In this document: positions 1-64,000 of the stretch, in pieces
Position numbering within the stretch: position 1 is the stretch's first letter
Layout of the letters: every line of letters starts with the position of its first letter
IMG/VR virus record: IMGVR_UViG_3300047557_002769
Location: 62,001 to 126,000 of that record
Reading direction: 5' to 3' (one strand)
Length of the DNA: 64,000 nt
Origin: a virus
Position numbers and translations under genes: made by a program
Notes under the pieces: model-generated
Told to the model about the DNA's origin: nothing
What the model saw: the letters and a program-made list of their open reading frames with translations, nothing else
Databases searched by the model: none

Positions 1-390
1 TTCTGAAGAGACTGTGCATTGTTTATCAATTACTGTTGCTACTTCTTTAATTCTATCTTGAACAACTGTCTGTACTTCTGTTACTACTTTCACCCGATCA
101 ACATACTTATACTTTACTACTTCATTAACCGTCTTAGCTTTTTGTTCAGCTAATTCAACTTTATGTTCTAAATCCTTTACCTTAGCTTCCCATACTTTTT
201 GATTGTTATCAGCACCAGCGAAATACGAACCAGCTATTATCGTAACTACACTTAGAACGGCAATCAACTCTTTAAACTGGTTAAATGGTGTAATGTACGG
301 TATTAAAAGCGTTGAGACGATCAACCCCAAAACACCTGCAACCATTAAAAAATAAAAAACCCAGACGGGTAAAAGATCTAGAACAAACAT
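1..390 (-). CDS. Membrane-anchored coiled-coil protein, C-terminus cut off by window edge
   Basis: An open frame runs from an ATG at 388-390 off the left edge (130 codons visible). The first ~27 residues (LLPVWVFYFLMVAGVLGLIV region) and ~40-57 are hydrophobic helices; the remainder is charged and heptad-like (KVWEAKVKDLEHKVELAEQK), predicted coiled coil. N-terminal membrane anchors plus a coiled coil resemble i-spanins (Rz-like) or other phage membrane proteins, but no family is recognised. It follows thyX with 6 bp between. Confidence 0.6.
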   Translation of the reverse strand, partial: MFVLDLLPVWVFYFLMVAGVLGLIVSTLLIPYITPFNQFKELIAVLSVVTIIAGSYFAGADNNQKVWEAKVKDLEHKVELAEQKAKTVNEVVKYKYVDRVKVVTEVQTVVQDRIKEVATVIDKQCTVSSE

Positions 391-396
391 AGTAAG

Positions 397-1140
397 TTAT
401 TTATTATCTTGCTCTACGAATTCACTAGCCATTGGGAAAATTTTTGCAATTACTTTAGCGCATTCTTTAGCAATCATAATATGTTCTAACTGTGTGCCGT
501 TTGCTGCGCGCAATTGTATATAGTGAATCCAGGACCTCAAGGTACCGTTCATATACAGTCTAGAAACCGTATTGCCTTCTGGTAGAACGGCGCGAGCTTG
601 TTCTTTTGCAATACCATGTTCTACTGCCCATGCATATGCGTCCTTGGCTTTAAGAATAATACTGCGTTGTAGATTCTCCCACTGATATGCAATCTGTCTT
701 TGCCTATCGTCATTAATATCTAGCGCAATACTATTCTGTCTATTTTTGGTATCCTGAAGTCTTGCCTCACGAATAAGAAAATCTAGATCTTGAGTAGGAT
801 CGGCATATCGCTGACTAAACTCCTGAAAAGAGAATGACCGGTGGCGAAGGATCTGACGAGCAATATCACGGGTAGTGGTGATCTCTAAACACACTGAGAC
901 CATTTCAAGAGGTGACCAATGTTGATGTTTGATCAGATATCGAATAAGTTTTTCAGATGTTTCTTTATTCATCTGATTAGATGGGTTTGAGACACGAGCA
1001 CAAAATGCAACCAGCTCCTGCATGTTATCCATGTCAGGTGCTACGGGCTGAGAATAAGAAATAAGCTTTACATGTCTAACTTCATCAATCATACGTGATG
1101 CCCACATTTCCTCATTTTCTAAAACTTCAATTTTTTCCAT
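397..1140 (-). CDS. thyX: Flavin-dependent thymidylate synthase ThyX
   Basis: Methylates dUMP to dTMP using FAD, NADPH and methylene-tetrahydrofolate in the cytoplasm. The family signature RHRxxSxxxxSxR is present as RHRSFSFQEFSQR at about residues 99-111, and the 247-aa length is normal. Common in T4-like marine phages, where it supports dNTP supply. Directly downstream of a small zinc-binding protein and the primase gene (1-2 bp gaps), so likely cotranscribed with replication genes. Confidence 0.95.
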   Translation of the reverse strand: MEKIEVLENEEMWASRMIDEVRHVKLISYSQPVAPDMDNMQELVAFCARVSNPSNQMNKETSEKLIRYLIKHQHWSPLEMVSVCLEITTTRDIARQILRHRSFSFQEFSQRYADPTQDLDFLIREARLQDTKNRQNSIALDINDDRQRQIAYQWENLQRSIILKAKDAYAWAVEHGIAKEQARAVLPEGNTVSRLYMNGTLRSWIHYIQLRAANGTQLEHIMIAKECAKVIAKIFPMASEFVEQDNK

Positions 1141-1141
1141 A

Positions 1142-1396
1142 TTATTCCTGCCAGATTTTATCTTGATAAAATTTCTTTTCTTGAATGGTTAGTTCCTTAA
1201 AAAGTTTTCTCGGATTGCCACACATAGGGCATTTAGGAATACCGCAGTTCATTGCAGCATGGTCCTGTAACCTATGCTTGTCACTCTGTTTGATTTCTAC
1301 ACCATGAGCTTTAGCGATTTTAGTTTGCTTTTTGATGTAGTTTTCTTTCTGCAGCATGCGCTTAGAGTGCTGAATTTTTTCATGTTCACTGCTCAT
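1142..1396 (-). CDS. Small zinc-finger-like protein
   Basis: 84 aa, lysine-rich, with a C-terminal CPMCG motif (around residue 56, preceded by CGIPK) that could supply a Cys4-type zinc site. Sits between primase and thyX with 0-1 bp spacing. Function not recognised; similar small proteins accompany primase/thyX in T4-like phages (recollection, not searched). Confidence 0.75.
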   Translation of the reverse strand: MSSEHEKIQHSKRMLQKENYIKKQTKIAKAHGVEIKQSDKHRLQDHAAMNCGIPKCPMCGNPRKLFKELTIQEKKFYQDKIWQE

Positions 1397-2410
1397 TTAA
1401 CACCTCTTCCATGCGATAAACCTAGCTTTAGCAGCCAGATCTTTATAGGTATTTTTTAATATGATATTATTAACGTCAATACCTGCTTGCACCATCTCAT
1501 TAATATCTTTTTGCGAGATATTCTGAGGCCATATAACAACATTGAATCCTTGATCAATACATCTTTCAAGAATACCGCATACCTCTTTGTTACGCGGCTG
1601 GTTATCAATTATTAGTACAAGCTTTGCTTTATCTAAACCTAAGGTATCAATTTTCGCAAATGTTGTACCAGCAACTGCTATACCATTATTTAAAAACAGA
1701 CTATCAATAGGACCTTCTACAACATAAATCGGTTTCTTCTTATCTACATCACCAAGACCAAAAATCAGCGGTGTGTTAGATTTAACTTTAACCGTGATGT
1801 ACCTTAATGCTTCACCTCTTAAGGCACGGCACGTAACACCAGCCAGTTGATCTTTGTCATCATAAAACGGAATAACTAATCTAGGTTCCTCACCCTTAAT
1901 TGACTCTTTACAGTCTTCGTTAAGCTGTACAATATCTTTTATATTCTGTATATAGTACAGCCGATTAAATTTTTCACGTGGAATCTGCCGAGAAAGACAA
2001 AATTTTACCGCTTCATTATCTTCAGGAAGCGTATCGAGGCGTTCAAGTATTTGATCTAGTAGCCGTTCTTCACTACTTTTAAAAACTGGTTGTTCGAATA
2101 CCATCGGCATTGTATTACTTTGTACAAGCGGGGCATTCTCGGTAAACTTTTCAAGACTATACTGAGAGTATAGTAGCGTATCAACCTTTTTAAGAAAGGT
2201 TCCAAACGCCATAGAAGCGTCACAGTTATGACACTTATAACGTAGGTCGTTCTTATACTTGAAGAAATAGCCTCTAGCCTTGTGACGGTTCTTAGCCGAA
2301 TCGCCACAGATAATACATCTGCAGTTATAGAGAGTATCGTCTTTCTTTTTAAAAAGCGGAAGACGACTACTTACAAGAGAAAGATACTTCTGATCGAGAA
2401 ATAGAGACAT
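1397..2410 (-). CDS. 61: DNA primase, T4 gp61 family
   Basis: Synthesises RNA primers for lagging-strand replication together with the gp41 helicase encoded at 16-17.4 kb. N-terminal zinc-binding region: CRCIICGDS (about residue 30) and YKCHNC (about residue 58). TOPRIM-type catalytic region: YVVEGPIDSLF (about residue 228) and the LVLIIDNQ acidic strand (about residue 265). 337 aa matches the T4 gp61 size. A 56-bp gap separates it from the upstream gene. Confidence 0.9.
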   Translation of the reverse strand: MSLFLDQKYLSLVSSRLPLFKKKDDTLYNCRCIICGDSAKNRHKARGYFFKYKNDLRYKCHNCDASMAFGTFLKKVDTLLYSQYSLEKFTENAPLVQSNTMPMVFEQPVFKSSEERLLDQILERLDTLPEDNEAVKFCLSRQIPREKFNRLYYIQNIKDIVQLNEDCKESIKGEEPRLVIPFYDDKDQLAGVTCRALRGEALRYITVKVKSNTPLIFGLGDVDKKKPIYVVEGPIDSLFLNNGIAVAGTTFAKIDTLGLDKAKLVLIIDNQPRNKEVCGILERCIDQGFNVVIWPQNISQKDINEMVQAGIDVNNIILKNTYKDLAAKARFIAWKRC

Positions 2411-2466
2411 AAAAAAAGGCCCTTAACAGGCCTTAATTATAATATAGAACACTGCTGTGTACAATG

Positions 2467-2865
2467 TTAAAATAGTTTTTCGAACCGAATATGTGCAAGA
2501 ATGTAACCAAGAACTGCTGCACCACCCATTAACATCCAACGCCATTTTTCTAGGTGTTGAACCTTTTCAGCGAGCGCTTTGTACTGTACGGTGCTCGCAT
2601 CGGATATAGCCTTATGCTGTTCTGCGCTTGATTTAGCTTGCTGATCAAGTTTCTCAATAATTTTTTCGTGCTTATGTTCGATACTAGAGTGAATATCATC
2701 TCTAAGATCGCTGATTCTACTATGTAAAGTAGCGTAGTTTTGATCAATCTTCTCTTCTAGCTTCTCTACGCTTGTATTTAACGTATCGACCCTAGATTCT
2801 AAGACCAAGATGCGTGAAGAGCTATCAGAAGACGGGATATTACCGTTCAGTCTACCGTTTTCCAT
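2467..2865 (-). CDS. Coiled-coil protein with C-terminal membrane anchor
   Basis: 132 aa. Residues ~25-105 are heptad-like (VDTLNTSVEKLEEKIDQNYA region); residues ~110-125 (WMLMGGAAVLGYILAHI) form one transmembrane helix, so it is likely tail-anchored in the inner membrane with the coiled coil in the cytoplasm. No family recognised; architecture resembles YqjK/haemolysin-XhlA-like phage membrane proteins. Confidence 0.75.
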   Translation of the reverse strand: MENGRLNGNIPSSDSSSRILVLESRVDTLNTSVEKLEEKIDQNYATLHSRISDLRDDIHSSIEHKHEKIIEKLDQQAKSSAEQHKAISDASTVQYKALAEKVQHLEKWRWMLMGGAAVLGYILAHIRFEKLF

Positions 2866-2872
2866 AACAACC

Positions 2873-3079
2873 TCACTTCTTCTTTTTTACATTAACCGGT
2901 GATCCTTTTGAAGGTCTACCGGGTTTATTTTTAGGTTGTGTCTTGGTTGTTTTGGTAGCCCGAATCGCAGCAGGTTTTGCTGTGACAGGTTTCGGTGCTG
3001 GCTCTACAACCGGTTTAGTTACTTCTACCGGTTGTTCATTTTTATTTTTTCTGAAAAAATTTAATAGGGCCCGTAGCAT
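2873..3079 (-). CDS. Short Lys/Pro/Ala-rich basic protein
   Basis: 68 aa, low complexity, with proline-alanine repeats (VEPAPKPVTAKPA) and a C-terminal NKPGRPSKGSP resembling an AT-hook core (GRP flanked by basics). The start overlaps the preceding gene by 37 bp. May bind nucleic acid or be a virion linker; not recognised. Confidence 0.6.
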   Translation of the reverse strand: MLRALLNFFRKNKNEQPVEVTKPVVEPAPKPVTAKPAAIRATKTTKTQPKNKPGRPSKGSPVNVKKKK

Positions 3080-3605
3080 TCTTTTCCTCGCTTCGTCTCA
3101 GCAACTTTGGCTTTTTCTTTTTCACACCAATAGTTTCTGGGGTAAAGCCTGCTATACCGGGCGTTGCTACGGCATTATTAGCAGGAGCTTCCTCCATGAA
3201 AGTTTTAAATGATAATATATATTCTTGGTTTAGAAATTGTTGTACTAATGGTGTATCAACCGTATGTGAATTCTTTTCTAATTCACAAAGGTATTTATAC
3301 TCAAGATTTAATGGTTCGGTTTTATCGTCGTAGTGTTCTTTTATTAGCGCTAACGCTGCGGTGTATGTAAGTAGTTTTTTATTTTCTGACGGCACCTTTT
3401 CAATAATTTTCTTTAAACGAAAAACCATTCTATGAAGAATAGTATATGCACGTCGTTCTTTATCTGTGTTTAACTGGCTTAGTTTTTTTAATTCACGACC
3501 TTTAGCATCGATGATGCCAAGCTTAAACGCGTCTGTTTCTTCAAACGGAGTTACAAGCATCTTTAAAATTCTATAAGCTACAACTGAATCTAAAAATTTT
3601 GTCAT
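3042..3605 (-). CDS. Conserved T4-like phage protein of unknown function
   Basis: 187 aa, helical, charged. The segment LGIIDAKGRELKKLSQLNTD followed by an LHRMVFRLKKIIEK helix resembles a hypothetical protein found in T4-like cyanophages near virion genes (recollection only). Overlaps the upstream and downstream genes, so translationally coupled. No catalytic motif visible. A TATAAATA box on this strand at 3292-3299 lies inside the frame (KYKYL codons) and is probably fortuitous. Confidence 0.75.
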   Translation of the reverse strand: MTKFLDSVVAYRILKMLVTPFEETDAFKLGIIDAKGRELKKLSQLNTDKERRAYTILHRMVFRLKKIIEKVPSENKKLLTYTAALALIKEHYDDKTEPLNLEYKYLCELEKNSHTVDTPLVQQFLNQEYILSFKTFMEEAPANNAVATPGIAGFTPETIGVKKKKPKLLRRSEEKNATGPIKFFQKK

Positions 3606-3997
3606 TATAGGTTTTTTAAAGCTCTTGCTACTTTCTCGTCAAGTGGGATTTCATACCCCTGCATTATTACACCCTGCGACTTTATTACCGCACCAACAGG
3701 CATGTAACTAAGATATACTAGAAATGTTTTAAGCTGTGACCAGTATTTCTTTTCTATCTTAAAGAAGAGCATATTGGTTGCTGCTTCTGCTCCAAATAAA
3801 TTATAAATTATAACTAAGTGGTTTACTATCAGTTTCTCTTTGAGTCCTTTACCAGCAGTATATTTTCTAAACAGTCTTTTAAGATATCTAAACTTTTTTA
3901 GATCATCCTCAAATTCGGTTATACCTTTACACCCTGGATTATCATAATGTCTAATAGCATACATTATGAAGTTATCTTCTGTCAACTCAAAGTCCAT
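3605..3997 (-). CDS. Conserved T4-like phage protein of unknown function
   Basis: 130 aa, mostly helical. The central region YNLFGAEAATNMLFFKIE and the C-terminal LVYLSYMPVGAV region are hydrophobic but not clear membrane spans. It has the look of a short conserved virion-associated protein of T4-like marine phages. Shares 1 bp with the next gene (3042-3605) and lies 1 bp from the previous one, within the structural operon. Confidence 0.75.
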   Translation of the reverse strand: MDFELTEDNFIMYAIRHYDNPGCKGITEFEDDLKKFRYLKRLFRKYTAGKGLKEKLIVNHLVIIYNLFGAEAATNMLFFKIEKKYWSQLKTFLVYLSYMPVGAVIKSQGVIMQGYEIPLDEKVARALKNL

Positions 3998-3998
3998 T

Positions 3999-4442
3999 TT
4001 ACGTTACAATATCAGCAGTGCCTCCGATCATATACCATTGATTATTAGTATACAATAATGTTGCTGTATCACCTTTGCTATTAAAAACTATTGAACCGGT
4101 TATTGAAAGGTTACTAGAAATAGTATAGCTACCACCTGTGGTAGCGGTCATAACAATAATTTTTACCTGGTTTGTGGTGCCTGTAGGTATTGTTAAAGTA
4201 CCACCAGAAGCATCACTACTAAGATGCGTTACAGGTTTAGTTAGATCAATAATACCAGGTGCAGCTAAGAGCTGGACTGATGAGTCTAGATTTACATTAC
4301 CTTTTAACGTCACATTTGCAGCATTAGCAAATAGTGTCGCAGCGGTAACTTTTTTACTAGTATTAGACTGCACCAGGTAAAGCATATCGCTACCCCCAAC
4401 GGAGGTAGCGGAAGTCAGTTCACTTACTTTCGAATCAGCCAT
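3999..4442 (-). CDS. Virion-surface beta-rich protein
   Basis: 147 aa. The N-terminus (SELTSATSVGGSDMLYLVQS, then KVTAATLFANAANVTL) is a motif I associate with fibre or decoration proteins of T4-like marine phages, followed by a beta-rich Thr/Gly C-terminus. No enzyme motif. Only 3 bp after the Ig-domain gene, so expressed with it; likely displayed on head or tail. Confidence 0.7.
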   Translation of the reverse strand: MADSKVSELTSATSVGGSDMLYLVQSNTSKKVTAATLFANAANVTLKGNVNLDSSVQLLAAPGIIDLTKPVTHLSSDASGGTLTIPTGTTNQVKIIVMTATTGGSYTISSNLSITGSIVFNSKGDTATLLYTNNQWYMIGGTADIVT

Positions 4443-4445
4443 TTA

Positions 4446-5273
4446 TTAGACTACTTCTAACTCAGCAGCAGTAGATGTGACAGAATCAGCACCACCGACA
4501 CCGCTTACAACAACACGATACTGATAGTTATCCTTACCAGTTACATCAGAGATGGTTAGTGTGTTGGTTGTAGTGCCTGAGTATACACCGGCGTTGGTAA
4601 GTGTAGCCCATGCCACGGTGTTGTTCTCTTGCCACTGATATGTGAGAGTCTGGCCAGTAGGATCGGTAGAAGCAACAGCAAAGAATACTGCTGCATTACC
4701 AGCAGCATTGCTGACGTTTGCAGGTTGTGTATTGATAAGAATTTGATAGTCAGCGGCTACTGTATCGTCATCAGCGTCAACACCAGCACCAGTTCCGAAT
4801 AGAGAACCAGCAGCGTTAGAAGCAAAGTTCTTCGATAGAGCAACTAGAACCTCAGATTTATTACGTGTCTGGCCAAGCGCGTCAGTATAGGTCTTATACG
4901 TAACCCAACCAGTATGTGATGCAACACCACGAGCTTTGTTTTCTGCAACAACGATTTCAACCCGGTCAATACCATAAACGTCTTGAATGGTAGGCTCGTT
5001 TAGATTACCACTAGAAACGTTAGCAACAAACTTAGGACCCTGCTGAACGTAAGCTGTAGCACCGGAAACTGCCTTACCATTAGCCGTCAATTCCAGTGCA
5101 GTATTAGATGCAATCGTTGCGATCTGAAATTTAGAGCCGGTAATTGTAAGATAATCACCTTCTTTTAGATCAGTAGTAAAAGCAGTACCAGAGCCATTAA
5201 CTCTAGTATTACCAGCATAAGCGGTAACGGTGCCTGTTGCCGCTACATTATCTAGATTACCCCATGAGGACAT
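4446..5273 (-). CDS. Virion structural protein with C-terminal Ig-like domain
   Basis: 275 aa. Residues 1-~125 are a beta-rich domain (TVTAYAGNTRVNGSGTAF, typical of phage decoration proteins). Residues ~180-275 read as an Ig-like (PKD/I-set) domain: INTQPANVSNAAGNAAVFF, LTYQWQEN, tyrosine corner YQYRVVVSG. Such domains decorate capsids and bind surfaces or glycans weakly. Preceded by AGGAG and a 7-bp leader hairpin. Confidence 0.8.
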   Translation of the reverse strand: MSSWGNLDNVAATGTVTAYAGNTRVNGSGTAFTTDLKEGDYLTITGSKFQIATIASNTALELTANGKAVSGATAYVQQGPKFVANVSSGNLNEPTIQDVYGIDRVEIVVAENKARGVASHTGWVTYKTYTDALGQTRNKSEVLVALSKNFASNAAGSLFGTGAGVDADDDTVAADYQILINTQPANVSNAAGNAAVFFAVASTDPTGQTLTYQWQENNTVAWATLTNAGVYSGTTTNTLTISDVTGKDNYQYRVVVSGVGGADSVTSTAAELEVV

Positions 5274-5297
5274 CGAAGTCTCCTTTTTTTATTATAG

Positions 5298-5318
5298 GGC
5301 TACCGTTACGGGGTAGCC
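5298..5318 (-). promoter_or_regulatory. Leader hairpin before the Ig-domain virion gene
   Basis: A 7-bp perfect stem (GGCTACC/GGTAGCC, 7-nt loop) lies 25 nt upstream of the 5273 start codon. It is not followed by a T-run on the minus strand, so it looks like a stabilising 5'-leader or a processing signal rather than an intrinsic terminator. Confidence 0.55.
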
Positions 5319-5327
5319 ATCCTGGAT

Positions 5328-5335
5328 TATTTAGG
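5328..5335 (-). promoter_or_regulatory. Possible late promoter (CCTAAATA variant)
   Basis: Minus-strand CCTAAATA, 6 of 8 bases matching the T4 late box TATAAATA, placed about 55 bp before the Ig-domain gene and overlapping the stop codon of the preceding gene. Other late-type genes here have the same TAAATA core. Confidence 0.35.
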
Positions 5336-6041
5336 CTTCGTTATCGTTAGAGAAAATAGAAGTGTCTTTAGCGTTAAAAGCGTCGTTAGCAATCTTAACA
5401 GCTTCTTCTTCGCCATACTTCTGCTTTGCAGCTTGAAGATATTCACCAAAGGTATGGTTAGTTTCTTCGTTGGTTTTAGCTCTACGCTTCATTGAACCAG
5501 CCATACGCGCTCCAGACTTCATTCTGGCAGCTTTTGGCTCTTCTACTTCATCTTCAGTATCTACTTGCTTGCTGCCACCGTATCTGGTACCGTGCTTAAC
5601 ACCTGAACCACCAGAAGGTTGAGGGCCTGAGCGTGCATTGACAGACTTCATCATATCATCCCAGCCTTCTTCAATAGCTGTTTCAATAAGCTGAATTTCT
5701 TCTTCTGTATATTCTTCTTTTGCTAGTACTTTCTTAAGTACTGCGCCTGCAACGCGTTGACCAGCTTCTTTTGAGCCATATTTCTTACCAGCTGACTTAG
5801 CAATCTTAGCAAAGTTCATACCAGGCTTGCCTACATCTTCACCCTTTTTAAAACGAGCCTCATCAACCTGCTCTTCTTCTTTCATAGGCTTGGCTTTTTT
5901 ACCAGCGCGCAGCATTTCGAAATCTTTTGCAGTCAGCTCGTCCTTTTCAGGTTCATGAACGTCGATTTGTTGTTGTTTGGCAGTGAGAACTTTTTTCTCA
6001 CCTAACATAACGCTAATAACAGCTTTTTCTAGATCTTTCAT
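5331..6041 (-). CDS. Charged, scaffold-like protein of the head gene block
   Basis: 236 aa, rich in Lys/Glu with an acidic/basic alternating sequence (EEEQVDEARFKKGEDVGKPG), GSKEAGQRVAGAVLKK helix, and a low-complexity Gly/Ser/Arg middle. Resembles prohead-core or internal head proteins of T4-like phages in composition only. Its neighbours carry capsid-targeting-like N-termini, but this one starts MKDLEKAVIS and lacks a clear signal. Confidence 0.7.
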   Translation of the reverse strand: MKDLEKAVISVMLGEKKVLTAKQQQIDVHEPEKDELTAKDFEMLRAGKKAKPMKEEEQVDEARFKKGEDVGKPGMNFAKIAKSAGKKYGSKEAGQRVAGAVLKKVLAKEEYTEEEIQLIETAIEEGWDDMMKSVNARSGPQPSGGSGVKHGTRYGGSKQVDTEDEVEEPKAARMKSGARMAGSMKRRAKTNEETNHTFGEYLQAAKQKYGEEEAVKIANDAFNAKDTSIFSNDNEA

Positions 6042-6052
6042 TTTAATTTTCC

Positions 6053-6448
6053 TTATAGTTTCGAAACGGGGGTGTTTGACCAGAACTTACAGCTCCAATA
6101 ACGAGCTTTCCATTTAGGACCGGGATTATCGCAGTTGTGTCTTGCTCTAAAGCTTTTCTTTCTCTCTGGATTGTCACGTTTGATAGAAAGATTAGGATCG
6201 CCAAAATTTACTTTAACGACGTTACCCTTATCGTTCTTAACGTATACTGCTCTTTTTTTAGGGCCACCAGGTGTTAAAAAGGGCTTGTTAAGTTTACGAC
6301 CGCTAGAATCCTCTTCGTGGAGTTCACCCCAGTCTTCATAATCTTCCATGCCATCAGAAGCAAATGTTTCTTCTGTAATTCCAAAATCTTCGCTATGCTC
6401 TTCACAAAAAGCACAGCATTGTTCTCTTACCTGCTTAAATGTTTTCAT
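6053..6448 (-). CDS. Candidate internal head protein with capsid-targeting-like N-terminus
   Basis: 131 aa. Begins MKTFKQVRE, similar to the MKTYxEFIAE capsid-targeting peptide of T4 internal proteins. The body (residues ~50-130) is a compact basic domain with conserved-looking segments SGRKLNKPFLTPGGPKKRAV and FRARHNCDNPGPKWKARYW, seen in my recollection in many T4-like marine phage proteins of unknown function. The first residues overlap the end of the previous gene by 4 bp. Confidence 0.75.
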   Translation of the reverse strand: MKTFKQVREQCCAFCEEHSEDFGITEETFASDGMEDYEDWGELHEEDSSGRKLNKPFLTPGGPKKRAVYVKNDKGNVVKVNFGDPNLSIKRDNPERKKSFRARHNCDNPGPKWKARYWSCKFWSNTPVSKL

Positions 6449-7539
6449 CTTGAAGCCTTAAAAGTTTTTAGTTTAGGTGCCTTCGATGGCTTCATTTTTT
6501 TAGCAGCTTTAGCTCTGTAGCCAGCTAATCTTTTCTGTTCAATATCTCTCATCTTAGAAACCATACGAGTTGCAAGCGAGGTTTGAATATATTTCATTCT
6601 AGACACTTGCTGTTCAATTCTATCTTTTTCAGCAGCAGATAATGTTGACTTATCTCTACCTCTTAAAAAGCGTTTGTAGATAGCTCTACGTGCAGCTAGT
6701 GTGGCTCTCTTTTTAAGAACGTTAACGTTTGAAGGTCTGCGTAACTTTAGACTTCTTGCAACGTTACGCTTACCTCTCATGCGAGCAAACGCCTGACGTT
6801 TCTTAAGCCTAGACTGTACGCTTAGTTTTTCGTCAAGGACTTCTTCTTTGACTTCTTCCTTCTCATCGTTTTCATCTTCATCTTCGTCCTCCTCTACTAG
6901 CTCTACGTCATCATAAAGATCAACAATATCTTCCCAGGTCAGTTCATCAACCATTTTGTTGAGTTCTTCTTCAGAAAGCTCTTCTTCTACAGAGGTTTGC
7001 TCAGATAAGAATGCACTAAAGGTTAGAACAACACCTTCTTGTTGTCTTGCAGCCCAGATATTATCAACCATGTTAGGATAAGGTCTACCGGCTGCTTTAG
7101 CTCTTGCTTTTGCTTTAGCTTTGCTTGCAGATGATAATTTTTCTTTGGGAAGTTTGGCTCTTTCTTTTGCTTGGTCCCATACCGCTTCATTAGCTATATC
7201 ATAAGACTCTTCTACCTCACCAGTGTCTGATTTAGGTACATGTGCGTAGGGTAGATCAGCAATAGTAGCGTCTTTATGACCATGTAGTTTTAGCATAGTA
7301 TCAACATGAGTCTGCATGTACTTCTCATGTTGATCAAGCACACCTAGTGACTGTAATGCATCGTGAGCTCTAGCCATATGATAACTAAAGTCATGAATCA
7401 TAACATTAGTTGCCATGCCAGCAGCTAGTGCTTTTTTTTCAACATCTAAGTAGTTATCTGTGGCTTCTAGCGCAGTTTTAAGAAGCTCGTGCTGTAGGTA
7501 TCTATCTGTAATCATTTTAGAAACGACCTTAACATCCAA
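6445..7539 (-). CDS. Large charged head-associated protein with basic C-terminal domain
   Basis: 364 aa in three parts: helical N-terminus (1-~170); an internal LTFSAFLSEQ at ~174-183, resembling a T4 capsid-targeting/gp21-cleavage motif, followed by a very acidic stretch (VELVEEDEDEDENDEKEE); and a strongly basic C-terminus (LKKRQAFARMRGKRNVARSL) that likely binds DNA. Overlaps the Dps gene by 28 bp. An N-terminal domain appears fused in front of what in relatives may be a separate targeted protein (inference). Confidence 0.75.
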   Translation of the reverse strand: MDVKVVSKMITDRYLQHELLKTALEATDNYLDVEKKALAAGMATNVMIHDFSYHMARAHDALQSLGVLDQHEKYMQTHVDTMLKLHGHKDATIADLPYAHVPKSDTGEVEESYDIANEAVWDQAKERAKLPKEKLSSASKAKAKARAKAAGRPYPNMVDNIWAARQQEGVVLTFSAFLSEQTSVEEELSEEELNKMVDELTWEDIVDLYDDVELVEEDEDEDENDEKEEVKEEVLDEKLSVQSRLKKRQAFARMRGKRNVARSLKLRRPSNVNVLKKRATLAARRAIYKRFLRGRDKSTLSAAEKDRIEQQVSRMKYIQTSLATRMVSKMRDIEQKRLAGYRAKAAKKMKPSKAPKLKTFKASR

Positions 7540-7940
7540 CCGTGTTTTTCATGTGCTTGTATTCTATCTTGAAGGTAGTTAGATATTCCAACTTCACCTT
7601 CTTTTTCTGCTTCTTGATAAGCGATTAATAGTGAGGCTCTTAATTTAGTATTTTCTTTTTCTAAATTCGAAAGCATCGCAAGCGCACTTGGTATAGTATC
7701 TGTCTCTTCAATACTAGTTAGTTCTTTAAATCTGGCTAAAGTACCAGGCGCATAAGAATCTAAAGTTCTGATTAATTCAGCAATTGCATCAACCGAACTG
7801 TGTACGTCCTCATAAAGTTCACCCATAAATTCATGATACTGAGCGAAGTTAGGACCTTCAACGTTCCAGTGGTAGTACTGAGCCTTTAAGTAAAACGTAA
7901 AGGCATCTGCTAAAGTAGTCTTTAATGTATCAACTAGCAT
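7512..7940 (-). CDS. dps: Dps/ferritin-like protein
   Basis: 142 aa four-helix ferritin-like protein. Dps signature region FYLKAQYYHWNVEGPNFAQY then HEFMGELYEDVHSSVDAIAE contains the His/Asp/Glu pattern of the intersubunit ferroxidase site. Members oxidise Fe(II) with peroxide and protect or condense DNA. It is slightly short and lacks a basic N-terminal tail. Situated among candidate internal head proteins, so it may act on packaged DNA or in the infected cell; the first option is speculative. Confidence 0.88.
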   Translation of the reverse strand: MLVDTLKTTLADAFTFYLKAQYYHWNVEGPNFAQYHEFMGELYEDVHSSVDAIAELIRTLDSYAPGTLARFKELTSIEETDTIPSALAMLSNLEKENTKLRASLLIAYQEAEKEGEVGISNYLQDRIQAHEKHGWMLRSFLK

Positions 7941-7941
7941 G

Positions 7942-8988
7942 TTATAGCCCTAGGTATTGTTTAAACTGCATTTTACGTAGTGTTGGTGGCTTCATTGCCA
8001 CCCCAGCACGTACTTTAGAAAGTGTGTCTTGCGTAGTCTGCTGCACGGGCACATCTGTTTTAGGAGCGGCTTTTTCCCGATCCATAGCATCCTCATGACC
8101 TGCTGGCTCACCTAAGTAGCCACCGCTTCTAACGGTCTCAATCATCTTTTTAAACTCTTTGTATGCAGAAGGACACTGATCTAAATTTCTAGTTTGAATT
8201 CCATCAAACTCGAGTTGTAGATGTTCTTCGTTTAAGCGTCTAATTTCTGTAAAAGGCATAAAGAGAGCTGGGATTTTCTTCTCTTTAATATTGCTAGGTT
8301 TTTCCCCGGGTGTAATTTTTTTCATATGGTCGGTGCCTTTTTTCTCTCCCCATTGGTATTTGGATATTTTAAGATGTGGGTCATATATCTCTTTTATTCC
8401 CATGGAGCTTCTTACAGTATGATAAACTTTTTCTTTATGTTCGTCAGAGAGCTTAGAAAGAAGACCAGATTTAAATTTTTCTTTCTCACCAGCTAAGGCA
8501 TGGCTACGTAGCTTAGTGCCCGACATACCAGCTGCGCCTTCAGCATCAGGGTCTCGTTGACCAGCAGAAACTACTTTAATAGATTTAAAGTTGTATAGAG
8601 CCCCTTCATGTGTACCGTTATAGTGCTCTAGTTTTTTCTTATATTCATCTACTCTGTCTGAACCTGCAACCATTACTAAATGTTTATGGCCTTGTTCGTG
8701 TAGGTGCTTTGCGATATGGAGCATTGAGGGCATTTCTTTGCTTGAAGAGCCTACATGCGCCTCAGGGTAGGCATGTTTAATTAATTCGACTTTATGTTCA
8801 GCTGTCAAAGGATTTTTCTTTGCATCATGAGAGTGAGAGGTATAGATGTGTGCTGTTGCGCCATGCTGTTTAGCAACTGCGATAGTTTTGTCAAAAAGCT
8901 TTTCATGCCCTATTGTAGGTGGGTTATTACGACCGTAGGTAAAAACCGCGGTTTTTTCGTCTTTTTCTTGAAGGAAGGTTTTAAACAT
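7942..8988 (-). CDS. HIGH-type nucleotidyltransferase with capsid-targeting-like start
   Basis: 348 aa. Starts MFKTFLQEKDE, similar to T4 capsid-targeting peptides. Residues ~13-190 form a cytidylyltransferase-like Rossmann domain: TYGRNNPPTIGHEKLFDKTI (HIGH-type GH at the nucleotide site), MVAGSDRVDEYKKKLEHYNG and the late SGTKLRSHALAGEKE motif (equivalent of ISSTxIR). Family members transfer NMP to phospho-sugars or cofactors; substrate unknown. A perfect late promoter box precedes it. Confidence 0.82.
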   Translation of the reverse strand: MFKTFLQEKDEKTAVFTYGRNNPPTIGHEKLFDKTIAVAKQHGATAHIYTSHSHDAKKNPLTAEHKVELIKHAYPEAHVGSSSKEMPSMLHIAKHLHEQGHKHLVMVAGSDRVDEYKKKLEHYNGTHEGALYNFKSIKVVSAGQRDPDAEGAAGMSGTKLRSHALAGEKEKFKSGLLSKLSDEHKEKVYHTVRSSMGIKEIYDPHLKISKYQWGEKKGTDHMKKITPGEKPSNIKEKKIPALFMPFTEIRRLNEEHLQLEFDGIQTRNLDQCPSAYKEFKKMIETVRSGGYLGEPAGHEDAMDREKAAPKTDVPVQQTTQDTLSKVRAGVAMKPPTLRKMQFKQYLGL

Positions 8989-9011
8989 GTCGACAACTGT
9001 AAATTATTATT

Positions 9012-9019
9012 TATTTATA
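9012..9019 (-). promoter_or_regulatory. Late promoter box TATAAATA
   Basis: Perfect match to the T4 late promoter consensus on the minus strand, 24 bp before the 8988 start codon, in an AT-rich 42-bp intergenic gap. Implies expression of the nucleotidyltransferase and the downstream head block late in infection. Confidence 0.75.
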
Positions 9020-9030
9020 ACTTTTTATAA

Positions 9031-9657
9031 TTAGTATATCCAGAACCCTAACCTATCCCCGCTAGGGCAATCATACCAGATAGATCCTTCGGGTTGCTCA
9101 CTTTGTTCATCTCTCCATACCGGAATTGCATTTCTGTAAGAATGATGCGCAAAATCATCGTTATATCTAAGATGTATTTCTATTACTTTATCTCCGATAA
9201 GCTCAAAATTTACCCACTTATACTTGAGGTAGAATCCACCTAATGATTTAGGTATCGTAAAATCTTCATCTAGTCGCACCCATCGACTAAATCTATCTAA
9301 TCTTTCCGAGTCTCTAAAACCCTCTGCTGCAACAGTCTGAACACCTCTTAAATAGTCAACTGTAATATGTCTACCCTCTAACCACTCACACCAAAAATAT
9401 CCATCTGGTACTTGGTCTGTATCATTAGGTGTAAGCCATATCTTCCTTGCACCGCGCGACATCATTCTCAAATTTGTAATAGGTCTTATAATATACCAGT
9501 TATCTTTAGGCACTGGTATACCAGCAGGGGCAGCCTGTAATCCTTGTTTTTTCGCTACAATTAACTTATCGTAAATCCATAAATCATCAGTATTAACTTT
9601 ATGCCAAACGTCTTTATCGTCTATAAACATTACTTGCTGTGCATATTGATATACCAA
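9031..9657 (-). CDS. Possible ATP-grasp-like protein
   Basis: 208 aa. Features fitting an ATP-grasp fold by eye: N-terminal YDKLIVAKKQG, central WCEWLEGRHITVDYLRG, and C-terminal WVNFELIGDKVIEIHLRYND, which resembles the metal-binding Glu...His-x-Arg-x-Asn strand of that superfamily. Comparable proteins occur in T4-like marine phages (recollection). Substrate unknown. Overlaps the next small gene by 28 bp. Confidence 0.65.
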   Translation of the reverse strand: MVYQYAQQVMFIDDKDVWHKVNTDDLWIYDKLIVAKKQGLQAAPAGIPVPKDNWYIIRPITNLRMMSRGARKIWLTPNDTDQVPDGYFWCEWLEGRHITVDYLRGVQTVAAEGFRDSERLDRFSRWVRLDEDFTIPKSLGGFYLKYKWVNFELIGDKVIEIHLRYNDDFAHHSYRNAIPVWRDEQSEQPEGSIWYDCPSGDRLGFWIY

Positions 9658-9818
9658 TGTGCTAGTTGTTTTTTACGTGGAGATGCTGATTTGGAAGAGC
9701 GGATTTTCTTAAGCTGAGTTATTGTCTTACCCTTAAGACCATGTCTAGCCATGTCACCTTTGTCTTGAGGGTTACGGCCATCCATAAAGTTTTCTCTAAG
9801 TTCTTTAAACGTTTTCAT
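9630..9818 (-). CDS. Small basic protein with capsid-targeting-like N-terminus
   Basis: 62 aa when started at the internal ATG (9816-9818), which overlaps the upstream stop in the usual 4-bp ATGA manner; an upstream in-frame ATG at 9833 is less likely. Begins MKTFKELREN, close to the T4 internal-protein targeting peptide; the rest is very basic (ITQLKKIRSSKSASPRKKQL). A good candidate for a DNA-associated internal head protein. Confidence 0.7.
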   Translation of the reverse strand: MKTFKELRENFMDGRNPQDKGDMARHGLKGKTITQLKKIRSSKSASPRKKQLAHWYINMHSK

Positions 9819-11095
9819 TTTATTTCTATCCATCTTAGAGTAGCTTTGCAGTCCGAGTTGTTTGCAATTTTAGTACAAATAACAGCCAAAATCTGACTAT
9901 TATTACTAAAGTAATTTTGATAGATTGAATCCGATAAAGTAAACGAGCCTGTTAGCTGGTTTGCACCAGACCCTGCACCGGTAGCACCAGCGGCAAAGCC
10001 ATCCGCAATAGCAACATAGTTAACATTAGCTGCCCAGCCGGTCTGTAGAGAAGGGTTCTTTACATATTGGCATACACTGTAGCCGGGTACATTAGCCCAC
10101 GCAGGCGTTCCGTTAAAAATAGAACTAGCATTTGGTGCGATGACGATTCGGTAATTTACATCGTTAGTCGCTAATATAGCCCATTCCTTAATTCTTGCAA
10201 ACATTTGATTAGGTTTGCCAGTTATAGTATCTTTTAGTTTAATAGCTAGTAAGCATTGACCATCAGTAGTATTAGAAATAGTTGTTGTATTACCATCTGT
10301 ACTGATCGAGTGTGTAAAACCAACCTCAACATCTGAGCCTTCACAGTATACCGCCCCACAAATAACTTGTAGTGTGGATGCAGAAGCTGCAGTACCTGAA
10401 TTTTTAATCTCCCACCTTAGTGGAAGACTGGGTTGCATTATGTAAGGTTCAGTGGTATTGTTAGCATGTCTAAACTGATGTACGTAGTGAATAGCACCAT
10501 CAATAACGAAGCCGACTCGCACTCTACCTACCCCTAGCCATTGATAATCACAGGTAAAGATATGACATTTTGTAAAGTCAGCTGTAATACCGCTTGGATT
10601 GTATTCATTCATAGAACCATCCAAACGATCTAAATTCCAACTTGTTCGTGGTACTACCTCATTGTCAACCCCTTTTTTTCTTATTACCATTTCCGGGGTC
10701 AAACCATTCATCCTGAAGTATATACCATTCCTATCATCAAACAAACCAACGGCTTGTATTACATTAGCTTTATGTGTACCCATTCTAAAAGTCATGATAG
10801 CTTTATTAGAGGTACCTGAGATATAAGGATGATATTGTTTAGTTTGATATACTACTCTATCACCGGATGCAGTTGTAACTGTTGCAAGGAATTGGCAGTT
10901 AGAAGTATCTGAAGTCAGGACCCCAGTACCTTCCAGATGATCATTCATAACCGACTGTGTTTCATTGTCGTACTGAAATCTATACTCACCTAAGACTCGT
11001 GCGCTAGTAGAACGCAAACCACCAAAAGCATCGATATTTGGACTATCGTCGTATCTAATTTTATCGTCAAACAAATAGGTCATACTATTCTCCAT
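9815..11095 (-). CDS. Beta-rich virion protein (fibre or tail-associated)
   Basis: 426 aa, rich in beta-propensity residues (FLATVTTASGDRVVYQTKQY; ISTDGNTTTISNTTDGQ) and aromatic-rich, without catalytic motif or signal peptide. Composition fits a trimeric fibre or jelly-roll virion protein. A second ATG four codons in (TYLFDDKIRYDD) could be the true start, since the first lies inside the upstream gene by 16 bp. Confidence 0.7.
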   Translation of the reverse strand: MENSMTYLFDDKIRYDDSPNIDAFGGLRSTSARVLGEYRFQYDNETQSVMNDHLEGTGVLTSDTSNCQFLATVTTASGDRVVYQTKQYHPYISGTSNKAIMTFRMGTHKANVIQAVGLFDDRNGIYFRMNGLTPEMVIRKKGVDNEVVPRTSWNLDRLDGSMNEYNPSGITADFTKCHIFTCDYQWLGVGRVRVGFVIDGAIHYVHQFRHANNTTEPYIMQPSLPLRWEIKNSGTAASASTLQVICGAVYCEGSDVEVGFTHSISTDGNTTTISNTTDGQCLLAIKLKDTITGKPNQMFARIKEWAILATNDVNYRIVIAPNASSIFNGTPAWANVPGYSVCQYVKNPSLQTGWAANVNYVAIADGFAAGATGAGSGANQLTGSFTLSDSIYQNYFSNNSQILAVICTKIANNSDCKATLRWIEIK

Positions 11096-11862
11096 CCGTC
11101 CCTGTATATTAGGGTAACTGAGCCGTTGTTAATTCTTATTTCAAAACCATTGGGATCGTTGTCCACTACACCAATAACTTTTATAGGTGTGAGTTGAGCA
11201 TGCCCCGATTCGTCTTTTATGATGACTTCTCTACCATTTACTATAGTTGAAGGATCAGGCAGTGTAATATAACACTTAACATCGCAGTTTACCCCTACGT
11301 AATAGTCCCTTCTTGTTATCGTATAATCACCTGTAACCAACTTGGTAGGCATGTCCAAGTTAATTACATCACCTGCACCGCCACCTGGACCGGTAAGAGA
11401 AATCTTACTTACCCAATCCTCTAAGAATTTAATTTTTTTTCTAATGTCGTTTAATGTACGACCGGGAAGATCAACATCGGGTTGTTGATATGTTTTTTCT
11501 TCTAGCTTAACTTCTTTAGTAATATGCTCGGCGGCGAGATCGGCGAGGGTTTTGGGCTCGGGGCCGGTGGGTGTTTTTTCGGCTTGTGCTTGAACCAACT
11601 CATCACTTTCCTCCTTCAACACGGTTAACACTTCATCGAGTGTAGGTGGCTTAGGGTAGGTAATATTGATCTTTTCCACAAACTGCTCAGCTACCACTGC
11701 CGCTTCTGCGAGATCTTTAATGGTGTTTGATCTGACTGATTCAACAATTTCTTTTTGAATCTGCTCGTATCGCTCCACCTCTTCTACCAAAGCAGGATCA
11801 ATCTCAGTGCCCATTGCACGAGACCACTTTACCAAAAGCTGCTTTTCTTTAATACTTTTCAT
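11080..11862 (-). CDS. Virion protein with helical stalk and C-terminal beta domain
   Basis: 260 aa. Residues 1-~150 are helical and charged; TLNDIRKKIKFLEDWVSKI is coiled-coil-like; residues ~165-260, after a GPGGGAGD linker, form a beta domain (GDYTITRRDYYVGVNCDVKCY, INNGSVTLIYRDGWRIV) of the type seen in phage spike or fibre-tip proteins. Preceded by a 48-bp leader that recurs at 46677-46724. Confidence 0.7.
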   Translation of the reverse strand: MKSIKEKQLLVKWSRAMGTEIDPALVEEVERYEQIQKEIVESVRSNTIKDLAEAAVVAEQFVEKINITYPKPPTLDEVLTVLKEESDELVQAQAEKTPTGPEPKTLADLAAEHITKEVKLEEKTYQQPDVDLPGRTLNDIRKKIKFLEDWVSKISLTGPGGGAGDVINLDMPTKLVTGDYTITRRDYYVGVNCDVKCYITLPDPSTIVNGREVIIKDESGHAQLTPIKVIGVVDNDPNGFEIRINNGSVTLIYRDGWRIV

Positions 11863-11907
11863 TGATCTTCTATTGCCTAGCCTGTAAAATCCATATGTGG
11901 GCCGGTG
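11860..11907 (-). repeat. 48-bp leader repeat, copy 1
   Basis: Contains CCACATATGGATTTTA and GGCAATA(G/T)AAGATC and ends at the ATG of the 11862 gene. About 81% identical by eye to 46677-46724. It fills the gap between this gene and the ligase-like gene. Confidence 0.7.
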
Positions 11908-11912
11908 AGAAA

Positions 11913-13106
11913 TTAACGCGGTCTAGCTAAAAAATTAGCTCTACTAAATTCTTGTCTATCTACTAACTTAGTAGGTCTGTTATTACGTACAACGACGTAG
12001 CCTTCTGGCTTTACTTTAGTTCCGTTGATCGTATGTTCAAATTTAGGCTTAGATGAAAGAGCGTGAACAAGTTGATCTTTAGCAGCCTGTAAGTGATGAT
12101 GCATTTTGAGAATCGCATCTATGTGCTTGCTGTTCTTCTGTACATGATCTAAATCGTCGTTCATTTTTTCAGTTCTAGTCGCGACAGCTTTAGCTGTTTT
12201 GACTTTAGCGATACCTTGCAGATGTTTATCTTTTAAGTGTTCATGATAACCTTCAGTGGACGGGATAGTACCATCTCTCACGGTCTTATTAATATACGTC
12301 TTTAGATGCTCGCCATGTCTATCCAATACCCTGTAAGCTTTTTTATCGGTATTTTTAAATAATTCTGTAGCTTGATTAAGGTGTTGTTGATATGTATGAT
12401 GTTGATCTTTCGTCATCTCTGCATGCTGAGCATCATCTGAAACGTTAATCATATGAACGTCCGGGTGCTGCTTGAAATGAGAAATGTCAGCGCCGTATTC
12501 AGCTTTTAATCCTTGAAATGTATTACCAGTATACGCTGTATGAACAGCTACTCCAAATTTGGACTTAGCTAGTTTTTTACCTTCGGGTGAATTATGAGGT
12601 GTGGAATAAGTTATGGTGTTAGGTTTAAAGTGGTACTTCTTACCATCATCCATTATATCACCGTGAGGATTTTCTTCACTTTTTATACCACCTGAATGCA
12701 TGATATCACCTTGATATACACCTGTCTTAGGCGCAACCTTAGGTAAGTGCTCTAATGCAGCCTTTAACTTAGATACAAGTCCTGGTGCATGGCCGTGGTT
12801 TTGTTCTATATCTTCAAACGTATAATTTAATTTTGGATTCACGTTAAACGCAGACTTAGATGCAACAAAAAACTGGCCATTATCGGGGTTATGACCAAAA
12901 ACAATAGAAGGAGATCCATCGTACTTGGTCGTAATTTTTGTATTATTCTTTTTACCTTGTATCTGATCCTTGACGTCTTCCAGGTTGTGAAAAGCATGAG
13001 CGAACCCTTCCATACCTGCGTTGATGACGTGGTCTTCGGCATGCTCTAAATGCGTCAGCTTTTCTTCGGAAGCTGCTTCAGTAATAAAAGCTTTTAAATT
13101 ATACAT
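11913..13106 (-). CDS. KxDG ligase-like nucleotidyltransferase, capsid-targeting-like start
   Basis: 397 aa. Shows the covalent nucleotidyltransferase (DNA/RNA ligase, capping enzyme) motif series: motif I KYDGSPSIVFG (~residue 62), a motif III-like GVYQGDIMHSG (~152), motif IV EGYVVVR and motif V-like TKLVDR (~373-386). Middle residues are His/Lys-rich helices. The N-terminus MYNLKAFITEAA resembles a T4 capsid-targeting peptide ending in Ile-x-Glu. Possibly a ligase packaged in the head; substrate unproven. Shares 1 bp with a nuclease-like gene. Confidence 0.75.
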   Translation of the reverse strand: MYNLKAFITEAASEEKLTHLEHAEDHVINAGMEGFAHAFHNLEDVKDQIQGKKNNTKITTKYDGSPSIVFGHNPDNGQFFVASKSAFNVNPKLNYTFEDIEQNHGHAPGLVSKLKAALEHLPKVAPKTGVYQGDIMHSGGIKSEENPHGDIMDDGKKYHFKPNTITYSTPHNSPEGKKLAKSKFGVAVHTAYTGNTFQGLKAEYGADISHFKQHPDVHMINVSDDAQHAEMTKDQHHTYQQHLNQATELFKNTDKKAYRVLDRHGEHLKTYINKTVRDGTIPSTEGYHEHLKDKHLQGIAKVKTAKAVATRTEKMNDDLDHVQKNSKHIDAILKMHHHLQAAKDQLVHALSSKPKFEHTINGTKVKPEGYVVVRNNRPTKLVDRQEFSRANFLARPR

Positions 13107-13825
13107 TACTTAAATGGATTCTTTTTTGTGGTACCGGGTTTAACAGAAAAAGTACTGTAAGGCATCTGCTTAATTTTTATTTCAGCCTGCACTTCATAAA
13201 ATTCTGATCGAGTACCTATTCTTACTTTAAAATCACCTACACCTTTAAGTAAAGGTACTGATGCACCTAGCTTAAAGGGATCTGCATTACCAATTCTATA
13301 AAAATCATCACCAGCTTGCATGTAGTTAGCAGGCTCGGTTTTACCTTTAGTATAATGATCGGTAACTACCTTACCTAAATCAACATTCTCTTTATTTGCA
13401 ATATATCTGTTTACACCTGGTTGATCAAAAAACATCTTCATAATTTTGAGAGGCACAGCACCAGGCTCTTTTAGCCCTGACTTGGTGGTTGGAATTTTAA
13501 GCTCATTAAGAGGTATACCTGTAAATTTTGATAGCTTAATAAGAAATTCTTTTGTCTGCGAGGATGAATTAAGCACATCTACTGCATGTTTAGCAGCAGG
13601 TGTGTCATATGTTGTCTGCCATTTACCGTCAGAGTAAAACATTCTCGGATTAGAAAGATTATCCGTGTGATTCATTTTAACTTCGACCCAGGAGTCCACA
13701 CCCTTATAACTCACTTTTACATCAGGATAATCCGTACCTACTCTAGGTCTTTCCGCGGTTACACCTGGTAGTTTATTGATGTAATCAGCGACATCTTTTT
13801 CGTACTTATCTGACGCAGCAGACAT
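13106..13825 (-). CDS. Possible PD-(D/E)XK nuclease-like protein
   Basis: 239 aa. Near the N-terminus, YEKDVADYINKLPGV helix, then DYPDVKVSY and SWVEVKMNHTD give the helix, Asp, x(n), Glu-x-Lys order of the PD-(D/E)XK fold (D~31, E49, K51). The remainder is unassigned. Coupled to the ligase-like gene (stop/start shared at 13106), suggesting a joint role in nucleic acid cutting and joining. Assignment by motif only. Confidence 0.6.
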   Translation of the reverse strand: MSAASDKYEKDVADYINKLPGVTAERPRVGTDYPDVKVSYKGVDSWVEVKMNHTDNLSNPRMFYSDGKWQTTYDTPAAKHAVDVLNSSSQTKEFLIKLSKFTGIPLNELKIPTTKSGLKEPGAVPLKIMKMFFDQPGVNRYIANKENVDLGKVVTDHYTKGKTEPANYMQAGDDFYRIGNADPFKLGASVPLLKGVGDFKVRIGTRSEFYEVQAEIKIKQMPYSTFSVKPGTTKKNPFK

Positions 13826-13848
13826 ATTGCCCCCTTATAACTATATGT

Positions 13849-13856
13849 TATTTATC
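13849..13856 (-). promoter_or_regulatory. Probable late promoter (GATAAATA)
   Basis: Seven of eight bases match the late box TATAAATA; it lies 24 bp before the 13825 start, in the short gap between a terminator and the nuclease-like gene, followed by a GGGGG ribosome-binding region. Confidence 0.55.
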
Positions 13857-13860
13857 TAAT

Positions 13861-13887
13861 AAAAAACCCCGGGGGCTCCGGGGTTTT
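13861..13887 (-). terminator. Intrinsic terminator
   Basis: Minus strand reads CCCCGG-AGCCC-CCGGGG followed by TTTTTTATT; the stem is near perfect and the arms are A/T flanked on both sides, so it could work in either direction. It ends the unit containing the 13886-14104 gene, whose stop codon lies in the stem edge. Confidence 0.85.
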
Positions 13888-14104
13888 AGATGTTTTTGCA
13901 GTAAAAATCTAGCAACCTATCTTTAAGCATCGATGGTATATCGAGATAAGGCCATTCTACTACATATGGGCAAGCACCATTCTCTGACAAATTTTTCCAG
14001 CTATTAGTTTTAAGAAACTTATACGCTAACTTCCTATCATTTTTTGATTCAGGGTTAAATTTACGCTTTTTGACAATCTGTGCAGATAAAATTTTACTTT
14101 CCAT
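13886..14104 (-). CDS. Small hypothetical protein
   Basis: 72 aa, basic N-terminal half (IVKKRKFNPESKNDRKLAYK), aromatic C-terminal half (CPYVVEWPYLDIPSML). No motif recognised. Last gene before a strong terminator, in a block of small early genes. Confidence 0.7.
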   Translation of the reverse strand: MESKILSAQIVKKRKFNPESKNDRKLAYKFLKTNSWKNLSENGACPYVVEWPYLDIPSMLKDRLLDFYCKNI

Positions 14105-14136
14105 ATTAGACAGGGCACCGAAGTGCCCGGTTCTGC

Positions 14137-14385
14137 TTAGTTAAACAGAGAGGTGCCAGCGCTAGCGAAAGCAGCAGCAACCATAGCACGCGAAGGACGG
14201 CCAAGGCGATAAGCGGTCTTACCATTCTTGGTAGTATTGCTATAGATAGCATACCCTTGCGAACGCAGCTCAGAAATACGAGCCATAACGCTGTTCTCGG
14301 TAGTCCCGAAAAGACCAGCAATCTGACCGGCGGTAAACTGCTTACCAGACTTCAGAACGTTCAAAACTTTCGATTGTACAGTCAT
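14137..14385 (-). CDS. Winged-helix DNA-binding protein
   Basis: 82 aa using the ATG at 14383-14385, which has AGGAG at a good distance; an upstream in-frame start at 14403 lacks one. QFTAGQIAGLFGTTENSVMA is a helix-turn-helix, followed by ISELRSQGYAIYSNTTKNGK wing residues. Likely a small transcription regulator. It lies after a strong terminator, so expression relies on readthrough or an unseen promoter. Confidence 0.8.
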   Translation of the reverse strand: MTVQSKVLNVLKSGKQFTAGQIAGLFGTTENSVMARISELRSQGYAIYSNTTKNGKTAYRLGRPSRAMVAAAFASAGTSLFN

Positions 14386-14412
14386 AATATCTCCTAATGA
14401 CAAATTCCCCGC

Positions 14413-14451
14413 AAATAAAAGCTCGGTAAGCTGCGGTCGGTCTTACCGAGC
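14413..14451 (-). terminator. Strong intrinsic terminator
   Basis: Perfect 10-bp stem GCTCGGTAAG/CTTACCGAGC with an 11-nt loop followed by TTTTATTT on the minus strand, immediately after the 14458-14784 gene. Confidence 0.9.
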
Positions 14452-14457
14452 AACGAA

Positions 14458-14784
14458 TTAAGCTTCAGCGAGCTCCTTAATTCGTAGAATCTCATCATCA
14501 ACTTCAGCAACCGGAGGAGTAGTTACTGTAGCCTTAACAGTCGCCTTCTCTTCCTTCTTACCACGCGTAGCTTCAATATCACTACGATACGTTTCAAACT
14601 GGCCAGACGCAAGAAGATAGTCGCAAGCCTCGACCTTAGTCATAGGGTTAGGCAGATCAACAAGAAGAATATCGGTGTCACCCTGCTTTACTAGATTCTT
14701 AAAGCGTAGAACCATATCAGAGCAGAAACGAACTTTGGTCTTGCCCTTGTTAACAGAAACACCAGCTACAGTAAATGTACTCAT
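14458..14784 (-). CDS. Small early hypothetical protein
   Basis: 108 aa from the ATG at 14782-14784; the upstream ATG at 14799 is part of the AAGGAG ribosome-binding site. N-terminal beta-rich region (FTVAGVSVNKGKTKVRFCSD), a helical middle, and a KKEEKATVKATVTTPPVAE linker. Not recognised. Has its own promoter and terminator, so a single-gene transcription unit. Confidence 0.8.
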   Translation of the reverse strand: MSTFTVAGVSVNKGKTKVRFCSDMVLRFKNLVKQGDTDILLVDLPNPMTKVEACDYLLASGQFETYRSDIEATRGKKEEKATVKATVTTPPVAEVDDEILRIKELAEA

Positions 14785-14805
14785 CACAAGCTCCTTCAAT
14801 CAAAC

Positions 14806-14834
14806 ATTATATAAGAGTTAATAAAAAAGATCAA
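14806..14834 (-). promoter_or_regulatory. Early sigma70-type promoter
   Basis: Minus strand TTGATC (14829-14834), 17-nt spacer, TATAAT (14806-14811), just upstream of the 14784 start. Confidence 0.85.
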
Positions 14835-14848
14835 GCAAATTTGGTATT

Positions 14849-15109
14849 TCAAACACCTAGGCCTTGACCTGCCAAAAAGTAATTCGTAACTTTGGTAAGC
14901 ATCACCTGTTTAGAGGTAGCCTTCTCAATCTCACGAATGAACTTTTCCTTGGTATCACGCTTGCCGCTAGATTGTTCAATCATGCTTGTGCAAAGCACTT
15001 TGAATCCTACAAGCGTTTGTTTTTCGAATTCCGAAAAAAGCAGTTTCAAACCGTCATCTCCAACAGTATCATTTTTAATACGGGGTTTAGAACTTTTTTG
15101 CGTTTGCAT
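14849..15109 (-). CDS. Small early hypothetical protein
   Basis: 86 aa from the ATG at 15107-15109 preceded by AAGGAG; 15127 is too close to the promoter. Helical, mixed charge (FSEFEKQTLVGFKVLCTSMI; KEKFIREIEKATSKQ). No motif recognised. Own promoter upstream. Confidence 0.75.
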   Translation of the reverse strand: MQTQKSSKPRIKNDTVGDDGLKLLFSEFEKQTLVGFKVLCTSMIEQSSGKRDTKEKFIREIEKATSKQVMLTKVTNYFLAGQGLGV

Positions 15110-15129
15110 AATTACTCCTTTGTACATGT

Positions 15130-15158
15130 ATTATATACCAAGAAGCAAATAAAGGCAA
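15130..15158 (-). promoter_or_regulatory. Early sigma70-type promoter
   Basis: Minus strand TTGCCT (15153-15158), 17-nt spacer, TATAAT (15130-15135), directly before the 15109 gene. Confidence 0.85.
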
Positions 15159-15164
15159 CTGTTA

Positions 15165-15323
15165 CTAGTCGTTTAGTTTCTCTAGATCGGTCTCGGTGAT
15201 GATACGTTTCTCTAGTAACAAACTAACAGCTGCATCAATTCCGTTAAATTTTCCCCATAGAAAACAAGCGTAACAAGCGGCAAGTAACAGTACGATTTGT
15301 GTAATATCTAACCAGTTAAGCAT
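15165..15323 (-). CDS. Small single-pass membrane protein (52 aa)
   Basis: ATG at 15321-15323, TAG at 15165-15167. Starts MLNWLDITQIVLLLAACYAC, a membrane helix, followed by a short charged tail (LLEKRIITETDLEKLND). Lies 8 bp after the zincin gene. Similar one-helix peptides are frequent next to replication genes in T4-like phages; function unknown. Confidence 0.65.
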   Translation of the reverse strand: MLNWLDITQIVLLLAACYACFLWGKFNGIDAAVSLLLEKRIITETDLEKLND

Positions 15324-15331
15324 TTATACCC

Positions 15332-15976
15332 TTAAACAGTAACATATGGTAACCACATGTAGGTTTTTTTAAGTAAGCGTTTTCTAATATCACACCAATC
15401 ACCGCCTTTAAACGTATCCTTATAGTACCTATAAGACCAAACTTTTCTATGTCGACTTAAGGATCTCAGAACACTGTAAGGGTTTTTGTTAGGATAAAAG
15501 TAACGAATCTCCATCGCAATATCGTGCCCGTAGGCGTCAATTTCATCTACATCGGAAAGATATTCTCTTTCTTCTTCTTTCGATGAATCTTTATTTCTAA
15601 ACTCTAATGGTTCAGATTCAAAGTCATCATCCATCGGCCTGCGGTTCCATTGAAGCTGATGAATAAGCTCATGCTGACAGACCTGAGAAGTGGCGAACTT
15701 AAAGTCTTTCCAGTTTTTCTCAGTAATTTTAAAAGCCTTGTATTTCTTAGCGAAATTTAAGATCACATATTTGCGATCAGACTCCATATCGTAAAGCCCG
15801 GCTACTGAGAAGTCTTCTCGGTCATAATCAGCATAAGTTTCAAATCTAAAACTAAAAGGTTCAACACGTTTAAACCCTCTATTTAGAACATCGCAAATAT
15901 AGTAGTAACTAGAATTACCCATGAGTCTTTGCTTTTTGGATTCTAAAACCTCGTCGATTTTATTGGCCAGATACAT
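15332..15976 (-). CDS. HExxH zincin-like protein
   Basis: 214 aa. Contains QVCQHELIHQLQW (~residues 98-110) with the zinc-metallopeptidase HExxH motif and nearby acidic residues (EREYLSDVDEIDAYGHD) that could give the third ligand. Likely a cytoplasmic metallopeptidase or a relative. Downstream of a perfect late promoter box, so probably late. Confidence 0.75.
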   Translation of the reverse strand: MYLANKIDEVLESKKQRLMGNSSYYYICDVLNRGFKRVEPFSFRFETYADYDREDFSVAGLYDMESDRKYVILNFAKKYKAFKITEKNWKDFKFATSQVCQHELIHQLQWNRRPMDDDFESEPLEFRNKDSSKEEEREYLSDVDEIDAYGHDIAMEIRYFYPNKNPYSVLRSLSRHRKVWSYRYYKDTFKGGDWCDIRKRLLKKTYMWLPYVTV

Positions 15977-15994
15977 GGGTGTCTCCTTTGTGAA

Positions 15995-16002
15995 TATTTA
16001 TA
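15995..16002 (-). promoter_or_regulatory. Late promoter box TATAAATA
   Basis: Perfect late-promoter octamer on the minus strand, 19 bp before the 15976 start and overlapping the last codons of the helicase gene; a GGAG ribosome-binding site follows. Confidence 0.75.
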
Positions 16003-17395
16003 TTACGATACCGCTAAAGTCCTTTTTACCTTTAAATTTACGATTAAAGCTGAAAGAATCCATTTCATCTTCATCTAAGTCAATACCAGAGTCAATAACA
16101 TCTTTCTGCGCAGATGGTTCTAGATCATAGAGCTTCATTTTAGCCCTATCGATACCAATCATGAAACGCTTATGCAACGTTGGATCATTATATCGATTCT
16201 TCAGCTGCTTTACCATAATCTGATTAAGCTGCTCGAGCTCCTCAGTGCTAATTAGCGCGAACATAAAGTCAGCAGTAGCAGGTAGACCAAAAGATTCAGA
16301 AGTATCGGTAAGCTCAACATCGGTATTCGAATAACCGGAACGAGTAGTCTGCGTAGCAGATACGACCGGTAGATTGAATTCAACCGCTAATCCTCTAAGC
16401 TCTTCAGCAATAGCTTTTACATACGTATAGGAGTTTACATTACCACCAGGTTTAAATCTTGACGATGCACAGATATTAAGATAATCAACAAAGATGATAT
16501 CCGGTTTAAACGTGCGTTTCAGCGAGAGTTCACTCAATAGTGCTTTAAAGTGACCTACATGAGCAGATGCGGTAGGGTATTCTTTAATAATAAGCTTACC
16601 GTGAGAACGCTTAGAAATTTTACGAACTCTACTTTCAAACGTTTCTTTAGGAATATCTTTCAGTTGATCAATCTCAATATTCAATAAGTTAGAATCAATA
16701 CGCTCAGCAATACGTTCCTCTGCCATTTCCATAGTAATATACAGAACGTTTTTACCTTGAGCGAGAGCACCTGCTGCTACATGACACATAAACAAAGATT
16801 TACCAACACCAGTACCAGCAAGTGCAATATTGAGAGTCTTATTAGGCAACCCCCCGTTAGTAATCTTATTAAAGAGATCTAGATCAAAAGGAATACGAGA
16901 CTCAACCCGATGATAGAAATCATAACGAGAACTAGAATCCTCAAAGTAATCATGGCCAACAGATGCATCAAAACATACACCCAGGGCTTCTTGAAGAAGC
17001 GAAGGAATCCCGTCTTTAGAAAATTGCTTATCATTTCCGTCTAGAATACTAATTGACTTAAGAATGGCGTTATATACAGCTTTATCTTTACAGAACTTTT
17101 CCGTCTCTTCAATAAGCCATTCATTATTAGGTGCTTCGCTATTAACTAAGGTTTTAATAAGAGCACTCGTCTCCTTATACTGAGCTTCTAGTAGATTAGA
17201 ATTTTGAAGCGAAATTTCAATCGCTTCAACAGTAGGAGTCCTATTATATTTTTCAATAAATCGGCTGATCTGCTCATACACTAAGCGATCAGCCGAATCA
17301 ACAAAGTACTCGCTCTTCAAGAAAGGGAGTACCTTTCGCATGTACTCCTCATTATGGACTAGGTTGCGTAGAATTGTCTCTTCAAGCCTGATCAT
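15998..17395 (-). CDS. 41: Replicative DNA helicase, T4 gp41/DnaB family
   Basis: 465 aa. Unwinds DNA at the fork as a hexamer with gp61 primase. N-terminal helical domain, then a RecA-like core: Walker A LAGTGVGKSLFMCH (~residue 190), VLYITMEMAEERIAERIDSN, Walker B IIFVDYLNI (~299), VVSATQTTRSGY (~343) and the arginine-finger region LKNRYNDPTLHKRF (~395). Overlaps the preceding small gene by 14 bp. Confidence 0.92.
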   Translation of the reverse strand: MIRLEETILRNLVHNEEYMRKVLPFLKSEYFVDSADRLVYEQISRFIEKYNRTPTVEAIEISLQNSNLLEAQYKETSALIKTLVNSEAPNNEWLIEETEKFCKDKAVYNAILKSISILDGNDKQFSKDGIPSLLQEALGVCFDASVGHDYFEDSSSRYDFYHRVESRIPFDLDLFNKITNGGLPNKTLNIALAGTGVGKSLFMCHVAAGALAQGKNVLYITMEMAEERIAERIDSNLLNIEIDQLKDIPKETFESRVRKISKRSHGKLIIKEYPTASAHVGHFKALLSELSLKRTFKPDIIFVDYLNICASSRFKPGGNVNSYTYVKAIAEELRGLAVEFNLPVVSATQTTRSGYSNTDVELTDTSESFGLPATADFMFALISTEELEQLNQIMVKQLKNRYNDPTLHKRFMIGIDRAKMKLYDLEPSAQKDVIDSGIDLDEDEMDSFSFNRKFKGKKDFSGIVI

Positions 17396-17666
17396 TCTTT
17401 ACCTCGTTCAATGCTTCTCTTAGGATATCGTTAACAATTAGCTCAAGCGTCTGAGCAAATACTTCACTCTTTTCTGGATCGCCCATATCTTCAGGTTTAT
17501 TGATTATATGATAATCTAGATCAACGCTGCTATCGTCTTTTTCCGAGAATGTAAATTTCTCAAATTGAATAGTAACACCGGAAAATTCTCCATCGATAAT
17601 TTCTACACCCCACTGGTCGCTACCTACAAACCAGGGTCTGAATAATTCATTCCGTAGCACTTGCAT
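17382..17666 (-). CDS. Small protein between uvsX and gp41
   Basis: 94 aa from the ATG at 17664-17666, inside the uvsX 3' end (20-bp overlap). Acidic alpha/beta protein (VTIQFEKFTFSEKDDSSVDL), C-terminal helix VFAQTLELIVNDILREALNE. T4-like phages often carry a small gene here; function unknown. Confidence 0.75.
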   Translation of the reverse strand: MQVLRNELFRPWFVGSDQWGVEIIDGEFSGVTIQFEKFTFSEKDDSSVDLDYHIINKPEDMGDPEKSEVFAQTLELIVNDILREALNEVKNDQA

Positions 17667-18705
17667 ATTCACTCTCCAGATCATCTTCTGTTAATTCTTT
17701 GCTAAGCATATCTGCACCAGAGATTTGATATGTCTTAGTAATATATTCCTGGAATTCTTTCGATGCTAGAATAGGCATCCAGAAGTCTTTTGTATACGTA
17801 TCTTTAGCTCGATACTTCGTTTCTTCACCCTTACGACTATACCAGCCATTAGACGGCTTAACAACAAACCCACCGTTCATAGCTACATCAAGAAGACCAG
17901 ACCATTTACTGATACCACCTTCGAAAGAAACCTCGATCGGAATCTTAGATTTTTCTCTAACATGACGTGACTTTTCAACGTTAATAATAAAGTTATAACC
18001 CGTTAATTCCGTACCATCTTTTTCTTGCTGACGACCAATAATATAGATGTTATCAGCAGAGTAATAAACACCAGTACCACCAGAAACGATATCTTTCGGA
18101 AACATACCGATTTCTTTATACGTATGATTAACAACAATCATCGGAATATCTTTTAGAGTCAGATGAGGTGTAACCATACGGAATAGAGACTTAAGCTGCT
18201 TAGCGCGAGACATATCAGCGACCGATTTTCCATCAATCGCATCTTCTACTTCTTTACGCGAAGCTAGGTTACCAACCGAATCAACAATGACAATAAGATG
18301 GTCGCCCCGTTCGATATTGTTTAGCTGACCCATAGAGTCATGCTTTAGCTGCTCGATATCGGTAATAGGAGTATGAACTACACGATTAGGGTCAATACCG
18401 AATGATTCAAAGTATGATTGAGGAGAACCGAATTCCGAATCATAAAACAGAACGACCGCATCGTCGTACTTATCAAGATACGACTTAGCCAATAGAAGAG
18501 CAAATGCAGTTTTAAAATGCTTAGACGGTCCAGCAAAGACCGTAAGACCGGGCGTTAAACCGCCGTTCAGTTTACCCGAAAGCGCAACGTTCACCATTGG
18601 CACCGGGGTCTGAATCATATCCTTAGCATTGAAGAATTTCGATTTAGCGAGTACTTCAGTATCTTTAATCGTAGTATTTTTCTTAAGTTTTTCTAGTAGC
18701 GACAT
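17647..18705 (-). CDS. uvsX: UvsX RecA-like recombinase
   Basis: 352 aa. Forms filaments on ssDNA for strand exchange and recombination-dependent replication. Phage-type Walker A VFAGPSKHFKTAFALL (~residue 55), DDAVVLFYDSEFGSPQSYFE, Walker B HLIVIVDSVGNLAS (~136), and IPMIVVNHTYKE (~188). Own early-type promoter and AGGAG site; ends overlapping the next gene. Confidence 0.95.
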   Translation of the reverse strand: MSLLEKLKKNTTIKDTEVLAKSKFFNAKDMIQTPVPMVNVALSGKLNGGLTPGLTVFAGPSKHFKTAFALLLAKSYLDKYDDAVVLFYDSEFGSPQSYFESFGIDPNRVVHTPITDIEQLKHDSMGQLNNIERGDHLIVIVDSVGNLASRKEVEDAIDGKSVADMSRAKQLKSLFRMVTPHLTLKDIPMIVVNHTYKEIGMFPKDIVSGGTGVYYSADNIYIIGRQQEKDGTELTGYNFIINVEKSRHVREKSKIPIEVSFEGGISKWSGLLDVAMNGGFVVKPSNGWYSRKGEETKYRAKDTYTKDFWMPILASKEFQEYITKTYQISGADMLSKELTEDDLESEYASATE

Positions 18706-18728
18706 ATTTTTCTCCTTGTAGTGTATCC

Positions 18729-18757
18729 ATTATATACTCAACCAAACAAACCTTCAA
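18729..18757 (-). promoter_or_regulatory. Sigma70-type promoter for uvsX
   Basis: Minus strand TTGAAG (18752-18757), 17-nt spacer, TATAAT (18729-18734); overlaps the 3' end of the polymerase gene and precedes the uvsX AAGGAG site. Confidence 0.8.
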
Positions 18758-21254
18758 GTGATGCTTGCTCTTTTATTTCCCAACCAATACAGCTTAGTAA
18801 CGACATCAGCGGATCCAGAAAAGATTTTTCAAACATCTTATCATAATCAACATACTCATGAGCACGAAACTCAGTAGGTAAATCACCGTTAAATGCAATA
18901 ACGTGAGTACCTAGAATATTCGGTTCCCGTAAGTAGAGATATTTAATCTTATCACCTTCCTGAATAAACTGATATTTCTTATCAAGAGATTTCGTCTTAA
19001 TCAGATGGTTATAGATCAGCGCACCCTTAACATGCATCGGTGTACCTTTTCTAGCAATGCTGTTAGGGTCACTGTAATCCTTCAAACCGTTTACACCTCG
19101 CGGGAACGCAATTTCTTCAGGCTTTAGCTTATGCCATTTCGTTTCCAGTTCGGTAACATATTCACGAATAGTTTTTTCGTCCTTTGTAAGAGCGATAGAC
19201 ACTGCTTCTTTTAGTGCTTTTCTAACCGGTGCAGGTGTAGAAGAGCGTACGATTTCCATACCTAGAACTTTAAGCTTAGGAGGATCGTACGCCACACCTT
19301 CCGCGTTATGTACGTTTAACGCATACCTTTTCTTCGCAATCCAGATACCGCGATCAGCGATGACTTCTCTTTTGAACTTAATTTTCGGGACGTAGACGTT
19401 GAGGTACTTGCTGAAGTCTTCGCAGGCTTGGTTGATGGTGGGCTCGATGTCCTTGGCACAAAGATCGTCAAGGAATCCCACAATTTCGGATTTCGATTTA
19501 TTCTTTGACTCATTGTTAACAAGCCGGCCAAGAGTAATATAGGTACTATCAGTATCAGAGTAAAAACTATAATCGGTTCCATTTGTCTTACACCTTTCGT
19601 TAAGGTAAGTGTTTAGTTTCTTAGCAACCGATCGAATAATGAACTGACCGGTCATAGTAATGCCTTCAGCAATACGGATATCGTAGTATCTAAAGTAGAC
19701 GTTACCCATTGCACCGTAAAGTGAGTTCATCAAAATCTTAGCAGCCATCTGCTTTGAATTAAGACTTGAAATTTCATTTAGATACTTCGGATCTTTTGTC
19801 TCTTCGTATTTTGTCTGAGCGGCAAGCATCGCCTTCTTCGCTGTCTGACGAGACGCAAAGTAAAACTCAATCAGCTGCGGGAAGATGCCTTTTACTTCTC
19901 TACCAAAGCACTGACCGTTAGCAGTCATAGTATAGTTCTTTGCTACAATAGGCGTAGTATCAAATTCCCTATCTAAGAGCTTTTGAATAGACCGTTCTTC
20001 ATCTGTAAGATACTTCTGTCCATCTACTAGCGTCTCCGGAGACATATTCCAGGTCATAATAATAGAAGGATACAGAGAGGTAGCGTCAAAAGAAACAACC
20101 CAGTCATACTGACCTGGTGTAGGTTCTTTTACGAAAGCACCCATAATCTGCCTATCAGCAGACTCGTCAATGGGTGGTGGATTATGTACAATAATATCCT
20201 CCTTTAGAAGCTTATTGTACAGAATACAATCCCAGGTTCTAACCGAAGAGTAAATATCGGTATAGTTACACTTGGCATCATAAGCCATGGTTAAGATAAG
20301 CGTAATCAAACGCATCTTATCTTCTAACTTATCGACCAGAACAACGTCGTGAATATTATAGTCTACGAATAGTTCCCAGTCTTTAGTATAGAATTCTTTG
20401 AAAGAGCTAAATTCGTGTTTAATTTTTTCATCGTCTAGCTCTTCCTTAGCAATATGGTCCAGACGATACGATTCTTGAACCTTAAAAGAAAACTTCTTAT
20501 AAAGATCCATGTAGTCGAGAATAGAAATACCAGTCCAGTCAAAAGCCAGCTGCGTTCTACCTCTCGCAAACGGAACTTCTCGATTAGTAACTGTTCCATG
20601 CGGAGAGCATTCCTCAAGAGCCTTATCGCCAAGCACACGTTGAATACGAGAAGACAAATACGCAATATCGAACAACTGAACGTTCCATCCAGTAATAACG
20701 TCAGGGTAATCTTTCTTTAGCGCATTAATGAATTTGCGCAAGAGATCCATTTCATCTTGACACTGCACGTAAGTAACATTGTCCTTCTTAGCAAGATACG
20801 GCTTACAGCCAAACGAAGTAATTTCTTTAGTATTAAAATCCTGCATTGTAATAAGCAATACTTCTTCTTGAGCTTGCCTTGGATCAGGGAAACCATATTC
20901 CGTAGACGTCTCAATATCGATAGTTACGATCTTCATAATCGTAGTATCAAATTGAATATCGTCAGGAAAAATCTTGCTAATGAACTGATAAGTAAAGTTA
21001 TAGTTACCGTAGATAGGGAAGTTACTTACTTCCTGATAGCGCTTAATAAACTCACGAGCTTCGTGAATAGTTGGAAACTTAATCTTCTCTAGATTATCGC
21101 CCCAGAGCGACTTATACTTAGATTCCTTGCCTGCTCGAACATAGAGAGTAGGCTGAAAGGGAATCTTTTGGTTGACCCTCTTACCGTCTTTGTATCCCCG
21201 AAAATAGACGTTGTTACCTCTAATAAAAATATTAGTATAAAAAAGTTCACTCAT
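18738..21254 (-). CDS. 43: DNA polymerase, family B (T4 gp43)
   Basis: 838 aa from the ATG at 21252-21254; an upstream GTG in frame (21272) lies within the previous gene. Replicative polymerase with 3'-5' exonuclease. ExoI VTIDIETSTEYG; polymerase motif A DATSLYPSIIMTW; motif B KILMNSLYGAMGN; motif C SFYSDTDSTYI. C-terminal clamp-binding tail SLEGLFG resembles gp45-interacting tails. Coupled to the cupin gene by an 8-bp overlap. Confidence 0.96.
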   Translation of the reverse strand: MSELFYTNIFIRGNNVYFRGYKDGKRVNQKIPFQPTLYVRAGKESKYKSLWGDNLEKIKFPTIHEAREFIKRYQEVSNFPIYGNYNFTYQFISKIFPDDIQFDTTIMKIVTIDIETSTEYGFPDPRQAQEEVLLITMQDFNTKEITSFGCKPYLAKKDNVTYVQCQDEMDLLRKFINALKKDYPDVITGWNVQLFDIAYLSSRIQRVLGDKALEECSPHGTVTNREVPFARGRTQLAFDWTGISILDYMDLYKKFSFKVQESYRLDHIAKEELDDEKIKHEFSSFKEFYTKDWELFVDYNIHDVVLVDKLEDKMRLITLILTMAYDAKCNYTDIYSSVRTWDCILYNKLLKEDIIVHNPPPIDESADRQIMGAFVKEPTPGQYDWVVSFDATSLYPSIIMTWNMSPETLVDGQKYLTDEERSIQKLLDREFDTTPIVAKNYTMTANGQCFGREVKGIFPQLIEFYFASRQTAKKAMLAAQTKYEETKDPKYLNEISSLNSKQMAAKILMNSLYGAMGNVYFRYYDIRIAEGITMTGQFIIRSVAKKLNTYLNERCKTNGTDYSFYSDTDSTYITLGRLVNNESKNKSKSEIVGFLDDLCAKDIEPTINQACEDFSKYLNVYVPKIKFKREVIADRGIWIAKKRYALNVHNAEGVAYDPPKLKVLGMEIVRSSTPAPVRKALKEAVSIALTKDEKTIREYVTELETKWHKLKPEEIAFPRGVNGLKDYSDPNSIARKGTPMHVKGALIYNHLIKTKSLDKKYQFIQEGDKIKYLYLREPNILGTHVIAFNGDLPTEFRAHEYVDYDKMFEKSFLDPLMSLLSCIGWEIKEQASLEGLFG

Positions 21255-21612
21255 AGTTTGTTTGACTATCACCAGGTTCTACTCTGTAATTATCCTCAAC
21301 AGAGTCGGGAGTTGAAACTTCAATTATAGTACCTGACTCAATACAAATCAACTGATGAGGTAGAAGAGGTGGATTATGCCAAACATGGCCTTCGGTCAAA
21401 GTCTTTTCGTTTCGTTCTGCGGTTTTGGTATCAATCCATCGCACTATGAACTTACCCGATTTTACATACCAGGTCTCGTCCTTCTCGCTATGAAAGTGCA
21501 TTGAAAATTTAGCACCATCATGAAAGTTTAAAAACTTACCACAGTACTTGTCATTGGTAGCAAAGATGTATTCTGAACCCCAACCTTTCACAACTAGACC
21601 TTTATGTCTCAT
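21247..21612 (-). CDS. Cupin-fold sugar-phosphate isomerase-like protein
   Basis: 121 aa single cupin. FSMHFHSEKDETWYVKSGKF carries the HxH...E metal ligands of cupin motif 1, and HNPPLLPHQLICIESGTIIE is motif 2 with its His. Resembles the C-terminal cupin of mannose-6-phosphate isomerase/mannose-1-phosphate guanylyltransferase. First gene of a sugar cluster with the heptose kinase and transferases, so probably acts on an activated sugar. Confidence 0.82.
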   Translation of the reverse strand: MRHKGLVVKGWGSEYIFATNDKYCGKFLNFHDGAKFSMHFHSEKDETWYVKSGKFIVRWIDTKTAERNEKTLTEGHVWHNPPLLPHQLICIESGTIIEVSTPDSVEDNYRVEPGDSQTNYE

Positions 21613-21613
21613 T

Positions 21614-22372
21614 TTATTCTCCTATGATCTCAACCAAAGTCGGTGCGTAAGTACCTAGATGCTGAACAGTAATGCTAGATGCTTTATTGGCTAATTTAAT
21701 ACTTAACCCTATGCTATCTGTTACAAGATAGAAATAAACTAACGAGGCTAAGAACGTATCACCCGCCCCGCACACATCAACGACCTCTACTTTTACACCA
21801 TCATAAAGATGCACATAATCGTGTATAGCACCGTGAGCACCTAAGGTAACAATTAGACCAGTATCAGGGTATGTTATAGCACTTCTATATTCTTGCTCAT
21901 TAACCTTAATGATACAACCTGAAAACTTATTTAATTCAGGGTTCTTAGTATCAACAAATACAGGTACTTTATACTTAGCACGAAGCTCCTGAGCAAATTC
22001 TGGTGTGATAGTCCCCTTACCATAATCAGAAACAACAACACAGTCAAAAGATTCGTCAGGCATTCCATTCATTAACAACGGAGGGCTAATCTTATCGTCA
22101 TCGATTCTTAAAATGTGTTGTTTTGTCTTTTCATCAATAAGGCGAGTCTTTGTAGAATTGTAGCCTGTGCGAAGCACAACCACAGCGCCAAGCCGCTCAA
22201 AATTATTCTTAACGTTTAAGACCATCCCGTCTCTGGTTTCAACTCTTGTTTCTTTAAAAATAGGGACAGGGGCTTCCGGGCTAAGTCTATTTACTTCCCC
22301 GTACTTATAAACATCAATACAGCTATCACCTACCAGCAATACTTTGAATTTTTTTGGTGGTTGAATAATCAT
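21614..22372 (-). CDS. hldE1: Heptose-7-phosphate kinase-like (HldE domain I), PfkB family
   Basis: 252 aa. N-terminus VLLVGDSCIDVYKYGEVNRL then SPEAPVPIFKE is the substrate-binding signature of HldE/RfaE kinases (which phosphorylate D-glycero-D-manno-heptose-7-phosphate). VVVSDYGKGTI and the PfkB catalytic loop VDVCGAGDTFLASLVYF with the DTF base complete the fold. Shorter than bacterial domain I (~310 aa). Together with the adjacent adenylyltransferase it reconstitutes HldE from two genes. Confidence 0.85.
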   Translation of the reverse strand: MIIQPPKKFKVLLVGDSCIDVYKYGEVNRLSPEAPVPIFKETRVETRDGMVLNVKNNFERLGAVVVLRTGYNSTKTRLIDEKTKQHILRIDDDKISPPLLMNGMPDESFDCVVVSDYGKGTITPEFAQELRAKYKVPVFVDTKNPELNKFSGCIIKVNEQEYRSAITYPDTGLIVTLGAHGAIHDYVHLYDGVKVEVVDVCGAGDTFLASLVYFYLVTDSIGLSIKLANKASSITVQHLGTYAPTLVEIIGE

Positions 22373-22727
22373 CTAACTTCCTAAAAAATAATAAACTGTT
22401 AGCAAACTCCGAGCCAATAACAGGTTTATCTCTATAGTCATCACCTACAACCATAACCCAGGGGTTGTAGAATCTTACCAATTCACGTAACTCATCATCG
22501 CTGTCAAAAATGGCAACTTTACTAACAGCCTTTATATTTTCAAGCATGAACTTACGTTCATGCTGGTTATTAACAGGTCTACTTGAGCCCTTTTTTTCTT
22601 TTACTCTACGATCGCTGTCGATAGCTACTATTAGTTGATCACCCAGGCTGCTAGCAAAATTAAGTAACTTAAGATGACCAGTATGCAGAATATCAAACGT
22701 TCCATTTACAAAGATTGTTTTCTCCAC
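22326..22727 (-). CDS. hldE2: Heptose-1-phosphate adenylyltransferase-like (HldE domain II)
   Basis: 133 aa HIGH-type nucleotidyltransferase: VNGTFDILHTGHLKLLNFAS, VAIDSDRRVKEKKGSSRPVN (the RxKGxxRPV signature of RfaE domain II), WVMVVGDDYRDKPVIGSEFA, and DYSTTKKIQSI (TTxxI). Product would be ADP-heptose. Overlaps the kinase gene by 47 bp in another frame, an unusually long overlap implying coordinated translation. Confidence 0.85.
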   Translation of the reverse strand: MEKTIFVNGTFDILHTGHLKLLNFASSLGDQLIVAIDSDRRVKEKKGSSRPVNNQHERKFMLENIKAVSKVAIFDSDDELRELVRFYNPWVMVVGDDYRDKPVIGSEFANSLLFFRKLDDYSTTKKIQSIAGR

Positions 22728-23434
22728 GGGTAACCTTCTTTTGTATTATAACGCGATCTCATAACATTATTACCCTGTTCGAAAAATTCTTTCTTTACCG
22801 AGCCTTCGTTACCACCCAAGCGGTATCTAAGTGTATGCAGACCGGTACAATCAAAAGAATCAGGCCTGAAATTCTTAGCAATCATAAAGAATCTACGATC
22901 AGCACCCCAACCGTAGTCCCAGATATGACCTATTTGTCTAATAAATTCAACTTTAAAGCAATAGCAACTTGAATCTACTAAATGGACATCTTGACCGACC
23001 CAGGCAGGCCATTTACCCAGCGATTCGCAGTTATCGTTACAGATAAAAGTTCCGTTTTTATCTACAATGGATCTAAGGCTATAAGACCAGTCAAGATTTT
23101 TACTTTTAATAAGTGATACGAGACTCTCAACATGGTTATTTTCGTACATGTTGTCTTGATCAAGAAAGAGTACATACTCGTGATTAATCAAATGACTGAA
23201 GCCAGCCATAATTCGGTGTCCATAGAAGCCGTTACTCCCGGTATTAAACGGTAGGTATACGGCTCGAAGACGTTCCTGTTTGTTTAACTTTACAACGCTT
23301 TCAACCTCGCTTGTAAAGTTATCACCGTCACAGACCAGTAAGTGATCAACAGGAACGGTTTGCTCTTTTACTGATTTTATCGCGTCAGCAACTTCAGGCG
23401 CACCGGTTGTGGGTGTAATAACTAAGATACTCAT
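22706..23434 (-). CDS. Glycosyltransferase family 2-like
   Basis: 242 aa GT-A fold: ILVITPTTGAPEVADAIKSV, HLLVCDGDNF, and the metal-binding acidic triplet in YVLFLDQDNMYENNHVESLV. Transfers a sugar from a nucleotide donor. Overlaps the adenylyltransferase by 22 bp, so it may use that pathway's product. Confidence 0.82.
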   Translation of the reverse strand: MSILVITPTTGAPEVADAIKSVKEQTVPVDHLLVCDGDNFTSEVESVVKLNKQERLRAVYLPFNTGSNGFYGHRIMAGFSHLINHEYVLFLDQDNMYENNHVESLVSLIKSKNLDWSYSLRSIVDKNGTFICNDNCESLGKWPAWVGQDVHLVDSSCYCFKVEFIRQIGHIWDYGWGADRRFFMIAKNFRPDSFDCTGLHTLRYRLGGNEGSVKKEFFEQGNNVMRSRYNTKEGYPWRKQSL

Positions 23435-24048
23435 AAAAATAAAAAATCAATTTTAAATTGTTCAGTATAGCCTACTTCTCGTTTATTGGAAAAATAGTTT
23501 GTGTGAAAGCTTTCAATACAATCATCACTAAAATAGTTTCTACTTTGCTGAGTCTCAAATAATTTTAGTAGTTGTACTTTTTTTTCATAGTGTTCAGTCA
23601 CATCAACAAAAACATTAGCGGACCAAGTATGAGATGTTGATGGGGTATTATACTCTAAATGAGATATTTTCTTTTTTCTAGTCAGCGCCCTACCTACACT
23701 ACTTATTATTTTGTGTTCAAAGTGAAAGTCATCTGCAGGCGGAGTAAGTATAGAATCATAAACTAACTTATGCGTTTCAACCCAGTTTACGAGTTGATCT
23801 TCAGTTGTCGATTTTATAAAAACGTCTCTTGAATCAACAACCAAAGCGTTATTAATATCGCTCCAAAACGATTTTGTCTCTTCTATTCTCTGTAAACTTG
23901 CTTTATCAAAATCACCACCAGCTGACATATTTAAAATATAGAATGTTGTTCCGGGATATTTTAATACTGTGCCAGCAATAGAATATTCAGCATCATCTGG
24001 GTGAGGTGATAGTACTAAAGCATTACTTATTCCAAGAAACTTTATAAT
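23431..24048 (-). CDS. PIG-L/LmbE-type de-N-acetylase with non-ATG start
   Basis: The catalytic motif PHPDDAEYSI lies upstream of the first ATG (23928): the frame is open from after a TAG at 24055-24057 and encodes VLSPHPDDAEYSIAGTV then NMSAGGDFDK. No ATG/GTG/TTG occurs there; ATT (24046-24048) or ATA (24043-24045) after AGAGG are candidate starts, giving ~205 aa. The second motif, PADDFHFEHKII (equivalent of HPDH), is present. Zn-dependent deacetylation of an N-acetyl sugar is inferred. Confidence 0.75.
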   Translation of the reverse strand: MIKFLGISNALVLSPHPDDAEYSIAGTVLKYPGTTFYILNMSAGGDFDKASLQRIEETKSFWSDINNALVVDSRDVFIKSTTEDQLVNWVETHKLVYDSILTPPADDFHFEHKIISSVGRALTRKKKISHLEYNTPSTSHTWSANVFVDVTEHYEKKVQLLKLFETQQSRNYFSDDCIESFHTNYFSNKREVGYTEQFKIDFLFL

Positions 24049-24871
24049 GTGCCTCTATTGATTTAAATGGCTTACCAGTATATATCTTAATTCCATTCCT
24101 TCGAAGAAAGTCACGAAGATCTTCAACAACTTCGTTTTCGAATCCAGTGAGTCGTTTATTAAGCGGGTTGATTAAAGTTGTTCCGTCCACCTGTTGAAGC
24201 AATATACAACCATTGAACTGAACTTCAATCTTAAGTACTGAAGAGATGTTCTTGTGATTCAATTGCTTTTCCCATTCCTTAACGACCTTACTGATAATTT
24301 CTTTTTTATCTTCAAGAGAAAGTTGCTTCGGGTAGTAGTTTTCTTTTATTATCTTACACGGATTGCCTGCGGCTAGACTACCATTAGGTATACTTCGATT
24401 AATAATGGAGTTAGTCCCAATGACACAGTCACTGCCTATATCCACATTTGGTAGAACAATACTTCTTGCCGGGAGCCATACTCGATTGCCGATGCTTACT
24501 GGGCCGAAGCTAGCTGGAAACCCTGAAAGTATATCTAACCAAGCACCGTGTGTCCAGATTAAACATTCCGTACCAATACCAACATCATCCCCTATAGTAA
24601 CTTCTTCTGAAGGATTAATTACTGTGCGCTCAAACACACCAACATGATTACCGATTCTTACATTTGAGTTAGGGCCTGTGCAACCCCCTCTACCAACTTC
24701 TACCTCGCTAGAAAAATATAGATAGTCCCCGGCAATAAAGCTTTTACAGGTTATTTTCGAACCGGGTCCTATATAACAGTTTTCACCCAGAATAAATTCA
24801 TCACATTCAACGACAACGGATGGGTGAACAGTAGATGAACCGGGTACTTGTATTTTATTAGCTCTGATCAT
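24023..24871 (-). CDS. Hexapeptide-repeat acyltransferase
   Basis: 282 aa. Residues ~10-185 are left-handed beta-helix repeats (FILGENCYIGPGSKITCKSF; VTIGDDVGIGTECLIWTHGA; GSDCVIGTNSIINRSI) ending in the acetyltransferase signature SLAAGNPCKIIKEN. The C-terminal ~100 aa are an extra domain (VLKIEVQFNGCILLQQVDGT). Likely acetylates an amino or hydroxyl group of a sugar; it is paired with the deacetylase, whose open frame overlaps its end. Confidence 0.85.
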   Translation of the reverse strand: MIRANKIQVPGSSTVHPSVVVECDEFILGENCYIGPGSKITCKSFIAGDYLYFSSEVEVGRGGCTGPNSNVRIGNHVGVFERTVINPSEEVTIGDDVGIGTECLIWTHGAWLDILSGFPASFGPVSIGNRVWLPARSIVLPNVDIGSDCVIGTNSIINRSIPNGSLAAGNPCKIIKENYYPKQLSLEDKKEIISKVVKEWEKQLNHKNISSVLKIEVQFNGCILLQQVDGTTLINPLNKRLTGFENEVVEDLRDFLRRNGIKIYTGKPFKSIEAHYKVSWNK

Positions 24872-25556
24872 CACCAAAATGCACGTTAGGGTTGTTCTGC
24901 TTATTAATAGGTTTGTTGTTCCTTTGAATGGTCACACCGAGATTTAAATTAACGTATTGCGTCACTGGTGCATCATTCATTTTACCTTTACCAGCAGATG
25001 CTTTACTTACATTATCAGCAAAAACTAACTTACCGGTCTCACCATACAACGGCCAGACTACCCGTGTTTTCTCTCTTGCGCAAACATAGTTACCGGCTTG
25101 ATGTAGTAACGTCATAGGCCCGCTTAACAAATGATCAGTATCATTTTCAACTAATTCACAGTAACGTTTAGCAACTGACTGACTAACTGTATAACATTCA
25201 ACCGCAATTCCTGCCATCCATACTGCAGTAGTAGGAATTTTGCTTAGCATGATTTTAAACATATCTACCCTATTTGGCCAAAGATATGCATCATGCTCCA
25301 TGATAACGAATTTTTCACCATCGGCAAGTTTTTTCATTAAGTTATAATGACTCACCATTGCAGCAATCTGTGTTGGTGTTCTTTTTTTGTTTTTGCTTAG
25401 GTTAAGATGAGAAGGGATAGTATCAGGCACCGTGCATTGCACACGCTCGATAGTTAAAAATTCACTAACCGGTACAAAAGACTTAATACTGTAATCGCTG
25501 TACTGTACAGATACAGGATTATTTAAGTCTACGATTTGAAACGCTTTTAGTCCCAT
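24858..25556 (-). CDS. GT25-like glycosyltransferase
   Basis: 232 aa. Pattern resembles LPS glycosyltransferase family 25: TPTQIAAMVSHYNLMKKLAD then EKFVIMEHDAYLW (an EHD acidic triad where EDDA is usual), and GPMTLLHQAGNYVCARE. Such proteins occur in T4-like marine phages. Acceptor unknown. Confidence 0.7.
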   Translation of the reverse strand: MGLKAFQIVDLNNPVSVQYSDYSIKSFVPVSEFLTIERVQCTVPDTIPSHLNLSKNKKRTPTQIAAMVSHYNLMKKLADGEKFVIMEHDAYLWPNRVDMFKIMLSKIPTTAVWMAGIAVECYTVSQSVAKRYCELVENDTDHLLSGPMTLLHQAGNYVCAREKTRVVWPLYGETGKLVFADNVSKASAGKGKMNDAPVTQYVNLNLGVTIQRNNKPINKQNNPNVHFGDDQS

Positions 25557-26152
25557 AGGCTTCGGAAGTATTTGCCAAATAAACGTAAACCATTATCAAT
25601 CCGATCATTAAAAGTAGCCAGTCCTTCAGTGTCGACTTTAATTCTTGAAATTGCATCTTGGAGTGGTTCTTTTTTATTTGTTTGGGGATGAGTGAAGAAT
25701 TGTGCCTCTGCGTCTTCTTTACACAGCTGTTCAAACGCCCAGATCATTTCATCCATGACCCAATCCCAACGCTTGAAATGATTGCTATCGATATCCCAAT
25801 CATTCACCTTAGGTTCGGTGTTTGTAGATCTAAGCTCTTCTGGCACATCTTCATCGTCAACCAGCGGCGCGCCGTGCTTAGTAGCTTGAAGCTGCTTAAG
25901 CATAGGGAGAATAATAGGGGAGAGGGTATGGTCCATTGACCACGTATCCCAGTAATCAATTTTTACATACTTAATCTCGGGATGAATGAAGTTAAGAAAC
26001 TTCTGAATAGCCTTACAAATAGGCTCAAGCCTATCAGCCCACTTTTCGATCACAGGCTCATCGAAATCAATCTCGCGCCAAAAGAAAACCTTCTCAAGGA
26101 TAGTATACGGGCTGATCCAATGATTACGGTATTTACTTAGATAAATTTTCAC
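25547..26152 (-). CDS. Conserved phage protein of unknown function
   Basis: 201 aa, Trp-rich. The segments IDYWDTWSMDHTLSPIILPM and KHGAPLVDDEDVPEELRS look strongly constrained, as do WDIDSNHFKRWDWVMDEMIW. I recall similar proteins in T4-like cyanophages and other phages, without a known role. Overlaps both neighbours. Confidence 0.78.
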   Translation of the reverse strand: MKIYLSKYRNHWISPYTILEKVFFWREIDFDEPVIEKWADRLEPICKAIQKFLNFIHPEIKYVKIDYWDTWSMDHTLSPIILPMLKQLQATKHGAPLVDDEDVPEELRSTNTEPKVNDWDIDSNHFKRWDWVMDEMIWAFEQLCKEDAEAQFFTHPQTNKKEPLQDAISRIKVDTEGLATFNDRIDNGLRLFGKYFRSLWD

Positions 26153-26321
26153 GCTCTTCCTTTGACAAATTACGAAGTATCAGAGAGCCGTTCTCCTGTC
26201 TAATATGTATCTGATCGCCTTCACGCCAATCTTCCTCCTGACACATCTCAGGTGGAAATTGCAAGATACCGTCCCCAGATCCATCCTCGGAATCTAAAAT
26301 TTCGGTAATATACTTTTTCAT
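26133..26321 (-). CDS. AbrB/MazE-like small DNA-binding protein
   Basis: 62 aa. GDGILQFPPEMCQEEDWREG DQIHIRQ pattern matches the swapped-hairpin AbrB/SpoVT fold used by MazE antitoxins and transition-state regulators, then SLILRNLSKEERENLSK tail. No toxin partner is adjacent. Could regulate phage or host genes. Confidence 0.65.
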   Translation of the reverse strand: MKKYITEILDSEDGSGDGILQFPPEMCQEEDWREGDQIHIRQENGSLILRNLSKEERENLSK

Positions 26322-26330
26322 AATGTATGG

Positions 26331-26403
26331 TAGGCCCGACGTGATTCGAACACGTGACTGGTGAATTATGAGTTCACTGTTATAACCGCTTAACTACAGG
26401 CCC
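26331..26403 (-). tRNA. tRNA, anticodon CAT (Met or Ile2)
   Basis: Cloverleaf with acceptor GGGCCTG, anticodon loop CTCATAA, T-loop TTCGAAT and encoded CCA (26328-26330). Not the initiator type because position 1 can pair with 72 (G-U). Elongator Met or lysidine-modified Ile(CAU) cannot be told apart here. Isolated from the main cluster. Confidence 0.88.
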
Positions 26404-26421
26404 TTAACTTGCAATGAAATC

Positions 26422-26682
26422 TTAAATCTTTTTTAGTGCGTCTTTACGCATTAAAAAGGAACGAGCGTTATCGAACTTATGTACCCGAACGTACTCTACA
26501 CCATCGATAAACTCAGATGCGTGATAATTTTCACACAGCCATTCCTCTTGATTAAGCGGATTAACTAGTTTTACAGTCTTAGGTTTTGACTTACCGAATG
26601 TACGATTCCAGTTGTTATCGAACTCGTTCCTCGAAACACCAAAAGGGCGAGGAGAAGAGCCTTTACCTGCTTCTCTGTTCAT
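26422..26682 (-). CDS. Conserved phage protein of unknown function
   Basis: 86 aa. The N-terminus MNREAGKGSSPRPFGVSRNE followed by FDNNWNRTFGK is a pattern I associate with a widespread small T4-like phage protein of unknown role. C-terminus beta-rich. 4-bp overlap with the LSm-like gene. Confidence 0.75.
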   Translation of the reverse strand: MNREAGKGSSPRPFGVSRNEFDNNWNRTFGKSKPKTVKLVNPLNQEEWLCENYHASEFIDGVEYVRVHKFDNARSFLMRKDALKKI

Positions 26683-26960
26683 GATAGTACAATCCCATTT
26701 CCAAAAATATTATTATACTGATTATAAAGTTCTTTAACAGGCTTTGCAGTCCAAATTACGCTTTTCTTAGGGATTGTAAGGATGTAATCCTCAACATATA
26801 CGGCGTAGGGAGCAAGAGCCAACATGGGCTGCTCAGGATTGGATCTAGACGGTACAAACTGAATATAAGCAGGGCGCTTAAGCTTGTAAGTATCCTCGTC
26901 CTCACTCTCAATTTGAGCTACTACTTCTTCCCCGGTAACAATTTTCAATACTAGAACCAT
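26679..26960 (-). CDS. LSm/Hfq-like small protein, paralogue A
   Basis: 93 aa from the ATG at 26958-26960 (GTG at 26972 is an alternative). VLKIVTGEEVVAQIESED then RPAYIQFV matches a bent beta-sheet Sm-like protein; 35144-35440 is a clear paralogue (TGEEVV core, similar LYNQYNNIFGN tail versus EYYDKTFGN). RNA binding is possible but only inferred. Confidence 0.65.
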   Translation of the reverse strand: MVLVLKIVTGEEVVAQIESEDEDTYKLKRPAYIQFVPSRSNPEQPMLALAPYAVYVEDYILTIPKKSVIWTAKPVKELYNQYNNIFGNGIVLS

Positions 26961-27028
26961 TTTTAACGACACTTTCTAAAAAATTATGTGCTTCATCTTC
27001 ATCATCAAAGACTCTCACTATCGTACAC

Positions 27029-27057
27029 ATTATATACTCATTGTGAAAAATAATCAA
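27029..27057 (-). promoter_or_regulatory. Sigma70-type promoter
   Basis: Minus strand TTGATT (27052-27057), 17-nt spacer, TATAAT (27029-27034), upstream of the LSm-like gene 26679-26960. Confidence 0.75.
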
Positions 27058-27163
27058 TATCTGTTCGTCAAAGACACTAGCCTTTACGATCCAATTGTTA
27101 ATATTTACAGCAGAAAGAGTAGTGAGATAAGGTACCATATGAATAGCCGTTTAAGGCTATTTA

Positions 27164-27259
27164 TTAGTACATGTTTTTCAGTTGTCTTTTACGTTTCGCT
27201 TCGTAGATCTCTTGAGCCCATTCTACAAAGAATTTATAGGCTGATTTTAGATATTTCAT
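27164..27259 (-). CDS. 31-aa basic peptide
   Basis: ATG at 27257-27259 preceded by AAGGA; TAA at 27164-27166. Sequence KYLKSAYKFFVEWAQEIYEA then a KRKRQLK tail: an amphipathic helix with a basic end. Lies between the hsp20 terminator and the LSm-like unit. Role unknown. Confidence 0.6.
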   Translation of the reverse strand: MKYLKSAYKFFVEWAQEIYEAKRKRQLKNMY

Positions 27260-27277
27260 ACTATCCTTAAAATAAGT

Positions 27278-27297
27278 AAGGCCGGCGAACCGGCCTT
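27278..27297 (-). terminator. Hairpin terminator after hsp20
   Basis: AAGGCCGG-loop-CCGGCCTT, an 8-bp stem with a UUCG-type loop on the minus strand, directly after the hsp20 stop; followed by ACTTATTTT rather than a long T-run. Confidence 0.7.
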
Positions 27298-27301
27298 TGT
27301 T

Positions 27302-27817
27302 TTACAGGTCTCGACCCTGTGGGTCTTCAGTAAGAAGTTCAGGTTTACCTTTTTTAGTTTTGGTTTCAGATGGATCTTTAACCTCTACTTTTTTAGGCTT
27401 CTTATGCTCAGGGATAATACGCTCAAGGAACACCTTCAGCATACCGTTCAATAGCTCAGCGTCTTTTACTTCAATGTAATCGTCTAGCGCGAAAGTACGC
27501 GTAAATGCTCGAGCAGCAATACCCTTGAACAGGAAGTTTTCCTCTGCTTCTTGGGAATGGACGTTACCCTTAACAATCATCTTACCATCTGCGAGCTCGA
27601 TTTCGATATCTTGCTTAGCAAAACCAGCAACAGCGATTTCGATAACGTATGTGTTATCGCCTGTTTTCTTAATATTGTAGGGAGGATAGTTGGGAATATT
27701 CTTGGTAAGATCATCATGGATCTTAGCAAGTTTGTTGAACTGATCGTCAAAGCCGACATAAAGTTTGTCAAAGTCCTTGAACACATCACGACCAAATACG
27801 TCTTTAATAAACGTCAT
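27302..27817 (-). CDS. hsp20: Small heat-shock protein Hsp20/IbpA
   Basis: 171 aa. Alpha-crystallin domain from ~residue 45 (YPPYNIKKTGDNTYVIEIAV; AGFAKQDIEIELADGKMIVK) to the GMLKVFLERIIPE strand; C-terminal Lys/Pro tail. ATP-independent chaperone that holds aggregating proteins, common in T4-like cyanophages. Has an AAGGAG site, a ~140-nt structured leader and a late promoter box. Confidence 0.93.
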   Translation of the reverse strand: MTFIKDVFGRDVFKDFDKLYVGFDDQFNKLAKIHDDLTKNIPNYPPYNIKKTGDNTYVIEIAVAGFAKQDIEIELADGKMIVKGNVHSQEAEENFLFKGIAARAFTRTFALDDYIEVKDAELLNGMLKVFLERIIPEHKKPKKVEVKDPSETKTKKGKPELLTEDPQGRDL

Positions 27818-27961
27818 AAGTTTCTCCTTATTAAGCGAGTTAAAAAAAGTTACCCTAAAAGGCGCAACGGAGCCGCTTACGATTACGGCGTCAGTCTAAC
27901 GTCCTGACCGAACTAGCTTCGGACTAGCAGTACGTCCCATCCCGCGGGAGTATTACATAAT
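27818..27961 (-). promoter_or_regulatory. Structured 5' leader of hsp20
   Basis: No gene in this strand. The transcript expected from the late box would contain successive hairpins: CCCGCGGG, CCGAA-GCTAG-TTCGG, GTCAG-N9-CTGAC, GCCG-N10-CGGC, then an A/U-rich stretch and AAGGAG. It is more GC-rich than its surroundings. No family recognised. Confidence 0.5.
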
Positions 27962-27969
27962 TATTTATA
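27962..27969 (-). promoter_or_regulatory. Late promoter box TATAAATA
   Basis: Perfect octamer immediately downstream of the regA stop codon and ~145 bp upstream of hsp20, so hsp20 can be expressed late, independently of regA. Confidence 0.75.
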
Positions 27970-28395
27970 TTATTTCTCAACTTTTTTCTTACCAATATTG
28001 TACTTAGCTTGTAAATCCCACTCGTTTTTTTCTCTATACGAAATAATCTTTATTTGTGAAAGCGGTGCCCGGTCTTCCGCAGCATCCTTGTTCACAATTT
28101 TAATTAATCCCCAATCAGAAAGTAAGGCAGCAATAGTATTTCTTCTTTGTAGATCATTATCTGTAATATCAGCTTGCTTACCGTCTAAGGCGAATAGTTC
28201 TTTAAAATGGACGATAAAATACTTACCTTGTTTATGGAGGATATGGCAAGACTGATATAAGATCTTTTCTTTCTTAGACGCTACACCAATACGCGTAAGC
28301 GTTTCTTTGACTTTAAGGAAATCATCCGGTTGCGATAGTACAACTTCTAGAGGTAAATAACCGGGAAAATCAATATTGAAAAACTCATGTGACAT
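27970..28395 (-). CDS. regA: RegA translational repressor
   Basis: 141 aa. Close to T4 RegA over its length by recall: FLKVKETLTRIGVASKKEKI, LYQSCHILHKQGKYFIVHFK, RRNTIAALLSDWGLIKIV and the C-terminal KNEWDLQAKYNIG. Binds ribosome-binding sites of early mRNAs to repress translation. N-terminus is ~10 residues longer than T4. Position next to gp62 is the classical T4 order. Confidence 0.95.
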   Translation of the reverse strand: MSHEFFNIDFPGYLPLEVVLSQPDDFLKVKETLTRIGVASKKEKILYQSCHILHKQGKYFIVHFKELFALDGKQADITDNDLQRRNTIAALLSDWGLIKIVNKDAAEDRAPLSQIKIISYREKNEWDLQAKYNIGKKKVEK

Positions 28396-28838
28396 TATTC
28401 TCCACCTTTATCTAACTTTCTTTTTATTGTTTGTAATTGTTCGTCGGTGAGGATGGAGATCGCCTGTCTAGCTTTTTCAGTATTATAGCCATAGTACAGT
28501 TTTACCAACTCCATCGCTTCAATTTTTTCAGCCTTAATCCACTTATTAAATCGCTTTTTCGGCCGAATAATATTTATAAGAAATTGGTACTGTAACTTTT
28601 TATCGAGATGTGCTCTAGAGTTCATCTCATTTGCTGCAATAACTGTATCTGCTCCATAAGAGAGCCCTTTGTTAACGATATAAGGAGCATACTGCTTTTC
28701 GGACCAATCATCAACAATTAAATCTTCTTTTGTGTGATTAATCGAGTTAATAAAATCAAACGGGCTAATAGACGGTGCTTTATACACCTCATCCAGCTTC
28801 ACATCAACCGGTTGCCCGAAAACATCATTTATATTCAT
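28395..28838 (-). CDS. 62: Clamp-loader small subunit gp62
   Basis: 147 aa. Position between regA and gp44 and the motifs SPFDFINSINHTKEDLIVDD and FLINIIRPKKRFNKWIKAEK (T4 gp62 has GKRYGKWAKL) support gp62. Forms the gp44/62 complex that loads the gp45 clamp. Shares 1 bp with regA. A TATAAATA box at 28571-28578 falls inside the frame. Confidence 0.85.
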   Translation of the reverse strand: MNINDVFGQPVDVKLDEVYKAPSISPFDFINSINHTKEDLIVDDWSEKQYAPYIVNKGLSYGADTVIAANEMNSRAHLDKKLQYQFLINIIRPKKRFNKWIKAEKIEAMELVKLYYGYNTEKARQAISILTDEQLQTIKRKLDKGGE

Positions 28839-29122
28839 ACAATCATTCTCAATAGACCAAACGTATCAATAGTTACCAGAAGTAGATAATTGGCCAACAT
28901 ACCAAAGCTACGACGACTGTAAGCAGCCCAAGCATAAAGGCTGCAGCCAATAATCCAAGCTGGATAAAGAATAAGAAGAGGAGGATCAGGTACGGTAAAA
29001 GCCATGGCGAGAGAGCAACCAATACTAATAGCCCAAGCAACCACTTCGATAGTGAACCTAACACGATGGCTTTCCCAGTCTTCCTTAATCCATTTGAATA
29101 TGTCACAAAAAATATCTATCAC
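28835..29122 (-). CDS. Integral membrane protein
   Basis: 95 aa with three to four hydrophobic helices (VVAWAISIGCSLAMAFTV; LLILYPAWIIGCSLYAWAA; MLANYLLLVTIDTFGLL). Resembles small membrane proteins located near clamp-loader genes in T4-like phages. 4-bp overlaps on both sides. Function unknown. Confidence 0.72.
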   Translation of the reverse strand: MIDIFCDIFKWIKEDWESHRVRFTIEVVAWAISIGCSLAMAFTVPDPPLLILYPAWIIGCSLYAWAAYSRRSFGMLANYLLLVTIDTFGLLRMIV

Positions 29123-29307
29123 AATACCCAGTCTTCCGCGTAATCTTCTGCTTGCCCCAGATTATTAAAAGGCATAGTTTTTTCTGATCCAAAATAGCTA
29201 TCCATAACTACTACTTCGTATAGCGATAGACTTTCGTCGTCGTTTTTATATACTAGAGCAGTTCTCATTTCGTTGTCGGAATAATATGTGCTAATTAGAG
29301 TCTTCAT
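29119..29307 (-). CDS. Small hypothetical protein
   Basis: 62 aa, acidic, beta-rich (TYYSDNEMRTALVYKNDDES) with a C-terminal acidic helix (LGQAEDYAEDWVL). Overlaps gp44 and the membrane protein gene by 4 bp each. No motif recognised. Confidence 0.7.
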   Translation of the reverse strand: MKTLISTYYSDNEMRTALVYKNDDESLSLYEVVVMDSYFGSEKTMPFNNLGQAEDYAEDWVL

Positions 29308-30248
29308 TTTATCTCCACCGATGCCATAATTTCAGTCAGGCATGCAACTAGGTTTATTTCTTGATCAGACACGAATGCAGACTTATACTGATAATCAGCA
29401 ATCGTTAAGACCAACTGAGGTACCTGATTAGTAATAGGTACGAATGTATCATAGATTTTCCGGAACAGTGTAGCAGGGTCATTATCTAGGTTATTAACAA
29501 CCCAAGCACGCATCTTCTTCCAGTCTTTTTCCTTTACCGCTGTTACCAGCTCATTCATATTCGCTTCACCGATATTGGTAAGGATACCTTCATCGATTGA
29601 GCCAGACTGAGCGTACCGCTGCAGTTCGTTCAGAGTGCGTCGAAAATCTGGAAAATGCTTTTCAACTACCTTTGCAAGTACCTTACTATCAAAGGTAAGG
29701 TCTTCTTTTGCAAGAATATCGACAACACGTTTATAGAACTGTGCAGCCAGTTTCGGCTTTTCAGCTTTAGGAATTTTAAAATCAATAACAGCACATCTCG
29801 AATGCAGAGGCTGAATAATTCGATTCTTAAAGTTGCAAGTAAAAATAAAGCGGCAGTTATTTGCAAACTCTTCAATGAATCCACGAAGAGCTGGCTGTGT
29901 AGAATTAGGGTTCAGATAGTCAGCCTCGTCAAGAATAACAACCTTAGTGTTACCTGTAAACGAGACTGTAGATGCAAAAGATTTAATCTTAGTGCGAAGA
30001 ACGTCAATACCAGACTCTTCAGAGCCGTTAATAACGATATAGTCTGAATTTAATTCTTCACACAAAGCACGGGCAACGGTGGTCTTACCCGTTCCTGCAC
30101 TCCCTGAGAAGAGCATATTTTGAATATCGCCTGATTTAATAACACCAGCGAAATACTCTTTAAGATCCTTTGGTAGGATACAATCATCAATCTTTCTCGG
30201 ACGATATTTCTCCGTCCAAATAAAATGCATAGCGGTATCATCAATCAT
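29304..30248 (-). CDS. 44: Clamp-loader large subunit gp44 (AAA+)
   Basis: 314 aa from the ATG at 30246-30248. FIWTEKYRPRKIDDCILP is the T4 gp44/RFC start motif; Walker A MLFSGSAGTGKTTVARALCE, Walker B KVVILDEADYLN, sensor 1 FIFTCNF and the HSRC arginine-finger motif follow in order. ATP-driven loading of gp45 with gp62. An 8-bp overlap couples it to the GIY-YIG gene. Confidence 0.95.
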   Translation of the reverse strand: MIDDTAMHFIWTEKYRPRKIDDCILPKDLKEYFAGVIKSGDIQNMLFSGSAGTGKTTVARALCEELNSDYIVINGSEESGIDVLRTKIKSFASTVSFTGNTKVVILDEADYLNPNSTQPALRGFIEEFANNCRFIFTCNFKNRIIQPLHSRCAVIDFKIPKAEKPKLAAQFYKRVVDILAKEDLTFDSKVLAKVVEKHFPDFRRTLNELQRYAQSGSIDEGILTNIGEANMNELVTAVKEKDWKKMRAWVVNNLDNDPATLFRKIYDTFVPITNQVPQLVLTIADYQYKSAFVSDQEINLVACLTEIMASVEIK

Positions 30249-30786
30249 TAATTTCACTCCAAGTAATACCTTTTTTCTTTAAAGAAAAATAGGATTTAAC
30301 ATTATAAAAATTAAACATCTCAGCAAAGCCTCTAAAGACGTTACCATTTGAACATCTAAGAGTTTTTTTCTTAGCTTCGCTGATTTTAGGGGTTTTACCA
30401 TATTTTTTACCCCAGTTTGGACTCAGCAACCCTCTCTTTCCATAATTAGGATTGCCTTCCCCGATGTAGCTTCTTCGTGCCTTCATACCTTTTTTATAGT
30501 TAGGGCTGTCAGCTGTTCTACCCCCGTCGCCACCGCTTGTCATATTATACTTAGGCTTAAGCTCTTCAATCCAGTACTTTTCCCGTTCTTCGTTGAGAGT
30601 GTTATCGCAATCGTCTATAGTCTCAATAGTAAAATTTTCTATTCCGTATTTACGCATGGATCTGTAAAGATATGTCTCTACCCCAACCCTCGCGTTGCGT
30701 TTATGAAAGTACCACCGTTTTGTAACATTCGACGAGTAGCCAATATAGAAGTCTTGTGTTATTAAATTAACTATTTTATAAATCAT
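30241..30786 (-). CDS. Free-standing GIY-YIG homing endonuclease
   Basis: 181 aa from the ATG at 30784-30786 with GGAG 6 nt upstream. GIY-YIG core: MIYKIVNLITQDFYIGYSSN, catalytic Arg in VTKRWYFHKRNA, and acidic residue in LNEEREKYWIEELKPKYN. Followed by NUMOD3-type motifs (GEGNPNYGKRG, SPNWGKKYGKTPK, ISEAKKKT) that contact DNA. It separates the clamp and clamp-loader genes, which are adjacent in T4. Confidence 0.9.
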   Translation of the reverse strand: MIYKIVNLITQDFYIGYSSNVTKRWYFHKRNARVGVETYLYRSMRKYGIENFTIETIDDCDNTLNEEREKYWIEELKPKYNMTSGGDGGRTADSPNYKKGMKARRSYIGEGNPNYGKRGLLSPNWGKKYGKTPKISEAKKKTLRCSNGNVFRGFAEMFNFYNVKSYFSLKKKGITWSEIND

Positions 30787-30842
30787 TTTCTGCTCCGGGC
30801 TATATACTTCAATATATAGGCAACCGGAACATTTAACGTCAA

Positions 30843-31514
30843 TTAAACTACAGAACCGGGCTCGCAAGCAATCCAATATTGTAGTTGTTTCGACTCATGC
30901 TTAAAGTGTAGGAACTTAGCTTTGCCGTTTGGTGTCTTAGCTACTGTTACCTCATATGCGTCAGGAATTACCTTAAGGTTCTCAACAGCAATATAAACAT
31001 CAAAGTCATCAAACGCCGTACCTAGTGGCTTTCTAAAGTTACTTGCTGTATCGTTCTTACGATCACAAACAGACAAAGTCACGTTTTGATTTTTATTAGT
31101 AACTGAGATAGTCGGCACACCGGTAATTGCAGCTGCTTTCATAATCATCTGAACGTCTTCTGCCATAAGCTTAAACTTATAGACTCCTACGTGTTCAATC
31201 TCACCAGACGGTGCACCTGTAACAATCTCTGGATTAGAGTAAAAGTATTCAAACTTACCCTTATCGCTAGATACCGTCAGGCTCTTATCACCAAAAGTAA
31301 TATCTTGATTCTCCATCAAAGTAAGCATCGCAAGCAACGAGTTAAGATCATACACTGCGAACTCGTTAGGAATACTTTCTTTGATAGTAGCCTTTGCAAA
31401 GATATTCTTTGCATTAGAGATAGTACTAACTGTATCACCGGGCTTGAAGATAATGTTCGTATTAATCGAAGCAAAGTTCTTCAAGATAGCTAAAGTTTCA
31501 TTACTGAACTTCAT
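30843..31514 (-). CDS. 45: Sliding clamp gp45
   Basis: 223 aa from the ATG at 31512-31514, preceded by AGGAAA. Begins KFSNETLAILKNFASINTNI, matching the T4 gp45 N-terminus pattern; two similar beta-alpha-beta domains follow (EFAVYDLNSLLAMLTLMENQ; YKFKLMAEDVQMIMKAAAIT). Processivity factor for gp43 and, in T4, activator of late transcription. Overlaps the upstream gene by 14 bp. Confidence 0.92.
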   Translation of the reverse strand: MKFSNETLAILKNFASINTNIIFKPGDTVSTISNAKNIFAKATIKESIPNEFAVYDLNSLLAMLTLMENQDITFGDKSLTVSSDKGKFEYFYSNPEIVTGAPSGEIEHVGVYKFKLMAEDVQMIMKAAAITGVPTISVTNKNQNVTLSVCDRKNDTASNFRKPLGTAFDDFDVYIAVENLKVIPDAYEVTVAKTPNGKAKFLHFKHESKQLQYWIACEPGSVV

Positions 31515-32244
31515 AATTTTCCTCATAATGTGAAATATCAAAATCTCCTAGATACGCAAGTCTACAGTTTCTATTTCTGTAGAAGTGCTTATTGAAGGAG
31601 TACTCAATAGGTTTATTATCCCAGTTCTTCAGATCGTCACCCCATAACACAACGGTCTCTTTCTTAAGTAAATCAGCAATAACAGAAATACCTGTAAAAG
31701 TAGAGAAGATAGGTTTAGACGATGCTTTAATAAGAGCAGCATTATCTACCATTGATTGATTATAGTCTAAAAACATGCATCTGTCAAGCGGGAACTTACC
31801 TGAATTTTGCAGGACGTTAAACTGTCTGCGTTGATCCATTTCTGGGTGACTCATGCGATCACCGACTATAAATTTATTAATTGGTTCAATAACTGGGGTA
31901 TTTAATTCAAAAGAATCATCGACCATAAAGTCGATGTTATATCTTCGTCTAAAGTCTTCTTCAAGTCTTACTGTTTCCCAGGGTCTTATTGTATGCTTAT
32001 CAAACGACTCAACTAAAGAAAGAATATTGTAGGTTGAATCGATGGTGACGTCTGATTCGTATTTTACCGAACAAACACATTCCTGCATCAACAACAGCTC
32101 TCTAAAGCCGTTAAAGATTTTCATCTTGTCTCTTACTACAAGACTAATAGCATGCCCGGTAGATTTAAAAATGCCCGATAAGACGGGCATTACATTTAAA
32201 GTATCACCTACATTACCCGACATGGGCATGAATATTCTAATCAT
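31501..32244 (-). CDS. GT-B/GT9-like (heptosyltransferase-like) protein
   Basis: 247 aa. N-terminus IRIFMPMSGNVGDTLNVMPV SGIFKSTG and a C-terminal STFTGISVIADLLKKETVVLWG segment fit the GT9 (ADP-heptose heptosyltransferase) GT-B layout, though it is shorter than bacterial enzymes (~330 aa). Transfer of heptose from the ADP-heptose made by 21.6-22.7 kb genes is an attractive inference. Confidence 0.55.
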   Translation of the reverse strand: MIRIFMPMSGNVGDTLNVMPVLSGIFKSTGHAISLVVRDKMKIFNGFRELLLMQECVCSVKYESDVTIDSTYNILSLVESFDKHTIRPWETVRLEEDFRRRYNIDFMVDDSFELNTPVIEPINKFIVGDRMSHPEMDQRRQFNVLQNSGKFPLDRCMFLDYNQSMVDNAALIKASSKPIFSTFTGISVIADLLKKETVVLWGDDLKNWDNKPIEYSFNKHFYRNRNCRLAYLGDFDISHYEENYEVQ

Positions 32245-33034
32245 GGTTAAAGTTTTTAAAAATTACAAACCAATCAGAAGGATCAACGTTGTTAAGTTTG
32301 AACAGCTCAGGTAATGATCTATATGCCATCAGTAATAGAGTTTGATCGTCATCAATTAGACCGACGTTGAATAATGTTGAAAGATTTTGAGATACTAATC
32401 CCTTTAAAGTAGACCATTGGTTTCTAGGAGCAACAATATGGCACCCCTGAATATAGACTTCACCTGTTCGGATAATTTCAAAAATAGGCTTACTATGTGT
32501 AAATGGATTAATGCAGAAAATATTGATCTTACCGTCGGTGCTGAACTTCCACTCTAATCCAGGTGGGCAAAATGTATCATCTCTTACATAGCCAAAATCA
32601 ATCCACGCCCAGTTAGCCGTGTCACTAAGCTTCTGCTCAATAGCATAAGTTACAAAGAAGCTTTTCATTAAGTTAATTGCCACATATTCTGGAGACCAGT
32701 ACTCTGGGGCCGAAGGGTTTGTGACAAATTTAATGAAGTTGGGATCCTGCTGTACTTGGTTAATCTTATTAAGCAGGTGTGCGTGATCTTCAAATACGGT
32801 ATCAATAGCAACTAGAGAAATATCTTGTCTAATGTTTTTAAGTCGTTCAAAATCTTCGGACTTTGCAAACACCACCATAGGATTTTTAACTTTGGCTAGT
32901 CTTTCAAACCTCTCAAAGTACGTACTTTTATCTCTTTTAATGTAGGAAGGGATAAGCTGATTGTTTTTTAAGCCTTCCCATTTATCACGGCCAATATCCA
33001 CAAAAGCGGTTACAATTGTTACTAATTCACTCAT
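32237..33034 (-). CDS. HtrL/YibB-family glycosyltransferase-like protein
   Basis: 265 aa. Pattern ELVTIVTAFVDIGRDKWEGL, then STYFERFERLAKVKNPMVVF, DISLVAIDT and NWAWIDFGYVRDD resemble the HtrL/YibB family of LPS-associated proteins. Acceptor unknown. Overlaps both neighbours within a sugar operon. Confidence 0.65.
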   Translation of the reverse strand: MSELVTIVTAFVDIGRDKWEGLKNNQLIPSYIKRDKSTYFERFERLAKVKNPMVVFAKSEDFERLKNIRQDISLVAIDTVFEDHAHLLNKINQVQQDPNFIKFVTNPSAPEYWSPEYVAINLMKSFFVTYAIEQKLSDTANWAWIDFGYVRDDTFCPPGLEWKFSTDGKINIFCINPFTHSKPIFEIIRTGEVYIQGCHIVAPRNQWSTLKGLVSQNLSTLFNVGLIDDDQTLLLMAYRSLPELFKLNNVDPSDWFVIFKNFNHD

Positions 33035-33528
33035 ACGGTTCCCATTATCATAAATGAGTTATTAAGATCAACACCTGATACAAAAATCCTACTCATATTT
33101 AATGACGTGAATGCGTCTTTCATAATTTGCGGAGTGAAGATGTGATTATGTTTGGAATTATTCCATGGTCTCCAGTAACGCTGGCTATAGTCTGGCAGGT
33201 AGAGGAATAGAACTCCCCCGTTTCTAATTCTACCCTTCCAGCCTTTGAGCGTATTGTACCAATTACCCGGTACGTGCTCGAGACAATGACTACTAAAAAT
33301 GTAATCAACATAATTCGGTTCAGGCGGTAGTTTATCAGCATCATATTCATTAATAGCAGGATCAACAGGAATTGAACCAGGGTAGCTCCACTCTAGCCTA
33401 CCACATCCAATATCAAAGCCGGTTCCAGCACAAACATGCTTGGCAAATGGAATTGCGAATTGTGCTGCGTTACCTAGAGTTTGGAAATGAGGATAGTACT
33501 CGCCTTCCCATTGTACTGTCTTAATCAT
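33031..33528 (-). CDS. Class I SAM-dependent methyltransferase
   Basis: 165 aa. SAM motif I GTGFDIGCGRLEWSYPG, acidic PVDPAINEYDADKLP, and the motif IV-like YVDYIFSSHCLEHVPG followed by GGVLFLYLPDY. Methylates an unknown target, likely a sugar given its glycosyltransferase neighbours. Confidence 0.82.
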   Translation of the reverse strand: MIKTVQWEGEYYPHFQTLGNAAQFAIPFAKHVCAGTGFDIGCGRLEWSYPGSIPVDPAINEYDADKLPPEPNYVDYIFSSHCLEHVPGNWYNTLKGWKGRIRNGGVLFLYLPDYSQRYWRPWNNSKHNHIFTPQIMKDAFTSLNMSRIFVSGVDLNNSFMIMGTV

Positions 33529-34477
33529 AAAAAACCTGTTTAAATTTATTCATTACGATATTAGGAGTAAAGCTTTGAGTTATTTCTGACCAGCCTTCTT
33601 TCTGCTTAAGTTCTGGAACAATACTTAGCAGGTAACTAAGCTCCTCTACGTTTGTATACAATGTATTGCATTCTCTGAGCATTTCCACATGATTTAAATC
33701 ATGACCGCCTGCCCATGCAAGAACAGGTTTGTTAAGATGTAAAAACTCAGCTATAGACAACCCAAAGCTCTCACCTCTTACTCTGGCATGTAACATTGCG
33801 TCACAGGTATTAATAAAGTTGGCTTTCTTTTGCGGGCTATGTATTTCGTTGATAAATTTAACGTTAGGATGATCAATAAAAGGTTCGGTACCTACAAATA
33901 GAAAAATATATTTGTCGGTTGTTGTAACGAATTTTGAAATGTAATCCTTGACTGGTTGCAGGTCAAAAGTAAAGTAACCGCCAATACGACCAATAACAAT
34001 TTTATCATCTGAGATACCTAGTGCTTTTCTATAATTACCAGTCGGTGCAGGTAAGCTTACTATATGAGGTACATACGGTATGCTACCATTCGACATCTTT
34101 TCAGAAAGCCATTTAGAAATATACGCATAGCGATCACCGTGTGATTCGTTAAACTGAAAAACAGCGTGAACCGCGGTCCTACAGTTCCTAGGTAGGTCTT
34201 CTTTTTTACCAGCACGTATAAAGTAAGCTAAATCAACTTGTTCTTTACTAATAATACCTTCTAGATCACCTTCTTTATACCCAACAACATTGAACTGCTT
34301 TTTAAGCTCATCAACAACTGCTTGTTCCGAGCCCATATCTCTATCGTAACCGTGACTTGCATTATAAGCAATCACAGATTCATTACCGAGTACTTCTTGA
34401 TTGTACTTAGCATAATCGGTAATTGCTACCGTTGTGCCTCTGTAGTTTAAGGTGTTGGTATGAAACAAAACTCTCAC
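33521..34477 (-). CDS. GT4-like glycosyltransferase
   Basis: 318 aa GT-B protein. N-terminal Rossmann MRVLFHTNTLNYRGTTVAIT; C-terminal donor domain IVIGRIGGYFTFDLQPVKDY, YIFLFVGTEPF, and the GT4 ESFGLSIAEFLHLNKPVLAW motif (E-x7-E). Part of the second sugar operon. Confidence 0.82.
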   Translation of the reverse strand: MRVLFHTNTLNYRGTTVAITDYAKYNQEVLGNESVIAYNASHGYDRDMGSEQAVVDELKKQFNVVGYKEGDLEGIISKEQVDLAYFIRAGKKEDLPRNCRTAVHAVFQFNESHGDRYAYISKWLSEKMSNGSIPYVPHIVSLPAPTGNYRKALGISDDKIVIGRIGGYFTFDLQPVKDYISKFVTTTDKYIFLFVGTEPFIDHPNVKFINEIHSPQKKANFINTCDAMLHARVRGESFGLSIAEFLHLNKPVLAWAGGHDLNHVEMLRECNTLYTNVEELSYLLSIVPELKQKEGWSEITQSFTPNIVMNKFKQVFYD

Positions 34478-35154
34478 GGAACAACTCTACCTTTAAAGTC
34501 AAATGCTGTTGAGCTTACATGAAATCGATTATCAAAATTACCTTCTACAATCTCATTACAACGCTTGATAAAGAGTTCTAGATTAGATTGTAGACGCCCC
34601 TGATACAGATGGTAACAGTAGTTATCAAATACTGTACCTATGCCATAGTAACCGTAGTTACCTAGCGGCCATACACCTTCTTGCGGTTCTCTTTCAAATG
34701 TAACCGGGTAAAGACAGCGATACCGCTTACCTTTAGACTCAGCAACATATGTGAACTCTTCACCGACATCTGAGCGTATAGTTTCAGAAAAAGAAGTGCT
34801 GATCTCTCTCCAACAAGACTTAGTTAGGAAAAAGAAAGCAGGTGCAGCGTAGATATGGGACTTTGGTTTAATGTGATTAGATACTTGAGCAATGCCTAGG
34901 AAGGTATTATTCTTCTTTACATACGACATTGCATTGAGAACTGCATCTCTAGAGAGCGGTACACAATCAGCATCCAAGAATCCAATAATATCAGAATCTG
35001 CTTGTTCACAAACACTATCCATCCACATACCATGCGGTACATTTTGCTGATGATAGTTAACGGGTAGTCCGAACTCTTTGGTTACCCGTTTATGAGCTTC
35101 AATCTGCTCTACCGGGGTATTATCCCAATAGAGTGTGTGGAGTTCAACCTTCAT
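34474..35154 (-). CDS. GT2-like glycosyltransferase
   Basis: 226 aa from the ATG at 35152-35154, which overlaps the LSm-like gene end by 11 bp. KVELHTLYWDNTPVEQIEAH, then ADSDIIGFLDADCVPLSRDA with the metal-binding DAD triad. C-terminal VWPLGNYGYYGIGTVFDNYC. No long C-terminal domain. Confidence 0.75.
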   Translation of the reverse strand: MKVELHTLYWDNTPVEQIEAHKRVTKEFGLPVNYHQQNVPHGMWMDSVCEQADSDIIGFLDADCVPLSRDAVLNAMSYVKKNNTFLGIAQVSNHIKPKSHIYAAPAFFFLTKSCWREISTSFSETIRSDVGEEFTYVAESKGKRYRCLYPVTFEREPQEGVWPLGNYGYYGIGTVFDNYCYHLYQGRLQSNLELFIKRCNEIVEGNFDNRFHVSSTAFDFKGRVVP

Positions 35155-35440
35155 TTGCAGCTGGCACTGCTTTAGGTACCATGTTGCCAAACGTCTTGTC
35201 GTAGTATTCTGCCAAGTCGTTCACAGGATCAGCAACGTAGAAAACCTTTTCCTTCTCCAGGAAAATAGAATGACCTTTTACATGCATGAGAAAAGGTTCA
35301 ATCTTATTCTTAGCGGTATTATCGGTAGGATCAACGACCAGTGTAACGCGCGCTGGCCACTTCATAAAATAACCTGCGGAAGTTTCGTCGAGTTCACAAA
35401 CAACTTCTTCACCAGTCATCAGTTTAACATATTTAATCAT
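35144..35440 (-). CDS. LSm/Hfq-like small protein, paralogue B
   Basis: 98 aa. KYVKLMTGEEVVCELDET then MKWPARVTLVVDP and a C-terminal NDLAEYYDKTFGN mirror the 26679-26960 protein. Likely an Sm-like beta barrel; RNA binding unproven. Downstream of a perfect late box, unlike its paralogue, which has a sigma70-type promoter. Confidence 0.68.
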   Translation of the reverse strand: MIKYVKLMTGEEVVCELDETSAGYFMKWPARVTLVVDPTDNTAKNKIEPFLMHVKGHSIFLEKEKVFYVADPVNDLAEYYDKTFGNMVPKAVPAANEG

Positions 35441-35484
35441 TTTTCAGCCCTTTCATAATGAGTCAGATAAGTAATGATATTGTT

Positions 35485-35492
35485 TATTTATA
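35485..35492 (-). promoter_or_regulatory. Late promoter box TATAAATA
   Basis: Perfect octamer on the minus strand, 45 bp before the 35440 start, in the divergent gap with the plus-strand heptosyltransferase-like gene. Confidence 0.75.
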
Positions 35493-35500
35493 TATCTCTT

Positions 35501-36187
35501 ATGCGTATTATCCATGCATGTGGTTGCCGAGGTCTTGGTGACCTTGTCAGCGGCACATCAAACATTATAAGAACTATTAAAGAAGATAGCCATATAATAT
35601 TTCATTTTCCTCCAGGTTTTGATTATAAGACAACAGTTGATACTTTAATGTCGGAGTTTGTCATGCCTGCAGGTATTAACGTTACTCATGAACTCGATGA
35701 AACATGGTACACCGTTCGCAGACACGTAGCATTAAAAAAGTTTGGTAGAGAAACATTAGATAAAGATTGGTTCTTTTTTGCATCAGGTGGCTCGACGTAT
35801 GTGCCTTTTAAGACAGCATGGCAGGGTAATATAAACGGGCCGGTTGCGGTCTCCCCTAATAACGAAAATACCAACCCTCAATACCCGTACCCTGGGAAGT
35901 GGTTTCCGGAAAAATTAAACAGTTTAATTATGAATTTGATTGATGAGAAGAAATACCTTTATCTAGGCAGACCATTTTCGATTAGAGAGTGTATCGATAA
36001 GATGGCAGTAAGTAGGTATGCAATTGGCGTAGATGGTGCGTGGACGCACATAGCCAATGCTATGAGGGTTCCTTACATTTTAGTAAGGAATGATTTTGAT
36101 GCTAAAATGATGAAAAGGATGCATAGAGCTCACCCTAGCATCCAATTCATCGAGACTTATCAGACGTTAGAATATCTACCGTTATAA
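35501..36187 (+). CDS. GT9-like (heptosyltransferase-like) protein on the plus strand
   Basis: 228 aa from the ATG at 35501 (an upstream in-frame ATG at 35474 is possible). MRIIHACGCRGLGDLVSGTS start and the C-terminal DKMAVSRYAIGVDGAWTHIA NAMRVPYILV match the GT9 donor-site pattern (G-x-D-G/A...H-x-A-x-A). One of very few plus-strand genes; divergent from the LSm-like gene. Confidence 0.65.
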   Translation: MRIIHACGCRGLGDLVSGTSNIIRTIKEDSHIIFHFPPGFDYKTTVDTLMSEFVMPAGINVTHELDETWYTVRRHVALKKFGRETLDKDWFFFASGGSTYVPFKTAWQGNINGPVAVSPNNENTNPQYPYPGKWFPEKLNSLIMNLIDEKKYLYLGRPFSIRECIDKMAVSRYAIGVDGAWTHIANAMRVPYILVRNDFDAKMMKRMHRAHPSIQFIETYQTLEYLPL

Positions 36188-36190
36188 TGG

Positions 36191-36272
36191 TGCCCGGGGC
36201 GGGATTCGAACCCGCACGCTTTTTTAGCGGGGGATTTTAAGTCCCCTGTGTCTACCGTTCCACCACCCGGGC
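36191..36272 (-). tRNA. tRNA-Leu(TAA)
   Basis: Class II cloverleaf: acceptor GCCCGGG, anticodon loop CTTAAAA, long variable arm CGCT-AAAAA-AGCG, T-loop TTCGAAT, encoded CCA at 36188-36190. Confidence 0.95.
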
Positions 36273-36280
36273 TTAGTTGG

Positions 36281-36351
36281 TGCCCCTAGAGGGAATCGAA
36301 CCCCCACCTGATGCTTACAAGGCAACTGCACGACCTTCATGCTACAGGGGC
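36281..36351 (-). tRNA. tRNA-Thr(TGT)
   Basis: Acceptor GCCCCTG, anticodon loop CTTGTAA, T-loop TTCGATT, CCA encoded. Confidence 0.94.
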
Positions 36352-36356
36352 AAATT

Positions 36357-36830
36357 TTAAGCAGCTAGCAACTCTTTAAGTCTATCTGCAGCATAAGAAG
36401 CTGCAAAAGCTTTAGGCTTAACCATTGGTACAACGTTACAAACACCTCTAATATAACCTACTGCTTGCTGAATTACAATACTTGAATTATAGTGCTCGTC
36501 AGGGTTAATATCAAGATGAATCTGCACTTCACGGTCACCAATTACATCAACAAGTTTTTGATACAACTCAGCCACCTTGTAAACCTCATTCATTAGACGA
36601 GTTGCAGGCCTGGAAGCTTTTGCATCGTAATCAATCTCCGTCTGTACTTCGCCAAAGATTTTGCAACCATGGCGACCGTCAATGTGTACAACGATAGCCA
36701 AAGTGTAGTCAGCAACCCATTTATCGTTACGCTTAATTCTTTCCGAATCAGCCCCGATATAGATTTTTGTCTCCGGGCTCTGCGCGTCGATGAATGCTTT
36801 TACTTCGTCAATGTTAATAGATTTATTCAT
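36357..36830 (-). CDS. RNase H-like protein, YkuK/DUF458 family
   Basis: 157 aa from the ATG at 36828-36830. TKIYIGADSERIKRNDKWVA (first acidic strand), EVQIHLDINPDEHYNSSIVI and VPMVKPKAFAASYAADRLKE match the ribonuclease H-like YkuK family. Catalytic acids appear retained; activity on RNA or DNA unproven. Placed between tRNA genes, so it may be involved with RNA. Confidence 0.82.
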   Translation of the reverse strand: MNKSINIDEVKAFIDAQSPETKIYIGADSERIKRNDKWVADYTLAIVVHIDGRHGCKIFGEVQTEIDYDAKASRPATRLMNEVYKVAELYQKLVDVIGDREVQIHLDINPDEHYNSSIVIQQAVGYIRGVCNVVPMVKPKAFAASYAADRLKELLAA

Positions 36831-36847
36831 GGCACTACTATTTATGG

Positions 36848-36921
36848 AGCGGGTAACGAGACTCGAACTCGTACCGTCTGCTTGGAAGGCAGTCATGCTA
36901 GCCGTTAAACACCATACCCGC
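36848..36921 (-). tRNA. tRNA-Gly(TCC)
   Basis: Acceptor GCGGGTA, anticodon loop CTTCCAA, T-loop TTCGAGT, CCA encoded. Confidence 0.93.
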
Positions 36922-36928
36922 TTATTGG

Positions 36929-37000
36929 TCCGCCGAGAGGGAATCGAACCCCCATTAAGAGCTTAGAAGGCTCCTGTTCTATCCATTGAACTATCGGCAG
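36929..37000 (-). tRNA. tRNA-Arg(TCT)
   Basis: Acceptor CTGCCGA with one wobble, anticodon loop CTTCTAA, T-loop TTCGATT, CCA encoded. First tRNA after a sigma70-type promoter. Confidence 0.93.
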
Positions 37001-37007
37001 ATGTATT

Positions 37008-37036
37008 ATTATATCCTATTTTAAACTAAAAAACAA
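37008..37036 (-). promoter_or_regulatory. Sigma70-type promoter for tRNAs
   Basis: Minus strand TTGTTT (37031-37036), 17-nt spacer, TATAAT (37008-37013), 7 bp upstream of tRNA-Arg(TCT). Confidence 0.8.
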
Positions 37037-37053
37037 CTCTAATTGTTACGCTT

Positions 37054-37061
37054 ACTAAATA
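37054..37061 (+). promoter_or_regulatory. Possible late promoter (ACTAAATA)
   Basis: Plus-strand ACTAAATA, sharing the TAAATA core of the late box, 15 bp before the holin start. Confidence 0.4.
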
Positions 37062-37076
37062 ACTAAGGGTGACAAT

Positions 37077-37478
37077 ATGACTAAAAATAAAAAAGATAAC
37101 GAACTTTCCTTTAAAGAAGATTGGATGAATAGAAAATGGCGTCCAATGATGGGGTGGATGTACATGATTGTATGTATCACCGATTTTATCATTTTTCCCG
37201 TTTTCTGGTCAATCGTACAACTTAAAGGTGGCGGTAACGTTAAGGAAGCATGGCAGCCTTTGACGTTACAAGGCGCTGGATTGTTTCATGTAGCCATGGG
37301 TGTGGTACTTGGTCTTACTACCTGGGGCAGAACACGTGAACGTATATCTACCAATCAGATGTATGCGCAGTTACCACAAGAACCACAGTTCTACGAAGAG
37401 CGTTCCGTAAGAAAAACAACTGTTAGACCGGAAATAACACCGCCTACCAGACGACCGTTTATTGACCCCGGAGATTAA
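37077..37478 (+). CDS. Holin (GTA-type, 3TM family)
   Basis: 133 aa. WMNRKWRPMMGWMYMIVCIT and DFIIFPVFWSIVQ, then WQPLTLQGAGLFHVAMGVVLGL match the three-helix holin family of gene-transfer-agent type. Forms membrane lesions releasing endolysin. C-terminal tail basic and Pro-rich (TVRPEITPPTRRPF). Convergent with the endolysin gene, ends overlapping by 4 bp. Confidence 0.82.
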   Translation: MTKNKKDNELSFKEDWMNRKWRPMMGWMYMIVCITDFIIFPVFWSIVQLKGGGNVKEAWQPLTLQGAGLFHVAMGVVLGLTTWGRTRERISTNQMYAQLPQEPQFYEERSVRKTTVRPEITPPTRRPFIDPGD

Positions 37479-38101
37479 CTCACCAGAACGTCGATAGCAT
37501 GGTTGTAGTGTTTAATTCTATCGGCTAATCCTATCTTACCTCCATTTATAAGTATAGTCATACCTTCAATATCCGCTATATCAGCGAACGGATTCAAATC
37601 TCTTACATACCAGTACCAACAAGCTGAATGAACTGCACCCCTAGGTGTTTCTAGATAAGTAGGTGCCTCTTCTAAACTGATGTTGCAATATTCTGCAAAG
37701 GTAGAATAGTTAGATCTACCAGTTAGTTGAATTAAACCTCTACCTCTGTAACGAAAACCGTCTCCACTTGCCTCGCTGCTGTTACCCATTCTATTGGCGT
37801 AAACTTTATTAGCAATTTTTGCTGGTTGCCTGTGATAGGGTTGCGCAGACTCGAGTGTAGGAAATCGTTTGGGCCACGTACGCATTAGACCTTGTGCGCT
37901 GTAATTAAGATTTTCTTCTAGCGCAGTATAACCAGCCGACTCATGAGCAGTCTGTGCAATAAATGCAGCTACTCTTTGCACCGAAATTATTTCAAACGTA
38001 GGTAGAATTTCTTCTAGCTCTTTAAACCAAACACCTACACCAAATTTAGCTTTAGGTATAAGTTCTGATAGTTTTTCTTCTGTAAAGTCGAATTCAAACA
38101 T
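37475..38101 (-). CDS. Endolysin, glycoside hydrolase family 19
   Basis: 208 aa. GH19 lysozyme/chitinase fold: RVAAFIAQTAHESAGYTALE (catalytic Glu in AHES), ENLNYSAQGLMRTWPKRFPT, and SGDGFRYRGRGLIQLTGRSN (second catalytic Glu region). Cleaves peptidoglycan at lysis. No signal peptide, so holin-dependent. Encoded opposite to the holin. Confidence 0.93.
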   Translation of the reverse strand: MFEFDFTEEKLSELIPKAKFGVGVWFKELEEILPTFEIISVQRVAAFIAQTAHESAGYTALEENLNYSAQGLMRTWPKRFPTLESAQPYHRQPAKIANKVYANRMGNSSEASGDGFRYRGRGLIQLTGRSNYSTFAEYCNISLEEAPTYLETPRGAVHSACWYWYVRDLNPFADIADIEGMTILINGGKIGLADRIKHYNHAIDVLVS

Positions 38102-38119
38102 AAGCCCTCCCTTTTTAAA

Positions 38120-38127
38120 TATTTAGA
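38120..38127 (-). promoter_or_regulatory. Probable late promoter (TCTAAATA)
   Basis: TAAATA core with two mismatches to the canonical late box, ~20 bp before the endolysin start, followed by GGGAGGG. Confidence 0.45.
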
Positions 38128-38135
38128 GCTTATGG

Positions 38136-38206
38136 TGCTGCTAGCAAGAATCGAACTTGCGTTACCGCCTTACCAAGGCGACGTAATACCATTATACTAT
38201 AGCAGC
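38136..38206 (-). tRNA. tRNA-Thr(GGT)
   Basis: Acceptor GCTGCTA/TAGCAGC, anticodon loop TTGGTAA, T-loop TTCGATT, A73 and CCA encoded. Confidence 0.92.
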
Positions 38207-38213
38207 ATATTGG

Positions 38214-38287
38214 CCCGTCCTGAAGAATTCGAATCTCCAACCTCTGAGTTCGTAGCCCAGTGCACTATCCAGTTGTGCTAAGGACGG
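38214..38287 (-). tRNA. tRNA-Arg(ACG)
   Basis: Acceptor CCGTCCT/AGGACGG, anticodon loop CTACGAA, T-loop TTCGAAT, G73, CCA encoded. Needs A34-to-inosine editing to read CGN. Confidence 0.92.
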
Positions 38288-38293
38288 TTATGG

Positions 38294-38365
38294 ATGCGGG
38301 AGACGGAATCGAACCGCCGTTCTCCAGGTTATGAGCCTGACGAGATACCTCTTCTCCATCCCGCG
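38294..38365 (-). tRNA. Initiator tRNA-fMet(CAT)
   Basis: Starts CGCGGGA with an unpaired C1/A72, the bacterial initiator hallmark, and resembles E. coli tRNA-fMet (TCGTCAGGCTCATAACCTG arm). T-loop TTCGATT. Confidence 0.93.
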
Positions 38366-38374
38366 TAATTTTGG

Positions 38375-38446
38375 TGGTGATAGTTGGTAACGATCCAACC
38401 TGTGAGGCGTATGAAACCCCTGCATATCCGTCTATGCTATATCACC
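38375..38446 (-). tRNA. tRNA(CAT), Met or Ile2, with A54/U58 T-loop
   Basis: Acceptor GGTGATA/TATCACC, anticodon loop TTCATAC, T-stem GTTGG/CCAAC enclosing ATCGTTA instead of TTCGAAT. All stems pair, so it is not obviously degraded. Confidence 0.8.
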
Positions 38447-38450
38447 GTGG

Positions 38451-38540
38451 TCCCCGAGGTGAGATTCGAACTCACGACCTGCCGCTTATCTGGCGCTGAC
38501 GGGGTATAAATCCGCTGCTCTACCGCTGAGCTACCCGGGG
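38451..38540 (-). tRNA. Odd tRNA, anticodon probably TAT (Ile), ~18-nt insertion
   Basis: Acceptor CCCCGGG/CTCGGGG, D-arm GCTC-AGCGGTA-GAGC, T-arm GTGAG-TTCGAAT-CTCAC are standard. The anticodon arm GCGGA-TTTATAC-CCCGT has one mismatch, and the variable region is ~23 nt (containing GCGCCAGATAAGCGGC), abnormal for Ile. Could instead be an intron-like or degenerate gene. Confidence 0.6.
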
Positions 38541-38548
38541 TAAATTGG

Positions 38549-38635
38549 CCGAGAGTCAGGGAGTCGAACCCTGTGACCGTATTACTACAGTCTACGGATT
38601 AGCAATCCGCTGCATTACCATCCTGCCCACTCTCG
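38549..38635 (-). tRNA. tRNA-Ser(GCT)
   Basis: Class II: acceptor CGAGAGT, anticodon loop TTGCTAA, long variable arm, T-loop TTCGACT, G73. Confidence 0.94.
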
Positions 38636-38642
38636 TTATTGG

Positions 38643-38729
38643 AGGAAGCGGTGGGATTCGAACCCACGGACCGCTTTCACGATCGCTAGTTTTCAAGACT
38701 AGAGCCATCAACCACTCGACCACGCTTCC
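38643..38729 (-). tRNA. tRNA-Ser(TGA)
   Basis: Class II: acceptor GGAAGCG, anticodon loop CTTGAAA, variable arm CGATCGTGAAAGCGGTC, T-loop TTCGAAT. Confidence 0.94.
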
Positions 38730-38737
38730 TTAATTGG

Positions 38738-38810
38738 TGCCGCCTCTCTGTTACGATCAGAGTTCTCTGGTTCTTCAGACCAGCGTGAGGACCACCTTCA
38801 CCAAAGCGGC
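38738..38810 (-). tRNA. tRNA-Phe(GAA) with A54/U58 T-loop
   Basis: Acceptor GCCGCTT/AGGCGGC, anticodon arm CTGGT-CTGAAGA-ACCAG, T-arm CTCTG-ATCGTAA-CAGAG, A73, CCA encoded. T-loop is of the altered class. Confidence 0.82.
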
Positions 38811-38817
38811 ATATTGG

Positions 38818-38888
38818 GTTGAACCGGGGAATCGAACCCTCTCTACTTGTTTCACGGACAAGTGTGCGACCACTACACTAGGAACAAC
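38818..38888 (-). tRNA. tRNA-His(GTG), atypical
   Basis: G-1 opposite C73 and anticodon arm CTTGT-CCGTGAA-ACAAG support His, but position 33 is C instead of U and the acceptor stem contains two adjacent T-T mismatches, with a weak T-stem. Either a divergent functional tRNA or a decaying one. Confidence 0.65.
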
Positions 38889-38897
38889 ATTAACTGG

Positions 38898-38968
38898 CAG
38901 GGATGCTTGGAATCGAACCAAGGACACGGGAATCAAAATCCTGTGTGATACCATTTCACCACACCCCA
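38898..38968 (-). tRNA. tRNA-Gln(TTG)
   Basis: Acceptor TGGGGTG, anticodon loop TTTTGAT, T-loop TTCGATT, G73, CCA encoded. Confidence 0.9.
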
Positions 38969-38981
38969 ACAAAAAAACTGG

Positions 38982-39054
38982 TCTCCGTAAGAGGATTTGA
39001 ACCCCTACCGCCTGACCCCAAATCAGGAACGCTGCCAGATTACGCTATACGGAG
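38982..39054 (-). tRNA. tRNA-Pro(TGG)
   Basis: Acceptor CTCCGTA/TACGGAG, anticodon arm CCTGA-TTTGGGG-TCAGG, T-loop TTCAAAT. Confidence 0.93.
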
Positions 39055-39065
39055 AATAAATTTGG

Positions 39066-39141
39066 TGGACCCAATGACCAGCTACAGTCAATGCCCGCAA
39101 CCAGGGTTACTGGCGGTCGCTCTTATTGCTACCGAGGGCCC
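39066..39141 (-). ncRNA. tRNA-like element with non-canonical core
   Basis: 76 nt between tRNA genes. Ends form a tRNA-style acceptor (GGGCCC/GGGTCC) followed by A and encoded CCA, but inside there is no TTCRA T-loop or GG D-loop; the 3'-side hairpin is TGAC-N8-GTCA and a central hairpin is CCAG-TAACC-CTGG. Size and ends mimic a tRNA. Confidence 0.5.
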
Positions 39142-39154
39142 ATAAATTGTTTGG

Positions 39155-39227
39155 TGGAAGATAGGGGAATCGAACCCCTGACTCCGACTTGCAAGGCCGG
39201 CGTGTTCCCAATTAGCACCAATCCCCC
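39155..39227 (-). tRNA. tRNA-Ala(TGC)
   Basis: Acceptor GGGGGAT/ATCTTCC with wobbles, anticodon arm CCGGC-CTTGCAA-GTCGG, T-loop TTCGATT, CCA encoded. Confidence 0.9.
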
Positions 39228-39231
39228 ATTA

Positions 39232-39313
39232 CCATATTGAAGCACACTAGCACCACAGCAACCGGCTCAATGGCGGGGAGTCGAACCCACTTTGTTAATG
39301 CACTTCAATATGG
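39232..39313 (-). repeat. Inverted-repeat-bounded element IR1
   Basis: 82 bp closed by an 18-bp helix (CCATATTGAAGTGCATTA with TAGTGTGCTTCAATATGG). The interior contains GTGGGTTCGACTCCCC, a T-arm-like hairpin near the 5' side, not where a tRNA would have it. Same outer repeat as IR2-IR4. Confidence 0.8.
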
Positions 39314-39535
39314 CCCCAGCCCCTACACTGGGTACATATTGTCTTCTGAGTCGGCAGAAGATTTTATCTCCTGTTGTTCCGCGTTTCTCGGACGACGATC
39401 CTCAGGCCTAGACATCCGTATGCGAAGTCCACCATCACTCGCATATTTTTAATGACGGGGCTTTCACCCGCCTCGGTATTGTTTGCTCTGCTAACCACTA
39501 GGGAATGTGGCAACAAGAGTACCGGGACTAATTGT
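39314..39535 (-). ncRNA. Structured non-tRNA domain in the tRNA array (domain S)
   Basis: No plausible gene. Minus-strand helices: CTCTTGTTG with CAACAGGAG (9 bp, closing), CCAC-N8-GTGG, GGCGGG-N7-CCCGTC, ATGCGA-N13-TCGCAT, TCTTCTG-N6-CAGAAGA, and CCCAG-N8-CTGGG followed by GCCA at the IR1 border. Looks like a multi-branched RNA rather than a chance gap. Confidence 0.5.
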
Positions 39536-39543
39536 TAATCTGG

Positions 39544-39615
39544 TGCATCGTGAGAGGATTGAACTCCCGACCTTGGCCTTGTAAGGGCCCTGCTCTACCG
39601 CTGAGCTAACGATGC
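39544..39615 (-). tRNA. tRNA-Val(TAC)
   Basis: Acceptor GCATCGT, anticodon loop CTTACAA, D-arm GCTCAGCGGTAGAGC, T-loop TTCAATC, CCA encoded. Confidence 0.93.
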
Positions 39616-39624
39616 GTAATATGG

Positions 39625-39714
39625 TGGGTGTCCACGGAGTCGAACCGCGAATGTTTACCACGAGGGACCGGATTTACAGTCCGGTGCAGCACACGCCTTA
39701 GCTGCAAGACACCC
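39625..39714 (-). tRNA. tRNA-Tyr(GTA)
   Basis: Class II: acceptor GGGTGTC, anticodon arm CCGGA-CTGTAAA-TCCGG, variable arm, T-loop TTCGACT, CCA encoded. Confidence 0.94.
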
Positions 39715-39725
39715 ATAAAACTTGG

Positions 39726-39799
39726 CTGACCAGGTAGGGATCGAACCCACGACATCGTGATTAACAGTCACGCGCAACTACCAACTGTGCTACTGGTCA
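39726..39799 (-). tRNA. tRNA-Asn(GTT)
   Basis: Acceptor TGACCAG/CTGGTCA, anticodon loop CTGTTAA, T-loop TTCGATC, G73, CCA encoded. Confidence 0.94.
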
Positions 39800-39811
39800 A
39801 AAAACTCTGGA

Positions 39812-39883
39812 GCGGGTAATCGGTTTCGAACCGATGGCCTTAACTTTGGCAAAGTTACGCTCTACCAACTGAGCTATACCCGC
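39812..39883 (-). tRNA. tRNA-Gly(GCC)
   Basis: Acceptor GCGGGTA/TACCCGC, anticodon arm AACTT-TGCCA centred loop TTGCCAA, T-loop TTCGAAA. Confidence 0.93.
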
Positions 39884-39887
39884 TTAA

Positions 39888-39998
39888 CCATATTGAAACA
39901 CACTCGACGGAATCGAACCGTCCACCTCTGCTCCATACGGGGCAAGGCTGTATCCAGTCAGTAGGCTTGTACTTTGCCTTGAATGTGCTTCAATATGG
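39888..39998 (-). repeat. Inverted-repeat-bounded element IR2
   Basis: 111 bp closed by an 18-bp helix (CCATATTGAAGCACATTC with GAGTGTGTTTCAATATGG). A perfect T-arm GACGG-TTCGATT-CCGTC abuts the inner 7 bp of that helix, as in a tRNA with an acceptor stem extended by 11 bp; the middle (GGC-N9-GCC, TGCCCC-GTAT-GGAGCA) has no convincing anticodon arm. Confidence 0.8.
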
Positions 39999-40135
39999 TC
40001 TCGGGTTTGCACCGAGATCACCGACTAAACGGCTTTCGCTAGTGATTCACTCATATTACTTGCAGGTCATATGAGGCTCTATGCGATGCTTAAAGACTGA
40101 TTAAAAGGGCCTGCATTAGTTACCAGTCTCAAAAA
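39999..40135 (-). ncRNA. Structured non-tRNA domain in the tRNA array (domain Y)
   Basis: 137 bp with no gene. Helices on the minus strand: AGACTG with CAGTCT, CTCATAT-N12-ATATGAG, ATCAC with GTGAT enclosing GC-GAAA-GC and CCG-N6-CGG hairpins, and CTCGG-TGCAAAC-CCGAG followed by ACCA. TGCAGG and CCTGCA in two loops could form a pseudoknot. Confidence 0.5.
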
Positions 40136-40219
40136 CCATATTGAAACATACTGCACTAGTCAATTGAATACAGTTGACCAGTCTTCCTTATCAGTGAAGC
40201 GCAATACGTTTCAATATGG
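40136..40219 (-). repeat. Inverted-repeat-bounded element IR3
   Basis: 84 bp closed by a 19-bp helix (CCATATTGAAACGTATTGC with GCAGTATGTTTCAATATGG). Interior: CTTC-ACTGATAAG-GAAG, resembling an Ile anticodon arm, and a 9-bp hairpin ACTGGTCAA/TTGACTAGT. The first CCA is also the 3' CCA of tRNA-Leu(TAG). Confidence 0.8.
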
Positions 40220-40293
40220 TGCCCCAGAGGAGACTCGAACTCCTAAAATTTGGCTTCTAAGACCAACACGTATACCAATTCCGTCACCAGGGC
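40220..40293 (-). tRNA. tRNA-Leu(TAG)
   Basis: Acceptor GCCCTGG, anticodon loop CTTAGAA, T-loop TTCGAGT; the variable region is shorter than usual for Leu. 3' CCA runs directly into IR3. Confidence 0.85.
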
Positions 40294-40302
40294 ATTATAA
40301 CA

Positions 40303-40331
40303 ATTATATATTATCTTATTTTTAAAATCAA
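40303..40331 (-). promoter_or_regulatory. Sigma70-type promoter within the tRNA array
   Basis: Minus strand TTGATT (40326-40331), 17-nt spacer, TATAAT (40303-40308), just upstream of tRNA-Leu(TAG). Confidence 0.8.
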
Positions 40332-40335
40332 CTGG

Positions 40336-40407
40336 CGGTCCCAAGGAGTAACGATCTCCTTCTTCATGCGTGACAGGCATGCGTGCGTCCATGAACACTT
40401 TGAGACC
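40336..40407 (-). tRNA. tRNA-Asp(GTC) with A54/U58 T-loop
   Basis: Acceptor GGTCTCA/TGGGACC, anticodon arm CATGC-CTGTCAC-GCATG, G73, CCA encoded; T-arm AGGAG-ATCGTTA-CTCCT is of the altered class. Confidence 0.88.
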
Positions 40408-40414
40408 TTATGAA

Positions 40415-40645
40415 TTTGTTAAGCGCCAGCCACCACATACATCGGCTGCATTATCCGCAAATTATCCCGGGTGCGGTTATGATCGGATAAGCTCTTTTAC
40501 AGATAACTTATCTTCACCTAGGGTACGTCACAATAATAATCAGCAGGCGGGTGCCATGGTACGTCCTTGAACCGTCACCTTTTTACTATGCTAGATCTTG
40601 CAAAATCATCACACAGTGCCTTTTATTAGAGACACACTTAACAAA
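40415..40645 (-). ncRNA. Structured non-tRNA domain closed by an 11-bp helix
   Basis: 231 bp between tRNA-Asp and tRNA-Glu with no convincing gene. Ends pair over 11 bp (TTTGTTAAGTG with CGCTTAACAAA, one wobble). Internal stems include TTATCCG/CGGATAA, CAGCC-N12-GGCTG and GATAA/TTATC. GACGTACC occurs twice. Suggests a discrete folded RNA. Confidence 0.5.
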
Positions 40646-40651
40646 ACTTGG

Positions 40652-40723
40652 TACTCCTGAAGGGTTTCGATCCCTCTTTTCCGCCTTGAAAGGGCAGCGT
40701 CCTAGCCAGTAGACGACAGGAGC
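40652..40723 (-). tRNA. tRNA-Glu(TTC) with A54 T-loop
   Basis: Acceptor GCTCCTG/CAGGAGT, anticodon arm CTGCC-CTTTCAA-GGCGG, T-arm GAGGG-ATCGAAA-CCCTT: A54 like the altered class but A58 retained. Confidence 0.9.
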
Positions 40724-40733
40724 ATTATTCTGG

Positions 40734-40804
40734 CATCCCGGGAGGGACTCGAACCCCCACAAACGGTTTTGGAGACCGCTATGCTGCCATTACACCACCG
40801 AGAT
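40734..40804 (-). tRNA. tRNA-Trp(CCA)
   Basis: Acceptor ATCTCGG/CCGGGAT, anticodon loop CTCCAAA, T-loop TTCGAGT, G73, CCA encoded. Confidence 0.94.
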
Positions 40805-40805
40805 A

Positions 40806-41117
40806 TTAATAACCGTTTGCGAATACGGTTTTTTGAGTAACTTCTTGAACAAAGGCACCGCATGTATACGTATCACCTTGTCTTGCGACGTTACGACCGT
40901 TCGCAAATACATTAGGGCTAAACGAGTTGATAGTTGTTGAATAAACAGGTGGGCAGTGCGTGTGTGGAGTATTCGTATCATCTTTACGATGTATTCCTAC
41001 CCCTGCAACAAACACATTCGTAGAACAACTTAAAGTTCTAATAAGCCCCGGAACAATACATACCGGGTGTCCCGTGTTAACAATATCAACCTCGTCGCCT
41101 CTTGCAATTAATGGCAT
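40806..41117 (-). CDS. PAAR-repeat spike-tip protein
   Basis: 103 aa from the ATG at 41115-41117 with AGGAGG upstream; an upstream ATG at 41195 lies in tRNA-Cys. PLIARGDEVDIVNTGH, STNVFVAGVGIHRKDDTNTP and SPNVFANGRNVARQGDTYTC are PAAR beta-hairpin repeats with His/Cys metal ligands. Caps the tail spike (T4 gp5.4 role). Embedded among tRNA genes with a late-like box. Confidence 0.9.
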   Translation of the reverse strand: MPLIARGDEVDIVNTGHPVCIVPGLIRTLSCSTNVFVAGVGIHRKDDTNTPHTHCPPVYSTTINSFSPNVFANGRNVARQGDTYTCGAFVQEVTQKTVFANGY

Positions 41118-41133
41118 ATTATCCTCCTTTTTA

Positions 41134-41141
41134 TATTTAGG
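41134..41141 (-). promoter_or_regulatory. Probable late promoter (CCTAAATA)
   Basis: TAAATA-core box 17 bp before the PAAR gene, continuing TAAAAAGGAGG. Confidence 0.45.
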
Positions 41142-41152
41142 ATAATAACTGG

Positions 41153-41227
41153 AGTATCGGGTCAGATTCGAACTGACGGTTTTACGGATTTGCAATCCGT
41201 TGCCTTTGACCGCTCGGCCACCGATAC
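41153..41227 (-). tRNA. tRNA-Cys(GCA)
   Basis: Acceptor GTATCGG/CCGATAC, anticodon arm ACGGA-TTGCAAA-TCCGT, T-loop TTCGAAT, U73, CCA encoded. Confidence 0.93.
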
Positions 41228-41231
41228 ACTA

Positions 41232-41354
41232 CCATATTGAAACACACTGCACTATCTAGATGCTTAAGTAGCTGTCACCGGCCGGTTTGTATCTACTATC
41301 TACACCCTACGCTCTCTTGGCCAAGAGAATGGCTTGCAATGTGCTTCAATATGG
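41232..41354 (-). repeat. Inverted-repeat-bounded element IR4
   Basis: 123 bp closed by a 20-bp helix (CCATATTGAAGCACATTGCA with TGCAGTGTGTTTCAATATGG). Interior has a 16-bp palindrome TCTCTTGGCCAAGAGA and further potential pairing (TAGATGC region). The first CCA is the CCA tail of tRNA-Lys. Confidence 0.8.
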
Positions 41355-41425
41355 TAGGGCTGGAGGGTAACGATCCCTCTTCTACGGATTAAAAGTCCGT
41401 TGCTTCACCTTAAAGCTTCAACCCC
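41355..41425 (-). tRNA. tRNA-Lys(TTT) with A54/U58 T-loop
   Basis: Acceptor GGGGTTG/CAGCCCT, anticodon arm CGGA-CTTTTAA-TCCG, T-arm GAGGG-ATCGTTA-CCCTC, A73; CCA continues into IR4. Confidence 0.88.
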
Positions 41426-41432
41426 AATATGG

Positions 41433-41503
41433 TACCCACAACAGGTAACGATCCTGTGTCTCTCGGTTATCAGCCGAGTGCTCTACCTTTGAGCTATGCG
41501 GGT
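41433..41503 (-). tRNA. tRNA-Ile(GAT) with A54/U58 T-loop
   Basis: Acceptor ACCCGCA/TGTGGGT, D-arm GCTCAAAGGTAGAGC, anticodon arm CTCGG-CTGATAA-CCGAG, T-arm ACAGG-ATCGTTA-CCTGT, A73, CCA encoded. All stems pair; only the T-loop is unusual. First tRNA after a promoter. Confidence 0.9.
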
Positions 41504-41550
41504 ACTTAAAGTACTGATATGTAAGTTTTTAAAGAACAATTGATAGAAGA

Positions 41551-41579
41551 ATTATAACTCATCTATCGTTATTGCGCAA
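41551..41579 (-). promoter_or_regulatory. Promoter of the main tRNA array
   Basis: Minus strand TTGCGC (41574-41579), 17-nt spacer, TATAAT (41551-41556), ~48 bp before tRNA-Ile(GAT). Confidence 0.85.
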
Positions 41580-41602
41580 CTGTTACGACGACTGTTACGC
41601 AA

Positions 41603-41634
41603 TAAAAAACCCCTAGGGTTTTGAAGCCTAGGGG
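41603..41634 (-). terminator. Strong intrinsic terminator
   Basis: CCCCTAGG-loop-CCTAGGGG followed by TTTTTTATT on the minus strand; ends the small RNA and insulates the tRNA promoter. Confidence 0.9.
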
Positions 41635-41772
41635 TACGTGTTTAGAACAGTTTACTCTTTACACGTACCCCGGTGGATTATCCCACTCTGAGGCCACACA
41701 AATGCCAAAGCGATAGCCGGGCATTTGACTGCCTGTCGATCTCTTTGTTAGTTGATGCATTTGTGTTAACAT
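41603..41772 (-). ncRNA. Small structured RNA with own promoter and terminator
   Basis: About 170 nt from the expected start (~41772) to a strong terminator. Stems: CACAAATGC with GCATTTGTG (9 bp), GGGGTACGTGT with ACACGTACCCC (11 bp), then the terminator hairpin. A 33-codon frame (ATG in ACAAATGCATC, ending GYV) lacks a ribosome-binding site, so RNA function is favoured. Confidence 0.6.
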
Positions 41773-41778
41773 ACGTGA

Positions 41779-41807
41779 ATTATAAGCTATTTCTTAACTT
41801 TGTGCAA
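41779..41807 (-). promoter_or_regulatory. Early promoter of the small RNA
   Basis: TTGCAC (41802-41807), 17-nt spacer, TATAAT (41779-41784) on the minus strand. Confidence 0.88.
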
Positions 41808-41856
41808 CTGTTACATTGCGTGTTTCGTACTAATATATAGGCTTGAAAGACTATTT

Positions 41857-42477
41857 TTAATCAGTTTTTATATTATATTCCCACATTTTTGTAAAATCAA
41901 CTGTAAGATCTTCGCTGTACGCCCATTGAGGTTTATCTTCTTCGTATTTCCAATTAATTACCGGTTCGCCTTTTTTAATGATCGTAATATTAGAGAACTT
42001 TCCGTTACTAGCAGGCGCGTTGATAATAGCGTTAGATATCTTATAAGGTCGATTGCTAATAAACGTCAGAGTGTCTTCAAGATATTTTTGACGAGTGGTG
42101 TCATGGAACATCAGATAACCACCCACCTTAAGTTTATCCCAATACTTCTCTGCAAATCCAAGACGACTCGTTCTAAGACCATCCACAAAGATCAGATCAA
42201 CTTCAGGTACCTTATAAGGGTCGCCGTACTTGAACAATTTTACTTTCTCACTAGTACCAAGAAAGTCAAGACGTTTCTTCGTTAGTGCAAGCCAGTCGTC
42301 GTCTTCCTCGACGCTGATAATAGGGTTAGGTGAGACCTGGCTGAAGATCAGAGTACTACCTCCAACTCCAAACTCAAGAATAGATGCAGACTTACTACCA
42401 TATTCGGCAAGCAAGTCTGCATCTTCCAGGCTCAGCTTACCTACCCATTTAATTCCAGGTAGGTACTTAAGCATCAA
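41857..42477 (-). CDS. Class I SAM-dependent methyltransferase
   Basis: 206 aa. SAM motif I ASILEFGVGGSTLIFSQ, acidic loop IISVEEDDDWLALTKKRLDF, and VDLIFVDGLRTSR/GGYLMFHDT motif IV-V region. Target unknown; class resembles small-molecule or sugar methyltransferases. Shares 4 bp with the DUF932 gene. Confidence 0.8.
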   Translation of the reverse strand: MMLKYLPGIKWVGKLSLEDADLLAEYGSKSASILEFGVGGSTLIFSQVSPNPIISVEEDDDWLALTKKRLDFLGTSEKVKLFKYGDPYKVPEVDLIFVDGLRTSRLGFAEKYWDKLKVGGYLMFHDTTRQKYLEDTLTFISNRPYKISNAIINAPASNGKFSNITIIKKGEPVINWKYEEDKPQWAYSEDLTVDFTKMWEYNIKTD

Positions 42478-43451
42478 GCAGCCTCGGCGTACTCGACAGC
42501 CAGCTCCAGAGCCTTCTCTTTCTTAGCACGATTCAAACCGTACCAAGATGAGGTCAGACGGCTATCACGCGAACGACCCAGAGTATGATCGGTCATGTAC
42601 GTAACCGTGTTAAAGGCTTGCCACCAAGAACCTTCGGCAAACCGAGCACCAGGCTGGGTATGCAGAATAGCCATGGCTTCTTCAGCCTGACGAGAGATCG
42701 GCAGCTTGGCCAGATCAACCTTCTTAGCCTCATCCTTAGACAGAGACGGGAACACACGATTAAAATACTCAACCAGCGATTCACGCTTGTACTTCTTCTT
42801 ACCCAGGAATTCAGCCTGAGCCTTATAGTCATCAAGCTTATCCTTGGCGATACCCAGCATCGACTTCACCTGATCCCCGTCAAACTTCGAACGATGGTTC
42901 ACACGAACGCCATGCTTGGCCTCGGAATTGAGTGCCAGAGTCATGGTGTTGTTACAGACCACGCGAATCGGCGTAAAGCGAATATCAATCGAACGACCGA
43001 ACTCGTGGGGGTTAGAGAACAGAAGGAAGCCTTCGATCACATCACCACCAAACACCTCGAACGACTGCTTGATCTTAGCCAGAGCCCAGACCATTTTGCC
43101 ATCACGAAGAGAACCAGCGGTATCCATTTCCATGTCACCGGCCAGAACAAAGTCGTTGAAAAACTCAAACGCTTCCTGATTCTGAACAGGATTCCAGTTA
43201 TCGGTCACCACCGTCAGAACCTTATTATCGGTCGAACGAACCAGGGCACGAGCCTTAGTCAGAGAAGGACCAGAATCGGTATTAAAGTACAGTTCTTTCT
43301 TAACGACAGACCAGTCAAGATTTGCAGCCTTGAGCATCTGCTCCGGCGACACATCACTCGGCACTTTCTTACCCAGACCATGCCAGGGCGTTTCACCGGC
43401 GTAGGCCATCGAAGCAGTACCATCAGCAGCAATTTCAAGTTCATGAGACAT
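42474..43451 (-). CDS. DUF932 phage/plasmid-like protein
   Basis: 325 aa from the ATG at 43449-43451 with AAGGAA upstream. The N-terminus MSHELEIAADGTASMAYAGE TPWHGLG is diagnostic of the DUF932/LGT family common in phages and plasmids; GFLLFSNPHEFGRSIDIRFTP and VCNNTMTLAL follow. Function unknown, possibly nucleic acid related. Has an early promoter. Confidence 0.88.
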   Translation of the reverse strand: MSHELEIAADGTASMAYAGETPWHGLGKKVPSDVSPEQMLKAANLDWSVVKKELYFNTDSGPSLTKARALVRSTDNKVLTVVTDNWNPVQNQEAFEFFNDFVLAGDMEMDTAGSLRDGKMVWALAKIKQSFEVFGGDVIEGFLLFSNPHEFGRSIDIRFTPIRVVCNNTMTLALNSEAKHGVRVNHRSKFDGDQVKSMLGIAKDKLDDYKAQAEFLGKKKYKRESLVEYFNRVFPSLSKDEAKKVDLAKLPISRQAEEAMAILHTQPGARFAEGSWWQAFNTVTYMTDHTLGRSRDSRLTSSWYGLNRAKKEKALELAVEYAEAA

Positions 43452-43482
43452 TTTCAAGTTCCTTTTCAGTTAATGTACATCA

Positions 43483-43511
43483 ATTATATAGCGGTCGCAT
43501 GATGAAATCAA
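43483..43511 (-). promoter_or_regulatory. Early promoter for DUF932 unit
   Basis: TTGATT (43506-43511), 17-nt spacer, TATAAT (43483-43488), minus strand. Confidence 0.82.
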
Positions 43512-43516
43512 CTGTT

Positions 43517-44161
43517 TCAGTTAATGTTACGGGTCATCTTATCCAAATTTTCCCAAAAATCTGCATCTGTCGCGGAAATTTGCTGGTCCAGGAAGGATTC
43601 CGTATCAAAAAACTCATACCAACCCGTAGTTACGTACTTTTCCTGGGTGGGAGACGGGATTCCGCGGTGAATATGCGTAAAATGTGCGGGCCAAACCAGG
43701 GTCAACCCCTTTTCCGGCTTGATCCAGGTATTCTGATACAGAAATTCCGTTTCTCCACCGTCAGTTACGTCGTTCAGATAGGTCATGAAGGCCAGATGAC
43801 GGCGAAAGTACTGCGGATTCCCGTTATTTTCACAATGCCACACCGAATAATGCTTTCCAGGCTCGTATTTCTGAATATTATAGGGAAAAGACAAAGACCA
43901 GGAGGCAAGAGACTCGGTAGAATACTTATAAAGTGCTTTATACTGATTCACCACACCAGACAGAACCTGTTCATAATCGGTTATCAGATCCACATCCATA
44001 TCGGACGACGGGAGATAGGTATAGCCACGCGCTGAATGGGCTTGGAAATGATGGGCCCGTCTTGCCTCAAAGTCACTAACCATGCGATCGCAGATATCTT
44101 CATCGATGTACCAGCCACCGATGAAGTTCCATGCATCATTAATCTTGTGCTGCTTCATCAT
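43517..44161 (-). CDS. 2-oxoglutarate/Fe(II)-dependent oxygenase
   Basis: 214 aa. Double-stranded beta-helix with YEPGKHYSVWHCENNGNPQY (first iron His), FMTYLNDVTDGGETEFL, and LTLVWPAHFTHIHRGI (distal His and 2OG-binding region). Prolyl-4-hydroxylase-like; such enzymes are common in T4-like marine phages with unknown substrates. Confidence 0.82.
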   Translation of the reverse strand: MMKQHKINDAWNFIGGWYIDEDICDRMVSDFEARRAHHFQAHSARGYTYLPSSDMDVDLITDYEQVLSGVVNQYKALYKYSTESLASWSLSFPYNIQKYEPGKHYSVWHCENNGNPQYFRRHLAFMTYLNDVTDGGETEFLYQNTWIKPEKGLTLVWPAHFTHIHRGIPSPTQEKYVTTGWYEFFDTESFLDQQISATDADFWENLDKMTRNIN

Positions 44162-44408
44162 TAAAAATATTAGAGTAGATTTTCAGCTTTTCTTGTTTGG
44201 CTTTGATACGGTTCCATATATCGGTATCAGAGTATTCAATAACCTCGAGATCATAAACTAAGTTAATCATGCACTGAAGATCGGCCAGCTCTTGTTTCAG
44301 CTGTTCCTCATTATTAGGCATGCCAAAGCGTTTAATCTTACAGATAGCCTGAATAACCTCGGCACACTCTTCGGCTAGAATAGTCAAAATTTCATCGGTT
44401 TTATTCAT
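44139..44408 (-). CDS. MazG-like nucleotide pyrophosphohydrolase
   Basis: 89 aa. LAEECAEVIQAICKIKRFG then LKQELADLQCMINLVYD carries the ExxE...ExxD metal-binding pattern of all-alpha NTP pyrophosphatases. May hydrolyse (d)NTPs or modulate nucleotide alarmones. Overlaps the oxygenase gene by 23 bp. Confidence 0.78.
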   Translation of the reverse strand: MNKTDEILTILAEECAEVIQAICKIKRFGMPNNEEQLKQELADLQCMINLVYDLEVIEYSDTDIWNRIKAKQEKLKIYSNIFNDEAAQD

Positions 44409-44707
44409 CGAATCACAATATCGTTATACACATCATCAAGCGCTCCGTCATGATGACCATAGAGATCAAGATTCACATCAGTAGTAGGGAATAGCTGATC
44501 GAACAGTTCCTCACTTTTGGTAGTCTCGATGCTTACATTGACGCTCTTCCATTGACGAAGAACATGCAGTAGATCATTAATCATCTGTGTAGTATGCAGC
44601 GGATCCACATAGGACATAATTTCATATTTTTCACGATGATTAGACAAAAAGATGTTAACAGTAAGATCTTCGGTCTTACACGACAGATTTAGTGTTTCAT
44701 TACTCAT
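44405..44707 (-). CDS. Hypothetical protein
   Basis: 100 aa, acidic, alpha/beta (LTVNIFLSNHREKYEIMSYV; MINDLLHVLRQWKSVNVSIE). No motif recognised. 4-bp overlap with the MazG-like gene. Confidence 0.7.
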   Translation of the reverse strand: MSNETLNLSCKTEDLTVNIFLSNHREKYEIMSYVDPLHTTQMINDLLHVLRQWKSVNVSIETTKSEELFDQLFPTTDVNLDLYGHHDGALDDVYNDIVIR

Positions 44708-44715
44708 GATATTCC

Positions 44716-44808
44716 TTAAAAGAAGAGAAGAACAATTGGGCTAACAATCATACTGATCACCGTAAAGAGAATGAACAGTAGAATACAAGAACCAACAAAT
44801 TGAAGCAT
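44716..44808 (-). CDS. 30-aa membrane peptide
   Basis: ATG at 44806-44808 after AAGG; TAA at 44716-44718. Almost entirely hydrophobic (VGSCILLFILFTVISMIVSP then IVLLFF). A small early membrane peptide could alter the host envelope; role unknown. Confidence 0.55.
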   Translation of the reverse strand: MLQFVGSCILLFILFTVISMIVSPIVLLFF

Positions 44809-44821
44809 GATATAGCCTTTG

Positions 44822-44867
44822 TTAGCGCGCGCAGAAAAATTCCGGGGGTTTAGCGCGCGGAAAAATT
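44822..44867. repeat. GC-box direct repeat with A/T runs
   Basis: Two copies of TTAGCGCGCG-(CA)GAAAAATT with a 28-bp period, followed by TTTTTAAAAAAGGGGGG, in a 158-bp non-coding gap (44809-44967). The gap also has hairpins TAGTTG-N7-CAACTA and GGTACTATAGTACTGTGG. Possibly a regulatory or initiation site. Confidence 0.6.
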
Positions 44868-44967
44868 TTTAAAAAAGGGGGGACCGTTAACGCCTGTAAA
44901 CTAGTTGTATAGAGCAACTATACTTTTTTTCAGAAGTTGAGTGCCACAGTACTATAGTACCACTGTT

Positions 44968-44996
44968 ATTATACTACAAAGCCGTTAATACGGCAA
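44968..44996 (-). promoter_or_regulatory. Early promoter
   Basis: TTGCCG (44991-44996), 17-nt spacer, TATAAT (44968-44973), overlapping the end of the 44985 gene; reads toward the 30-aa membrane peptide and MazG-like unit. Confidence 0.78.
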
Positions 44997-45137
44997 CTCC
45001 TCGTCCCTATCCATAGTCTCAGCCACAGCCTCTACGAAAGACATGGGTACGTTAAGAAACCTTGCGGTCTCTGCATGCGACATGCCCTCTTCCAGGCACT
45101 CTTGAATATCCAGCATGAGTTCTGACATTTTCGACAT
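44985..45137 (-). CDS. Small HTH-like protein
   Basis: 50 aa from the ATG at 45135-45137 (upstream in-frame ATG at 45215 lies in the preceding gene). MSHAETARFLNVPMSFVEAV resembles a helix-turn-helix of the Sigma70-r4/transposase type. Similar one-HTH peptides recur at 52472-52594 and 52865-53059. Confidence 0.65.
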   Translation of the reverse strand: MSKMSELMLDIQECLEEGMSHAETARFLNVPMSFVEAVAETMDRDEELPY

Positions 45138-45141
45138 ATTC

Positions 45142-45324
45142 TTAGTCCGTATAAACAACCACCGTAGCACGACCGTCTTGGTAGCGCTCGACGTAGCCAC
45201 CGAAGCAAGGATCACCGTCTACTTCGACGAGAATCTCATTGTCGGTCTTCTTCTGATCGTTCTCATCGAGTTCGACCGTACAGGTATACTTAGCGTAGCC
45301 AATGCTTTTAGAAAGGATTTTCAT
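45142..45324 (-). CDS. Small early protein
   Basis: 60 aa, beta-rich, acidic (YTCTVELDENDQKKTDNEIL; GRATVVVYTD). Not recognised. Part of a four-gene unit reading from the 45739 promoter. Confidence 0.7.
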   Translation of the reverse strand: MKILSKSIGYAKYTCTVELDENDQKKTDNEILVEVDGDPCFGGYVERYQDGRATVVVYTD

Positions 45325-45325
45325 A

Positions 45326-45520
45326 TTAATACTTGAAGAAATCTACAACACGACCTTGTTCATTGACGATACGTGTGACCACATACGTCTCATCCAGTCT
45401 GCCTTTTGCCATCATACGAGCATCATCAAGATCCTCGAAATAAAGTACTTCGTCAGAAAGACCGGTCAGACCGTAGTATGTACCGTTCTTGTCTTGTAGT
45501 TCGATGTAGTATTCACTCAT
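45326..45520 (-). CDS. Small early protein
   Basis: 64 aa, acidic alpha/beta (YYIELQDKNGTYYGLTGLSD; LDDARMMAKGRLDETYVVTR). Overlaps the next upstream gene by 4 bp. Not recognised. Confidence 0.7.
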   Translation of the reverse strand: MSEYYIELQDKNGTYYGLTGLSDEVLYFEDLDDARMMAKGRLDETYVVTRIVNEQGRVVDFFKY

Positions 45521-45714
45521 AGGAAGTCGTAAGAAGTTTCGTTACCAGACTTGACGAAGGACAGAGCCGCCGTCACATTATTCCACAGATGATTAAAGAC
45601 CTTGACAGCTTCTGCGCTATCGTTCGTGGTCAGGAACAGAGTACCGTTGGCAAAGTAAGCCGGAGTATCCGTCACCTCAGCCACCACATTCAGAACATGT
45701 TTCTCGAATCCCAT
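45517..45714 (-). CDS. Small early protein
   Basis: 65 aa (VLNVVAEVTDTPAYFANGTL; AEAVKVFNHLWNNVTAALSF). Preceded by AGGAG and an early promoter; first gene of a short unit. Not recognised. Confidence 0.72.
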   Translation of the reverse strand: MGFEKHVLNVVAEVTDTPAYFANGTLFLTTNDSAEAVKVFNHLWNNVTAALSFVKSGNETSYDFL

Positions 45715-45738
45715 ATCGTTTCTCCTATCGATACGTGT

Positions 45739-45766
45739 ATTATACTGGCTTTGGTCCTGAGTGCAA
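45739..45766 (-). promoter_or_regulatory. Early promoter of the TTGCAC class
   Basis: TTGCAC (45761-45766), 16-nt spacer, TATAAT (45739-45744). Upstream flank GGTACCAG shared by several early promoters here. Confidence 0.88.
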
Positions 45767-45777
45767 CTGGTACCGGA

Positions 45778-45951
45778 TCAGACCGTAGGGTCTTCCGTCA
45801 TCTCTGCAACAGCTTTCGCGATCCCAAGATCCCACATCGGCCGGGTGACTTCATGCCACTGGTCGATGAAAAGGACATCACGCTTGCCGTTGCTAATCCG
45901 AACAACCAGCGTACCGTTGCGGAAAGGGCGTTCAATTCGCGAAACCGTCAT
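45778..45951 (-). CDS. Small early protein (57 aa)
   Basis: ATG at 45949-45951 with AAGGAG, TGA at 45778-45780. Sequence RIERPFRNGTLVVRISNGKR DVLFIDQWHEVTRP; beta-rich and basic at the N-terminus. Not recognised; sits between two early promoters. Confidence 0.7.
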   Translation of the reverse strand: MTVSRIERPFRNGTLVVRISNGKRDVLFIDQWHEVTRPMWDLGIAKAVAEMTEDPTV

Positions 45952-45963
45952 GTTACTTTCTCC

Positions 45964-46197
45964 TTACTCGTAGCTGTAGCAGGCGTACATGTTCAGATCG
46001 TGCTCGGCGCACAACCGATCCCAGTACATGTCATCGTACTGAGCCTCGACGACCTCGTCCTTGGCCTCGTCAGCCAGCATCTGAAGTTCGGCGTTGATGT
46101 CTTCGATCATAGCATCCTTCTCCATGGCAATCATCATGTCGTTCAGCAGGTTGCCAAACGCTGCATCGTACTCGGCGGTGGTGATTTCATTCATCAT
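45964..46197 (-). CDS. Small acidic early protein
   Basis: 77 aa, strongly acidic helices (LLNDMMIAMEKDAMIEDINA; MLADEAKDEVVEAQYDDMYW). Start MMNE follows the TATAAT by only ~7 nt, so the mRNA may be nearly leaderless. Acidic early phage proteins often mimic DNA, but this is speculation. Confidence 0.7.
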   Translation of the reverse strand: MMNEITTAEYDAAFGNLLNDMMIAMEKDAMIEDINAELQMLADEAKDEVVEAQYDDMYWDRLCAEHDLNMYACYSYE

Positions 46198-46204
46198 ACG
46201 TCGT

Positions 46205-46232
46205 ATTATAGTGCGTTTGGTCCTGAGTGCAA
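46205..46232 (-). promoter_or_regulatory. Early promoter of the TTGCAC class
   Basis: TTGCAC (46227-46232), 16-nt spacer, TATAAT (46205-46210); the TATAATACGACGTATGATGAATGA leader recurs before other early genes (in part at 48055). Confidence 0.88.
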
Positions 46233-46243
46233 CTAGTACCGGA

Positions 46244-46456
46244 TCAAGCCGGCTGGACTTTGTTCAGGAATTCCGGTACACGGATCAGGTTCTCCGAGTA
46301 CTCGCGGGAGCCGGAGCCACGGCGAGCATGCACACCATAGGAATCCGGGCGAACCACGAACCACTTTTGATCGCCGTAGCCACTCTCCGTCCACAGCAGC
46401 GTACCCTGCCACTCGAACGAGATCTCTTTGACGTTGACGCGCGTACCGTTTTCCAT
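46244..46456 (-). CDS. Small early protein
   Basis: 70 aa from the ATG at 46454-46456, 6 nt after AAGGAG. Beta-rich with aromatic residues (ISFEWQGTLLWTESGYGDQK; FVVRPDSYGVHARRG). Not recognised. Confidence 0.7.
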   Translation of the reverse strand: MENGTRVNVKEISFEWQGTLLWTESGYGDQKWFVVRPDSYGVHARRGSGSREYSENLIRVPEFLNKVQPA

Positions 46457-46480
46457 CATGTTCTCCTTAACCATGTACCA

Positions 46481-46509
46481 ATTATAGGCCAGCGAGACCA
46501 GAAGTGCAA
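46481..46509 (-). promoter_or_regulatory. Early promoter of the TTGCAC class
   Basis: TTGCAC (46504-46509), 17-nt spacer, TATAAT (46481-46486). Confidence 0.88.
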
Positions 46510-46519
46510 CAGCGTAGCC

Positions 46520-46660
46520 CTAGTATCCTGACGGCTTGCTCAGGTTTATCTTCTCCTGGCGACGCTCGGCCTTACGGCTCTTCTGATGCTTACCCGCTTT
46601 GGGCTTGCATTTCAGAAGAGCGAGTACGACATGATTACGAGGTTTGGATTTCCTTTTCAT
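46520..46660 (-). CDS. Small highly basic protein (46 aa)
   Basis: ATG at 46658-46660, TAG at 46520-46522. About 17 Lys/Arg (MKRKSKPRNHVVLALLKCK; GKHQKSRKAERRQEKINL). May bind nucleic acid. No strong ribosome-binding site seen. Confidence 0.6.
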   Translation of the reverse strand: MKRKSKPRNHVVLALLKCKPKAGKHQKSRKAERRQEKINLSKPSGY

Positions 46661-46676
46661 AATTGGGACCAAATAA

Positions 46677-46724
46677 CATAGATCTTATATTGCCTGGCAC
46701 ATAAAATCCATATGTGGACGGATG
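46677..46724 (-). repeat. 48-bp leader repeat, copy 2
   Basis: ~81% identical to 11860-11907 (shared CCACATATGGATTTTA and GGCAATA(G/T)AAGATC, both ending in ATG). Here the ATG opens only a short frame. Lies between the AAA+ gene and the basic peptide gene. Confidence 0.7.
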
Positions 46725-46733
46725 AGAAAAGGC

Positions 46734-47609
46734 TTATGCGCCTTGAGTCAATACGTATTTAGCAAGCGACTTCCAATCACCACCGCGATTGGCGATCTTC
46801 GATACCTGAATCAGACTACGAAGAGACAGATTAGGTACTTTGCCGATCTGAGTCTTCAGGAATTCGAGAGCAATCGATTTGACTTTCTTGTCGATCTCCG
46901 GAAGGAAATCAGACGAGTCAGCAATCACTTCCATACGCTCAAGCTTCTGACCCTCAGTCATCGAGAGATCAACCACCATAGCACGAGTACGAATGGCTTG
47001 ATCGATCTTCTCCAGAGGCATATTGCTCACGAAGATAACACGACCGGTGAATTCGAATGACTTCGGCAGATCGTCATCACGCATATCAGCCATCCAAGAG
47101 ATATAGCGCTTGGAATAGCTATCCAGAGCACCCTTCAGGAGGTTTCGAGCAACATCGTCCTTCAGAATCGAATCGCAGTCATCGAATACAATCGTCATGC
47201 CATTGCATTCAAACAGAGTACGATACAGACCCTTAGCGGTCGAAAAGCCCTTGACCACGCGATAGGACTTAGACGTATTGATACGAGTACCGACTTCAAA
47301 GCCAGCCAGATCGGTGATATTCTTGAGACCAGCAGCCTCGAGAGACTTCATCACGGTATACGACTTGCCGAGACCACCCTCACCGGTAATCACAACAGAC
47401 GGCATCGTGCCATCGGCAATCATCGAGACCATTTGCTCGACAAAGCTAAAGCGCTGATTGATACCGAATTCGGAAACCGGAGCCGGGTTAGCCTTGAACG
47501 ACTCACCCATCTCGGCGACCTTACGCTTGACATAGTACTCGGACGTCGACTTCACGACAGCCTTGCCATTGACGTAACCCACGAACTTACCGTTTTCGAA
47601 CTTGATCAT
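46734..47609 (-). CDS. AAA+ ATPase
   Basis: 291 aa from the ATG at 47607-47609 (AAGGAA upstream). Walker A SVVITGEGGLGKSYTVM, Walker B MTIVFDDCDSIL, sensor 1 RVIFVSNMP, arginine finger IDQAIRTRAMVVDL, and a C-terminal lid. N-terminal ~60 aa is a separate small domain. Likely an early remodelling ATPase; partner unknown. Confidence 0.85.
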   Translation of the reverse strand: MIKFENGKFVGYVNGKAVVKSTSEYYVKRKVAEMGESFKANPAPVSEFGINQRFSFVEQMVSMIADGTMPSVVITGEGGLGKSYTVMKSLEAAGLKNITDLAGFEVGTRINTSKSYRVVKGFSTAKGLYRTLFECNGMTIVFDDCDSILKDDVARNLLKGALDSYSKRYISWMADMRDDDLPKSFEFTGRVIFVSNMPLEKIDQAIRTRAMVVDLSMTEGQKLERMEVIADSSDFLPEIDKKVKSIALEFLKTQIGKVPNLSLRSLIQVSKIANRGGDWKSLAKYVLTQGA

Positions 47610-47635
47610 TTTGTGTTCCTTCAATCGATGTATCG

Positions 47636-47664
47636 ATTATAGGACCTTTCGGTCCCGAGTGCAA
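47636..47664 (-). promoter_or_regulatory. Early promoter of the TTGCAC class
   Basis: Minus strand reads TTGCAC (47659-47664), 17-nt spacer, TATAAT (47636-47641), preceding the AAA+ gene. Confidence 0.87.
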
Positions 47665-47684
47665 CCAGTACCGTTATGCCTTGC

Positions 47685-48047
47685 TCAGGCTTTCTTGAAG
47701 TAGTTGTACGGGAGTCCGTGCTGGTAGGCCAGGTAATCCCAGTCGCCAAAGCAATCGCTGGATTCCATGATCCAACGCAGTGCCGTCTCACGGTCACCGG
47801 CACCGGAAGCGATCGTCTGCTCGATCAGCTTACCAAAGCGAACCACAGCCTGGGCCTGAGCCTCGCGCTCGAAAGCCATCTCACGCTCCAGGACCTGGCA
47901 CAGCCAATCCCATTCGGCTTGCTTCTCTTCATCGGTAGCCTTGGCCCAGCGCTCCCAGAAGCCCTCGCCAGGGCGATAGCCGTAGGCGTCCTTGTGCAGA
48001 TCAGAGATCAGGTCGTCGGAGAAGGTGTAGGTTTTTTCATTCATCAT
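47685..48047 (-). CDS. Early protein of unknown function
   Basis: 120 aa, helical, Trp-rich (EGFWERWAKATDEEKQAEWD; LEREMAFEREAQAQAVVRFG). MMNEKTY start lies ~7 nt after the promoter -10, so leaderless or started at the second Met. Not recognised. Confidence 0.72.
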   Translation of the reverse strand: MMNEKTYTFSDDLISDLHKDAYGYRPGEGFWERWAKATDEEKQAEWDWLCQVLEREMAFEREAQAQAVVRFGKLIEQTIASGAGDRETALRWIMESSDCFGDWDYLAYQHGLPYNYFKKA

Positions 48048-48054
48048 ACGACGT

Positions 48055-48082
48055 ATTATAGGGGCTTCCGACCGAAGTGCAA
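48055..48082 (-). promoter_or_regulatory. Early promoter of the TTGCAC class
   Basis: TTGCAC (48077-48082), 16-nt spacer, TATAAT (48055-48060). Confidence 0.87.
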
Positions 48083-48148
48083 CTGTTTGGTCCAAGTACC
48101 TGAGCAGGAAGTACGGTTGAAATACACATAGGCACTCTCGCCGTCCAT
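48056..48148 (-). CDS. 30-aa early peptide
   Basis: ATG at 48146-48148 preceded by AGAGGGGG; stop TAA at 48056-48058 overlaps the next promoter. Sequence MDGESAYVYFNRTSCSGTW then a basic tail. Its 22-bp initiation region (48142-48163) is repeated exactly, inverted, at 50882-50903. Confidence 0.5.
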   Translation of the reverse strand: MDGESAYVYFNRTSCSGTWTKQLHFGRKPL

Positions 48149-48170
48149 CCCCCTCTGTTCGACCTGGTCC

Positions 48171-48199
48171 ATTATAGGCTAGCAGGACCAGAAGTGCAA
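48171..48199 (-). promoter_or_regulatory. Early promoter of the TTGCAC class
   Basis: TTGCAC (48194-48199), 17-nt spacer, TATAAT (48171-48176). Confidence 0.87.
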
Positions 48200-48219
48200 C
48201 TGTTACGTTGCACCAGGCG

Positions 48220-48297
48220 TCACCATTCTCCGGCGATGATGATTGCAATGCCCATGGCGATGATAGGCGAGGACAGGATGAGAAGAGTAGTGATCAT
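48220..48297 (-). CDS. 25-aa membrane peptide
   Basis: ATG at 48295-48297 overlapping the metallopeptidase stop (ATGA); TGA at 48220-48222. Hydrophobic throughout (TTLLILSSPIIAMGIAIIIA). Translationally coupled small membrane peptide, role unknown. Confidence 0.55.
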   Translation of the reverse strand: MITTLLILSSPIIAMGIAIIIAGEW

Positions 48298-48776
48298 TGG
48301 TTCTCCAGAATAGTGCAGACTTGTTCGGCGAGCGCGGCTTGACGTTCCCAGGCCTCGAGCTCCCACGGTTGATCGCGATAGGCCTTGTAGGTAGTACCCT
48401 TGTTGAAGGAGATCGAACCGTTCCAGACATGAGTCCAACCACGGCTAACCCAGGTCTTCTCCAGACGCCCGGTATGATACTGTTCGGCATGCACCATCTC
48501 GTGGCAGAGCACCTCCAGGGCCTTAGCCCAGTCCAGGCGACAATCGATCTCTGCCATACGCTCGCCGTTGAAGTAGCGACCGTTGGTATTGCGTGCCTTG
48601 ATAGGGGCTACGCGAATGGTGACATCCTTAGGCAGCTTCAAGAGCTTTCTCAGGATCGGCATCGCCTTCCGAACCACCACCACAACCTCGGCAGCCTGCT
48701 TGTTCAGCTTCTTGTTGTAGATCGCCGACAGCGACATCACAACACCCGGGGCCACAAATTTGTCTGTAAGCTTCAT
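48294..48776 (-). CDS. SprT-like zinc metallopeptidase
   Basis: 160 aa from the third of three consecutive ATGs (48774-48776), best spaced from AGGAA. EVLCHEMVHAEQYHTGRLEK carries the HExxH motif; PWELEAWERQA gives a possible third ligand. SprT-like enzymes act on proteins at DNA; here an early gene with its own promoter. Confidence 0.82.
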   Translation of the reverse strand: MKLTDKFVAPGVVMSLSAIYNKKLNKQAAEVVVVVRKAMPILRKLLKLPKDVTIRVAPIKARNTNGRYFNGERMAEIDCRLDWAKALEVLCHEMVHAEQYHTGRLEKTWVSRGWTHVWNGSISFNKGTTYKAYRDQPWELEAWERQAALAEQVCTILENQ

Positions 48777-48800
48777 CATCATTTCCTAATCGATGTATCC

Positions 48801-48828
48801 ATTATAGGACCAAACGAGGAAAGTGCAA
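48801..48828 (-). promoter_or_regulatory. Early promoter of the TTGCAC class
   Basis: TTGCAC (48823-48828), 16-nt spacer, TATAAT (48801-48806); flank GGTACTAG. Confidence 0.88.
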
Positions 48829-48853
48829 CTAGTACCGGTACGATTTGCTCAGG

Positions 48854-48876
48854 TAAAAAGCCCCGTGACGTGGGGC
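48854..48876 (-). terminator. Intrinsic terminator
   Basis: GCCCC-ACGTCA-CGGGGC followed by TTTTT on the minus strand. Confidence 0.85.
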
Positions 48877-49007
48877 CAGACGATCCACTCTAAGTCACCC
48901 TGACAGTCTGGTGGCCGTCCCTGTCATGGTTTGCTAAGGGGCGCCCAGTTCTTGCGGTCGTTTAAGAGTAGGCGGGCGTACCCGCAACATCCACTCCCCC
49001 TATACTA
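48877..49007 (-). other. Non-coding, structured 3' region
   Basis: No gene seen. Lies between the HTH gene and the terminator; possible stems CAGAC/GTCTG and GGGCGCCC. Could be a 3' UTR or a small RNA sharing the terminator. Confidence 0.4.
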
Positions 49008-49343
49008 TCAAAGACCGGCGAAAGGAGATGCTACGGTAGCACCCGAGGCCTTGAGACCAGCGATCACCGCATCGATCTCAGCGACTTTCTTCGCAGCCTG
49101 AGCCGGGGTCGTCTCGGTGATCGGGTTGATCTTGCGAGCCGGCTTCGAAGCCTTCGCGGTCTTTGCAACCTTCTCGCCCTTGACCGGCTCAACACCCAGA
49201 GCCTTCACGGCCTTGGTGAAATAGACGTATGCGTTCGAGCGAGTCACACCCAGAGTCTCAACGATAGTAGCGATCGCCACTGCACGATCCGGGTTAGCGC
49301 GAACGATGTCGGTAGCGCGAGAGAGGTTGGTCACTTTAGTCAT
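49008..49343 (-). CDS. HTH DNA-binding protein with basic linker
   Basis: 111 aa from the ATG at 49341-49343, 6 nt after AAAGGA. RAVAIATIVETLGVTRSNAY VYFTKAVKALG is a helix-turn-helix; then an Ala/Lys linker (KVAKTAKASKPARKINP) and a helix. The frame is open upstream to 49571, so a longer 187-aa form is possible from the upstream promoter. Confidence 0.72.
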   Translation of the reverse strand: MTKVTNLSRATDIVRANPDRAVAIATIVETLGVTRSNAYVYFTKAVKALGVEPVKGEKVAKTAKASKPARKINPITETTPAQAAKKVAEIDAVIAGLKASGATVASPFAGL

Positions 49344-49571
49344 CATGTATCCTTTCGTGTCTTCAGTATGTGTATTACGGCTCTTCTTGGGCTTCAGTGC
49401 AACTGGTTCGGTCGATACCTTAGCCGCTCGCTTGGTCTTTCGGTCACCGGGGTAGCCAGGATAGGGTTCCCCTAACGGTCGCTTGGGATCCATTAGCCAT
49501 TTGTTATAATGAGCCAATCGATCCTCACCGGCTTTCCAGTCCATATCGATCGTATAATTAACTCGCTTCAA
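49344..49571 (-). other. In-frame upstream extension of the HTH gene
   Basis: 75 codons from ATG 49571 with no stop before the HTH gene. First ~50 codons (DMDWKAGEDRLAHYNKWLMD; PLGEPYPGYPGD) look protein-like; the last ~25 overlap a promoter. May be a separate gene that lost its stop, giving a fusion. Confidence 0.5.
49374..49402 (-). promoter_or_regulatory. Weaker TTGCAC-class promoter inside an open frame
   Basis: TTGCAC (49397-49402), 17-nt spacer, CGTAAT (49374-49379). The -10 is poorer than in sister promoters. Confidence 0.6.
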
Positions 49572-49855
49572 AACAAATCCTCAAGAGACATTTCTTTTAC
49601 GTAATTGCGAATAGCCGATTGCATCGGTTTCGAAACAATATCAGCATTCATATAATCAGGATCGAAACGATTAGCTGTGAATTCAATCGCTTGATTAATG
49701 ACCATATCGCGATATTCTTTAATCGTAATAGCTTCGCGCTCTTCCACAGAGAGCTCGAGAACCATATCGCCAACGAATTCAGTAGCGCTTTCGATCGAAT
49801 TCTTCATCAGACCCTGAATCAGATTATCGAAATCGTTGAAAGTATATTCGTTCAT
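49568..49855 (-). CDS. Small early protein
   Basis: 95 aa from the ATG at 49853-49855 after AAAAAGGAAAC; an upstream ATG belongs to the shared leader. Helical and acidic (NDFDNLIQGLMKNSIESATE; VEEREAITIKEYRDMVINQA). Not recognised. Confidence 0.72.
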   Translation of the reverse strand: MNEYTFNDFDNLIQGLMKNSIESATEFVGDMVLELSVEEREAITIKEYRDMVINQAIEFTANRFDPDYMNADIVSKPMQSAIRNYVKEMSLEDLF

Positions 49856-49885
49856 TTCGTTTCCTTTTTCATTCATCATACGTGA

Positions 49886-49914
49886 ATTATAGACCAAACC
49901 GAACCGAAGTGCAA
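49886..49914 (-). promoter_or_regulatory. Early promoter of the TTGCAC class
   Basis: TTGCAC (49909-49914), 17-nt spacer, TATAAT (49886-49891). The leader ATGATGAATGAAAAAGGAAA is shared with 50157. Confidence 0.88.
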
Positions 49915-49925
49915 CTGATACCGGA

Positions 49926-50126
49926 TCAATTTGCTCGGTCGGGGAACGCGGGCTTGGTCAGAGCATGAACCGTCCTGAGGATCTCCATCTGATTCAGAGC
50001 AGGAAGCTCGGACATAGCCGTCACCAGCAGCGAATGCAGAACACCGCTCGAGAACGCAACATTCTTCTGAGCATCAGCCATGATCCGCAGCGCTTCATCG
50101 ATTTCCGCACGAGTCATCTTAGCCAT
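49926..50126 (-). CDS. Small early protein
   Basis: 66 aa from the ATG at 50124-50126, after GAAAGGAAAC. Helical (TRAEIDEALRIMADAQKNVA; LNQMEILRTVHALTK). Not recognised. Confidence 0.7.
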   Translation of the reverse strand: MAKMTRAEIDEALRIMADAQKNVAFSSGVLHSLLVTAMSELPALNQMEILRTVHALTKPAFPDRAN

Positions 50127-50156
50127 CTTGTTTCCTTTCTCATTCAACATACACGT

Positions 50157-50185
50157 ATTGTAACGGATCCGGACCAGAAGTGCAA
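50157..50185 (-). promoter_or_regulatory. Early promoter of the TTGCAC class
   Basis: TTGCAC (50180-50185), 17-nt spacer, TACAAT (50157-50162). Confidence 0.85.
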
Positions 50186-50215
50186 CTCAGTACCGGATCG
50201 CCCGGTACGGTTATA

Positions 50216-50479
50216 CTAGCACTCAGGATCGAAATCATGCCATTCCTGAGCCTCGTCAGGCTGGCCATCGGACTCGCGATCGTACTCATCCTGCAATTCC
50301 TCAGAGAGATTCATGAAATCCTCACAGGCATTGAAGAGCTCTTGAAATGCTCGCTTTTCCTCACGAGACATGTCAAACATGAAGCCAACACCCTCATCCT
50401 TCATGGCATTGATGATTTGATTCATAGCCAGAAGAGTGTTCTCGCACATGCAGTAGGACATATTGGGGTAATTTGCCAT
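50216..50479 (-). CDS. Small acidic early protein
   Basis: 87 aa from the ATG at 50477-50479 with AGGAG; the longer frame to 50644 crosses a promoter. Very acidic C-terminus (SEELQDEYDRESDGQPDEAQ). DNA-mimic-like composition but unproven. Confidence 0.72.
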   Translation of the reverse strand: MANYPNMSYCMCENTLLAMNQIINAMKDEGVGFMFDMSREEKRAFQELFNACEDFMNLSEELQDEYDRESDGQPDEAQEWHDFDPEC

Positions 50480-50504
50480 CTCAGATCTCCTAATCGATGT
50501 ACGT

Positions 50505-50533
50505 ATTGTAACGGATCGGGACCAGAAGTGCAA
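50505..50533 (-). promoter_or_regulatory. Early promoter of the TTGCAC class
   Basis: TTGCAC (50528-50533), 17-nt spacer, TACAAT (50505-50510). Confidence 0.85.
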
Positions 50534-50573
50534 CCCGGTACCTGACTGAACCGTAAGGGTATCAGTGAAACTT

Positions 50574-50747
50574 TCAGTTGAAGTATTCGCGGGAAATACG
50601 GAACTTTTCGTTCTCTTCCTCAGAGATAGCAAAGTCCTCGGCATCAGCCTTCGTATAGAGAGAGCCTACGATTACCCCATCAAAGGGATTAACCACATGC
50701 CAGATATCCTCTTCGCGATCGTAAACAACAGTGAGATTCCGTTCCAT
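50574..50747 (-). CDS. Small early protein
   Basis: 57 aa from the ATG at 50745-50747, 6 nt after AAGGAG. LTVVYDREEDIWHVVNPFDG then an acidic helix (KADAEDFAISEEENEKF). Not recognised. Confidence 0.7.
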   Translation of the reverse strand: MERNLTVVYDREEDIWHVVNPFDGVIVGSLYTKADAEDFAISEEENEKFRISREYFN

Positions 50748-50770
50748 CATGTGCTCCTTAGTATGTTCCA

Positions 50771-50799
50771 ATTATAGGACCAAAGGAGATTAAGTGCAA
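50771..50799 (-). promoter_or_regulatory. Early promoter of the TTGCAC class
   Basis: TTGCAC (50794-50799), 17-nt spacer, TATAAT (50771-50776). First of the leftward array; GC content drops to the right of about 51.0 kb. Confidence 0.87.
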
Positions 50800-50846
50800 G
50801 CCAGAGGGAAAATACCGGAGCCAGCCGTAGGGATACTGCCCAAAAT

Positions 50847-50875
50847 TTGCCCTTTCCCAGGAAAAAGGCTATAAT
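50847..50875 (+). promoter_or_regulatory. Early promoter on the plus strand
   Basis: TTGCCC (50847-50852), 17-nt spacer, TATAAT (50870-50875), diverging from the leftward early array. Confidence 0.78.
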
Positions 50876-50896
50876 CATAGTGTCGAACAGAGGGGG

Positions 50897-51091
50897 ATGG
50901 ACGTGGAGGGTGGCCGAGGGCCCGGGAACCGGCAGGGAGAAAAAGCCTGTTTTCCCCAGAAAAAGTGTGTGAATATACTGCGAAACTCAGGAATAGTGGG
51001 CGAATATACACCAGCGCGCTATAATACTATTCTTATTTTGGTCCCGTACCAATTTATAATATACACATACGCGGGTATTAGTTTAAGTTAG
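50897..51091 (+). CDS. Possible plus-strand early peptide
   Basis: 64 aa. The ATG follows AGAGGGGG, and its initiation region equals that of the 48148 peptide, just downstream of a good promoter. N-terminal half Gly/Arg-rich, C-terminal half hydrophobic (YNTILILVPYQFIIYTYAGI). Coding status is uncertain; the transcript may be non-coding. Confidence 0.4.
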   Translation: MDVEGGRGPGNRQGEKACFPQKKCVNILRNSGIVGEYTPARYNTILILVPYQFIIYTYAGISLS

Positions 51092-51126
51092 TAGCCTATA
51101 CTATAGGTATTAGTTTAAGTTAGTAG
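51074..51126. repeat. 21-bp direct repeat
   Basis: GGTATTAGTTTAAGTTAGTAG at 51074-51094 and 51106-51126 (32-bp period). The right copy holds the 3' end and stop of the 51110 gene. Confidence 0.85.
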
Positions 51127-51310
51127 AATCGTTAATTAGCTTATAGATTCTATCTAGATTTTGATATTTTGACATACCATAAGGAGGTACAATAGTATAT
51201 TCTATACCGTTTTTTAGTCTAACGAATGCAGTATCAGTGTATTCTCTTACATATACACATGCAACTTCATCCGGATTAACATAGTCATTATCCGTTAGTT
51301 TAATAAGCAT
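51110..51310 (-). CDS. Small beta-rich protein
   Basis: 66 aa (LIKLTDNDYVNPDEVACVYV; TAFVRLKNGIEYTIVPPYGM). Sm- or KOW-like beta pattern, not assignable. Start overlaps the previous stop (TAATG). Confidence 0.7.
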   Translation of the reverse strand: MLIKLTDNDYVNPDEVACVYVREYTDTAFVRLKNGIEYTIVPPYGMSKYQNLDRIYKLINDSTNLN

Positions 51311-51462
51311 TATTCATAGTCCTTATTCTTAATACGTTTATCTCTCTTAAACCATTTCTTACACTTTTCCATTTTAAAGATGAATAGATCGTCCCATTTG
51401 ATCTTATTCAATTTTTTTCTATATCTGGAAACGTATTGTTTAAGCTCTCTAGGCCCTTTCAT
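51310..51462 (-). CDS. Small basic protein (50 aa)
   Basis: ATG at 51460-51462, TAA at 51310-51312. Lys/Arg-rich amphipathic (KQYVSRYRKKLNKIKWDDLF; KMEKCKKWFKRDKRI). Overlaps on both sides by 1-4 bp, typical of the operon. Not recognised. Confidence 0.68.
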   Translation of the reverse strand: MKGPRELKQYVSRYRKKLNKIKWDDLFIFKMEKCKKWFKRDKRIKNKDYE

Positions 51463-51845
51463 TGGTCTTTATATCCAAACATAACGTTTTCCATATCCTG
51501 GAGAATATTTCCAGCTTCTTCCATATTATAGTCATAGATAGCTTGTTCCAATCTACGGATATATGGACGGAATTCACCGAATACTGCCTCGATCATTTGT
51601 TTTTTAGCTCTATCGACGGCTTCTTTTAGAGCATCGTTATTTTTTAGTACTTCAAGTTCTGATACAGTAAAGGTATTACGAAGAGTAAGCTGAATACGAT
51701 ATTGCTTCAGAACATTGTAATCTTTGGTAGTTTCCCAGGAAGCTTTCGTATCCACCATTTGTTCGAACAGAGGTGATAGTTTAGTGCGGATTAGTTTACG
51801 CTCACCTGTATCCGTCCATTCAATAGCTTTAGAAATTTGACTCAT
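51459..51845 (-). CDS. Helical hypothetical protein
   Basis: 128 aa, all helical (LKQYRIQLTLRNTFTVSELE; VDRAKKQMIEAVFGEFRPYI). No motif recognised. 4-bp overlaps on both sides. Confidence 0.72.
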   Translation of the reverse strand: MSQISKAIEWTDTGERKLIRTKLSPLFEQMVDTKASWETTKDYNVLKQYRIQLTLRNTFTVSELEVLKNNDALKEAVDRAKKQMIEAVFGEFRPYIRRLEQAIYDYNMEEAGNILQDMENVMFGYKDQ

Positions 51846-51979
51846 TTTTTCTTTTGTTGTTGAATATAATAATCATCTAGTGTCTTTTTCCATTGTTCCG
51901 GTGTTGGATCACGGAATAGAGGTTGAGGACCAGATGGTTTTCTTGATTTAAGACTATGATATGCTGTTCTAAAACTCAT
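51842..51979 (-). CDS. Small hypothetical protein (45 aa)
   Basis: ATG at 51977-51979, TGA at 51842-51844. Sequence SFRTAYHSLKSRKPSGPQPL FRDPTPEQWKKTLDDYY; basic tail. Not recognised. Confidence 0.62.
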   Translation of the reverse strand: MSFRTAYHSLKSRKPSGPQPLFRDPTPEQWKKTLDDYYIQQQKKK

Positions 51980-52018
51980 GATTTTTAAGGTTTGCGATTT
52001 GCAAATTGCAAATATTGT

Positions 52019-52246
52019 TTATTCTACTCCAAAATGTTCTTTGATATCATTAACCAATTCAAACGCCCATACCGGTTCAGCATACTGAGCCGCTTCATTT
52101 TCAATCTTATTAAGACATTCCCCGATAATCAACTCGGCTAACTTTTCAACCTGTTTGCCTACTAGCATAGGGGTCATTGCCTTATTGTCATCATCATATG
52201 AGATACCGCCGACTTGTTTAATAAGTTCTCTAATTTGTTCGTTCAT
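52019..52246 (-). CDS. MNE(R/Q)IREL family protein, copy 1
   Basis: 75 aa. Shares N-terminus MNEQIRELIKQ, central KLAELIIGECLNKIEN and C-terminus IKEHFGVE with 52243-52488 and 56071-56292. A small repeated phage family of unknown function, probably helical. 4-bp overlap with copy 2. Confidence 0.75.
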   Translation of the reverse strand: MNEQIRELIKQVGGISYDDDNKAMTPMLVGKQVEKLAELIIGECLNKIENEAAQYAEPVWAFELVNDIKEHFGVE

Positions 52247-52488
52247 TCTTCAACTCCGAAATGTTTTTTAATCTCGTTCCTATAATCCAACCAGCCTTGA
52301 TAGTGTTGATCGTTTTTGTAGTCCAAAGTAAGTTCAGCACATTCCCTGACAATCAACTCGGCGAACTTTTGGTCATAAGCATGAAGGAAAGTATAATCTA
52401 TTTCTCCACCATCGTCAACAAAACTACCAAATTTTTCTCTAGTGTCATTCCAGGCCTGTTCGGCAAGTTCTTTAATTCGTTCGTTCAT
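52243..52488 (-). CDS. MNE(R/Q)IREL family protein, copy 2
   Basis: 81 aa: MNERIKELAEQAW, KFAELIVRECAELTLD, IKKHFGVEE. Tandem paralogue of 52019-52246. Confidence 0.75.
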   Translation of the reverse strand: MNERIKELAEQAWNDTREKFGSFVDDGGEIDYTFLHAYDQKFAELIVRECAELTLDYKNDQHYQGWLDYRNEIKKHFGVEE

Positions 52489-52594
52489 TTTCAGTCTCTA
52501 CCTTTAATACAATTTCAAAAGGAATATCCAGAATCAATGCTACTTCTCTGGTTGTATATCCGCTCTGGAGCAATTCTTTAATCCGCCAAATCAT
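52472..52594 (-). CDS. Small HTH-like peptide (40 aa)
   Basis: ATG at 52592-52594, TAA at 52472-52474. IKELLQSGYTTREVALILDI PFEIVLKV resembles the helix-turn-helix seen in 44985-45137. Overlaps both neighbours by 17 bp. Confidence 0.6.
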   Translation of the reverse strand: MIWRIKELLQSGYTTREVALILDIPFEIVLKVETENERTN

Positions 52595-52865
52595 TATAAC
52601 CTTCATCCAACGTAGATTCAAGCAACCTTATCATTTGTTTAACCGCCAAAGGACCTAGGTACAGAGTAACGACAGTACTATCACTTTCTACACGCAATAC
52701 TGTCTTATTTTCAATAGTCCTTCCAACTGTGTAAAAGCACTTATTGGTATTTAAAATATTAGGAGTAGTGACTGGATTAACAGGAGTAGTAGGAGGTTCG
52801 TAATTATACATGGCTGCTTTAAGCTTTCGATTAAATGGGTAGATGTATTTACTGAATACTGACAT
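52578..52865 (-). CDS. Hypothetical protein
   Basis: 95 aa; Pro-rich N-terminal third (NYEPPTTPVNPVTTPNILNT), beta-rich C-terminus (TVLRVESDSTVVTLYLGPLA). Not recognised. Confidence 0.7.
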   Translation of the reverse strand: MSVFSKYIYPFNRKLKAAMYNYEPPTTPVNPVTTPNILNTNKCFYTVGRTIENKTVLRVESDSTVVTLYLGPLAVKQMIRLLESTLDEGYNDLAD

Positions 52866-53059
52866 TATTCATCATTACAATTACAATCACCAGTACCTAG
52901 TACAAATTCACCGCAATAAGGACATCCTGTAGGGCGATTTGGTTCTAATTTATTCAGAAGATCATAGTATTCTTTAGTTCCTACCGGGCCACCACATGCC
53001 ATAGCAATAGCACCTACAGAATAACCCTTGGCTAGCAACTCTTTAATCTGATTGTTCAT
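52865..53059 (-). CDS. Small HTH plus zinc-ribbon protein
   Basis: 64 aa from the ATG at 53057-53059, overlapping the kinase stop (ATGA). IKELLAKGYSVGAIAMACGG helix-turn-helix-like region, then CPYCGEFVLGTGDCNC, a likely zinc knuckle. Possible nucleic-acid binder. Confidence 0.65.
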   Translation of the reverse strand: MNNQIKELLAKGYSVGAIAMACGGPVGTKEYYDLLNKLEPNRPTGCPYCGEFVLGTGDCNCNDE

Positions 53060-53517
53060 ACCAAAATAATTTGACTGAAGCCTTCTTCTTTCGTAGGCAT
53101 TTCGAATTGATTGATCATGCTTTCGATTACATGCCATGGAATCGTTTTACCCGGGCGAGATGCCAGACGACGCTTGAGCTCTTCTTCCGAAGGAGTCTTA
53201 AAGATTATAGCGATATGATCATAATCCGGCAACATATTAAACTTCTTTTTACGACTCTTAACAGTAGTACTCGTCTGATCCCAGATAATATCACGATTAA
53301 ATTCTCGTGCCAGAGCAACCTCTTTTGCCATCAATTCTACGGCCATCGGCATAAACGATTCAAATACCTCCGAATACGTTCTCCCGACTTCCTTGGCGTA
53401 AATATCTACCCATTTGTCAGTAGAAATATAGGCAAAAGATAGACCGTCAATAAACTTATTTACCCCGGTTGTCTTTCCTGATCCCGGTACTCCAACCAAT
53501 TGATAACACTTAGGCAT
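53056..53517 (-). CDS. P-loop kinase, polynucleotide-kinase-like
   Basis: 153 aa. Walker A YQLVGVPGSGKTTGVNKFID; ISTDKWVDIYAKEVGRTY; DIIWDQTSTTVKSRKKKF; and RRLASRPGKTIP lid arginines. Matches the kinase domain of T4 PseT-type enzymes without the phosphatase domain. May phosphorylate 5'-OH nucleic acid ends, or another small substrate. Confidence 0.8.
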   Translation of the reverse strand: MPKCYQLVGVPGSGKTTGVNKFIDGLSFAYISTDKWVDIYAKEVGRTYSEVFESFMPMAVELMAKEVALAREFNRDIIWDQTSTTVKSRKKKFNMLPDYDHIAIIFKTPSEEELKRRLASRPGKTIPWHVIESMINQFEMPTKEEGFSQIILV

Positions 53518-54332
53518 TATTCAATCCTAACAATATTAGTAAAGCCTCTATTCTTTGTGCCATGATTCTTATAACGATCTTCAGCAGTACCGTATCGAAT
53601 AAAAGCATCTAGAGGATCTTCATTATACTGAATTTCTTCCGAATGGCCAGTCGTACCACCTTTCCAACTACCCTTCTCATAACCAATTTCCTTATTGAAA
53701 CATAGTTCAAGTCGACAAGTAATAAGAGGTTTTTTGAAATACCTCAGCCATTTGAATAGCCCGGTACCATACTCATGCCTCATTTCACTGATATGGCATG
53801 TGGCAATAATCTCTTCCCCGTCGTAATCATTGAACTTAAACTTAACCTTAGGCACAAGGTCTCTAGCTTTTTGTAATTGATCGAAGTCTAGTCTTCCGCT
53901 CTTAAACGGCTTTACCACACCAAATTCTTTCCAATCCGGGGTATAAAACTTCTCATGAATATACTGTCTTTCTCTCCATGGAATACCGAATAGCTTGGTA
54001 TGATCAGAATTCTTCTTATCCTTAGAAGACCAACTACCCGGCTGAATACCATAATGAATATGAATATTCTCTTCATAGATAGTAAATCCATATTCCCGAC
54101 GAATGTGCTCCCAATAACCAGGACCCTTAGCCCATTCGTATTTACTCGTATCTACCCACTTCTTTTTTGGTTTGAAGATTTCAGGAATAATAAACCACCA
54201 AGAATGTTTACCAAATGCAATATTCAATAGACAATACTTAGTCTGCTCTGGATAATACTCATACGGATTACTGATATTAAAGGCATACCGGTGATAGTTG
54301 GCATCCTTATTATATTCTTTAAGTCGGATCAT
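53517..54332 (-). CDS. Hypothetical protein
   Basis: 271 aa, rich in Tyr/Trp/Lys (FGKHSWWFIIPEIFKPKKKW; GYWEHIRREYGFTIYEENIH). ITCRLELCFNKEIGYEKGSW suggests a beta-sandwich. Shares 1 bp with the kinase gene. No family recognised. Confidence 0.75.
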   Translation of the reverse strand: MIRLKEYNKDANYHRYAFNISNPYEYYPEQTKYCLLNIAFGKHSWWFIIPEIFKPKKKWVDTSKYEWAKGPGYWEHIRREYGFTIYEENIHIHYGIQPGSWSSKDKKNSDHTKLFGIPWRERQYIHEKFYTPDWKEFGVVKPFKSGRLDFDQLQKARDLVPKVKFKFNDYDGEEIIATCHISEMRHEYGTGLFKWLRYFKKPLITCRLELCFNKEIGYEKGSWKGGTTGHSEEIQYNEDPLDAFIRYGTAEDRYKNHGTKNRGFTNIVRIE

Positions 54333-54642
54333 TTAGTTTCTTCTTTAGTTGACGAATTTCAGCTTTAAGCCCGCGATTCTCGTAATCTGCCTGGTAAGCA
54401 CGCTCCTGCATTTCTTTCATTTGTTTTGCAAAGTCTCGATCACTAGGCGTTAGATCTTCTTCTGGGGTAATAATGAATTTACCCTGATCCCAGTCAAAGC
54501 CTAGTTGAACGTGTTTAACTTTAACTACCGGGCTTCCTCCCACGGTAGTATAAGGTAATTTGATCTGAATTACAACCTCAGCATCTTTATCACTATAGGT
54601 CACCATTCGCCCGATATGCTCGTATAATTCACCGACTTTCAT
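54319..54642 (-). CDS. Hypothetical protein with C-terminal coiled coil
   Basis: 107 aa. Beta-rich first half (VVIQIKLPYTTVGGSPVVKV), C-terminal helix (YENRGLKAEIRQLKKKLN). Not recognised. Confidence 0.7.
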   Translation of the reverse strand: MKVGELYEHIGRMVTYSDKDAEVVIQIKLPYTTVGGSPVVKVKHVQLGFDWDQGKFIITPEEDLTPSDRDFAKQMKEMQERAYQADYENRGLKAEIRQLKKKLNDPT

Positions 54643-54824
54643 TATTTCACCTCAAATACGTCAAAGTCAGCATAGGAGATATGCGCAAGTTTCTCCAGTT
54701 TACCTACGATTGCTCGAGCTTTCTCAATGCTATCGTAAACACCCTCGATCTTACGCTGCTCAACCCCTCTTTCACCTACACCATAATAGAATTCATCATA
54801 AAATACAACAAAGACATCGTTCAT
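54642..54824 (-). CDS. Small hypothetical protein
   Basis: 60 aa (VFVVFYDEFYYGVGERGVEQ; SIEKARAIVGKLEKLAHISY). Alpha/beta, not recognised. Shares 1 bp with the next gene. Confidence 0.7.
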   Translation of the reverse strand: MNDVFVVFYDEFYYGVGERGVEQRKIEGVYDSIEKARAIVGKLEKLAHISYADFDVFEVK

Positions 54825-54832
54825 AATAATCC

Positions 54833-55039
54833 TTAGTTATAGGTGACGCTGACTATACGAAAGTTTTTATAGAAACGTTTGAGTTTCTTATTAGCGTAAG
54901 ATTCAACAGCTTCATGAGCTGATTTAGAATTACAGTAAAAGTCCTCCTCGATCTGTCGAAAAAATCCTTCCTCGTTCTGATACCAGAACTTAACGGTATA
55001 GGTTTCCGTCATTCCATAAGGAGCTTCTGATACTTTCAT
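54833..55039 (-). CDS. Small hypothetical protein
   Basis: 68 aa, aromatic (YTVKFWYQNEEGFFRQIEED; ANKKLKRFYKNFRIVSV). Pattern resembles small beta-alpha-beta phage proteins of the same region. Not recognised. Confidence 0.7.
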   Translation of the reverse strand: MKVSEAPYGMTETYTVKFWYQNEEGFFRQIEEDFYCNSKSAHEAVESYANKKLKRFYKNFRIVSVTYN

Positions 55040-55040
55040 A

Positions 55041-55283
55041 TTAACCTCGAGTAAAGAAATGCCACCAACGACGAGGAATAGTTTCTTTTTCTACATAGAA
55101 CCTTGCACCCGGTCCACAATCATTGTCTTTTTCCGGAACCGGTCTAACAGTAAAGGAACTAGATTGTCGACTGGTAGATGCAAATACGACATTAGCTTTA
55201 CCAGTTACCGGGCTGATTCCATTAGATGGGGAAATACAGAAATTAGAACCCGAGAAGTACTTACAGTTGACACAGAGTTTCAT
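55041..55283 (-). CDS. Cysteine-containing small protein
   Basis: 80 aa from the ATG at 55281-55283 with GGAGG upstream. KLCVNCKYFSGSNFCISPSN has CxxC and a third Cys, then NDCGPGARFY, a common phage zinc-binding layout (C...C...C...CGP.A). Basic C-terminus. Own promoter. Confidence 0.75.
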   Translation of the reverse strand: MKLCVNCKYFSGSNFCISPSNGISPVTGKANVVFASTSRQSSSFTVRPVPEKDNDCGPGARFYVEKETIPRRWWHFFTRG

Positions 55284-55306
55284 AAGACCTCCTTTGAACA
55301 AACCTT

Positions 55307-55334
55307 ATTATAATAGAAATAAAAAAAAGAGCAA
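55307..55334 (-). promoter_or_regulatory. Early promoter
   Basis: TTGCTC (55329-55334), 16-nt T-rich spacer, TATAAT (55307-55312), minus strand. The T-rich spacer may also terminate the upstream gene. Confidence 0.8.
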
Positions 55335-55342
55335 CTGTTACG

Positions 55343-55633
55343 TTACTCTTTTACTCTTATCTTAAGAAGGTATGTTGCTTTGTTCAATACCCAGAAATCT
55401 CTATGCGGTAAGTGATTACCGGTAGCCCCGGTCCAATCTTTAAAGTTTTCATCATAGAAATTGAGTTTACAGCAGTCTGGATTATCTCTCTGTAGTTTTT
55501 CTAATTCATCGGCCCAGGCCTGCCATTGATGATCTGATACTAGATTATCGTTCAATTCATAATAAATGCAAGAATGAACGAGCATTAACCGTCGCAGCTT
55601 AATAATTCGCTGCTTAATTTCCTCTTGGTTCAA
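55343..55633 (-). CDS. Small protein resembling the LigA N-terminal (Ia) domain
   Basis: 96 aa. KQRIIKLRRLMLVHSCIYYE LNDNLVSDHQWQAWADELEK parallels the NAD-binding Ia domain of bacterial DNA ligase (YYxxD...xSDxxYDxLxxEL). No adenylation domain present. Role unknown. Confidence 0.65.
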   Translation of the reverse strand: MNQEEIKQRIIKLRRLMLVHSCIYYELNDNLVSDHQWQAWADELEKLQRDNPDCCKLNFYDENFKDWTGATGNHLPHRDFWVLNKATYLLKIRVKE

Positions 55634-55910
55634 CTTTCTTCACCTGCCAACTATGACTGATTCCCTTGATCCCGTCATCATATTGTAACTCTAAATTACC
55701 CCAAAACGATTCTGATTGATCGTATTGAAGCATTTGACGAATAACGGTAGCTTCTTGTCTCATAGGATGAACATAAACTCGATCACCGGGAAGGAATTTA
55801 GGCCCTCGTCCATCTGAATCTATATTACAAATACAACATTCATACTCTGGAGAATCAGCATCGATCTCCATAAAATCCCACTCTTTACAGAAATGTCTAT
55901 AGTTAGGCAT
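55614..55910 (-). CDS. Cysteine-containing hypothetical protein
   Basis: 98 aa. YECCICNIDSDGRGP carries a CCxxC; the rest is SH3/KOW-like (FLPGDRVYVHPMRQEATVIR; WQVKKVEP). Possibly a small beta barrel. Not recognised. Confidence 0.68.
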   Translation of the reverse strand: MPNYRHFCKEWDFMEIDADSPEYECCICNIDSDGRGPKFLPGDRVYVHPMRQEATVIRQMLQYDQSESFWGNLELQYDDGIKGISHSWQVKKVEPRGN

Positions 55911-56071
55911 TAGAAGTGCTTACCGAAGAAACAATACACCGCAAACCATTTCCAACGAGGATTGTACTTGCGTTCAGTTTCGTGAATATGGTTATAGCTC
56001 CACCGCATACCATCAGGACCCCATTGCCAATGGTACAAACCAAATCGAATATTAAACCATAGGTTACTCAT
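55910..56071 (-). CDS. Small Trp-rich protein (53 aa)
   Basis: ATG at 56069-56071, TAA at 55910-55912. NLWFNIRFGLYHWQWGPDGM RWSYNHIHE, then KYNPRWKWFAVY. Could associate with membranes. Coupled to both neighbours by 1-3 bp overlaps. Confidence 0.65.
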   Translation of the reverse strand: MSNLWFNIRFGLYHWQWGPDGMRWSYNHIHETERKYNPRWKWFAVYCFFGKHF

Positions 56072-56292
56072 CATTCAACTCCGAAATGTTCAGCTATAGC
56101 TTTCATAGCATGTACACCAACCATACCTGAAACTTCTCTGTCAACAATATCTAAACAATCATGCACAATTAACTCTGCGAGTTTCACCGAATAGTAGTCA
56201 ACCCATTTGTTGATATCTTTTTCATAATAATCAGTATCCAGGTTAGTTGTAATGCCAGCCTGCTCAATTAATTCTCTAATTCGCTCATTCAT
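56071..56292 (-). CDS. MNE(R/Q)IREL family protein, copy 3
   Basis: 73 aa: MNERIRELIEQAG, KLAELIVHDCLDIVD, IAEHFGVE. Third copy of the family at 52019-52488, 4 kb away. Confidence 0.75.
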   Translation of the reverse strand: MNERIRELIEQAGITTNLDTDYYEKDINKWVDYYSVKLAELIVHDCLDIVDREVSGMVGVHAMKAIAEHFGVE

Positions 56293-56465
56293 ACAGTTAA
56301 ACTGCCTTTTCGCCTGAGACTTTCTTGATGTTCTTCTGGTGAACGATTAACACATAACCCACCATCATACAGCATCGGTTGACCGCACCAAGCCAACCAC
56401 TCCAGTGTATTGAGTGTAAACTTGCTATTAGTTACACTCCAATACCTTTGAAAAGTTTCGTTCAT
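56289..56465 (-). CDS. Small hypothetical protein (58 aa)
   Basis: ATG at 56463-56465, TGA at 56289-56291. NETFQRYWSVTNSKFTLNTL EWLAWCGQPMLYDGG, polar tail. Not recognised. 4-bp overlaps with both neighbours. Confidence 0.62.
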   Translation of the reverse strand: MNETFQRYWSVTNSKFTLNTLEWLAWCGQPMLYDGGLCVNRSPEEHQESLRRKGSLTV

Positions 56466-56695
56466 CTCGGATCCATTCCCCCGTTGCTGACAATATCAGT
56501 ATAACTGGAATTTGTTTTATTTGCAAGATACTTAACAGCTTCTTCCCAACCTTCCTGGAAAGTTTGCCAGTGATCTTCTAGTGCATCGCTGACATATTCG
56601 CCATTTGGTTTACGGCGTAGGTTATGCCCGGATGTTACTACAAAATTAGGATAGCATACAGTCTCAAATGCTTCACGAATCGGATCCATTATCAC
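56462..56695 (-). CDS. Hypothetical protein
   Basis: 77 aa, start at one of two close ATGs. FVVTSGHNLRRKPNGEYVSD; HWQTFQEGWEEAVKYLANKT resembles a widespread phage motif (W..F..GW..A). Not assigned. Confidence 0.7.
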   Translation of the reverse strand: MIMDPIREAFETVCYPNFVVTSGHNLRRKPNGEYVSDALEDHWQTFQEGWEEAVKYLANKTNSSYTDIVSNGGMDPR

Positions 56696-56906
56696 TCTCC
56701 CATGCCCAGTTAACTACTATAAAATCCTCTAAGCAGTCTTCAAAGCAATACTTAGAATCTACTACGTCCTTACCGTACTTCTTACACATTAGCTCATACC
56801 AGTAAGGCCAATACTCATTACGAATATCTTCCTCTGACTTAGTAACCACAATAGGATCCACCACAGGATCAGTGATATAGCCATTATATGAGAAATAACG
56901 CATCAT
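56673..56906 (-). CDS. Hypothetical protein
   Basis: 77 aa, aromatic and acidic (DIRNEYWPYWYELMCKKYGK; FEDCLEDFIVVNWAW). Not recognised. Confidence 0.7.
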   Translation of the reverse strand: MMRYFSYNGYITDPVVDPIVVTKSEEDIRNEYWPYWYELMCKKYGKDVVDSKYCFEDCLEDFIVVNWAWESDNGSDS

Positions 56907-57370
56907 TCAACTCGTTCTTTATATTCCGTCTTAGGTACATAAGGAAACGTAACCGGTACACGGCTTTCCATACTGGTAAAGTATGACTTATATTTTTCAC
57001 CTGTTTCAGGGTCCGTATACCAATCATAAAAAACAATACCATCAATGTCATAAGCACCATTAACGTCTTTGAATACATGACCGCATCGTTTGTTTTGCCA
57101 TAGAGGGCCACCACTATATTCGCCAACGTCCATCCATTCCCAGTCTTCCCCAGTCAATGGAGCAATAGGTTTAAAGCTAGCAATCTTCTCAAACAAAGAA
57201 ATAGCATACGGGGCAGATGAACCGGAATGCCCTTCTCCCTCGAATACCTCTAGCAGCTTAAGTACATGATTGCAGATCATCTCCTGCATCTCATCCTTAA
57301 ACTTGCCATTCTCATCAAGCCAACCAGCAGCTTTAAATTCGGTCCATGCGTGTTTTTCGTAGTTATTCAT
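56903..57370 (-). CDS. Hypothetical protein
   Basis: 155 aa. First half helical (MQEMICNHVLKLLEVFEGEG HSG), second half LTGEDWEWMDVGEYSGGPLW, NKRCGHVFKDVNGAYDIDG: a pattern common in phage proteins of unknown function. 4-bp overlap with the next gene. Confidence 0.75.
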   Translation of the reverse strand: MNNYEKHAWTEFKAAGWLDENGKFKDEMQEMICNHVLKLLEVFEGEGHSGSSAPYAISLFEKIASFKPIAPLTGEDWEWMDVGEYSGGPLWQNKRCGHVFKDVNGAYDIDGIVFYDWYTDPETGEKYKSYFTSMESRVPVTFPYVPKTEYKERVE

Positions 57371-57371
57371 A

Positions 57372-57719
57372 TCAAATCAAGAAGTTAGTTACTTTGTTTT
57401 CAGCGTCTTCGATGTTGTATTTTTTACAGAATGCATGAAGCATTAAACTTTCATACTCTGCTGTAAAGATAGAATTATGAATGGCCAGGTAGCCAGCTTC
57501 TTGAGCCAGCATATAAGCCTCTGGACCAAATCCGAATACAGAGTAAAGAACATGACGATAGGAGCCTTTGTTCTTAATCTCTCCCTCGAAAATACGTCGA
57601 GAGACGCAACAAAAGGCATCCAGTTGCTGTTCCTTAGTTAGTGAATTCCAGTATTCTTCCTGCTTCTTGACCATTCGATCAACAGCTTCCTGATACTGAT
57701 TAGACAGTTCTTCATTCAT
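57372..57719 (-). CDS. Hypothetical protein
   Basis: 115 aa, helical (EYWNSLTKEQQLDAFCCVSR RIFEGEI; LMLHAFCKKYNIED). YRHVLYSVFGFGPEAYMLAQ looks constrained. Not recognised. Confidence 0.75.
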   Translation of the reverse strand: MNEELSNQYQEAVDRMVKKQEEYWNSLTKEQQLDAFCCVSRRIFEGEIKNKGSYRHVLYSVFGFGPEAYMLAQEAGYLAIHNSIFTAEYESLMLHAFCKKYNIEDAENKVTNFLI

Positions 57720-57850
57720 TCTTTTACCTTAAATGTATTCATAAACAATACGAGAAGACACCACCACCAGCTACCAGTATACCATACAAGGAAGCAAATT
57801 GCAATAAGAACCGCAATGTTTTCTAGGACTGCCCAGCCAATCGCGCTCAT
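57716..57850 (-). CDS. 44-aa membrane peptide
   Basis: ATG at 57848-57850, TGA at 57716-57718. Hydrophobic (VLENIAVLIAICFLVWYTGS, WWWCLLVLFM) with a short polar end. 4-bp overlaps on both sides. Confidence 0.62.
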   Translation of the reverse strand: MSAIGWAVLENIAVLIAICFLVWYTGSWWWCLLVLFMNTFKVKE

Positions 57851-58077
57851 ACAATTCTTCCCAACCCATACCAGATCATCTCATCCAGCATTTGATCATA
57901 TGGTTTACCGGTACGGCGCGCCTGAAAAATATTCTCAAGCAGCTCCCGCATTGCATCTCCATCGACACCTTTAGTGTTCAGGTCGATACCTCGGTTCTCG
58001 AGCTCCTCGATCAGGTCATCGGTGTCGAAGTCAGAGAAGTCGACTTCAACATCAGTAGTGATATATGCACGTACCAT
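57847..58077 (-). CDS. Small acidic protein
   Basis: 76 aa (ITTDVEVDFSDFDTDDLIEE; MRELLENIFQARRTGKPYDQ). Resembles small phage proteins with a V.V.l.dId..dLi.EL pattern. Not assigned. Confidence 0.72.
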   Translation of the reverse strand: MVRAYITTDVEVDFSDFDTDDLIEELENRGIDLNTKGVDGDAMRELLENIFQARRTGKPYDQMLDEMIWYGLGRIV

Positions 58078-58078
58078 A

Positions 58079-58276
58079 TTACTTTGTTCCTACGTCAAAT
58101 CTCTCTTCAATCTGTTCTGCAGTAAAATGATCATCAAGATCATCTCTTACAAACATAGCAACATACTTAACAGTCTGCTCTACTAGAAATTCTAGTTCTT
58201 TAGCAGATACTTCTTTATTGCTAAGGGTAATATACACCCCTACATCCTCTATCATTCTCTTTGCAAAATCAGACAT
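58079..58276 (-). CDS. Small hypothetical protein
   Basis: 65 aa (IEDVGVYITLSNKEVSAKEL; RDDLDDHFTAEQIEERF). Helical, acidic. Shares 1 bp with the upstream gene. Confidence 0.7.
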   Translation of the reverse strand: MSDFAKRMIEDVGVYITLSNKEVSAKELEFLVEQTVKYVAMFVRDDLDDHFTAEQIEERFDVGTK

Positions 58277-58533
58277 TATGCAACCTCAAAGAAAACACCT
58301 TCACCCCTAGACATAATACGAACGACTTTCTTATCGCCGATTTTATATCCTACGGAAATGAAAGGACCGCCATCCGGGTCAAAGAAACCAAGATCTTCAT
58401 AATTGAAACCAGTTTGATTTTCCTTACCACCAAATCGGCAGTACATTGTATCACCTTCGAACTTATAGGTAATTTTGTCAACCGGTACTAAAGAGTAGAC
58501 CTTACCGTAGCGAGATTTGAGAGTAATCGTTTC
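58276..58533 (-). CDS. Beta-rich hypothetical protein
   Basis: 85 aa from the ATG at 58531-58533 (TTGGAG upstream). ITLKSRYGKVYSLVPVDKIT YKFEGDTMYCRFGG; likely a small beta barrel. Own promoter. Confidence 0.72.
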   Translation of the reverse strand, partial: ETITLKSRYGKVYSLVPVDKITYKFEGDTMYCRFGGKENQTGFNYEDLGFFDPDGGPFISVGYKIGDKKVVRIMSRGEGVFFEVA

Positions 58534-58557
58534 CATGTTTTCTCCAATTGATGTAGT

Positions 58558-58586
58558 ATTATAACCTAAATCGACCATTAGATCAA
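58558..58586 (-). promoter_or_regulatory. Sigma70-type promoter
   Basis: TTGATC (58581-58586), 17-nt spacer, TATAAT (58558-58563), overlapping the end of the upstream gene. Confidence 0.78.
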
Positions 58587-59135
58587 CTCACCGTTACGGT
58601 TAATGTAAAGCCGTCTATGGTTAGTACATCCCATTTTCCCGTTCCTATAAACAAAGAAACCTGTAGTAATTGCACCGTTCTTCACAACGTCAATAATTAC
58701 ATCTTTAGAAATGTGACTATGATTCCATGCAGTATGACAGAATGTCATATCAACATATGGGAAGATCTCAACGTCCTTAAACGCGGGGACTTTCTTTTTT
58801 GTTACATCGCATACCTTACTCTTCCAGGAAACAACATCATACTTTTTCTTTGGATTAATTCCATAGAATAAATTAGTAAAGCGAGGATTCCATTCTTCTT
58901 TTTCTAACAATTCAACCAAGCAGCTACGGCATACACAAGCCTTATGATTACCGACCATTACTCGTTGGTTGTTAACTGTATGCTCAATATTATACACACG
59001 AACATACATCTTTGCATTGCAGCGAATGCATCGATCAGGATTAAGCTTATAGACCCATTTACGAACGAAATTCTTTGCATCTTCGAATCGACCGAAAATA
59101 GAATCAGGAATATTGAACGACAGATTGATCTTCAT
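58578..59135 (-). CDS. Zinc-binding hypothetical protein
   Basis: 185 aa. Two Cys pairs (RCIRCNAKMYV; KACVCRSCLVELLEKEEW) form a likely treble-clef/zinc ribbon; further Cys/His in SKVCDVTKKKV and MTFCHTAWNHSHIS. Function unknown. Translationally coupled to the membrane peptide. Confidence 0.75.
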   Translation of the reverse strand: MKINLSFNIPDSIFGRFEDAKNFVRKWVYKLNPDRCIRCNAKMYVRVYNIEHTVNNQRVMVGNHKACVCRSCLVELLEKEEWNPRFTNLFYGINPKKKYDVVSWKSKVCDVTKKKVPAFKDVEIFPYVDMTFCHTAWNHSHISKDVIIDVVKNGAITTGFFVYRNGKMGCTNHRRLYINRNGELI

Positions 59136-59266
59136 AGTAAAGCCTTAATGCCTTTGACAATCCAGTAACACACAACAAGTAATACAAAAAACCAAATAGT
59201 TGACACCAGGGCAATAAAAATATACCCTAGTGTCTTAATTATAAGGGAAATCAGACGATCGATCAA
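59132..59266 (-). CDS. 44-aa membrane peptide, TTG start
   Basis: Open frame with TTG at 59264-59266 overlapping the upstream stop, TGA at 59132-59134 overlapping the next ATG. Hydrophobic (LISLIIKTLGYIFIALVSTI WFFVLLVVCYWIV). Coupling on both sides favours a real gene. Confidence 0.55.
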   Translation of the reverse strand: MIDRLISLIIKTLGYIFIALVSTIWFFVLLVVCYWIVKGIKALL

Positions 59267-59652
59267 CTAAATTCTCTGGTAGTGAAACTATACCCTAGAT
59301 CATCATCCCAGTCGTATTCTGGATTAAACCAGGGGTACTTATCCTTTTTCCCAGCCTCGTTATGCTGTTGATTCTTTTTACCATTAGGATTAATAAAGCC
59401 AGGTGCCTTGACGGTTTCTACAAGCGTTACAAAATCTTCGTAACTAATCGCATCTCCGTACTCATCCTTAATAGTTTTGTCTTTCAAAAACTCTTTCCAC
59501 ATCTTCCAGCTGGTTAGCTTATCGTACTTGTAGCCTTGAAAAGAAAAAGACCAGCCATGCGAAGACTTACCGATATGATATTCCTCATCATACCGATTGC
59601 AACATTTGCATTCGTTGGAAATAACGTAGTAGTTAGTCCCCATTCCAATCAC
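59263..59652 (-). CDS. Hypothetical protein
   Basis: 129 aa. GTNYYVISNECKCCNRYDEE YHIGKSSHGWSFSFQGYKY resembles a common phage protein (CxxC...H-x-G-K-S...GW.F). Zinc binding plausible. C-terminus acidic. Confidence 0.75.
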   Translation of the reverse strand: MIGMGTNYYVISNECKCCNRYDEEYHIGKSSHGWSFSFQGYKYDKLTSWKMWKEFLKDKTIKDEYGDAISYEDFVTLVETVKAPGFINPNGKKNQQHNEAGKKDKYPWFNPEYDWDDDLGYSFTTREFS

Positions 59653-59860
59653 CTTTCATCACCGGGTTAATAATATCCCTTTCTTCAGCATCAGCTATTT
59701 CAGAGAAATGATCGGCAACATCACGAGTGTTAATTACATACCCCGAAGCCCGAAGAAAAGCTAAGTAATGATTCATCATTTCAGGCCAAGTTACATCATG
59801 TTCGGTGTAAATCTTGTATGTAATGCCGAATTCTTGGTTATCGTTTTCAAGAATAATCAT
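59633..59860 (-). CDS. Small hypothetical protein
   Basis: 75 aa from the ATG at 59858-59860. FGITYKIYTEHDVTWPEMMN HYLAFLRASGYVI looks conserved in form. Acidic C-terminus. Promoter upstream. Confidence 0.7.
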   Translation of the reverse strand: MIILENDNQEFGITYKIYTEHDVTWPEMMNHYLAFLRASGYVINTRDVADHFSEIADAEERDIINPVMKGDWNGD

Positions 59861-59876
59861 ATTGTTTAGAGTTAAT

Positions 59877-59905
59877 ATTATATAAATAATCACATGCTAA
59901 TACAA
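59877..59905 (-). promoter_or_regulatory. Sigma70-type promoter
   Basis: TTGTAT (59900-59905), 17-nt spacer, TATAAT (59877-59882), minus strand. Overlaps a plus-strand late box. Confidence 0.7.
59881..59888 (+). promoter_or_regulatory. Late promoter box TATAAATA (plus strand)
   Basis: Perfect octamer on the plus strand, 32 bp before the 59921 start. Confidence 0.72.
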
Positions 59906-59920
59906 CTACTCGAATATTCA

Positions 59921-60241
59921 ATGTCTGCCTCTCACAAGGCATCTATCGCTCGTTCTAGACGCGGTACTAGACATTCACCTCAAACCAAGTCAAAGATTGC
60001 AAAATCTATGGCTGGTAAGTCTAATCATGAGGGAAAGAAGCATACTCGTCTTGCTAAATCACGAATCTCCATTAAAAGAGGTGATTATGATCCAATCGGG
60101 GATAAGAGATGGATTGTGAATATTAATGGTAAGACGTATAGAAGAAAGAAAGCTCCAGAGGGCTACAAACTAGGACAGCGTAACTGGAACGAAGAGTTTA
60201 TTGGCTTCGCGCAGTTTTTGGAACAAAGCGACCAGTCTTAA
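59921..60241 (+). CDS. NUMOD3-type DNA-binding protein
   Basis: 106 aa from the ATG at 59921 (an ATG at 59894 is too close to the promoter). Tandem NUMOD3-like motifs: SHKASIARSRRGTRHSPQTK, SKIAKSMAGKSNHEGKKHTR, LAKSRISIKRGD. These are the DNA-contact modules of GIY-YIG/HNH homing enzymes, here without a nuclease domain; C-terminus DKRWIVNINGKTYRRKKAPE. Ends antisense to the 60198 gene. Confidence 0.75.
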   Translation: MSASHKASIARSRRGTRHSPQTKSKIAKSMAGKSNHEGKKHTRLAKSRISIKRGDYDPIGDKRWIVNINGKTYRRKKAPEGYKLGQRNWNEEFIGFAQFLEQSDQS

Positions 60242-60380
60242 CTTTCTTAAATTCTTCGTTTTCTCTATACTTCTTAGCCTCGGTTTTCCGGGGCTTACTT
60301 TTGTTCAAAAGACGATAGATGGCTAGCTGATCTTCATCGAGCCCGCAAGCGTCAGCAAAATCAAATCGATCACGTTTCAT
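60198..60380 (-). CDS. Small basic protein
   Basis: 60 aa from the ATG at 60378-60380, overlapping the upstream stop. FDFADACGLDEDQLAIYRLL then a basic tail (NKSKPRKTEAKKYRENEEFK). Its 3' end is antisense to the plus-strand gene over 44 bp. Confidence 0.68.
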   Translation of the reverse strand: MKRDRFDFADACGLDEDQLAIYRLLNKSKPRKTEAKKYRENEEFKKVKTGRFVPKTARSQ

Positions 60381-60600
60381 TTTTATGAGCAACGTATTCT
60401 TCCAGAGTGGATTGCATTTTTTCAAATTTAACCTGATAGATCGTAAACAGACCAAGTAGGTAATTATCTACATCATCTTCCGATAACCTATCACGAGAAT
60501 AATAGAGTGCTTTAATATCATCTACGACATTCCAGCACTCCATCATAGACTGCTCAACATCGTAGATATTCTTAGGAGCAAAAGTAAGTTTATCAAACAT
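60370..60600 (-). CDS. Hypothetical protein
   Basis: 76 aa from the ATG at 60598-60600. FDKLTFAPKNIYDVEQSMME CWNVVDDIKALYYSRDRLSE: a form recalled from T4-like phages, helical. Function unknown. Confidence 0.75.
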   Translation of the reverse strand: MFDKLTFAPKNIYDVEQSMMECWNVVDDIKALYYSRDRLSEDDVDNYLLGLFTIYQVKFEKMQSTLEEYVAHKNET

Positions 60601-60602
60601 AA

Positions 60603-60908
60603 TTAAAGGCAAACAATACGCTGTTCGTAGTAGATGTTACCAAAGTTATCTGCACGAGGAAGCACCTGAACGGCACAGACTGGTTGACGAATCACAGGAG
60701 GATGACCATATACACCGGGGAAAGGCATATTAATAACTGGAGGAATAGGTTGAACAACAGGCGGAACTTGTACTTGACCGTTACGCATAATTTGCTGGAG
60801 GATGATAGTACCAGCGATACCAGCCAGAGCACCTTGCTCACGATCACCCCAAGCAAGAGCTGGAACAGAAGCAGCAGCAATAAGACCGGCGACGATAAGT
60901 TTCTTCAT
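60603..60908 (-). CDS. Secreted periplasmic protein
   Basis: 101 aa. Signal peptide KKLIVAGLIAAASVPALAWG with an AxA cleavage site near residue 19; then GALAGIAGTIILQQIM (glycine-zipper-like) and a Pro-rich region (PPVVQPIPPVINMPFPGVYG). Two C-terminal Cys could pair. May act in the periplasm or envelope of the host. Confidence 0.8.
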   Translation of the reverse strand: MKKLIVAGLIAAASVPALAWGDREQGALAGIAGTIILQQIMRNGQVQVPPVVQPIPPVINMPFPGVYGHPPVIRQPVCAVQVLPRADNFGNIYYEQRIVCL

Positions 60909-60931
60909 ACAAATCTCCTTTAGATGTATGT

Positions 60932-60959
60932 ATTATATAGTAATCTCGGGTAATTGCAA
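60932..60959 (-). promoter_or_regulatory. Early promoter
   Basis: TTGCAA (60954-60959), 16-nt spacer, TATAAT (60932-60937), minus strand, upstream of the secreted protein gene. Confidence 0.82.
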
Positions 60960-61439
60960 CCAGTTACGTAACGCCCCGATAGTTACGTCTACATCAGAGT
61001 GAAGAATAGCTTTTCCTCCCGCTTCTTCGAAATCATCAATATTAGCCCATGTATCGTCAATCAGGAAAGAATTAGCGTCTGCAAAACCTTTTTTATACTT
61101 TTTCCCAGGAACGACAATAGGTGTCCAGTCAATATTGTGACGCTTTAACCAAAATACCTTTTGTTCACGAATCGTTTCGTAAAACTCGTAACCAGCAGAT
61201 GAAGATAGAATTACCTTTTCAACATCCAGAGAATGAAGAAACGAAATAAGTTTCTGTGCTCCTTCATGGTAATCAAGAAAAGCAAAACCGTTAGAGCTTA
61301 CAAAGGCCTTCCAGTTACGTCGATATTCTTTATCCTTACCAGCTTTACGAAGATCTAGCCCGTTAACTCCAAACATTTCAAAGTAATGTTTATCGAAGTC
61401 ACAGAGTACTCCGTCCATATCAACAAAAATTCGTTTCAT
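60933..61439 (-). CDS. 5'(3')-deoxyribonucleotidase-like HAD phosphatase
   Basis: 168 aa. HAD motif I RIFVDMDGVLCDFDKHYFEM, motif II VILSSSA (~96), and motif III/IV FADANSFLIDDTWANID. Matches NT5C-type nucleotidases that dephosphorylate (d)NMPs; with ThyX it may tune nucleotide pools. 4-bp overlap with the upstream gene. Confidence 0.88.
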   Translation of the reverse strand: MKRIFVDMDGVLCDFDKHYFEMFGVNGLDLRKAGKDKEYRRNWKAFVSSNGFAFLDYHEGAQKLISFLHSLDVEKVILSSSAGYEFYETIREQKVFWLKRHNIDWTPIVVPGKKYKKGFADANSFLIDDTWANIDDFEEAGGKAILHSDVDVTIGALRNWLQLPEITI

Positions 61440-61621
61440 AGGTGAAATTCTCGCAGTTTTTCAAATGTCCTGCCCTTAGCGCTAAAGCCAATAGGACTCT
61501 TAAAGATTTTACCTTCCCCGGTAATACCGTTAATGTAGGCGTACATATAACGTTTACTGTTATCAGTAAAGTAAATATGCAGCGGGAAAGGCCAGGGAGT
61601 AGTTTCTTGAAGGACTAGCAT
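61436..61621 (-). CDS. Small hypothetical protein
   Basis: 61 aa, beta-rich (PWPFPLHIYFTDNSKRYMYA; GKIFKSPIGFSAKGRTF). Not recognised. Own promoter, coupled to the nucleotidase gene. Confidence 0.7.
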   Translation of the reverse strand: MLVLQETTPWPFPLHIYFTDNSKRYMYAYINGITGEGKIFKSPIGFSAKGRTFEKLREFHL

Positions 61622-61627
61622 GAATAC

Positions 61628-61656
61628 ATTATATGATAAAACTAAAAACCCGGCAA
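61628..61656 (-). promoter_or_regulatory. Sigma70-type promoter
   Basis: TTGCCG (61651-61656), 17-nt spacer, TATAAT (61628-61633). The -35 lies in the loop/arm of the preceding terminator. Confidence 0.78.
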
Positions 61657-61665
61657 CTGCCGGTT
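61644..61665 (-). terminator. Intrinsic terminator after ahpD-like gene
   Basis: AACCGGCA-GT-TGCCGG followed by GTTTTTAG on the minus strand, 7 bp after the stop codon. Confidence 0.85.
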
Positions 61666-61671
61666 TTACTG

Positions 61672-62184
61672 TTACGATGCCATTACTCTTGATACTGCCG
61701 TCATTACTGCAGCTATCCGACCAATATCCCGTAACTGTTCTACCGAATAGCCTTCGTTACGTAATGTCTTGTAGTGAGCATTAACGCAGAAGTGACATTT
61801 TCCAACGATAGATGCAGCAAGTGAATATGCTTCGAATCTTGCTTTAGTAGTTCCACCGTGAGTTGCAATAGCGTTCATTCTTAATTGAGCTGGAAGGCCT
61901 TCTAGTTGAGGATCGTCTGCCATTTCAACATAAGGATACCAAACGTTGTTCATTGCCATTAGCGATGCAGCGGTAATAGATGCGTTTACTTCTGTTTTAT
62001 TCTCAATAACGCTAGACATCCATGTCCAGAGTTTGGTATTACCGGTAGCAAATACAGCAGCTAATGCACAGGCTTCAGCTTCTTCTGGAGCCAGAGTACT
62101 ACGCTTAACAACAGCATCGATGTTCAAACGAGTATCTTTTGCGTAATCAGGAATGGTTTCTTTTAATTGATCTACCCAGTTCAT
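61672..62184 (-). CDS. ahpD: AhpD-like alkylhydroperoxidase
   Basis: 170 aa. ASIVGKCHFCVNAHYKTLRN EG holds the AhpD CxxC...H catalytic site. Family members reduce AhpC or act as peroxidases. Overlaps the aldolase gene by 4 bp in an AhpC-aldolase-AhpD cassette, which supports the pairing. Confidence 0.88.
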   Translation of the reverse strand: MNWVDQLKETIPDYAKDTRLNIDAVVKRSTLAPEEAEACALAAVFATGNTKLWTWMSSVIENKTEVNASITAASLMAMNNVWYPYVEMADDPQLEGLPAQLRMNAIATHGGTTKARFEAYSLAASIVGKCHFCVNAHYKTLRNEGYSVEQLRDIGRIAAVMTAVSRVMAS

Positions 62185-62789
62185 TTATACCCCTTTGCAG
62201 TTAGAACGATCTTACAAATATGTTCTAGTCGTTCAATATGTTCAAATGCACGCCAGGGTGAAGTATCTACTGCAACAACTCCATGACGGTCAATTCCTAC
62301 GATGTGATTATACAACCCACCATCCTGTGCAACACCAATAGCAGGTAGTGTAGCATCTGCTAACGCCTGACTAATAGGAGGTACATTAGGGACATTAGGT
62401 CCTACTCGTGTATACCGTCCTAGCTCTGGAAACTCTTTTACTAATTGATCTAGTTGAATTCCAGCATACATAGCAGCTACTGTGTAGGTAGGATGCATGT
62501 GAAGAACAACTCTGACCTCTGTATCGATATTTTTTTGAAGACCGTAATGAAGAGGCATTTCTCCGCTTGGTCTAAGTGCCGAACTAAGATCAGTATAGTT
62601 CATAGCCTTGTAACCGCTTAGACTCCACTTGATAAACATTTCAGGTTGTAGAGTCTGTTTACGAATACCACTGGGTGTGATATACATATGATCGCGATCA
62701 CGCCAGCGGATACTGGCATTGCCATCTCTGGCAGTAATCCAGTTCCGCTTATAAGCTTCCTGAAATAATTCAGAAACCGTCTCTAACAT
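62181..62789 (-). CDS. Class II aldolase/adducin-family protein
   Basis: 202 aa from the ATG at 62787-62789 at the ahpC stop. ITARDGNASIRWRDRDHMYI TPSG, SGEMPLHYGLQK, and VVLHMHPTYTVAAMYA (HxH metal site), with a later His in LYNHIVGIDRHGVVAV. Fuculose/ribulose-phosphate aldolase-like or a dehydratase (MtnB-like). Substrate unclear. Confidence 0.85.
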   Translation of the reverse strand: MLETVSELFQEAYKRNWITARDGNASIRWRDRDHMYITPSGIRKQTLQPEMFIKWSLSGYKAMNYTDLSSALRPSGEMPLHYGLQKNIDTEVRVVLHMHPTYTVAAMYAGIQLDQLVKEFPELGRYTRVGPNVPNVPPISQALADATLPAIGVAQDGGLYNHIVGIDRHGVVAVDTSPWRAFEHIERLEHICKIVLTAKGYK

Positions 62790-63355
62790 TATAGAGTTTC
62801 TCCGCCCACTGTGCGATTGCAAGCGCAAAGCTCTCCAGTCTGAAGTGCATCTAGAATACGAAGAGTTTCTTCAGGTGAACGACCGACGTTCAGGTTATTA
62901 ACCGTAACGTGTTGAATGACGTTATCTGGATCAACAATGAATGTTGCACGAAGAGCAGCACCAGCTGGAGCGTAGAACACTCCAAGTTGCTCGATCAGAC
63001 TCAGGTTCTTGTATTTACCATCTTCAGTATAATGCCCGCGTTGCGTATCAGCAAACTGAATATGCTTGATATTTTTAAGATCAGAACGAGACACTTGCCA
63101 AGAAATCTTACAGAACTCGTTATCAGTAGAACCGGTCAGCAGAACTGCATCACGATCTTCGAAGTCTTGGAACAGCTTATCGTAAGCAACGATCTCAGTC
63201 GGGCAAACGAAAGTAAAGTCTTTCGGGTAATATACAATGACTTTCCATTTACCTTCGAAAGACTTCTCGGTAATGTCAAAGAAAGCGTCATTTGGTTGTC
63301 CAGGTTTAACACCAGTAACAACAAAAGGTTCAAGTTTATGGCCAACGGTTTTCAT
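62789..63355 (-). CDS. ahpC: Peroxiredoxin AhpC
   Basis: 188 aa from the ATG at 63353-63355 with GGAGAAA upstream. PKDFTFVCPTEIVAYDKLFQ contains the peroxidatic Cys; VTVNNLNVGRSPEETLRILD and the C-terminal ELCACNR give the resolving Cys. Reduces peroxides. Unusual in phages; likely protects the infected cell. Confidence 0.93.
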   Translation of the reverse strand: MKTVGHKLEPFVVTGVKPGQPNDAFFDITEKSFEGKWKVIVYYPKDFTFVCPTEIVAYDKLFQDFEDRDAVLLTGSTDNEFCKISWQVSRSDLKNIKHIQFADTQRGHYTEDGKYKNLSLIEQLGVFYAPAGAALRATFIVDPDNVIQHVTVNNLNVGRSPEETLRILDALQTGELCACNRTVGGETL

Positions 63356-63368
63356 ATTTTCTCCATTT

Positions 63369-63399
63369 AAAAAAAGAAAGCAGTACACAACGTACTGCT
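63369..63399 (-). terminator. Hairpin with T-run in the ahpC leader
   Basis: AGCAGTAC-GTTGT-GTACTGCT followed by TTCTTTTTTT, between a TATAAT-like box (~63403) and the ahpC ribosome-binding site. Either terminator of the upstream gene or an attenuator of ahpC. Confidence 0.7.
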
Positions 63400-63460
63400 C
63401 GATTATATAATTACTTATTACAATAGTCTATCAATTACCCATTGTAATTAACTATTACAG

Positions 63461-63919
63461 TTATAGTGGGATCGGGGGATCAAAGTCTCCTTTTGCTTTA
63501 AACACTATTTCTTTACTACCGCTATTAATGTCAAATGACATATTCTGGTAGTATGCTTCTACGAGACCTTTACGTGCAAGACTAACTCCAGCGGTAATAA
63601 GACGAAGCACACCTACTTTCTTACCCATTTCTTCTGGAGATTCAGACGTAATGCCTTCTGCTCTGGAAAGGATCTCTGCCAGAAGAAGCAACTCTGAAAT
63701 TGCATCATCATCGTCGCGCTCACAAAGAGCAGACAGCTCCATTAGATCAAAGTCGTTTAGACCTTTAAAGAAATCACCTACAGAGATGTAAGGTGAGTCC
63801 ATTAGATCAAGTGCCAGGGTGCGAGTTATCTTTGTAAAAGGCTTATGTGTTGAAACCTTCTGAAGATTAATGATGAAAGAACCATCATCTGGGTAAAGGC
63901 TGGAGTAAAGATTATCCAT
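63461..63919 (-). CDS. Hypothetical protein
   Basis: 152 aa, acidic helical middle (MELSALCERDDDDAISELLL LAEILSRAEG), beta-rich ends. Pattern recalled from T4-like phage proteins of unknown function. Start overlaps the upstream stop (TAATG). Confidence 0.75.
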   Translation of the reverse strand: MDNLYSSLYPDDGSFIINLQKVSTHKPFTKITRTLALDLMDSPYISVGDFFKGLNDFDLMELSALCERDDDDAISELLLLAEILSRAEGITSESPEEMGKKVGVLRLITAGVSLARKGLVEAYYQNMSFDINSGSKEIVFKAKGDFDPPIPL

Positions 63920-63987
63920 TATTGGTCCTCGTATTCATATTCATTATCTTCAATAAATTCAGGATCGGTGTCGATTACAATGTGACA
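63919..63987 (-). pseudogene. 3' fragment of an upstream gene, disrupted at the window end
   Basis: The frame ends ...TDPEFIEDNEYEYEDQ with TAA at 63919-63921, but upstream there is an in-frame TAA at 63988-63990 and no start codon. The disruption coincides with a 14-bp repeat at the very end of the window, so it may be an assembly artefact rather than a real lesion. Confidence 0.5.
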
Positions 63988-64000
63988 TTATCTTCAATAA

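Follow-up and report, generated by a model that had tools for sequence, protein, structure and literature searches.

T4-type capsid-targeting sequences as a probable means of loading enzymes into the head of a T4-like phage

The closest described system is that of phage T4, in which the internal proteins IPI, IPII and IPIII as well as Alt carry a ten-residue N-terminal signal, the capsid-targeting sequence (CTS), with aromatic or hydrophobic residues at positions 4 and 7, I or L at 8, E at 10 and often A at 11 (Mullaney & Black 1996; PMC9026906). In IPIII, targeting depends mainly on residues 4 and 7 and processing on residues 8 and 10, and CTS fusions are packaged and delivered (PMC9026906). 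The ipII and ipIII products of the T4 reference genome (NC_000866) both begin MKTYQEFIAEA. The locus described here shares with T4 the form of this signal, a gp21-type protease and the use of one tag on unrelated cargo, and the mechanism itself is already known from T4. It differs in its predicted cargo, an enzyme pair of a DUF6267 protein and a HIGH-type nucleotidyltransferase, in position 4, where T4 has Tyr, this phage Leu and the relatives mostly Phe, and in the cargo list of the relatives, which is large and partly enzymatic. In the giant phages SPN3US and phiKZ, a gp21-related protease likewise cleaves head proteins after Glu, ejected ones included, but the motif is A-x-E in SPN3US, the propeptides are long and the cargo is a different one (PMC5694885).

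Virion papers on cyanophages repeatedly list an NMNAT-like enzyme, and one also lists a SAM hydrolase, a kinase and other unexplained proteins; the papers cannot tell whether these are cargo or contaminants. This cytidylyltransferase/NMNAT (T4-GC190; S-SM1, S-CREM2, S-SCSM1, S-SZBM1) is homologous to the nucleotidyltransferase of the present phage and lies in the same conserved block; in the present phage the tag is stronger on DUF6267 than on the nucleotidyltransferase. In the open-access literature searched, no paper was found that links the virion enzyme to a CTS. The second enzyme is a direct member of PHROG 455 and Pfam DUF6267, in which some members are fused to a nucleotidyltransferase; the family is annotated as of unknown function, and the sources searched hold no description of an N-terminal targeting signal for it.

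The window analysed here is a stretch of 64,000 nucleotides that runs from 62001 to 126000 in a virus record of 163,234 bases, and the features discussed are collected in the table. We consider it likely, at a probability of roughly 0.83, that this phage loads enzymes into its head by means of a T4-type CTS. This phage and many aquatic relatives bear a front tag of the T4 kind on some of their enzymes, which therefore probably travel inside the particle and reach the host together with the DNA.

Features of the gene block, with coordinates in the window
Feature	Coordinates	Strand	Basis or remark
DUF6267 protein of nucleotidyltransferase/ligase-like (KxDG) type, predicted capsid cargo	11913..13106	minus	Pfam DUF6267, E 3.5e-101
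CTS of DUF6267, MYNLKAFITE, predicted gp21 cut before Ala11	13077..13106	minus	conserved mainly at positions 4, 7, 8, 10
HIGH-type (NMNAT/cytidylyltransferase-like) nucleotidyltransferase, predicted capsid cargo	7942..8988	minus	Pfam, PHROG, virion orthologues
Shifted CTS core MFKTFLQE of the nucleotidyltransferase	8965..8988	minus	F2..F5-L6-x-E8
T4-type late promoter element TATAAATA	9012..9019	minus	31 bp before nucleotidyltransferase
Small protein, short CTS-like MKTFKQVRE, candidate cargo	6053..6448	minus	pattern not above chance
62-aa basic protein (+11), short CTS-like MKTFKELRE, candidate cargo	9630..9818	minus	pattern not above chance
Basic protein with internal CTS-like site, possible precursor	6445..7539	minus	TTG start doubtful
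Internal site LTFSAFLSE/Q of the 6445-7539 protein	7000..7026	minus	VVSFANFITE/E in L140, L141, L147
Same-block protein with internal SFKTFMEE/A (3189-3209)	3042..3605	minus	pattern

The record belongs to a T4-like phage, as seen from its gp23 (E 5e-146) and portal (E 6e-184), both encoded outside the window. The sequence-only reading, which had proposed that several proteins of one late block carry T4-like targeting signals, suggested looking for a gp21 protease elsewhere in the genome, and a gp21/Peptidase_S77 prohead protease is indeed encoded outside the window (G000:152853-153299, E 2e-40). Sites of the (L/I)-x-E form occur in this phage's gp21 (LTE/A), gp22 and gp23 propeptide. The block of interest spans about 3-14 kb of the window on the minus strand; its Kyanoviridae counterpart comprises DUF6267, cytidylyltransferase and head-protein genes between gp43/uvsX/gp41 and gp61/nrdA. 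The late promoter element of the nucleotidyltransferase is also found 26-41 bp before gp22, gp23 and two adjoining head/tail-region genes; octamers of this kind are about as numerous in the window as chance predicts. A PADLOC scan of the window enzymes returned no defence family.

The DUF6267 protein matches its profile (PF19782) with 339.7 bits against a cut-off of 27. Its KxDG motif reads TKYDGSPS, and K61-x-D63-G64 (motif I) together with E368-G369-x-V371 (motif IV, EGxV) are invariant in 27 sequences, as in covalent nucleotidyltransferases (ATP/NAD-dependent ligases, capping enzymes); a PDB sequence-profile search up to E 10 returned no ligase. The nucleotidyltransferase exceeds the Pfam cut-off for CTP_transf_like (23.2 bits against 21), matches PHROG 3041 and 395, and contains PPTIGH (HIGH-type) and MSGTKLR (SxTxxR-like) motifs, with P23, P24, G27, H28, S156 and R161 invariant in 27 sequences. 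Its match to PDB sequence profiles is weak (3gmi, E 8e-4), and no relative was found in plasmids. Both enzyme assignments made earlier, a HIGH-type nucleotidyltransferase and a KxDG protein, are thereby upheld.

The N-terminus of DUF6267, MYNLKAFITEA, agrees with T4 MKTYQEFIAEA at positions 7, 8, 10 and 11 and has Leu at position 4, which gives L4, F7 and I8-T-E10 followed by A. Near relatives of 73-83% identity begin MITFQTFIAEA, MITLTSFINES, MLKLSGFLLES, MYSLKHLLTEA and MITLKHFLIEA, retaining the motif while the residues between key positions change freely. We fetched 79 DUF6267 loci with catalytic-region patterns that leave the N-terminus untouched, and 59 of these show a canonical CTS, where any ATG, GTG or TTG near the N-terminus was accepted and some sequences are mutually close. 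Among 51 tabulated CTS peptides (44 of the 79-locus set, the window's own and six near relatives), with F or L at position 4 and F, Y, L or H at 7, entropy in bits is 0.52 at position 4, 1.17 at 7, 0.58 at 8 and 0.00 at 10, values that are low partly by construction, because the peptides were selected as CTS matches. Entropy is 2.1-3.1 bits at positions 2, 3, 5, 6, 9 and 11, which are free of this selection, so the peptides are not mere close copies of one another. The conserved positions are those governing targeting and processing in T4 mutants. The proposal that MYNLKAFITE at 13106 acts as a targeting signal thus finds support in a canonical form at most loci and selective conservation of key positions, and we regard the assignment of the DUF6267 N-terminus as a T4-type CTS as well supported by sequence comparison.

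For the nucleotidyltransferase the picture is less regular. MFKTFLQE/K, likewise named in the sequence-only reading, is present and contains the same core; it does not lie in the canonical register, however, being two residues closer to the N-terminus and partly eroded, and near relatives show further erosion (MKTFLES, MHTFKEA, MEKTARHSLK). We nevertheless consider this N-terminus a likely CTS and the enzyme a likely capsid cargo. PHROG 455 covers both the DUF6267 and the nucleotidyltransferase domain, and at six loci the two are fused in a single ORF of 593-750 codons with one N-terminal CTS. Such fusion ties the two together in function and suggests a single tag can serve both. A stricter rule, by which one enzyme of the pair is always tagged, was dropped, since neither carries a CTS in Syn1. 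In Syn9 the nucleotidyltransferase has a canonical CTS, and in DLP6 DUF6267 has one (MMKFTQFLAE).

Virion data are available from relatives. The cytidylyltransferase was detected by mass spectrometry in S-SM1 (PMC3037559) and also in virions of S-SZBM1 (PMC9146016), and we find that both proteins begin with a CTS, MKKFSAFLNEA and MRFRQFIIEA, respectively. The neighbouring DUF6267 protein of S-SZBM1, gp135 (MAKNTHLEHLED), has no CTS and is missing from the virion list. For S-SCSM1 an NMNAT was reported in virions, and S-CBWM1 is cited for the same (PMC9602691). In S-CREM2, the virion proteins identified by mass spectrometry include a SAM lyase, gp13, a kinase, gp136, the cytidylyltransferase and a Cas9-annotated protein (PMC10665884). 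The first five begin with a CTS (MKDFDSFLEE, MKDLHSFLTE, VKRFDAFLTE, MQTFSMFFSE and MKNFSSFLTE, in this order), and the Cas9-annotated protein contains one, LRFASFMAEA, at residues 16-25; the paper itself makes no mention of a CTS. Here, too, the DUF6267 homologue, gp87, is without a CTS and missing from the virion list, while the CTS-bearing cytidylyltransferase is present. With named structural proteins excluded, 5 of 26 detected S-CREM2 proteins have a canonical N-terminus versus 2 of 167 undetected ones (Fisher p 0.0005), this being one of four pattern variants tried on the same protein set; the loosest gives p 0.01 among the non-structural proteins and 0.15 when all proteins are counted. 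A match is thus seen in two undetected proteins too, and many detected hypothetical proteins are without one, which may be tail or outer components.

Within this genome alone the motif shows little. Among 241 ORF starts, the canonical pattern [FYLI]..[FYHL][LIM].E, placed no more than 3 residues from Met1, is found at 2 against 0.62 expected, and these two are DUF6267 and the nucleotidyltransferase; for the short form F..L.E the count in the 241 ORFs is 4 against 3.07 expected. With such weak excesses, proof of the motif from the window alone was rejected, and it is conservation that decides. We further searched the IMG/VR viral contigs with a degenerate DNA pattern for MK.F..F[ILM].EA, and among the matches listed 118 of 124 lie at ORF starts, where an ORF had to have 60 residues or more and an in-frame stop no further than 30 codons upstream. 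For a permuted decoy, in which the same letters were kept and the second Phe was moved, the whole collection holds 51 stretches; of 50 readable matches, 11 lie at ORF starts, and a few of these are compatible with the true motif as well. After removal of their first 14 residues, the tagged proteins fall into at least 35 clusters of unrelated cargo, the largest (at least 58) consisting mainly of nucleotidyltransferases. Pfam domains in a subset of the cargo are CTP_transf_like, DUF6267, DUF5661, zeta-toxin/AAA_33-type kinases, GNAT, DPBB, DUF192 and M78. One candidate, an ADP-ribosyltransferase-like cargo that would resemble T4 Alt (L040:3736-4149), was set aside as a mere hint, with 2'-phosphotransferase matches at E 0.1.

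We propose a model in which, once the late genes are expressed, the N-terminal decapeptide of DUF6267 would bind the prohead core via the aromatic or hydrophobic residues 4 and 7, and the shortened copy on the adjoining nucleotidyltransferase would do likewise. The gp21 protease would then cut after Glu10, at (I/L)-x-E, freeing the mature enzymes within the capsid before DNA packaging, and at infection both would pass into the host together with the DNA, to work jointly during the first minutes. Packaging, cleavage and ejection with the DNA are what we infer for this phage. As to what the pair does, nucleotide/NAD or nucleic-acid-end chemistry early in infection would be our preferred guess.

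On a larger scale, we conclude that the CTS system serves as an enzyme loader of heads in Kyanoviridae-like phages. We also find it fairly probable, with less assurance than for the present phage, that a ten-residue T4-type code fills the heads of Kyanoviridae-like T4 relatives with a large, fast-changing enzyme set, comprising nucleotidyltransferase, DUF6267, SAM lyase, kinase, acetyltransferase and the Cas9-annotated protein. The CTS as a general enzyme-loading tag in this aquatic phage group is not described in the open-access papers searched. If the reading holds, sequence alone would reveal which proteins these phages deliver. A tag matching the T4 CTS position by position offers both a mechanism and a sequence test for virion enzymes, permits listing of candidate proteins that T4-like phages deliver before their own gene expression, and points to possible counter-defence (the SAM lyase of S-CREM2) or host-takeover enzymes.

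The main competitor to loading of both enzymes is its own narrower form, in which a working CTS is present on DUF6267 only, the other N-termini and internal sites are chance resemblances or decayed remnants, and any packaging of the nucleotidyltransferase would be as a passenger of DUF6267. The background frequency of the short form, the eroded nucleotidyltransferase N-termini of near relatives and the fusions with one CTS all fit this version, whereas the window nucleotidyltransferase retains F..FLxE and the internal site of the 6445-7539 protein is conserved despite changed spacers. We hold it to be a serious possibility that falls somewhat short of even odds, and confidence in it overlaps with that in the broader reading.

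Two further explanations accept the motif or the virion data and interpret them differently. The tagged proteins could be packaged and yet remain core or head components that aid assembly or DNA condensation, similar to part of what is proposed for T4 IPIII, and would then not be effectors sent into the host. In T4, head assembly is influenced by IPIII, and co-purification of the internal proteins with gp22 has been observed (PMC9026906); the small and basic character of some candidates (9630-9818, net +11) and a weak match of DUF6267 to a PHROG named internal head protein (E 0.006) would agree with this. The two best cases retain enzyme signature residues, however, and GNAT, lytic-transglycosylase-like and kinase cargo elsewhere would be superfluous for a structural role, which makes this explanation unlikely. 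Even less credible to us is that the proteins act late in the infected cell, with their presence in the virions of relatives being carry-over and the motif a docking site for another partner. The S-CREM2 authors themselves note that virion lists obtained by mass spectrometry can contain contaminants (PMC10665884), and few peptides (2-3) represent the cytidylyltransferase, but the cytidylyltransferase/NMNAT was detected in independent phages and laboratories, many other late proteins went undetected in virions, and the motif reproduces the T4 CTS mutational map position by position.

The remaining proteins of the block are candidates of lower standing. The short variants MKTFKQVRE/Q (6448) and MKTFKELRE/N (9818) are present as the sequence-only reading described, the latter beginning at the second ATG of its ORF (the first lies at 9833), but their resemblance to a CTS did not survive comparison with expectation, and the notion that both stand above chance by pattern was rejected (4 starts against 3.07). 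They are one residue shorter than the CTS (F4..V/L7.E9), and their relatives read MKTFKEIRE and MRNFQTLQE or MNQFKTLRE, a conservation that says little because the proteins are 73-90% identical overall. We keep the two basic proteins as candidate cargo. The internal LTFSAFLSE of the 6445-7539 protein, also noted earlier, was recovered at 7026-7000 and its core is kept in relatives with changed spacers (VVSFANFITEE). The C-terminal part of this protein is fused to a nucleotidyltransferase in DLP6, and the body domain of the 6053-6448 protein is fused to one with the N-terminus MKKFSEIIEA in Melnitz-2, which ties both proteins to the nucleotidyltransferase set. We additionally observed the internal SFKTFMEE/A site of the 3042-3605 protein, a site absent from the earlier list.

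Fusions of DUF6267 and the HIGH-type nucleotidyltransferase in a single ORF, each with one N-terminal CTS, were found in six phage loci (L223, L232, L233, L238, L246 and L249). In a further locus, two unrelated CTS-tagged genes lie side by side (L040:3736-4532), one weakly resembling RNA 2'-phosphotransferase (E 0.1) and the other encoding a GNAT acetyltransferase. In the cyanophage S-CREM2, gp6 starts with MKDFDSFLEE and is possibly a head-loaded counter-restriction enzyme. Since gp12 gave no match in a Pfam search at E 0.01 and carries the CTS-like LRFASFMAEA at residues 16-25, we regard both its Cas9 label and its start codon as doubtful.

Features of S-CREM2 (L014) and of the window
Feature	Position	Strand	Description
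S-CREM2 gp12	L014:7704-10313		869 aa, virion protein, annotated Cas9
S-CREM2 gp6	L014:3837-5081		S-adenosylmethionine lyase, Pfam PF23780, detected in virion
Ferritin/Dps-like protein	window 7512-7940	-	PF00210, E 1e-23
Conserved gene	window 13106-13825	-	directly upstream of DUF6267 and touching it

In the window, the ferritin/Dps-like gene is placed between the nucleotidyltransferase and 6445-7539 in the same block; its product, which is kept in near relatives, lacks a CTS. Immediately ahead of the internal CTS-like site of 6445-7539, in the 7030-7130 region, lies a short module, KARAKAAGRPYPNMVDNIWAAR, shared with otherwise different phage proteins (L140, L150-L160). The protein upstream of DUF6267 matched no family, and its residues DYPDVKV...WVEVKM suggest a putative PD-(D/E)xK nuclease. 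The window additionally holds 28 tRNA genes (26328-41503, minus strand), all but one crowded into 36.2-41.5 kb.
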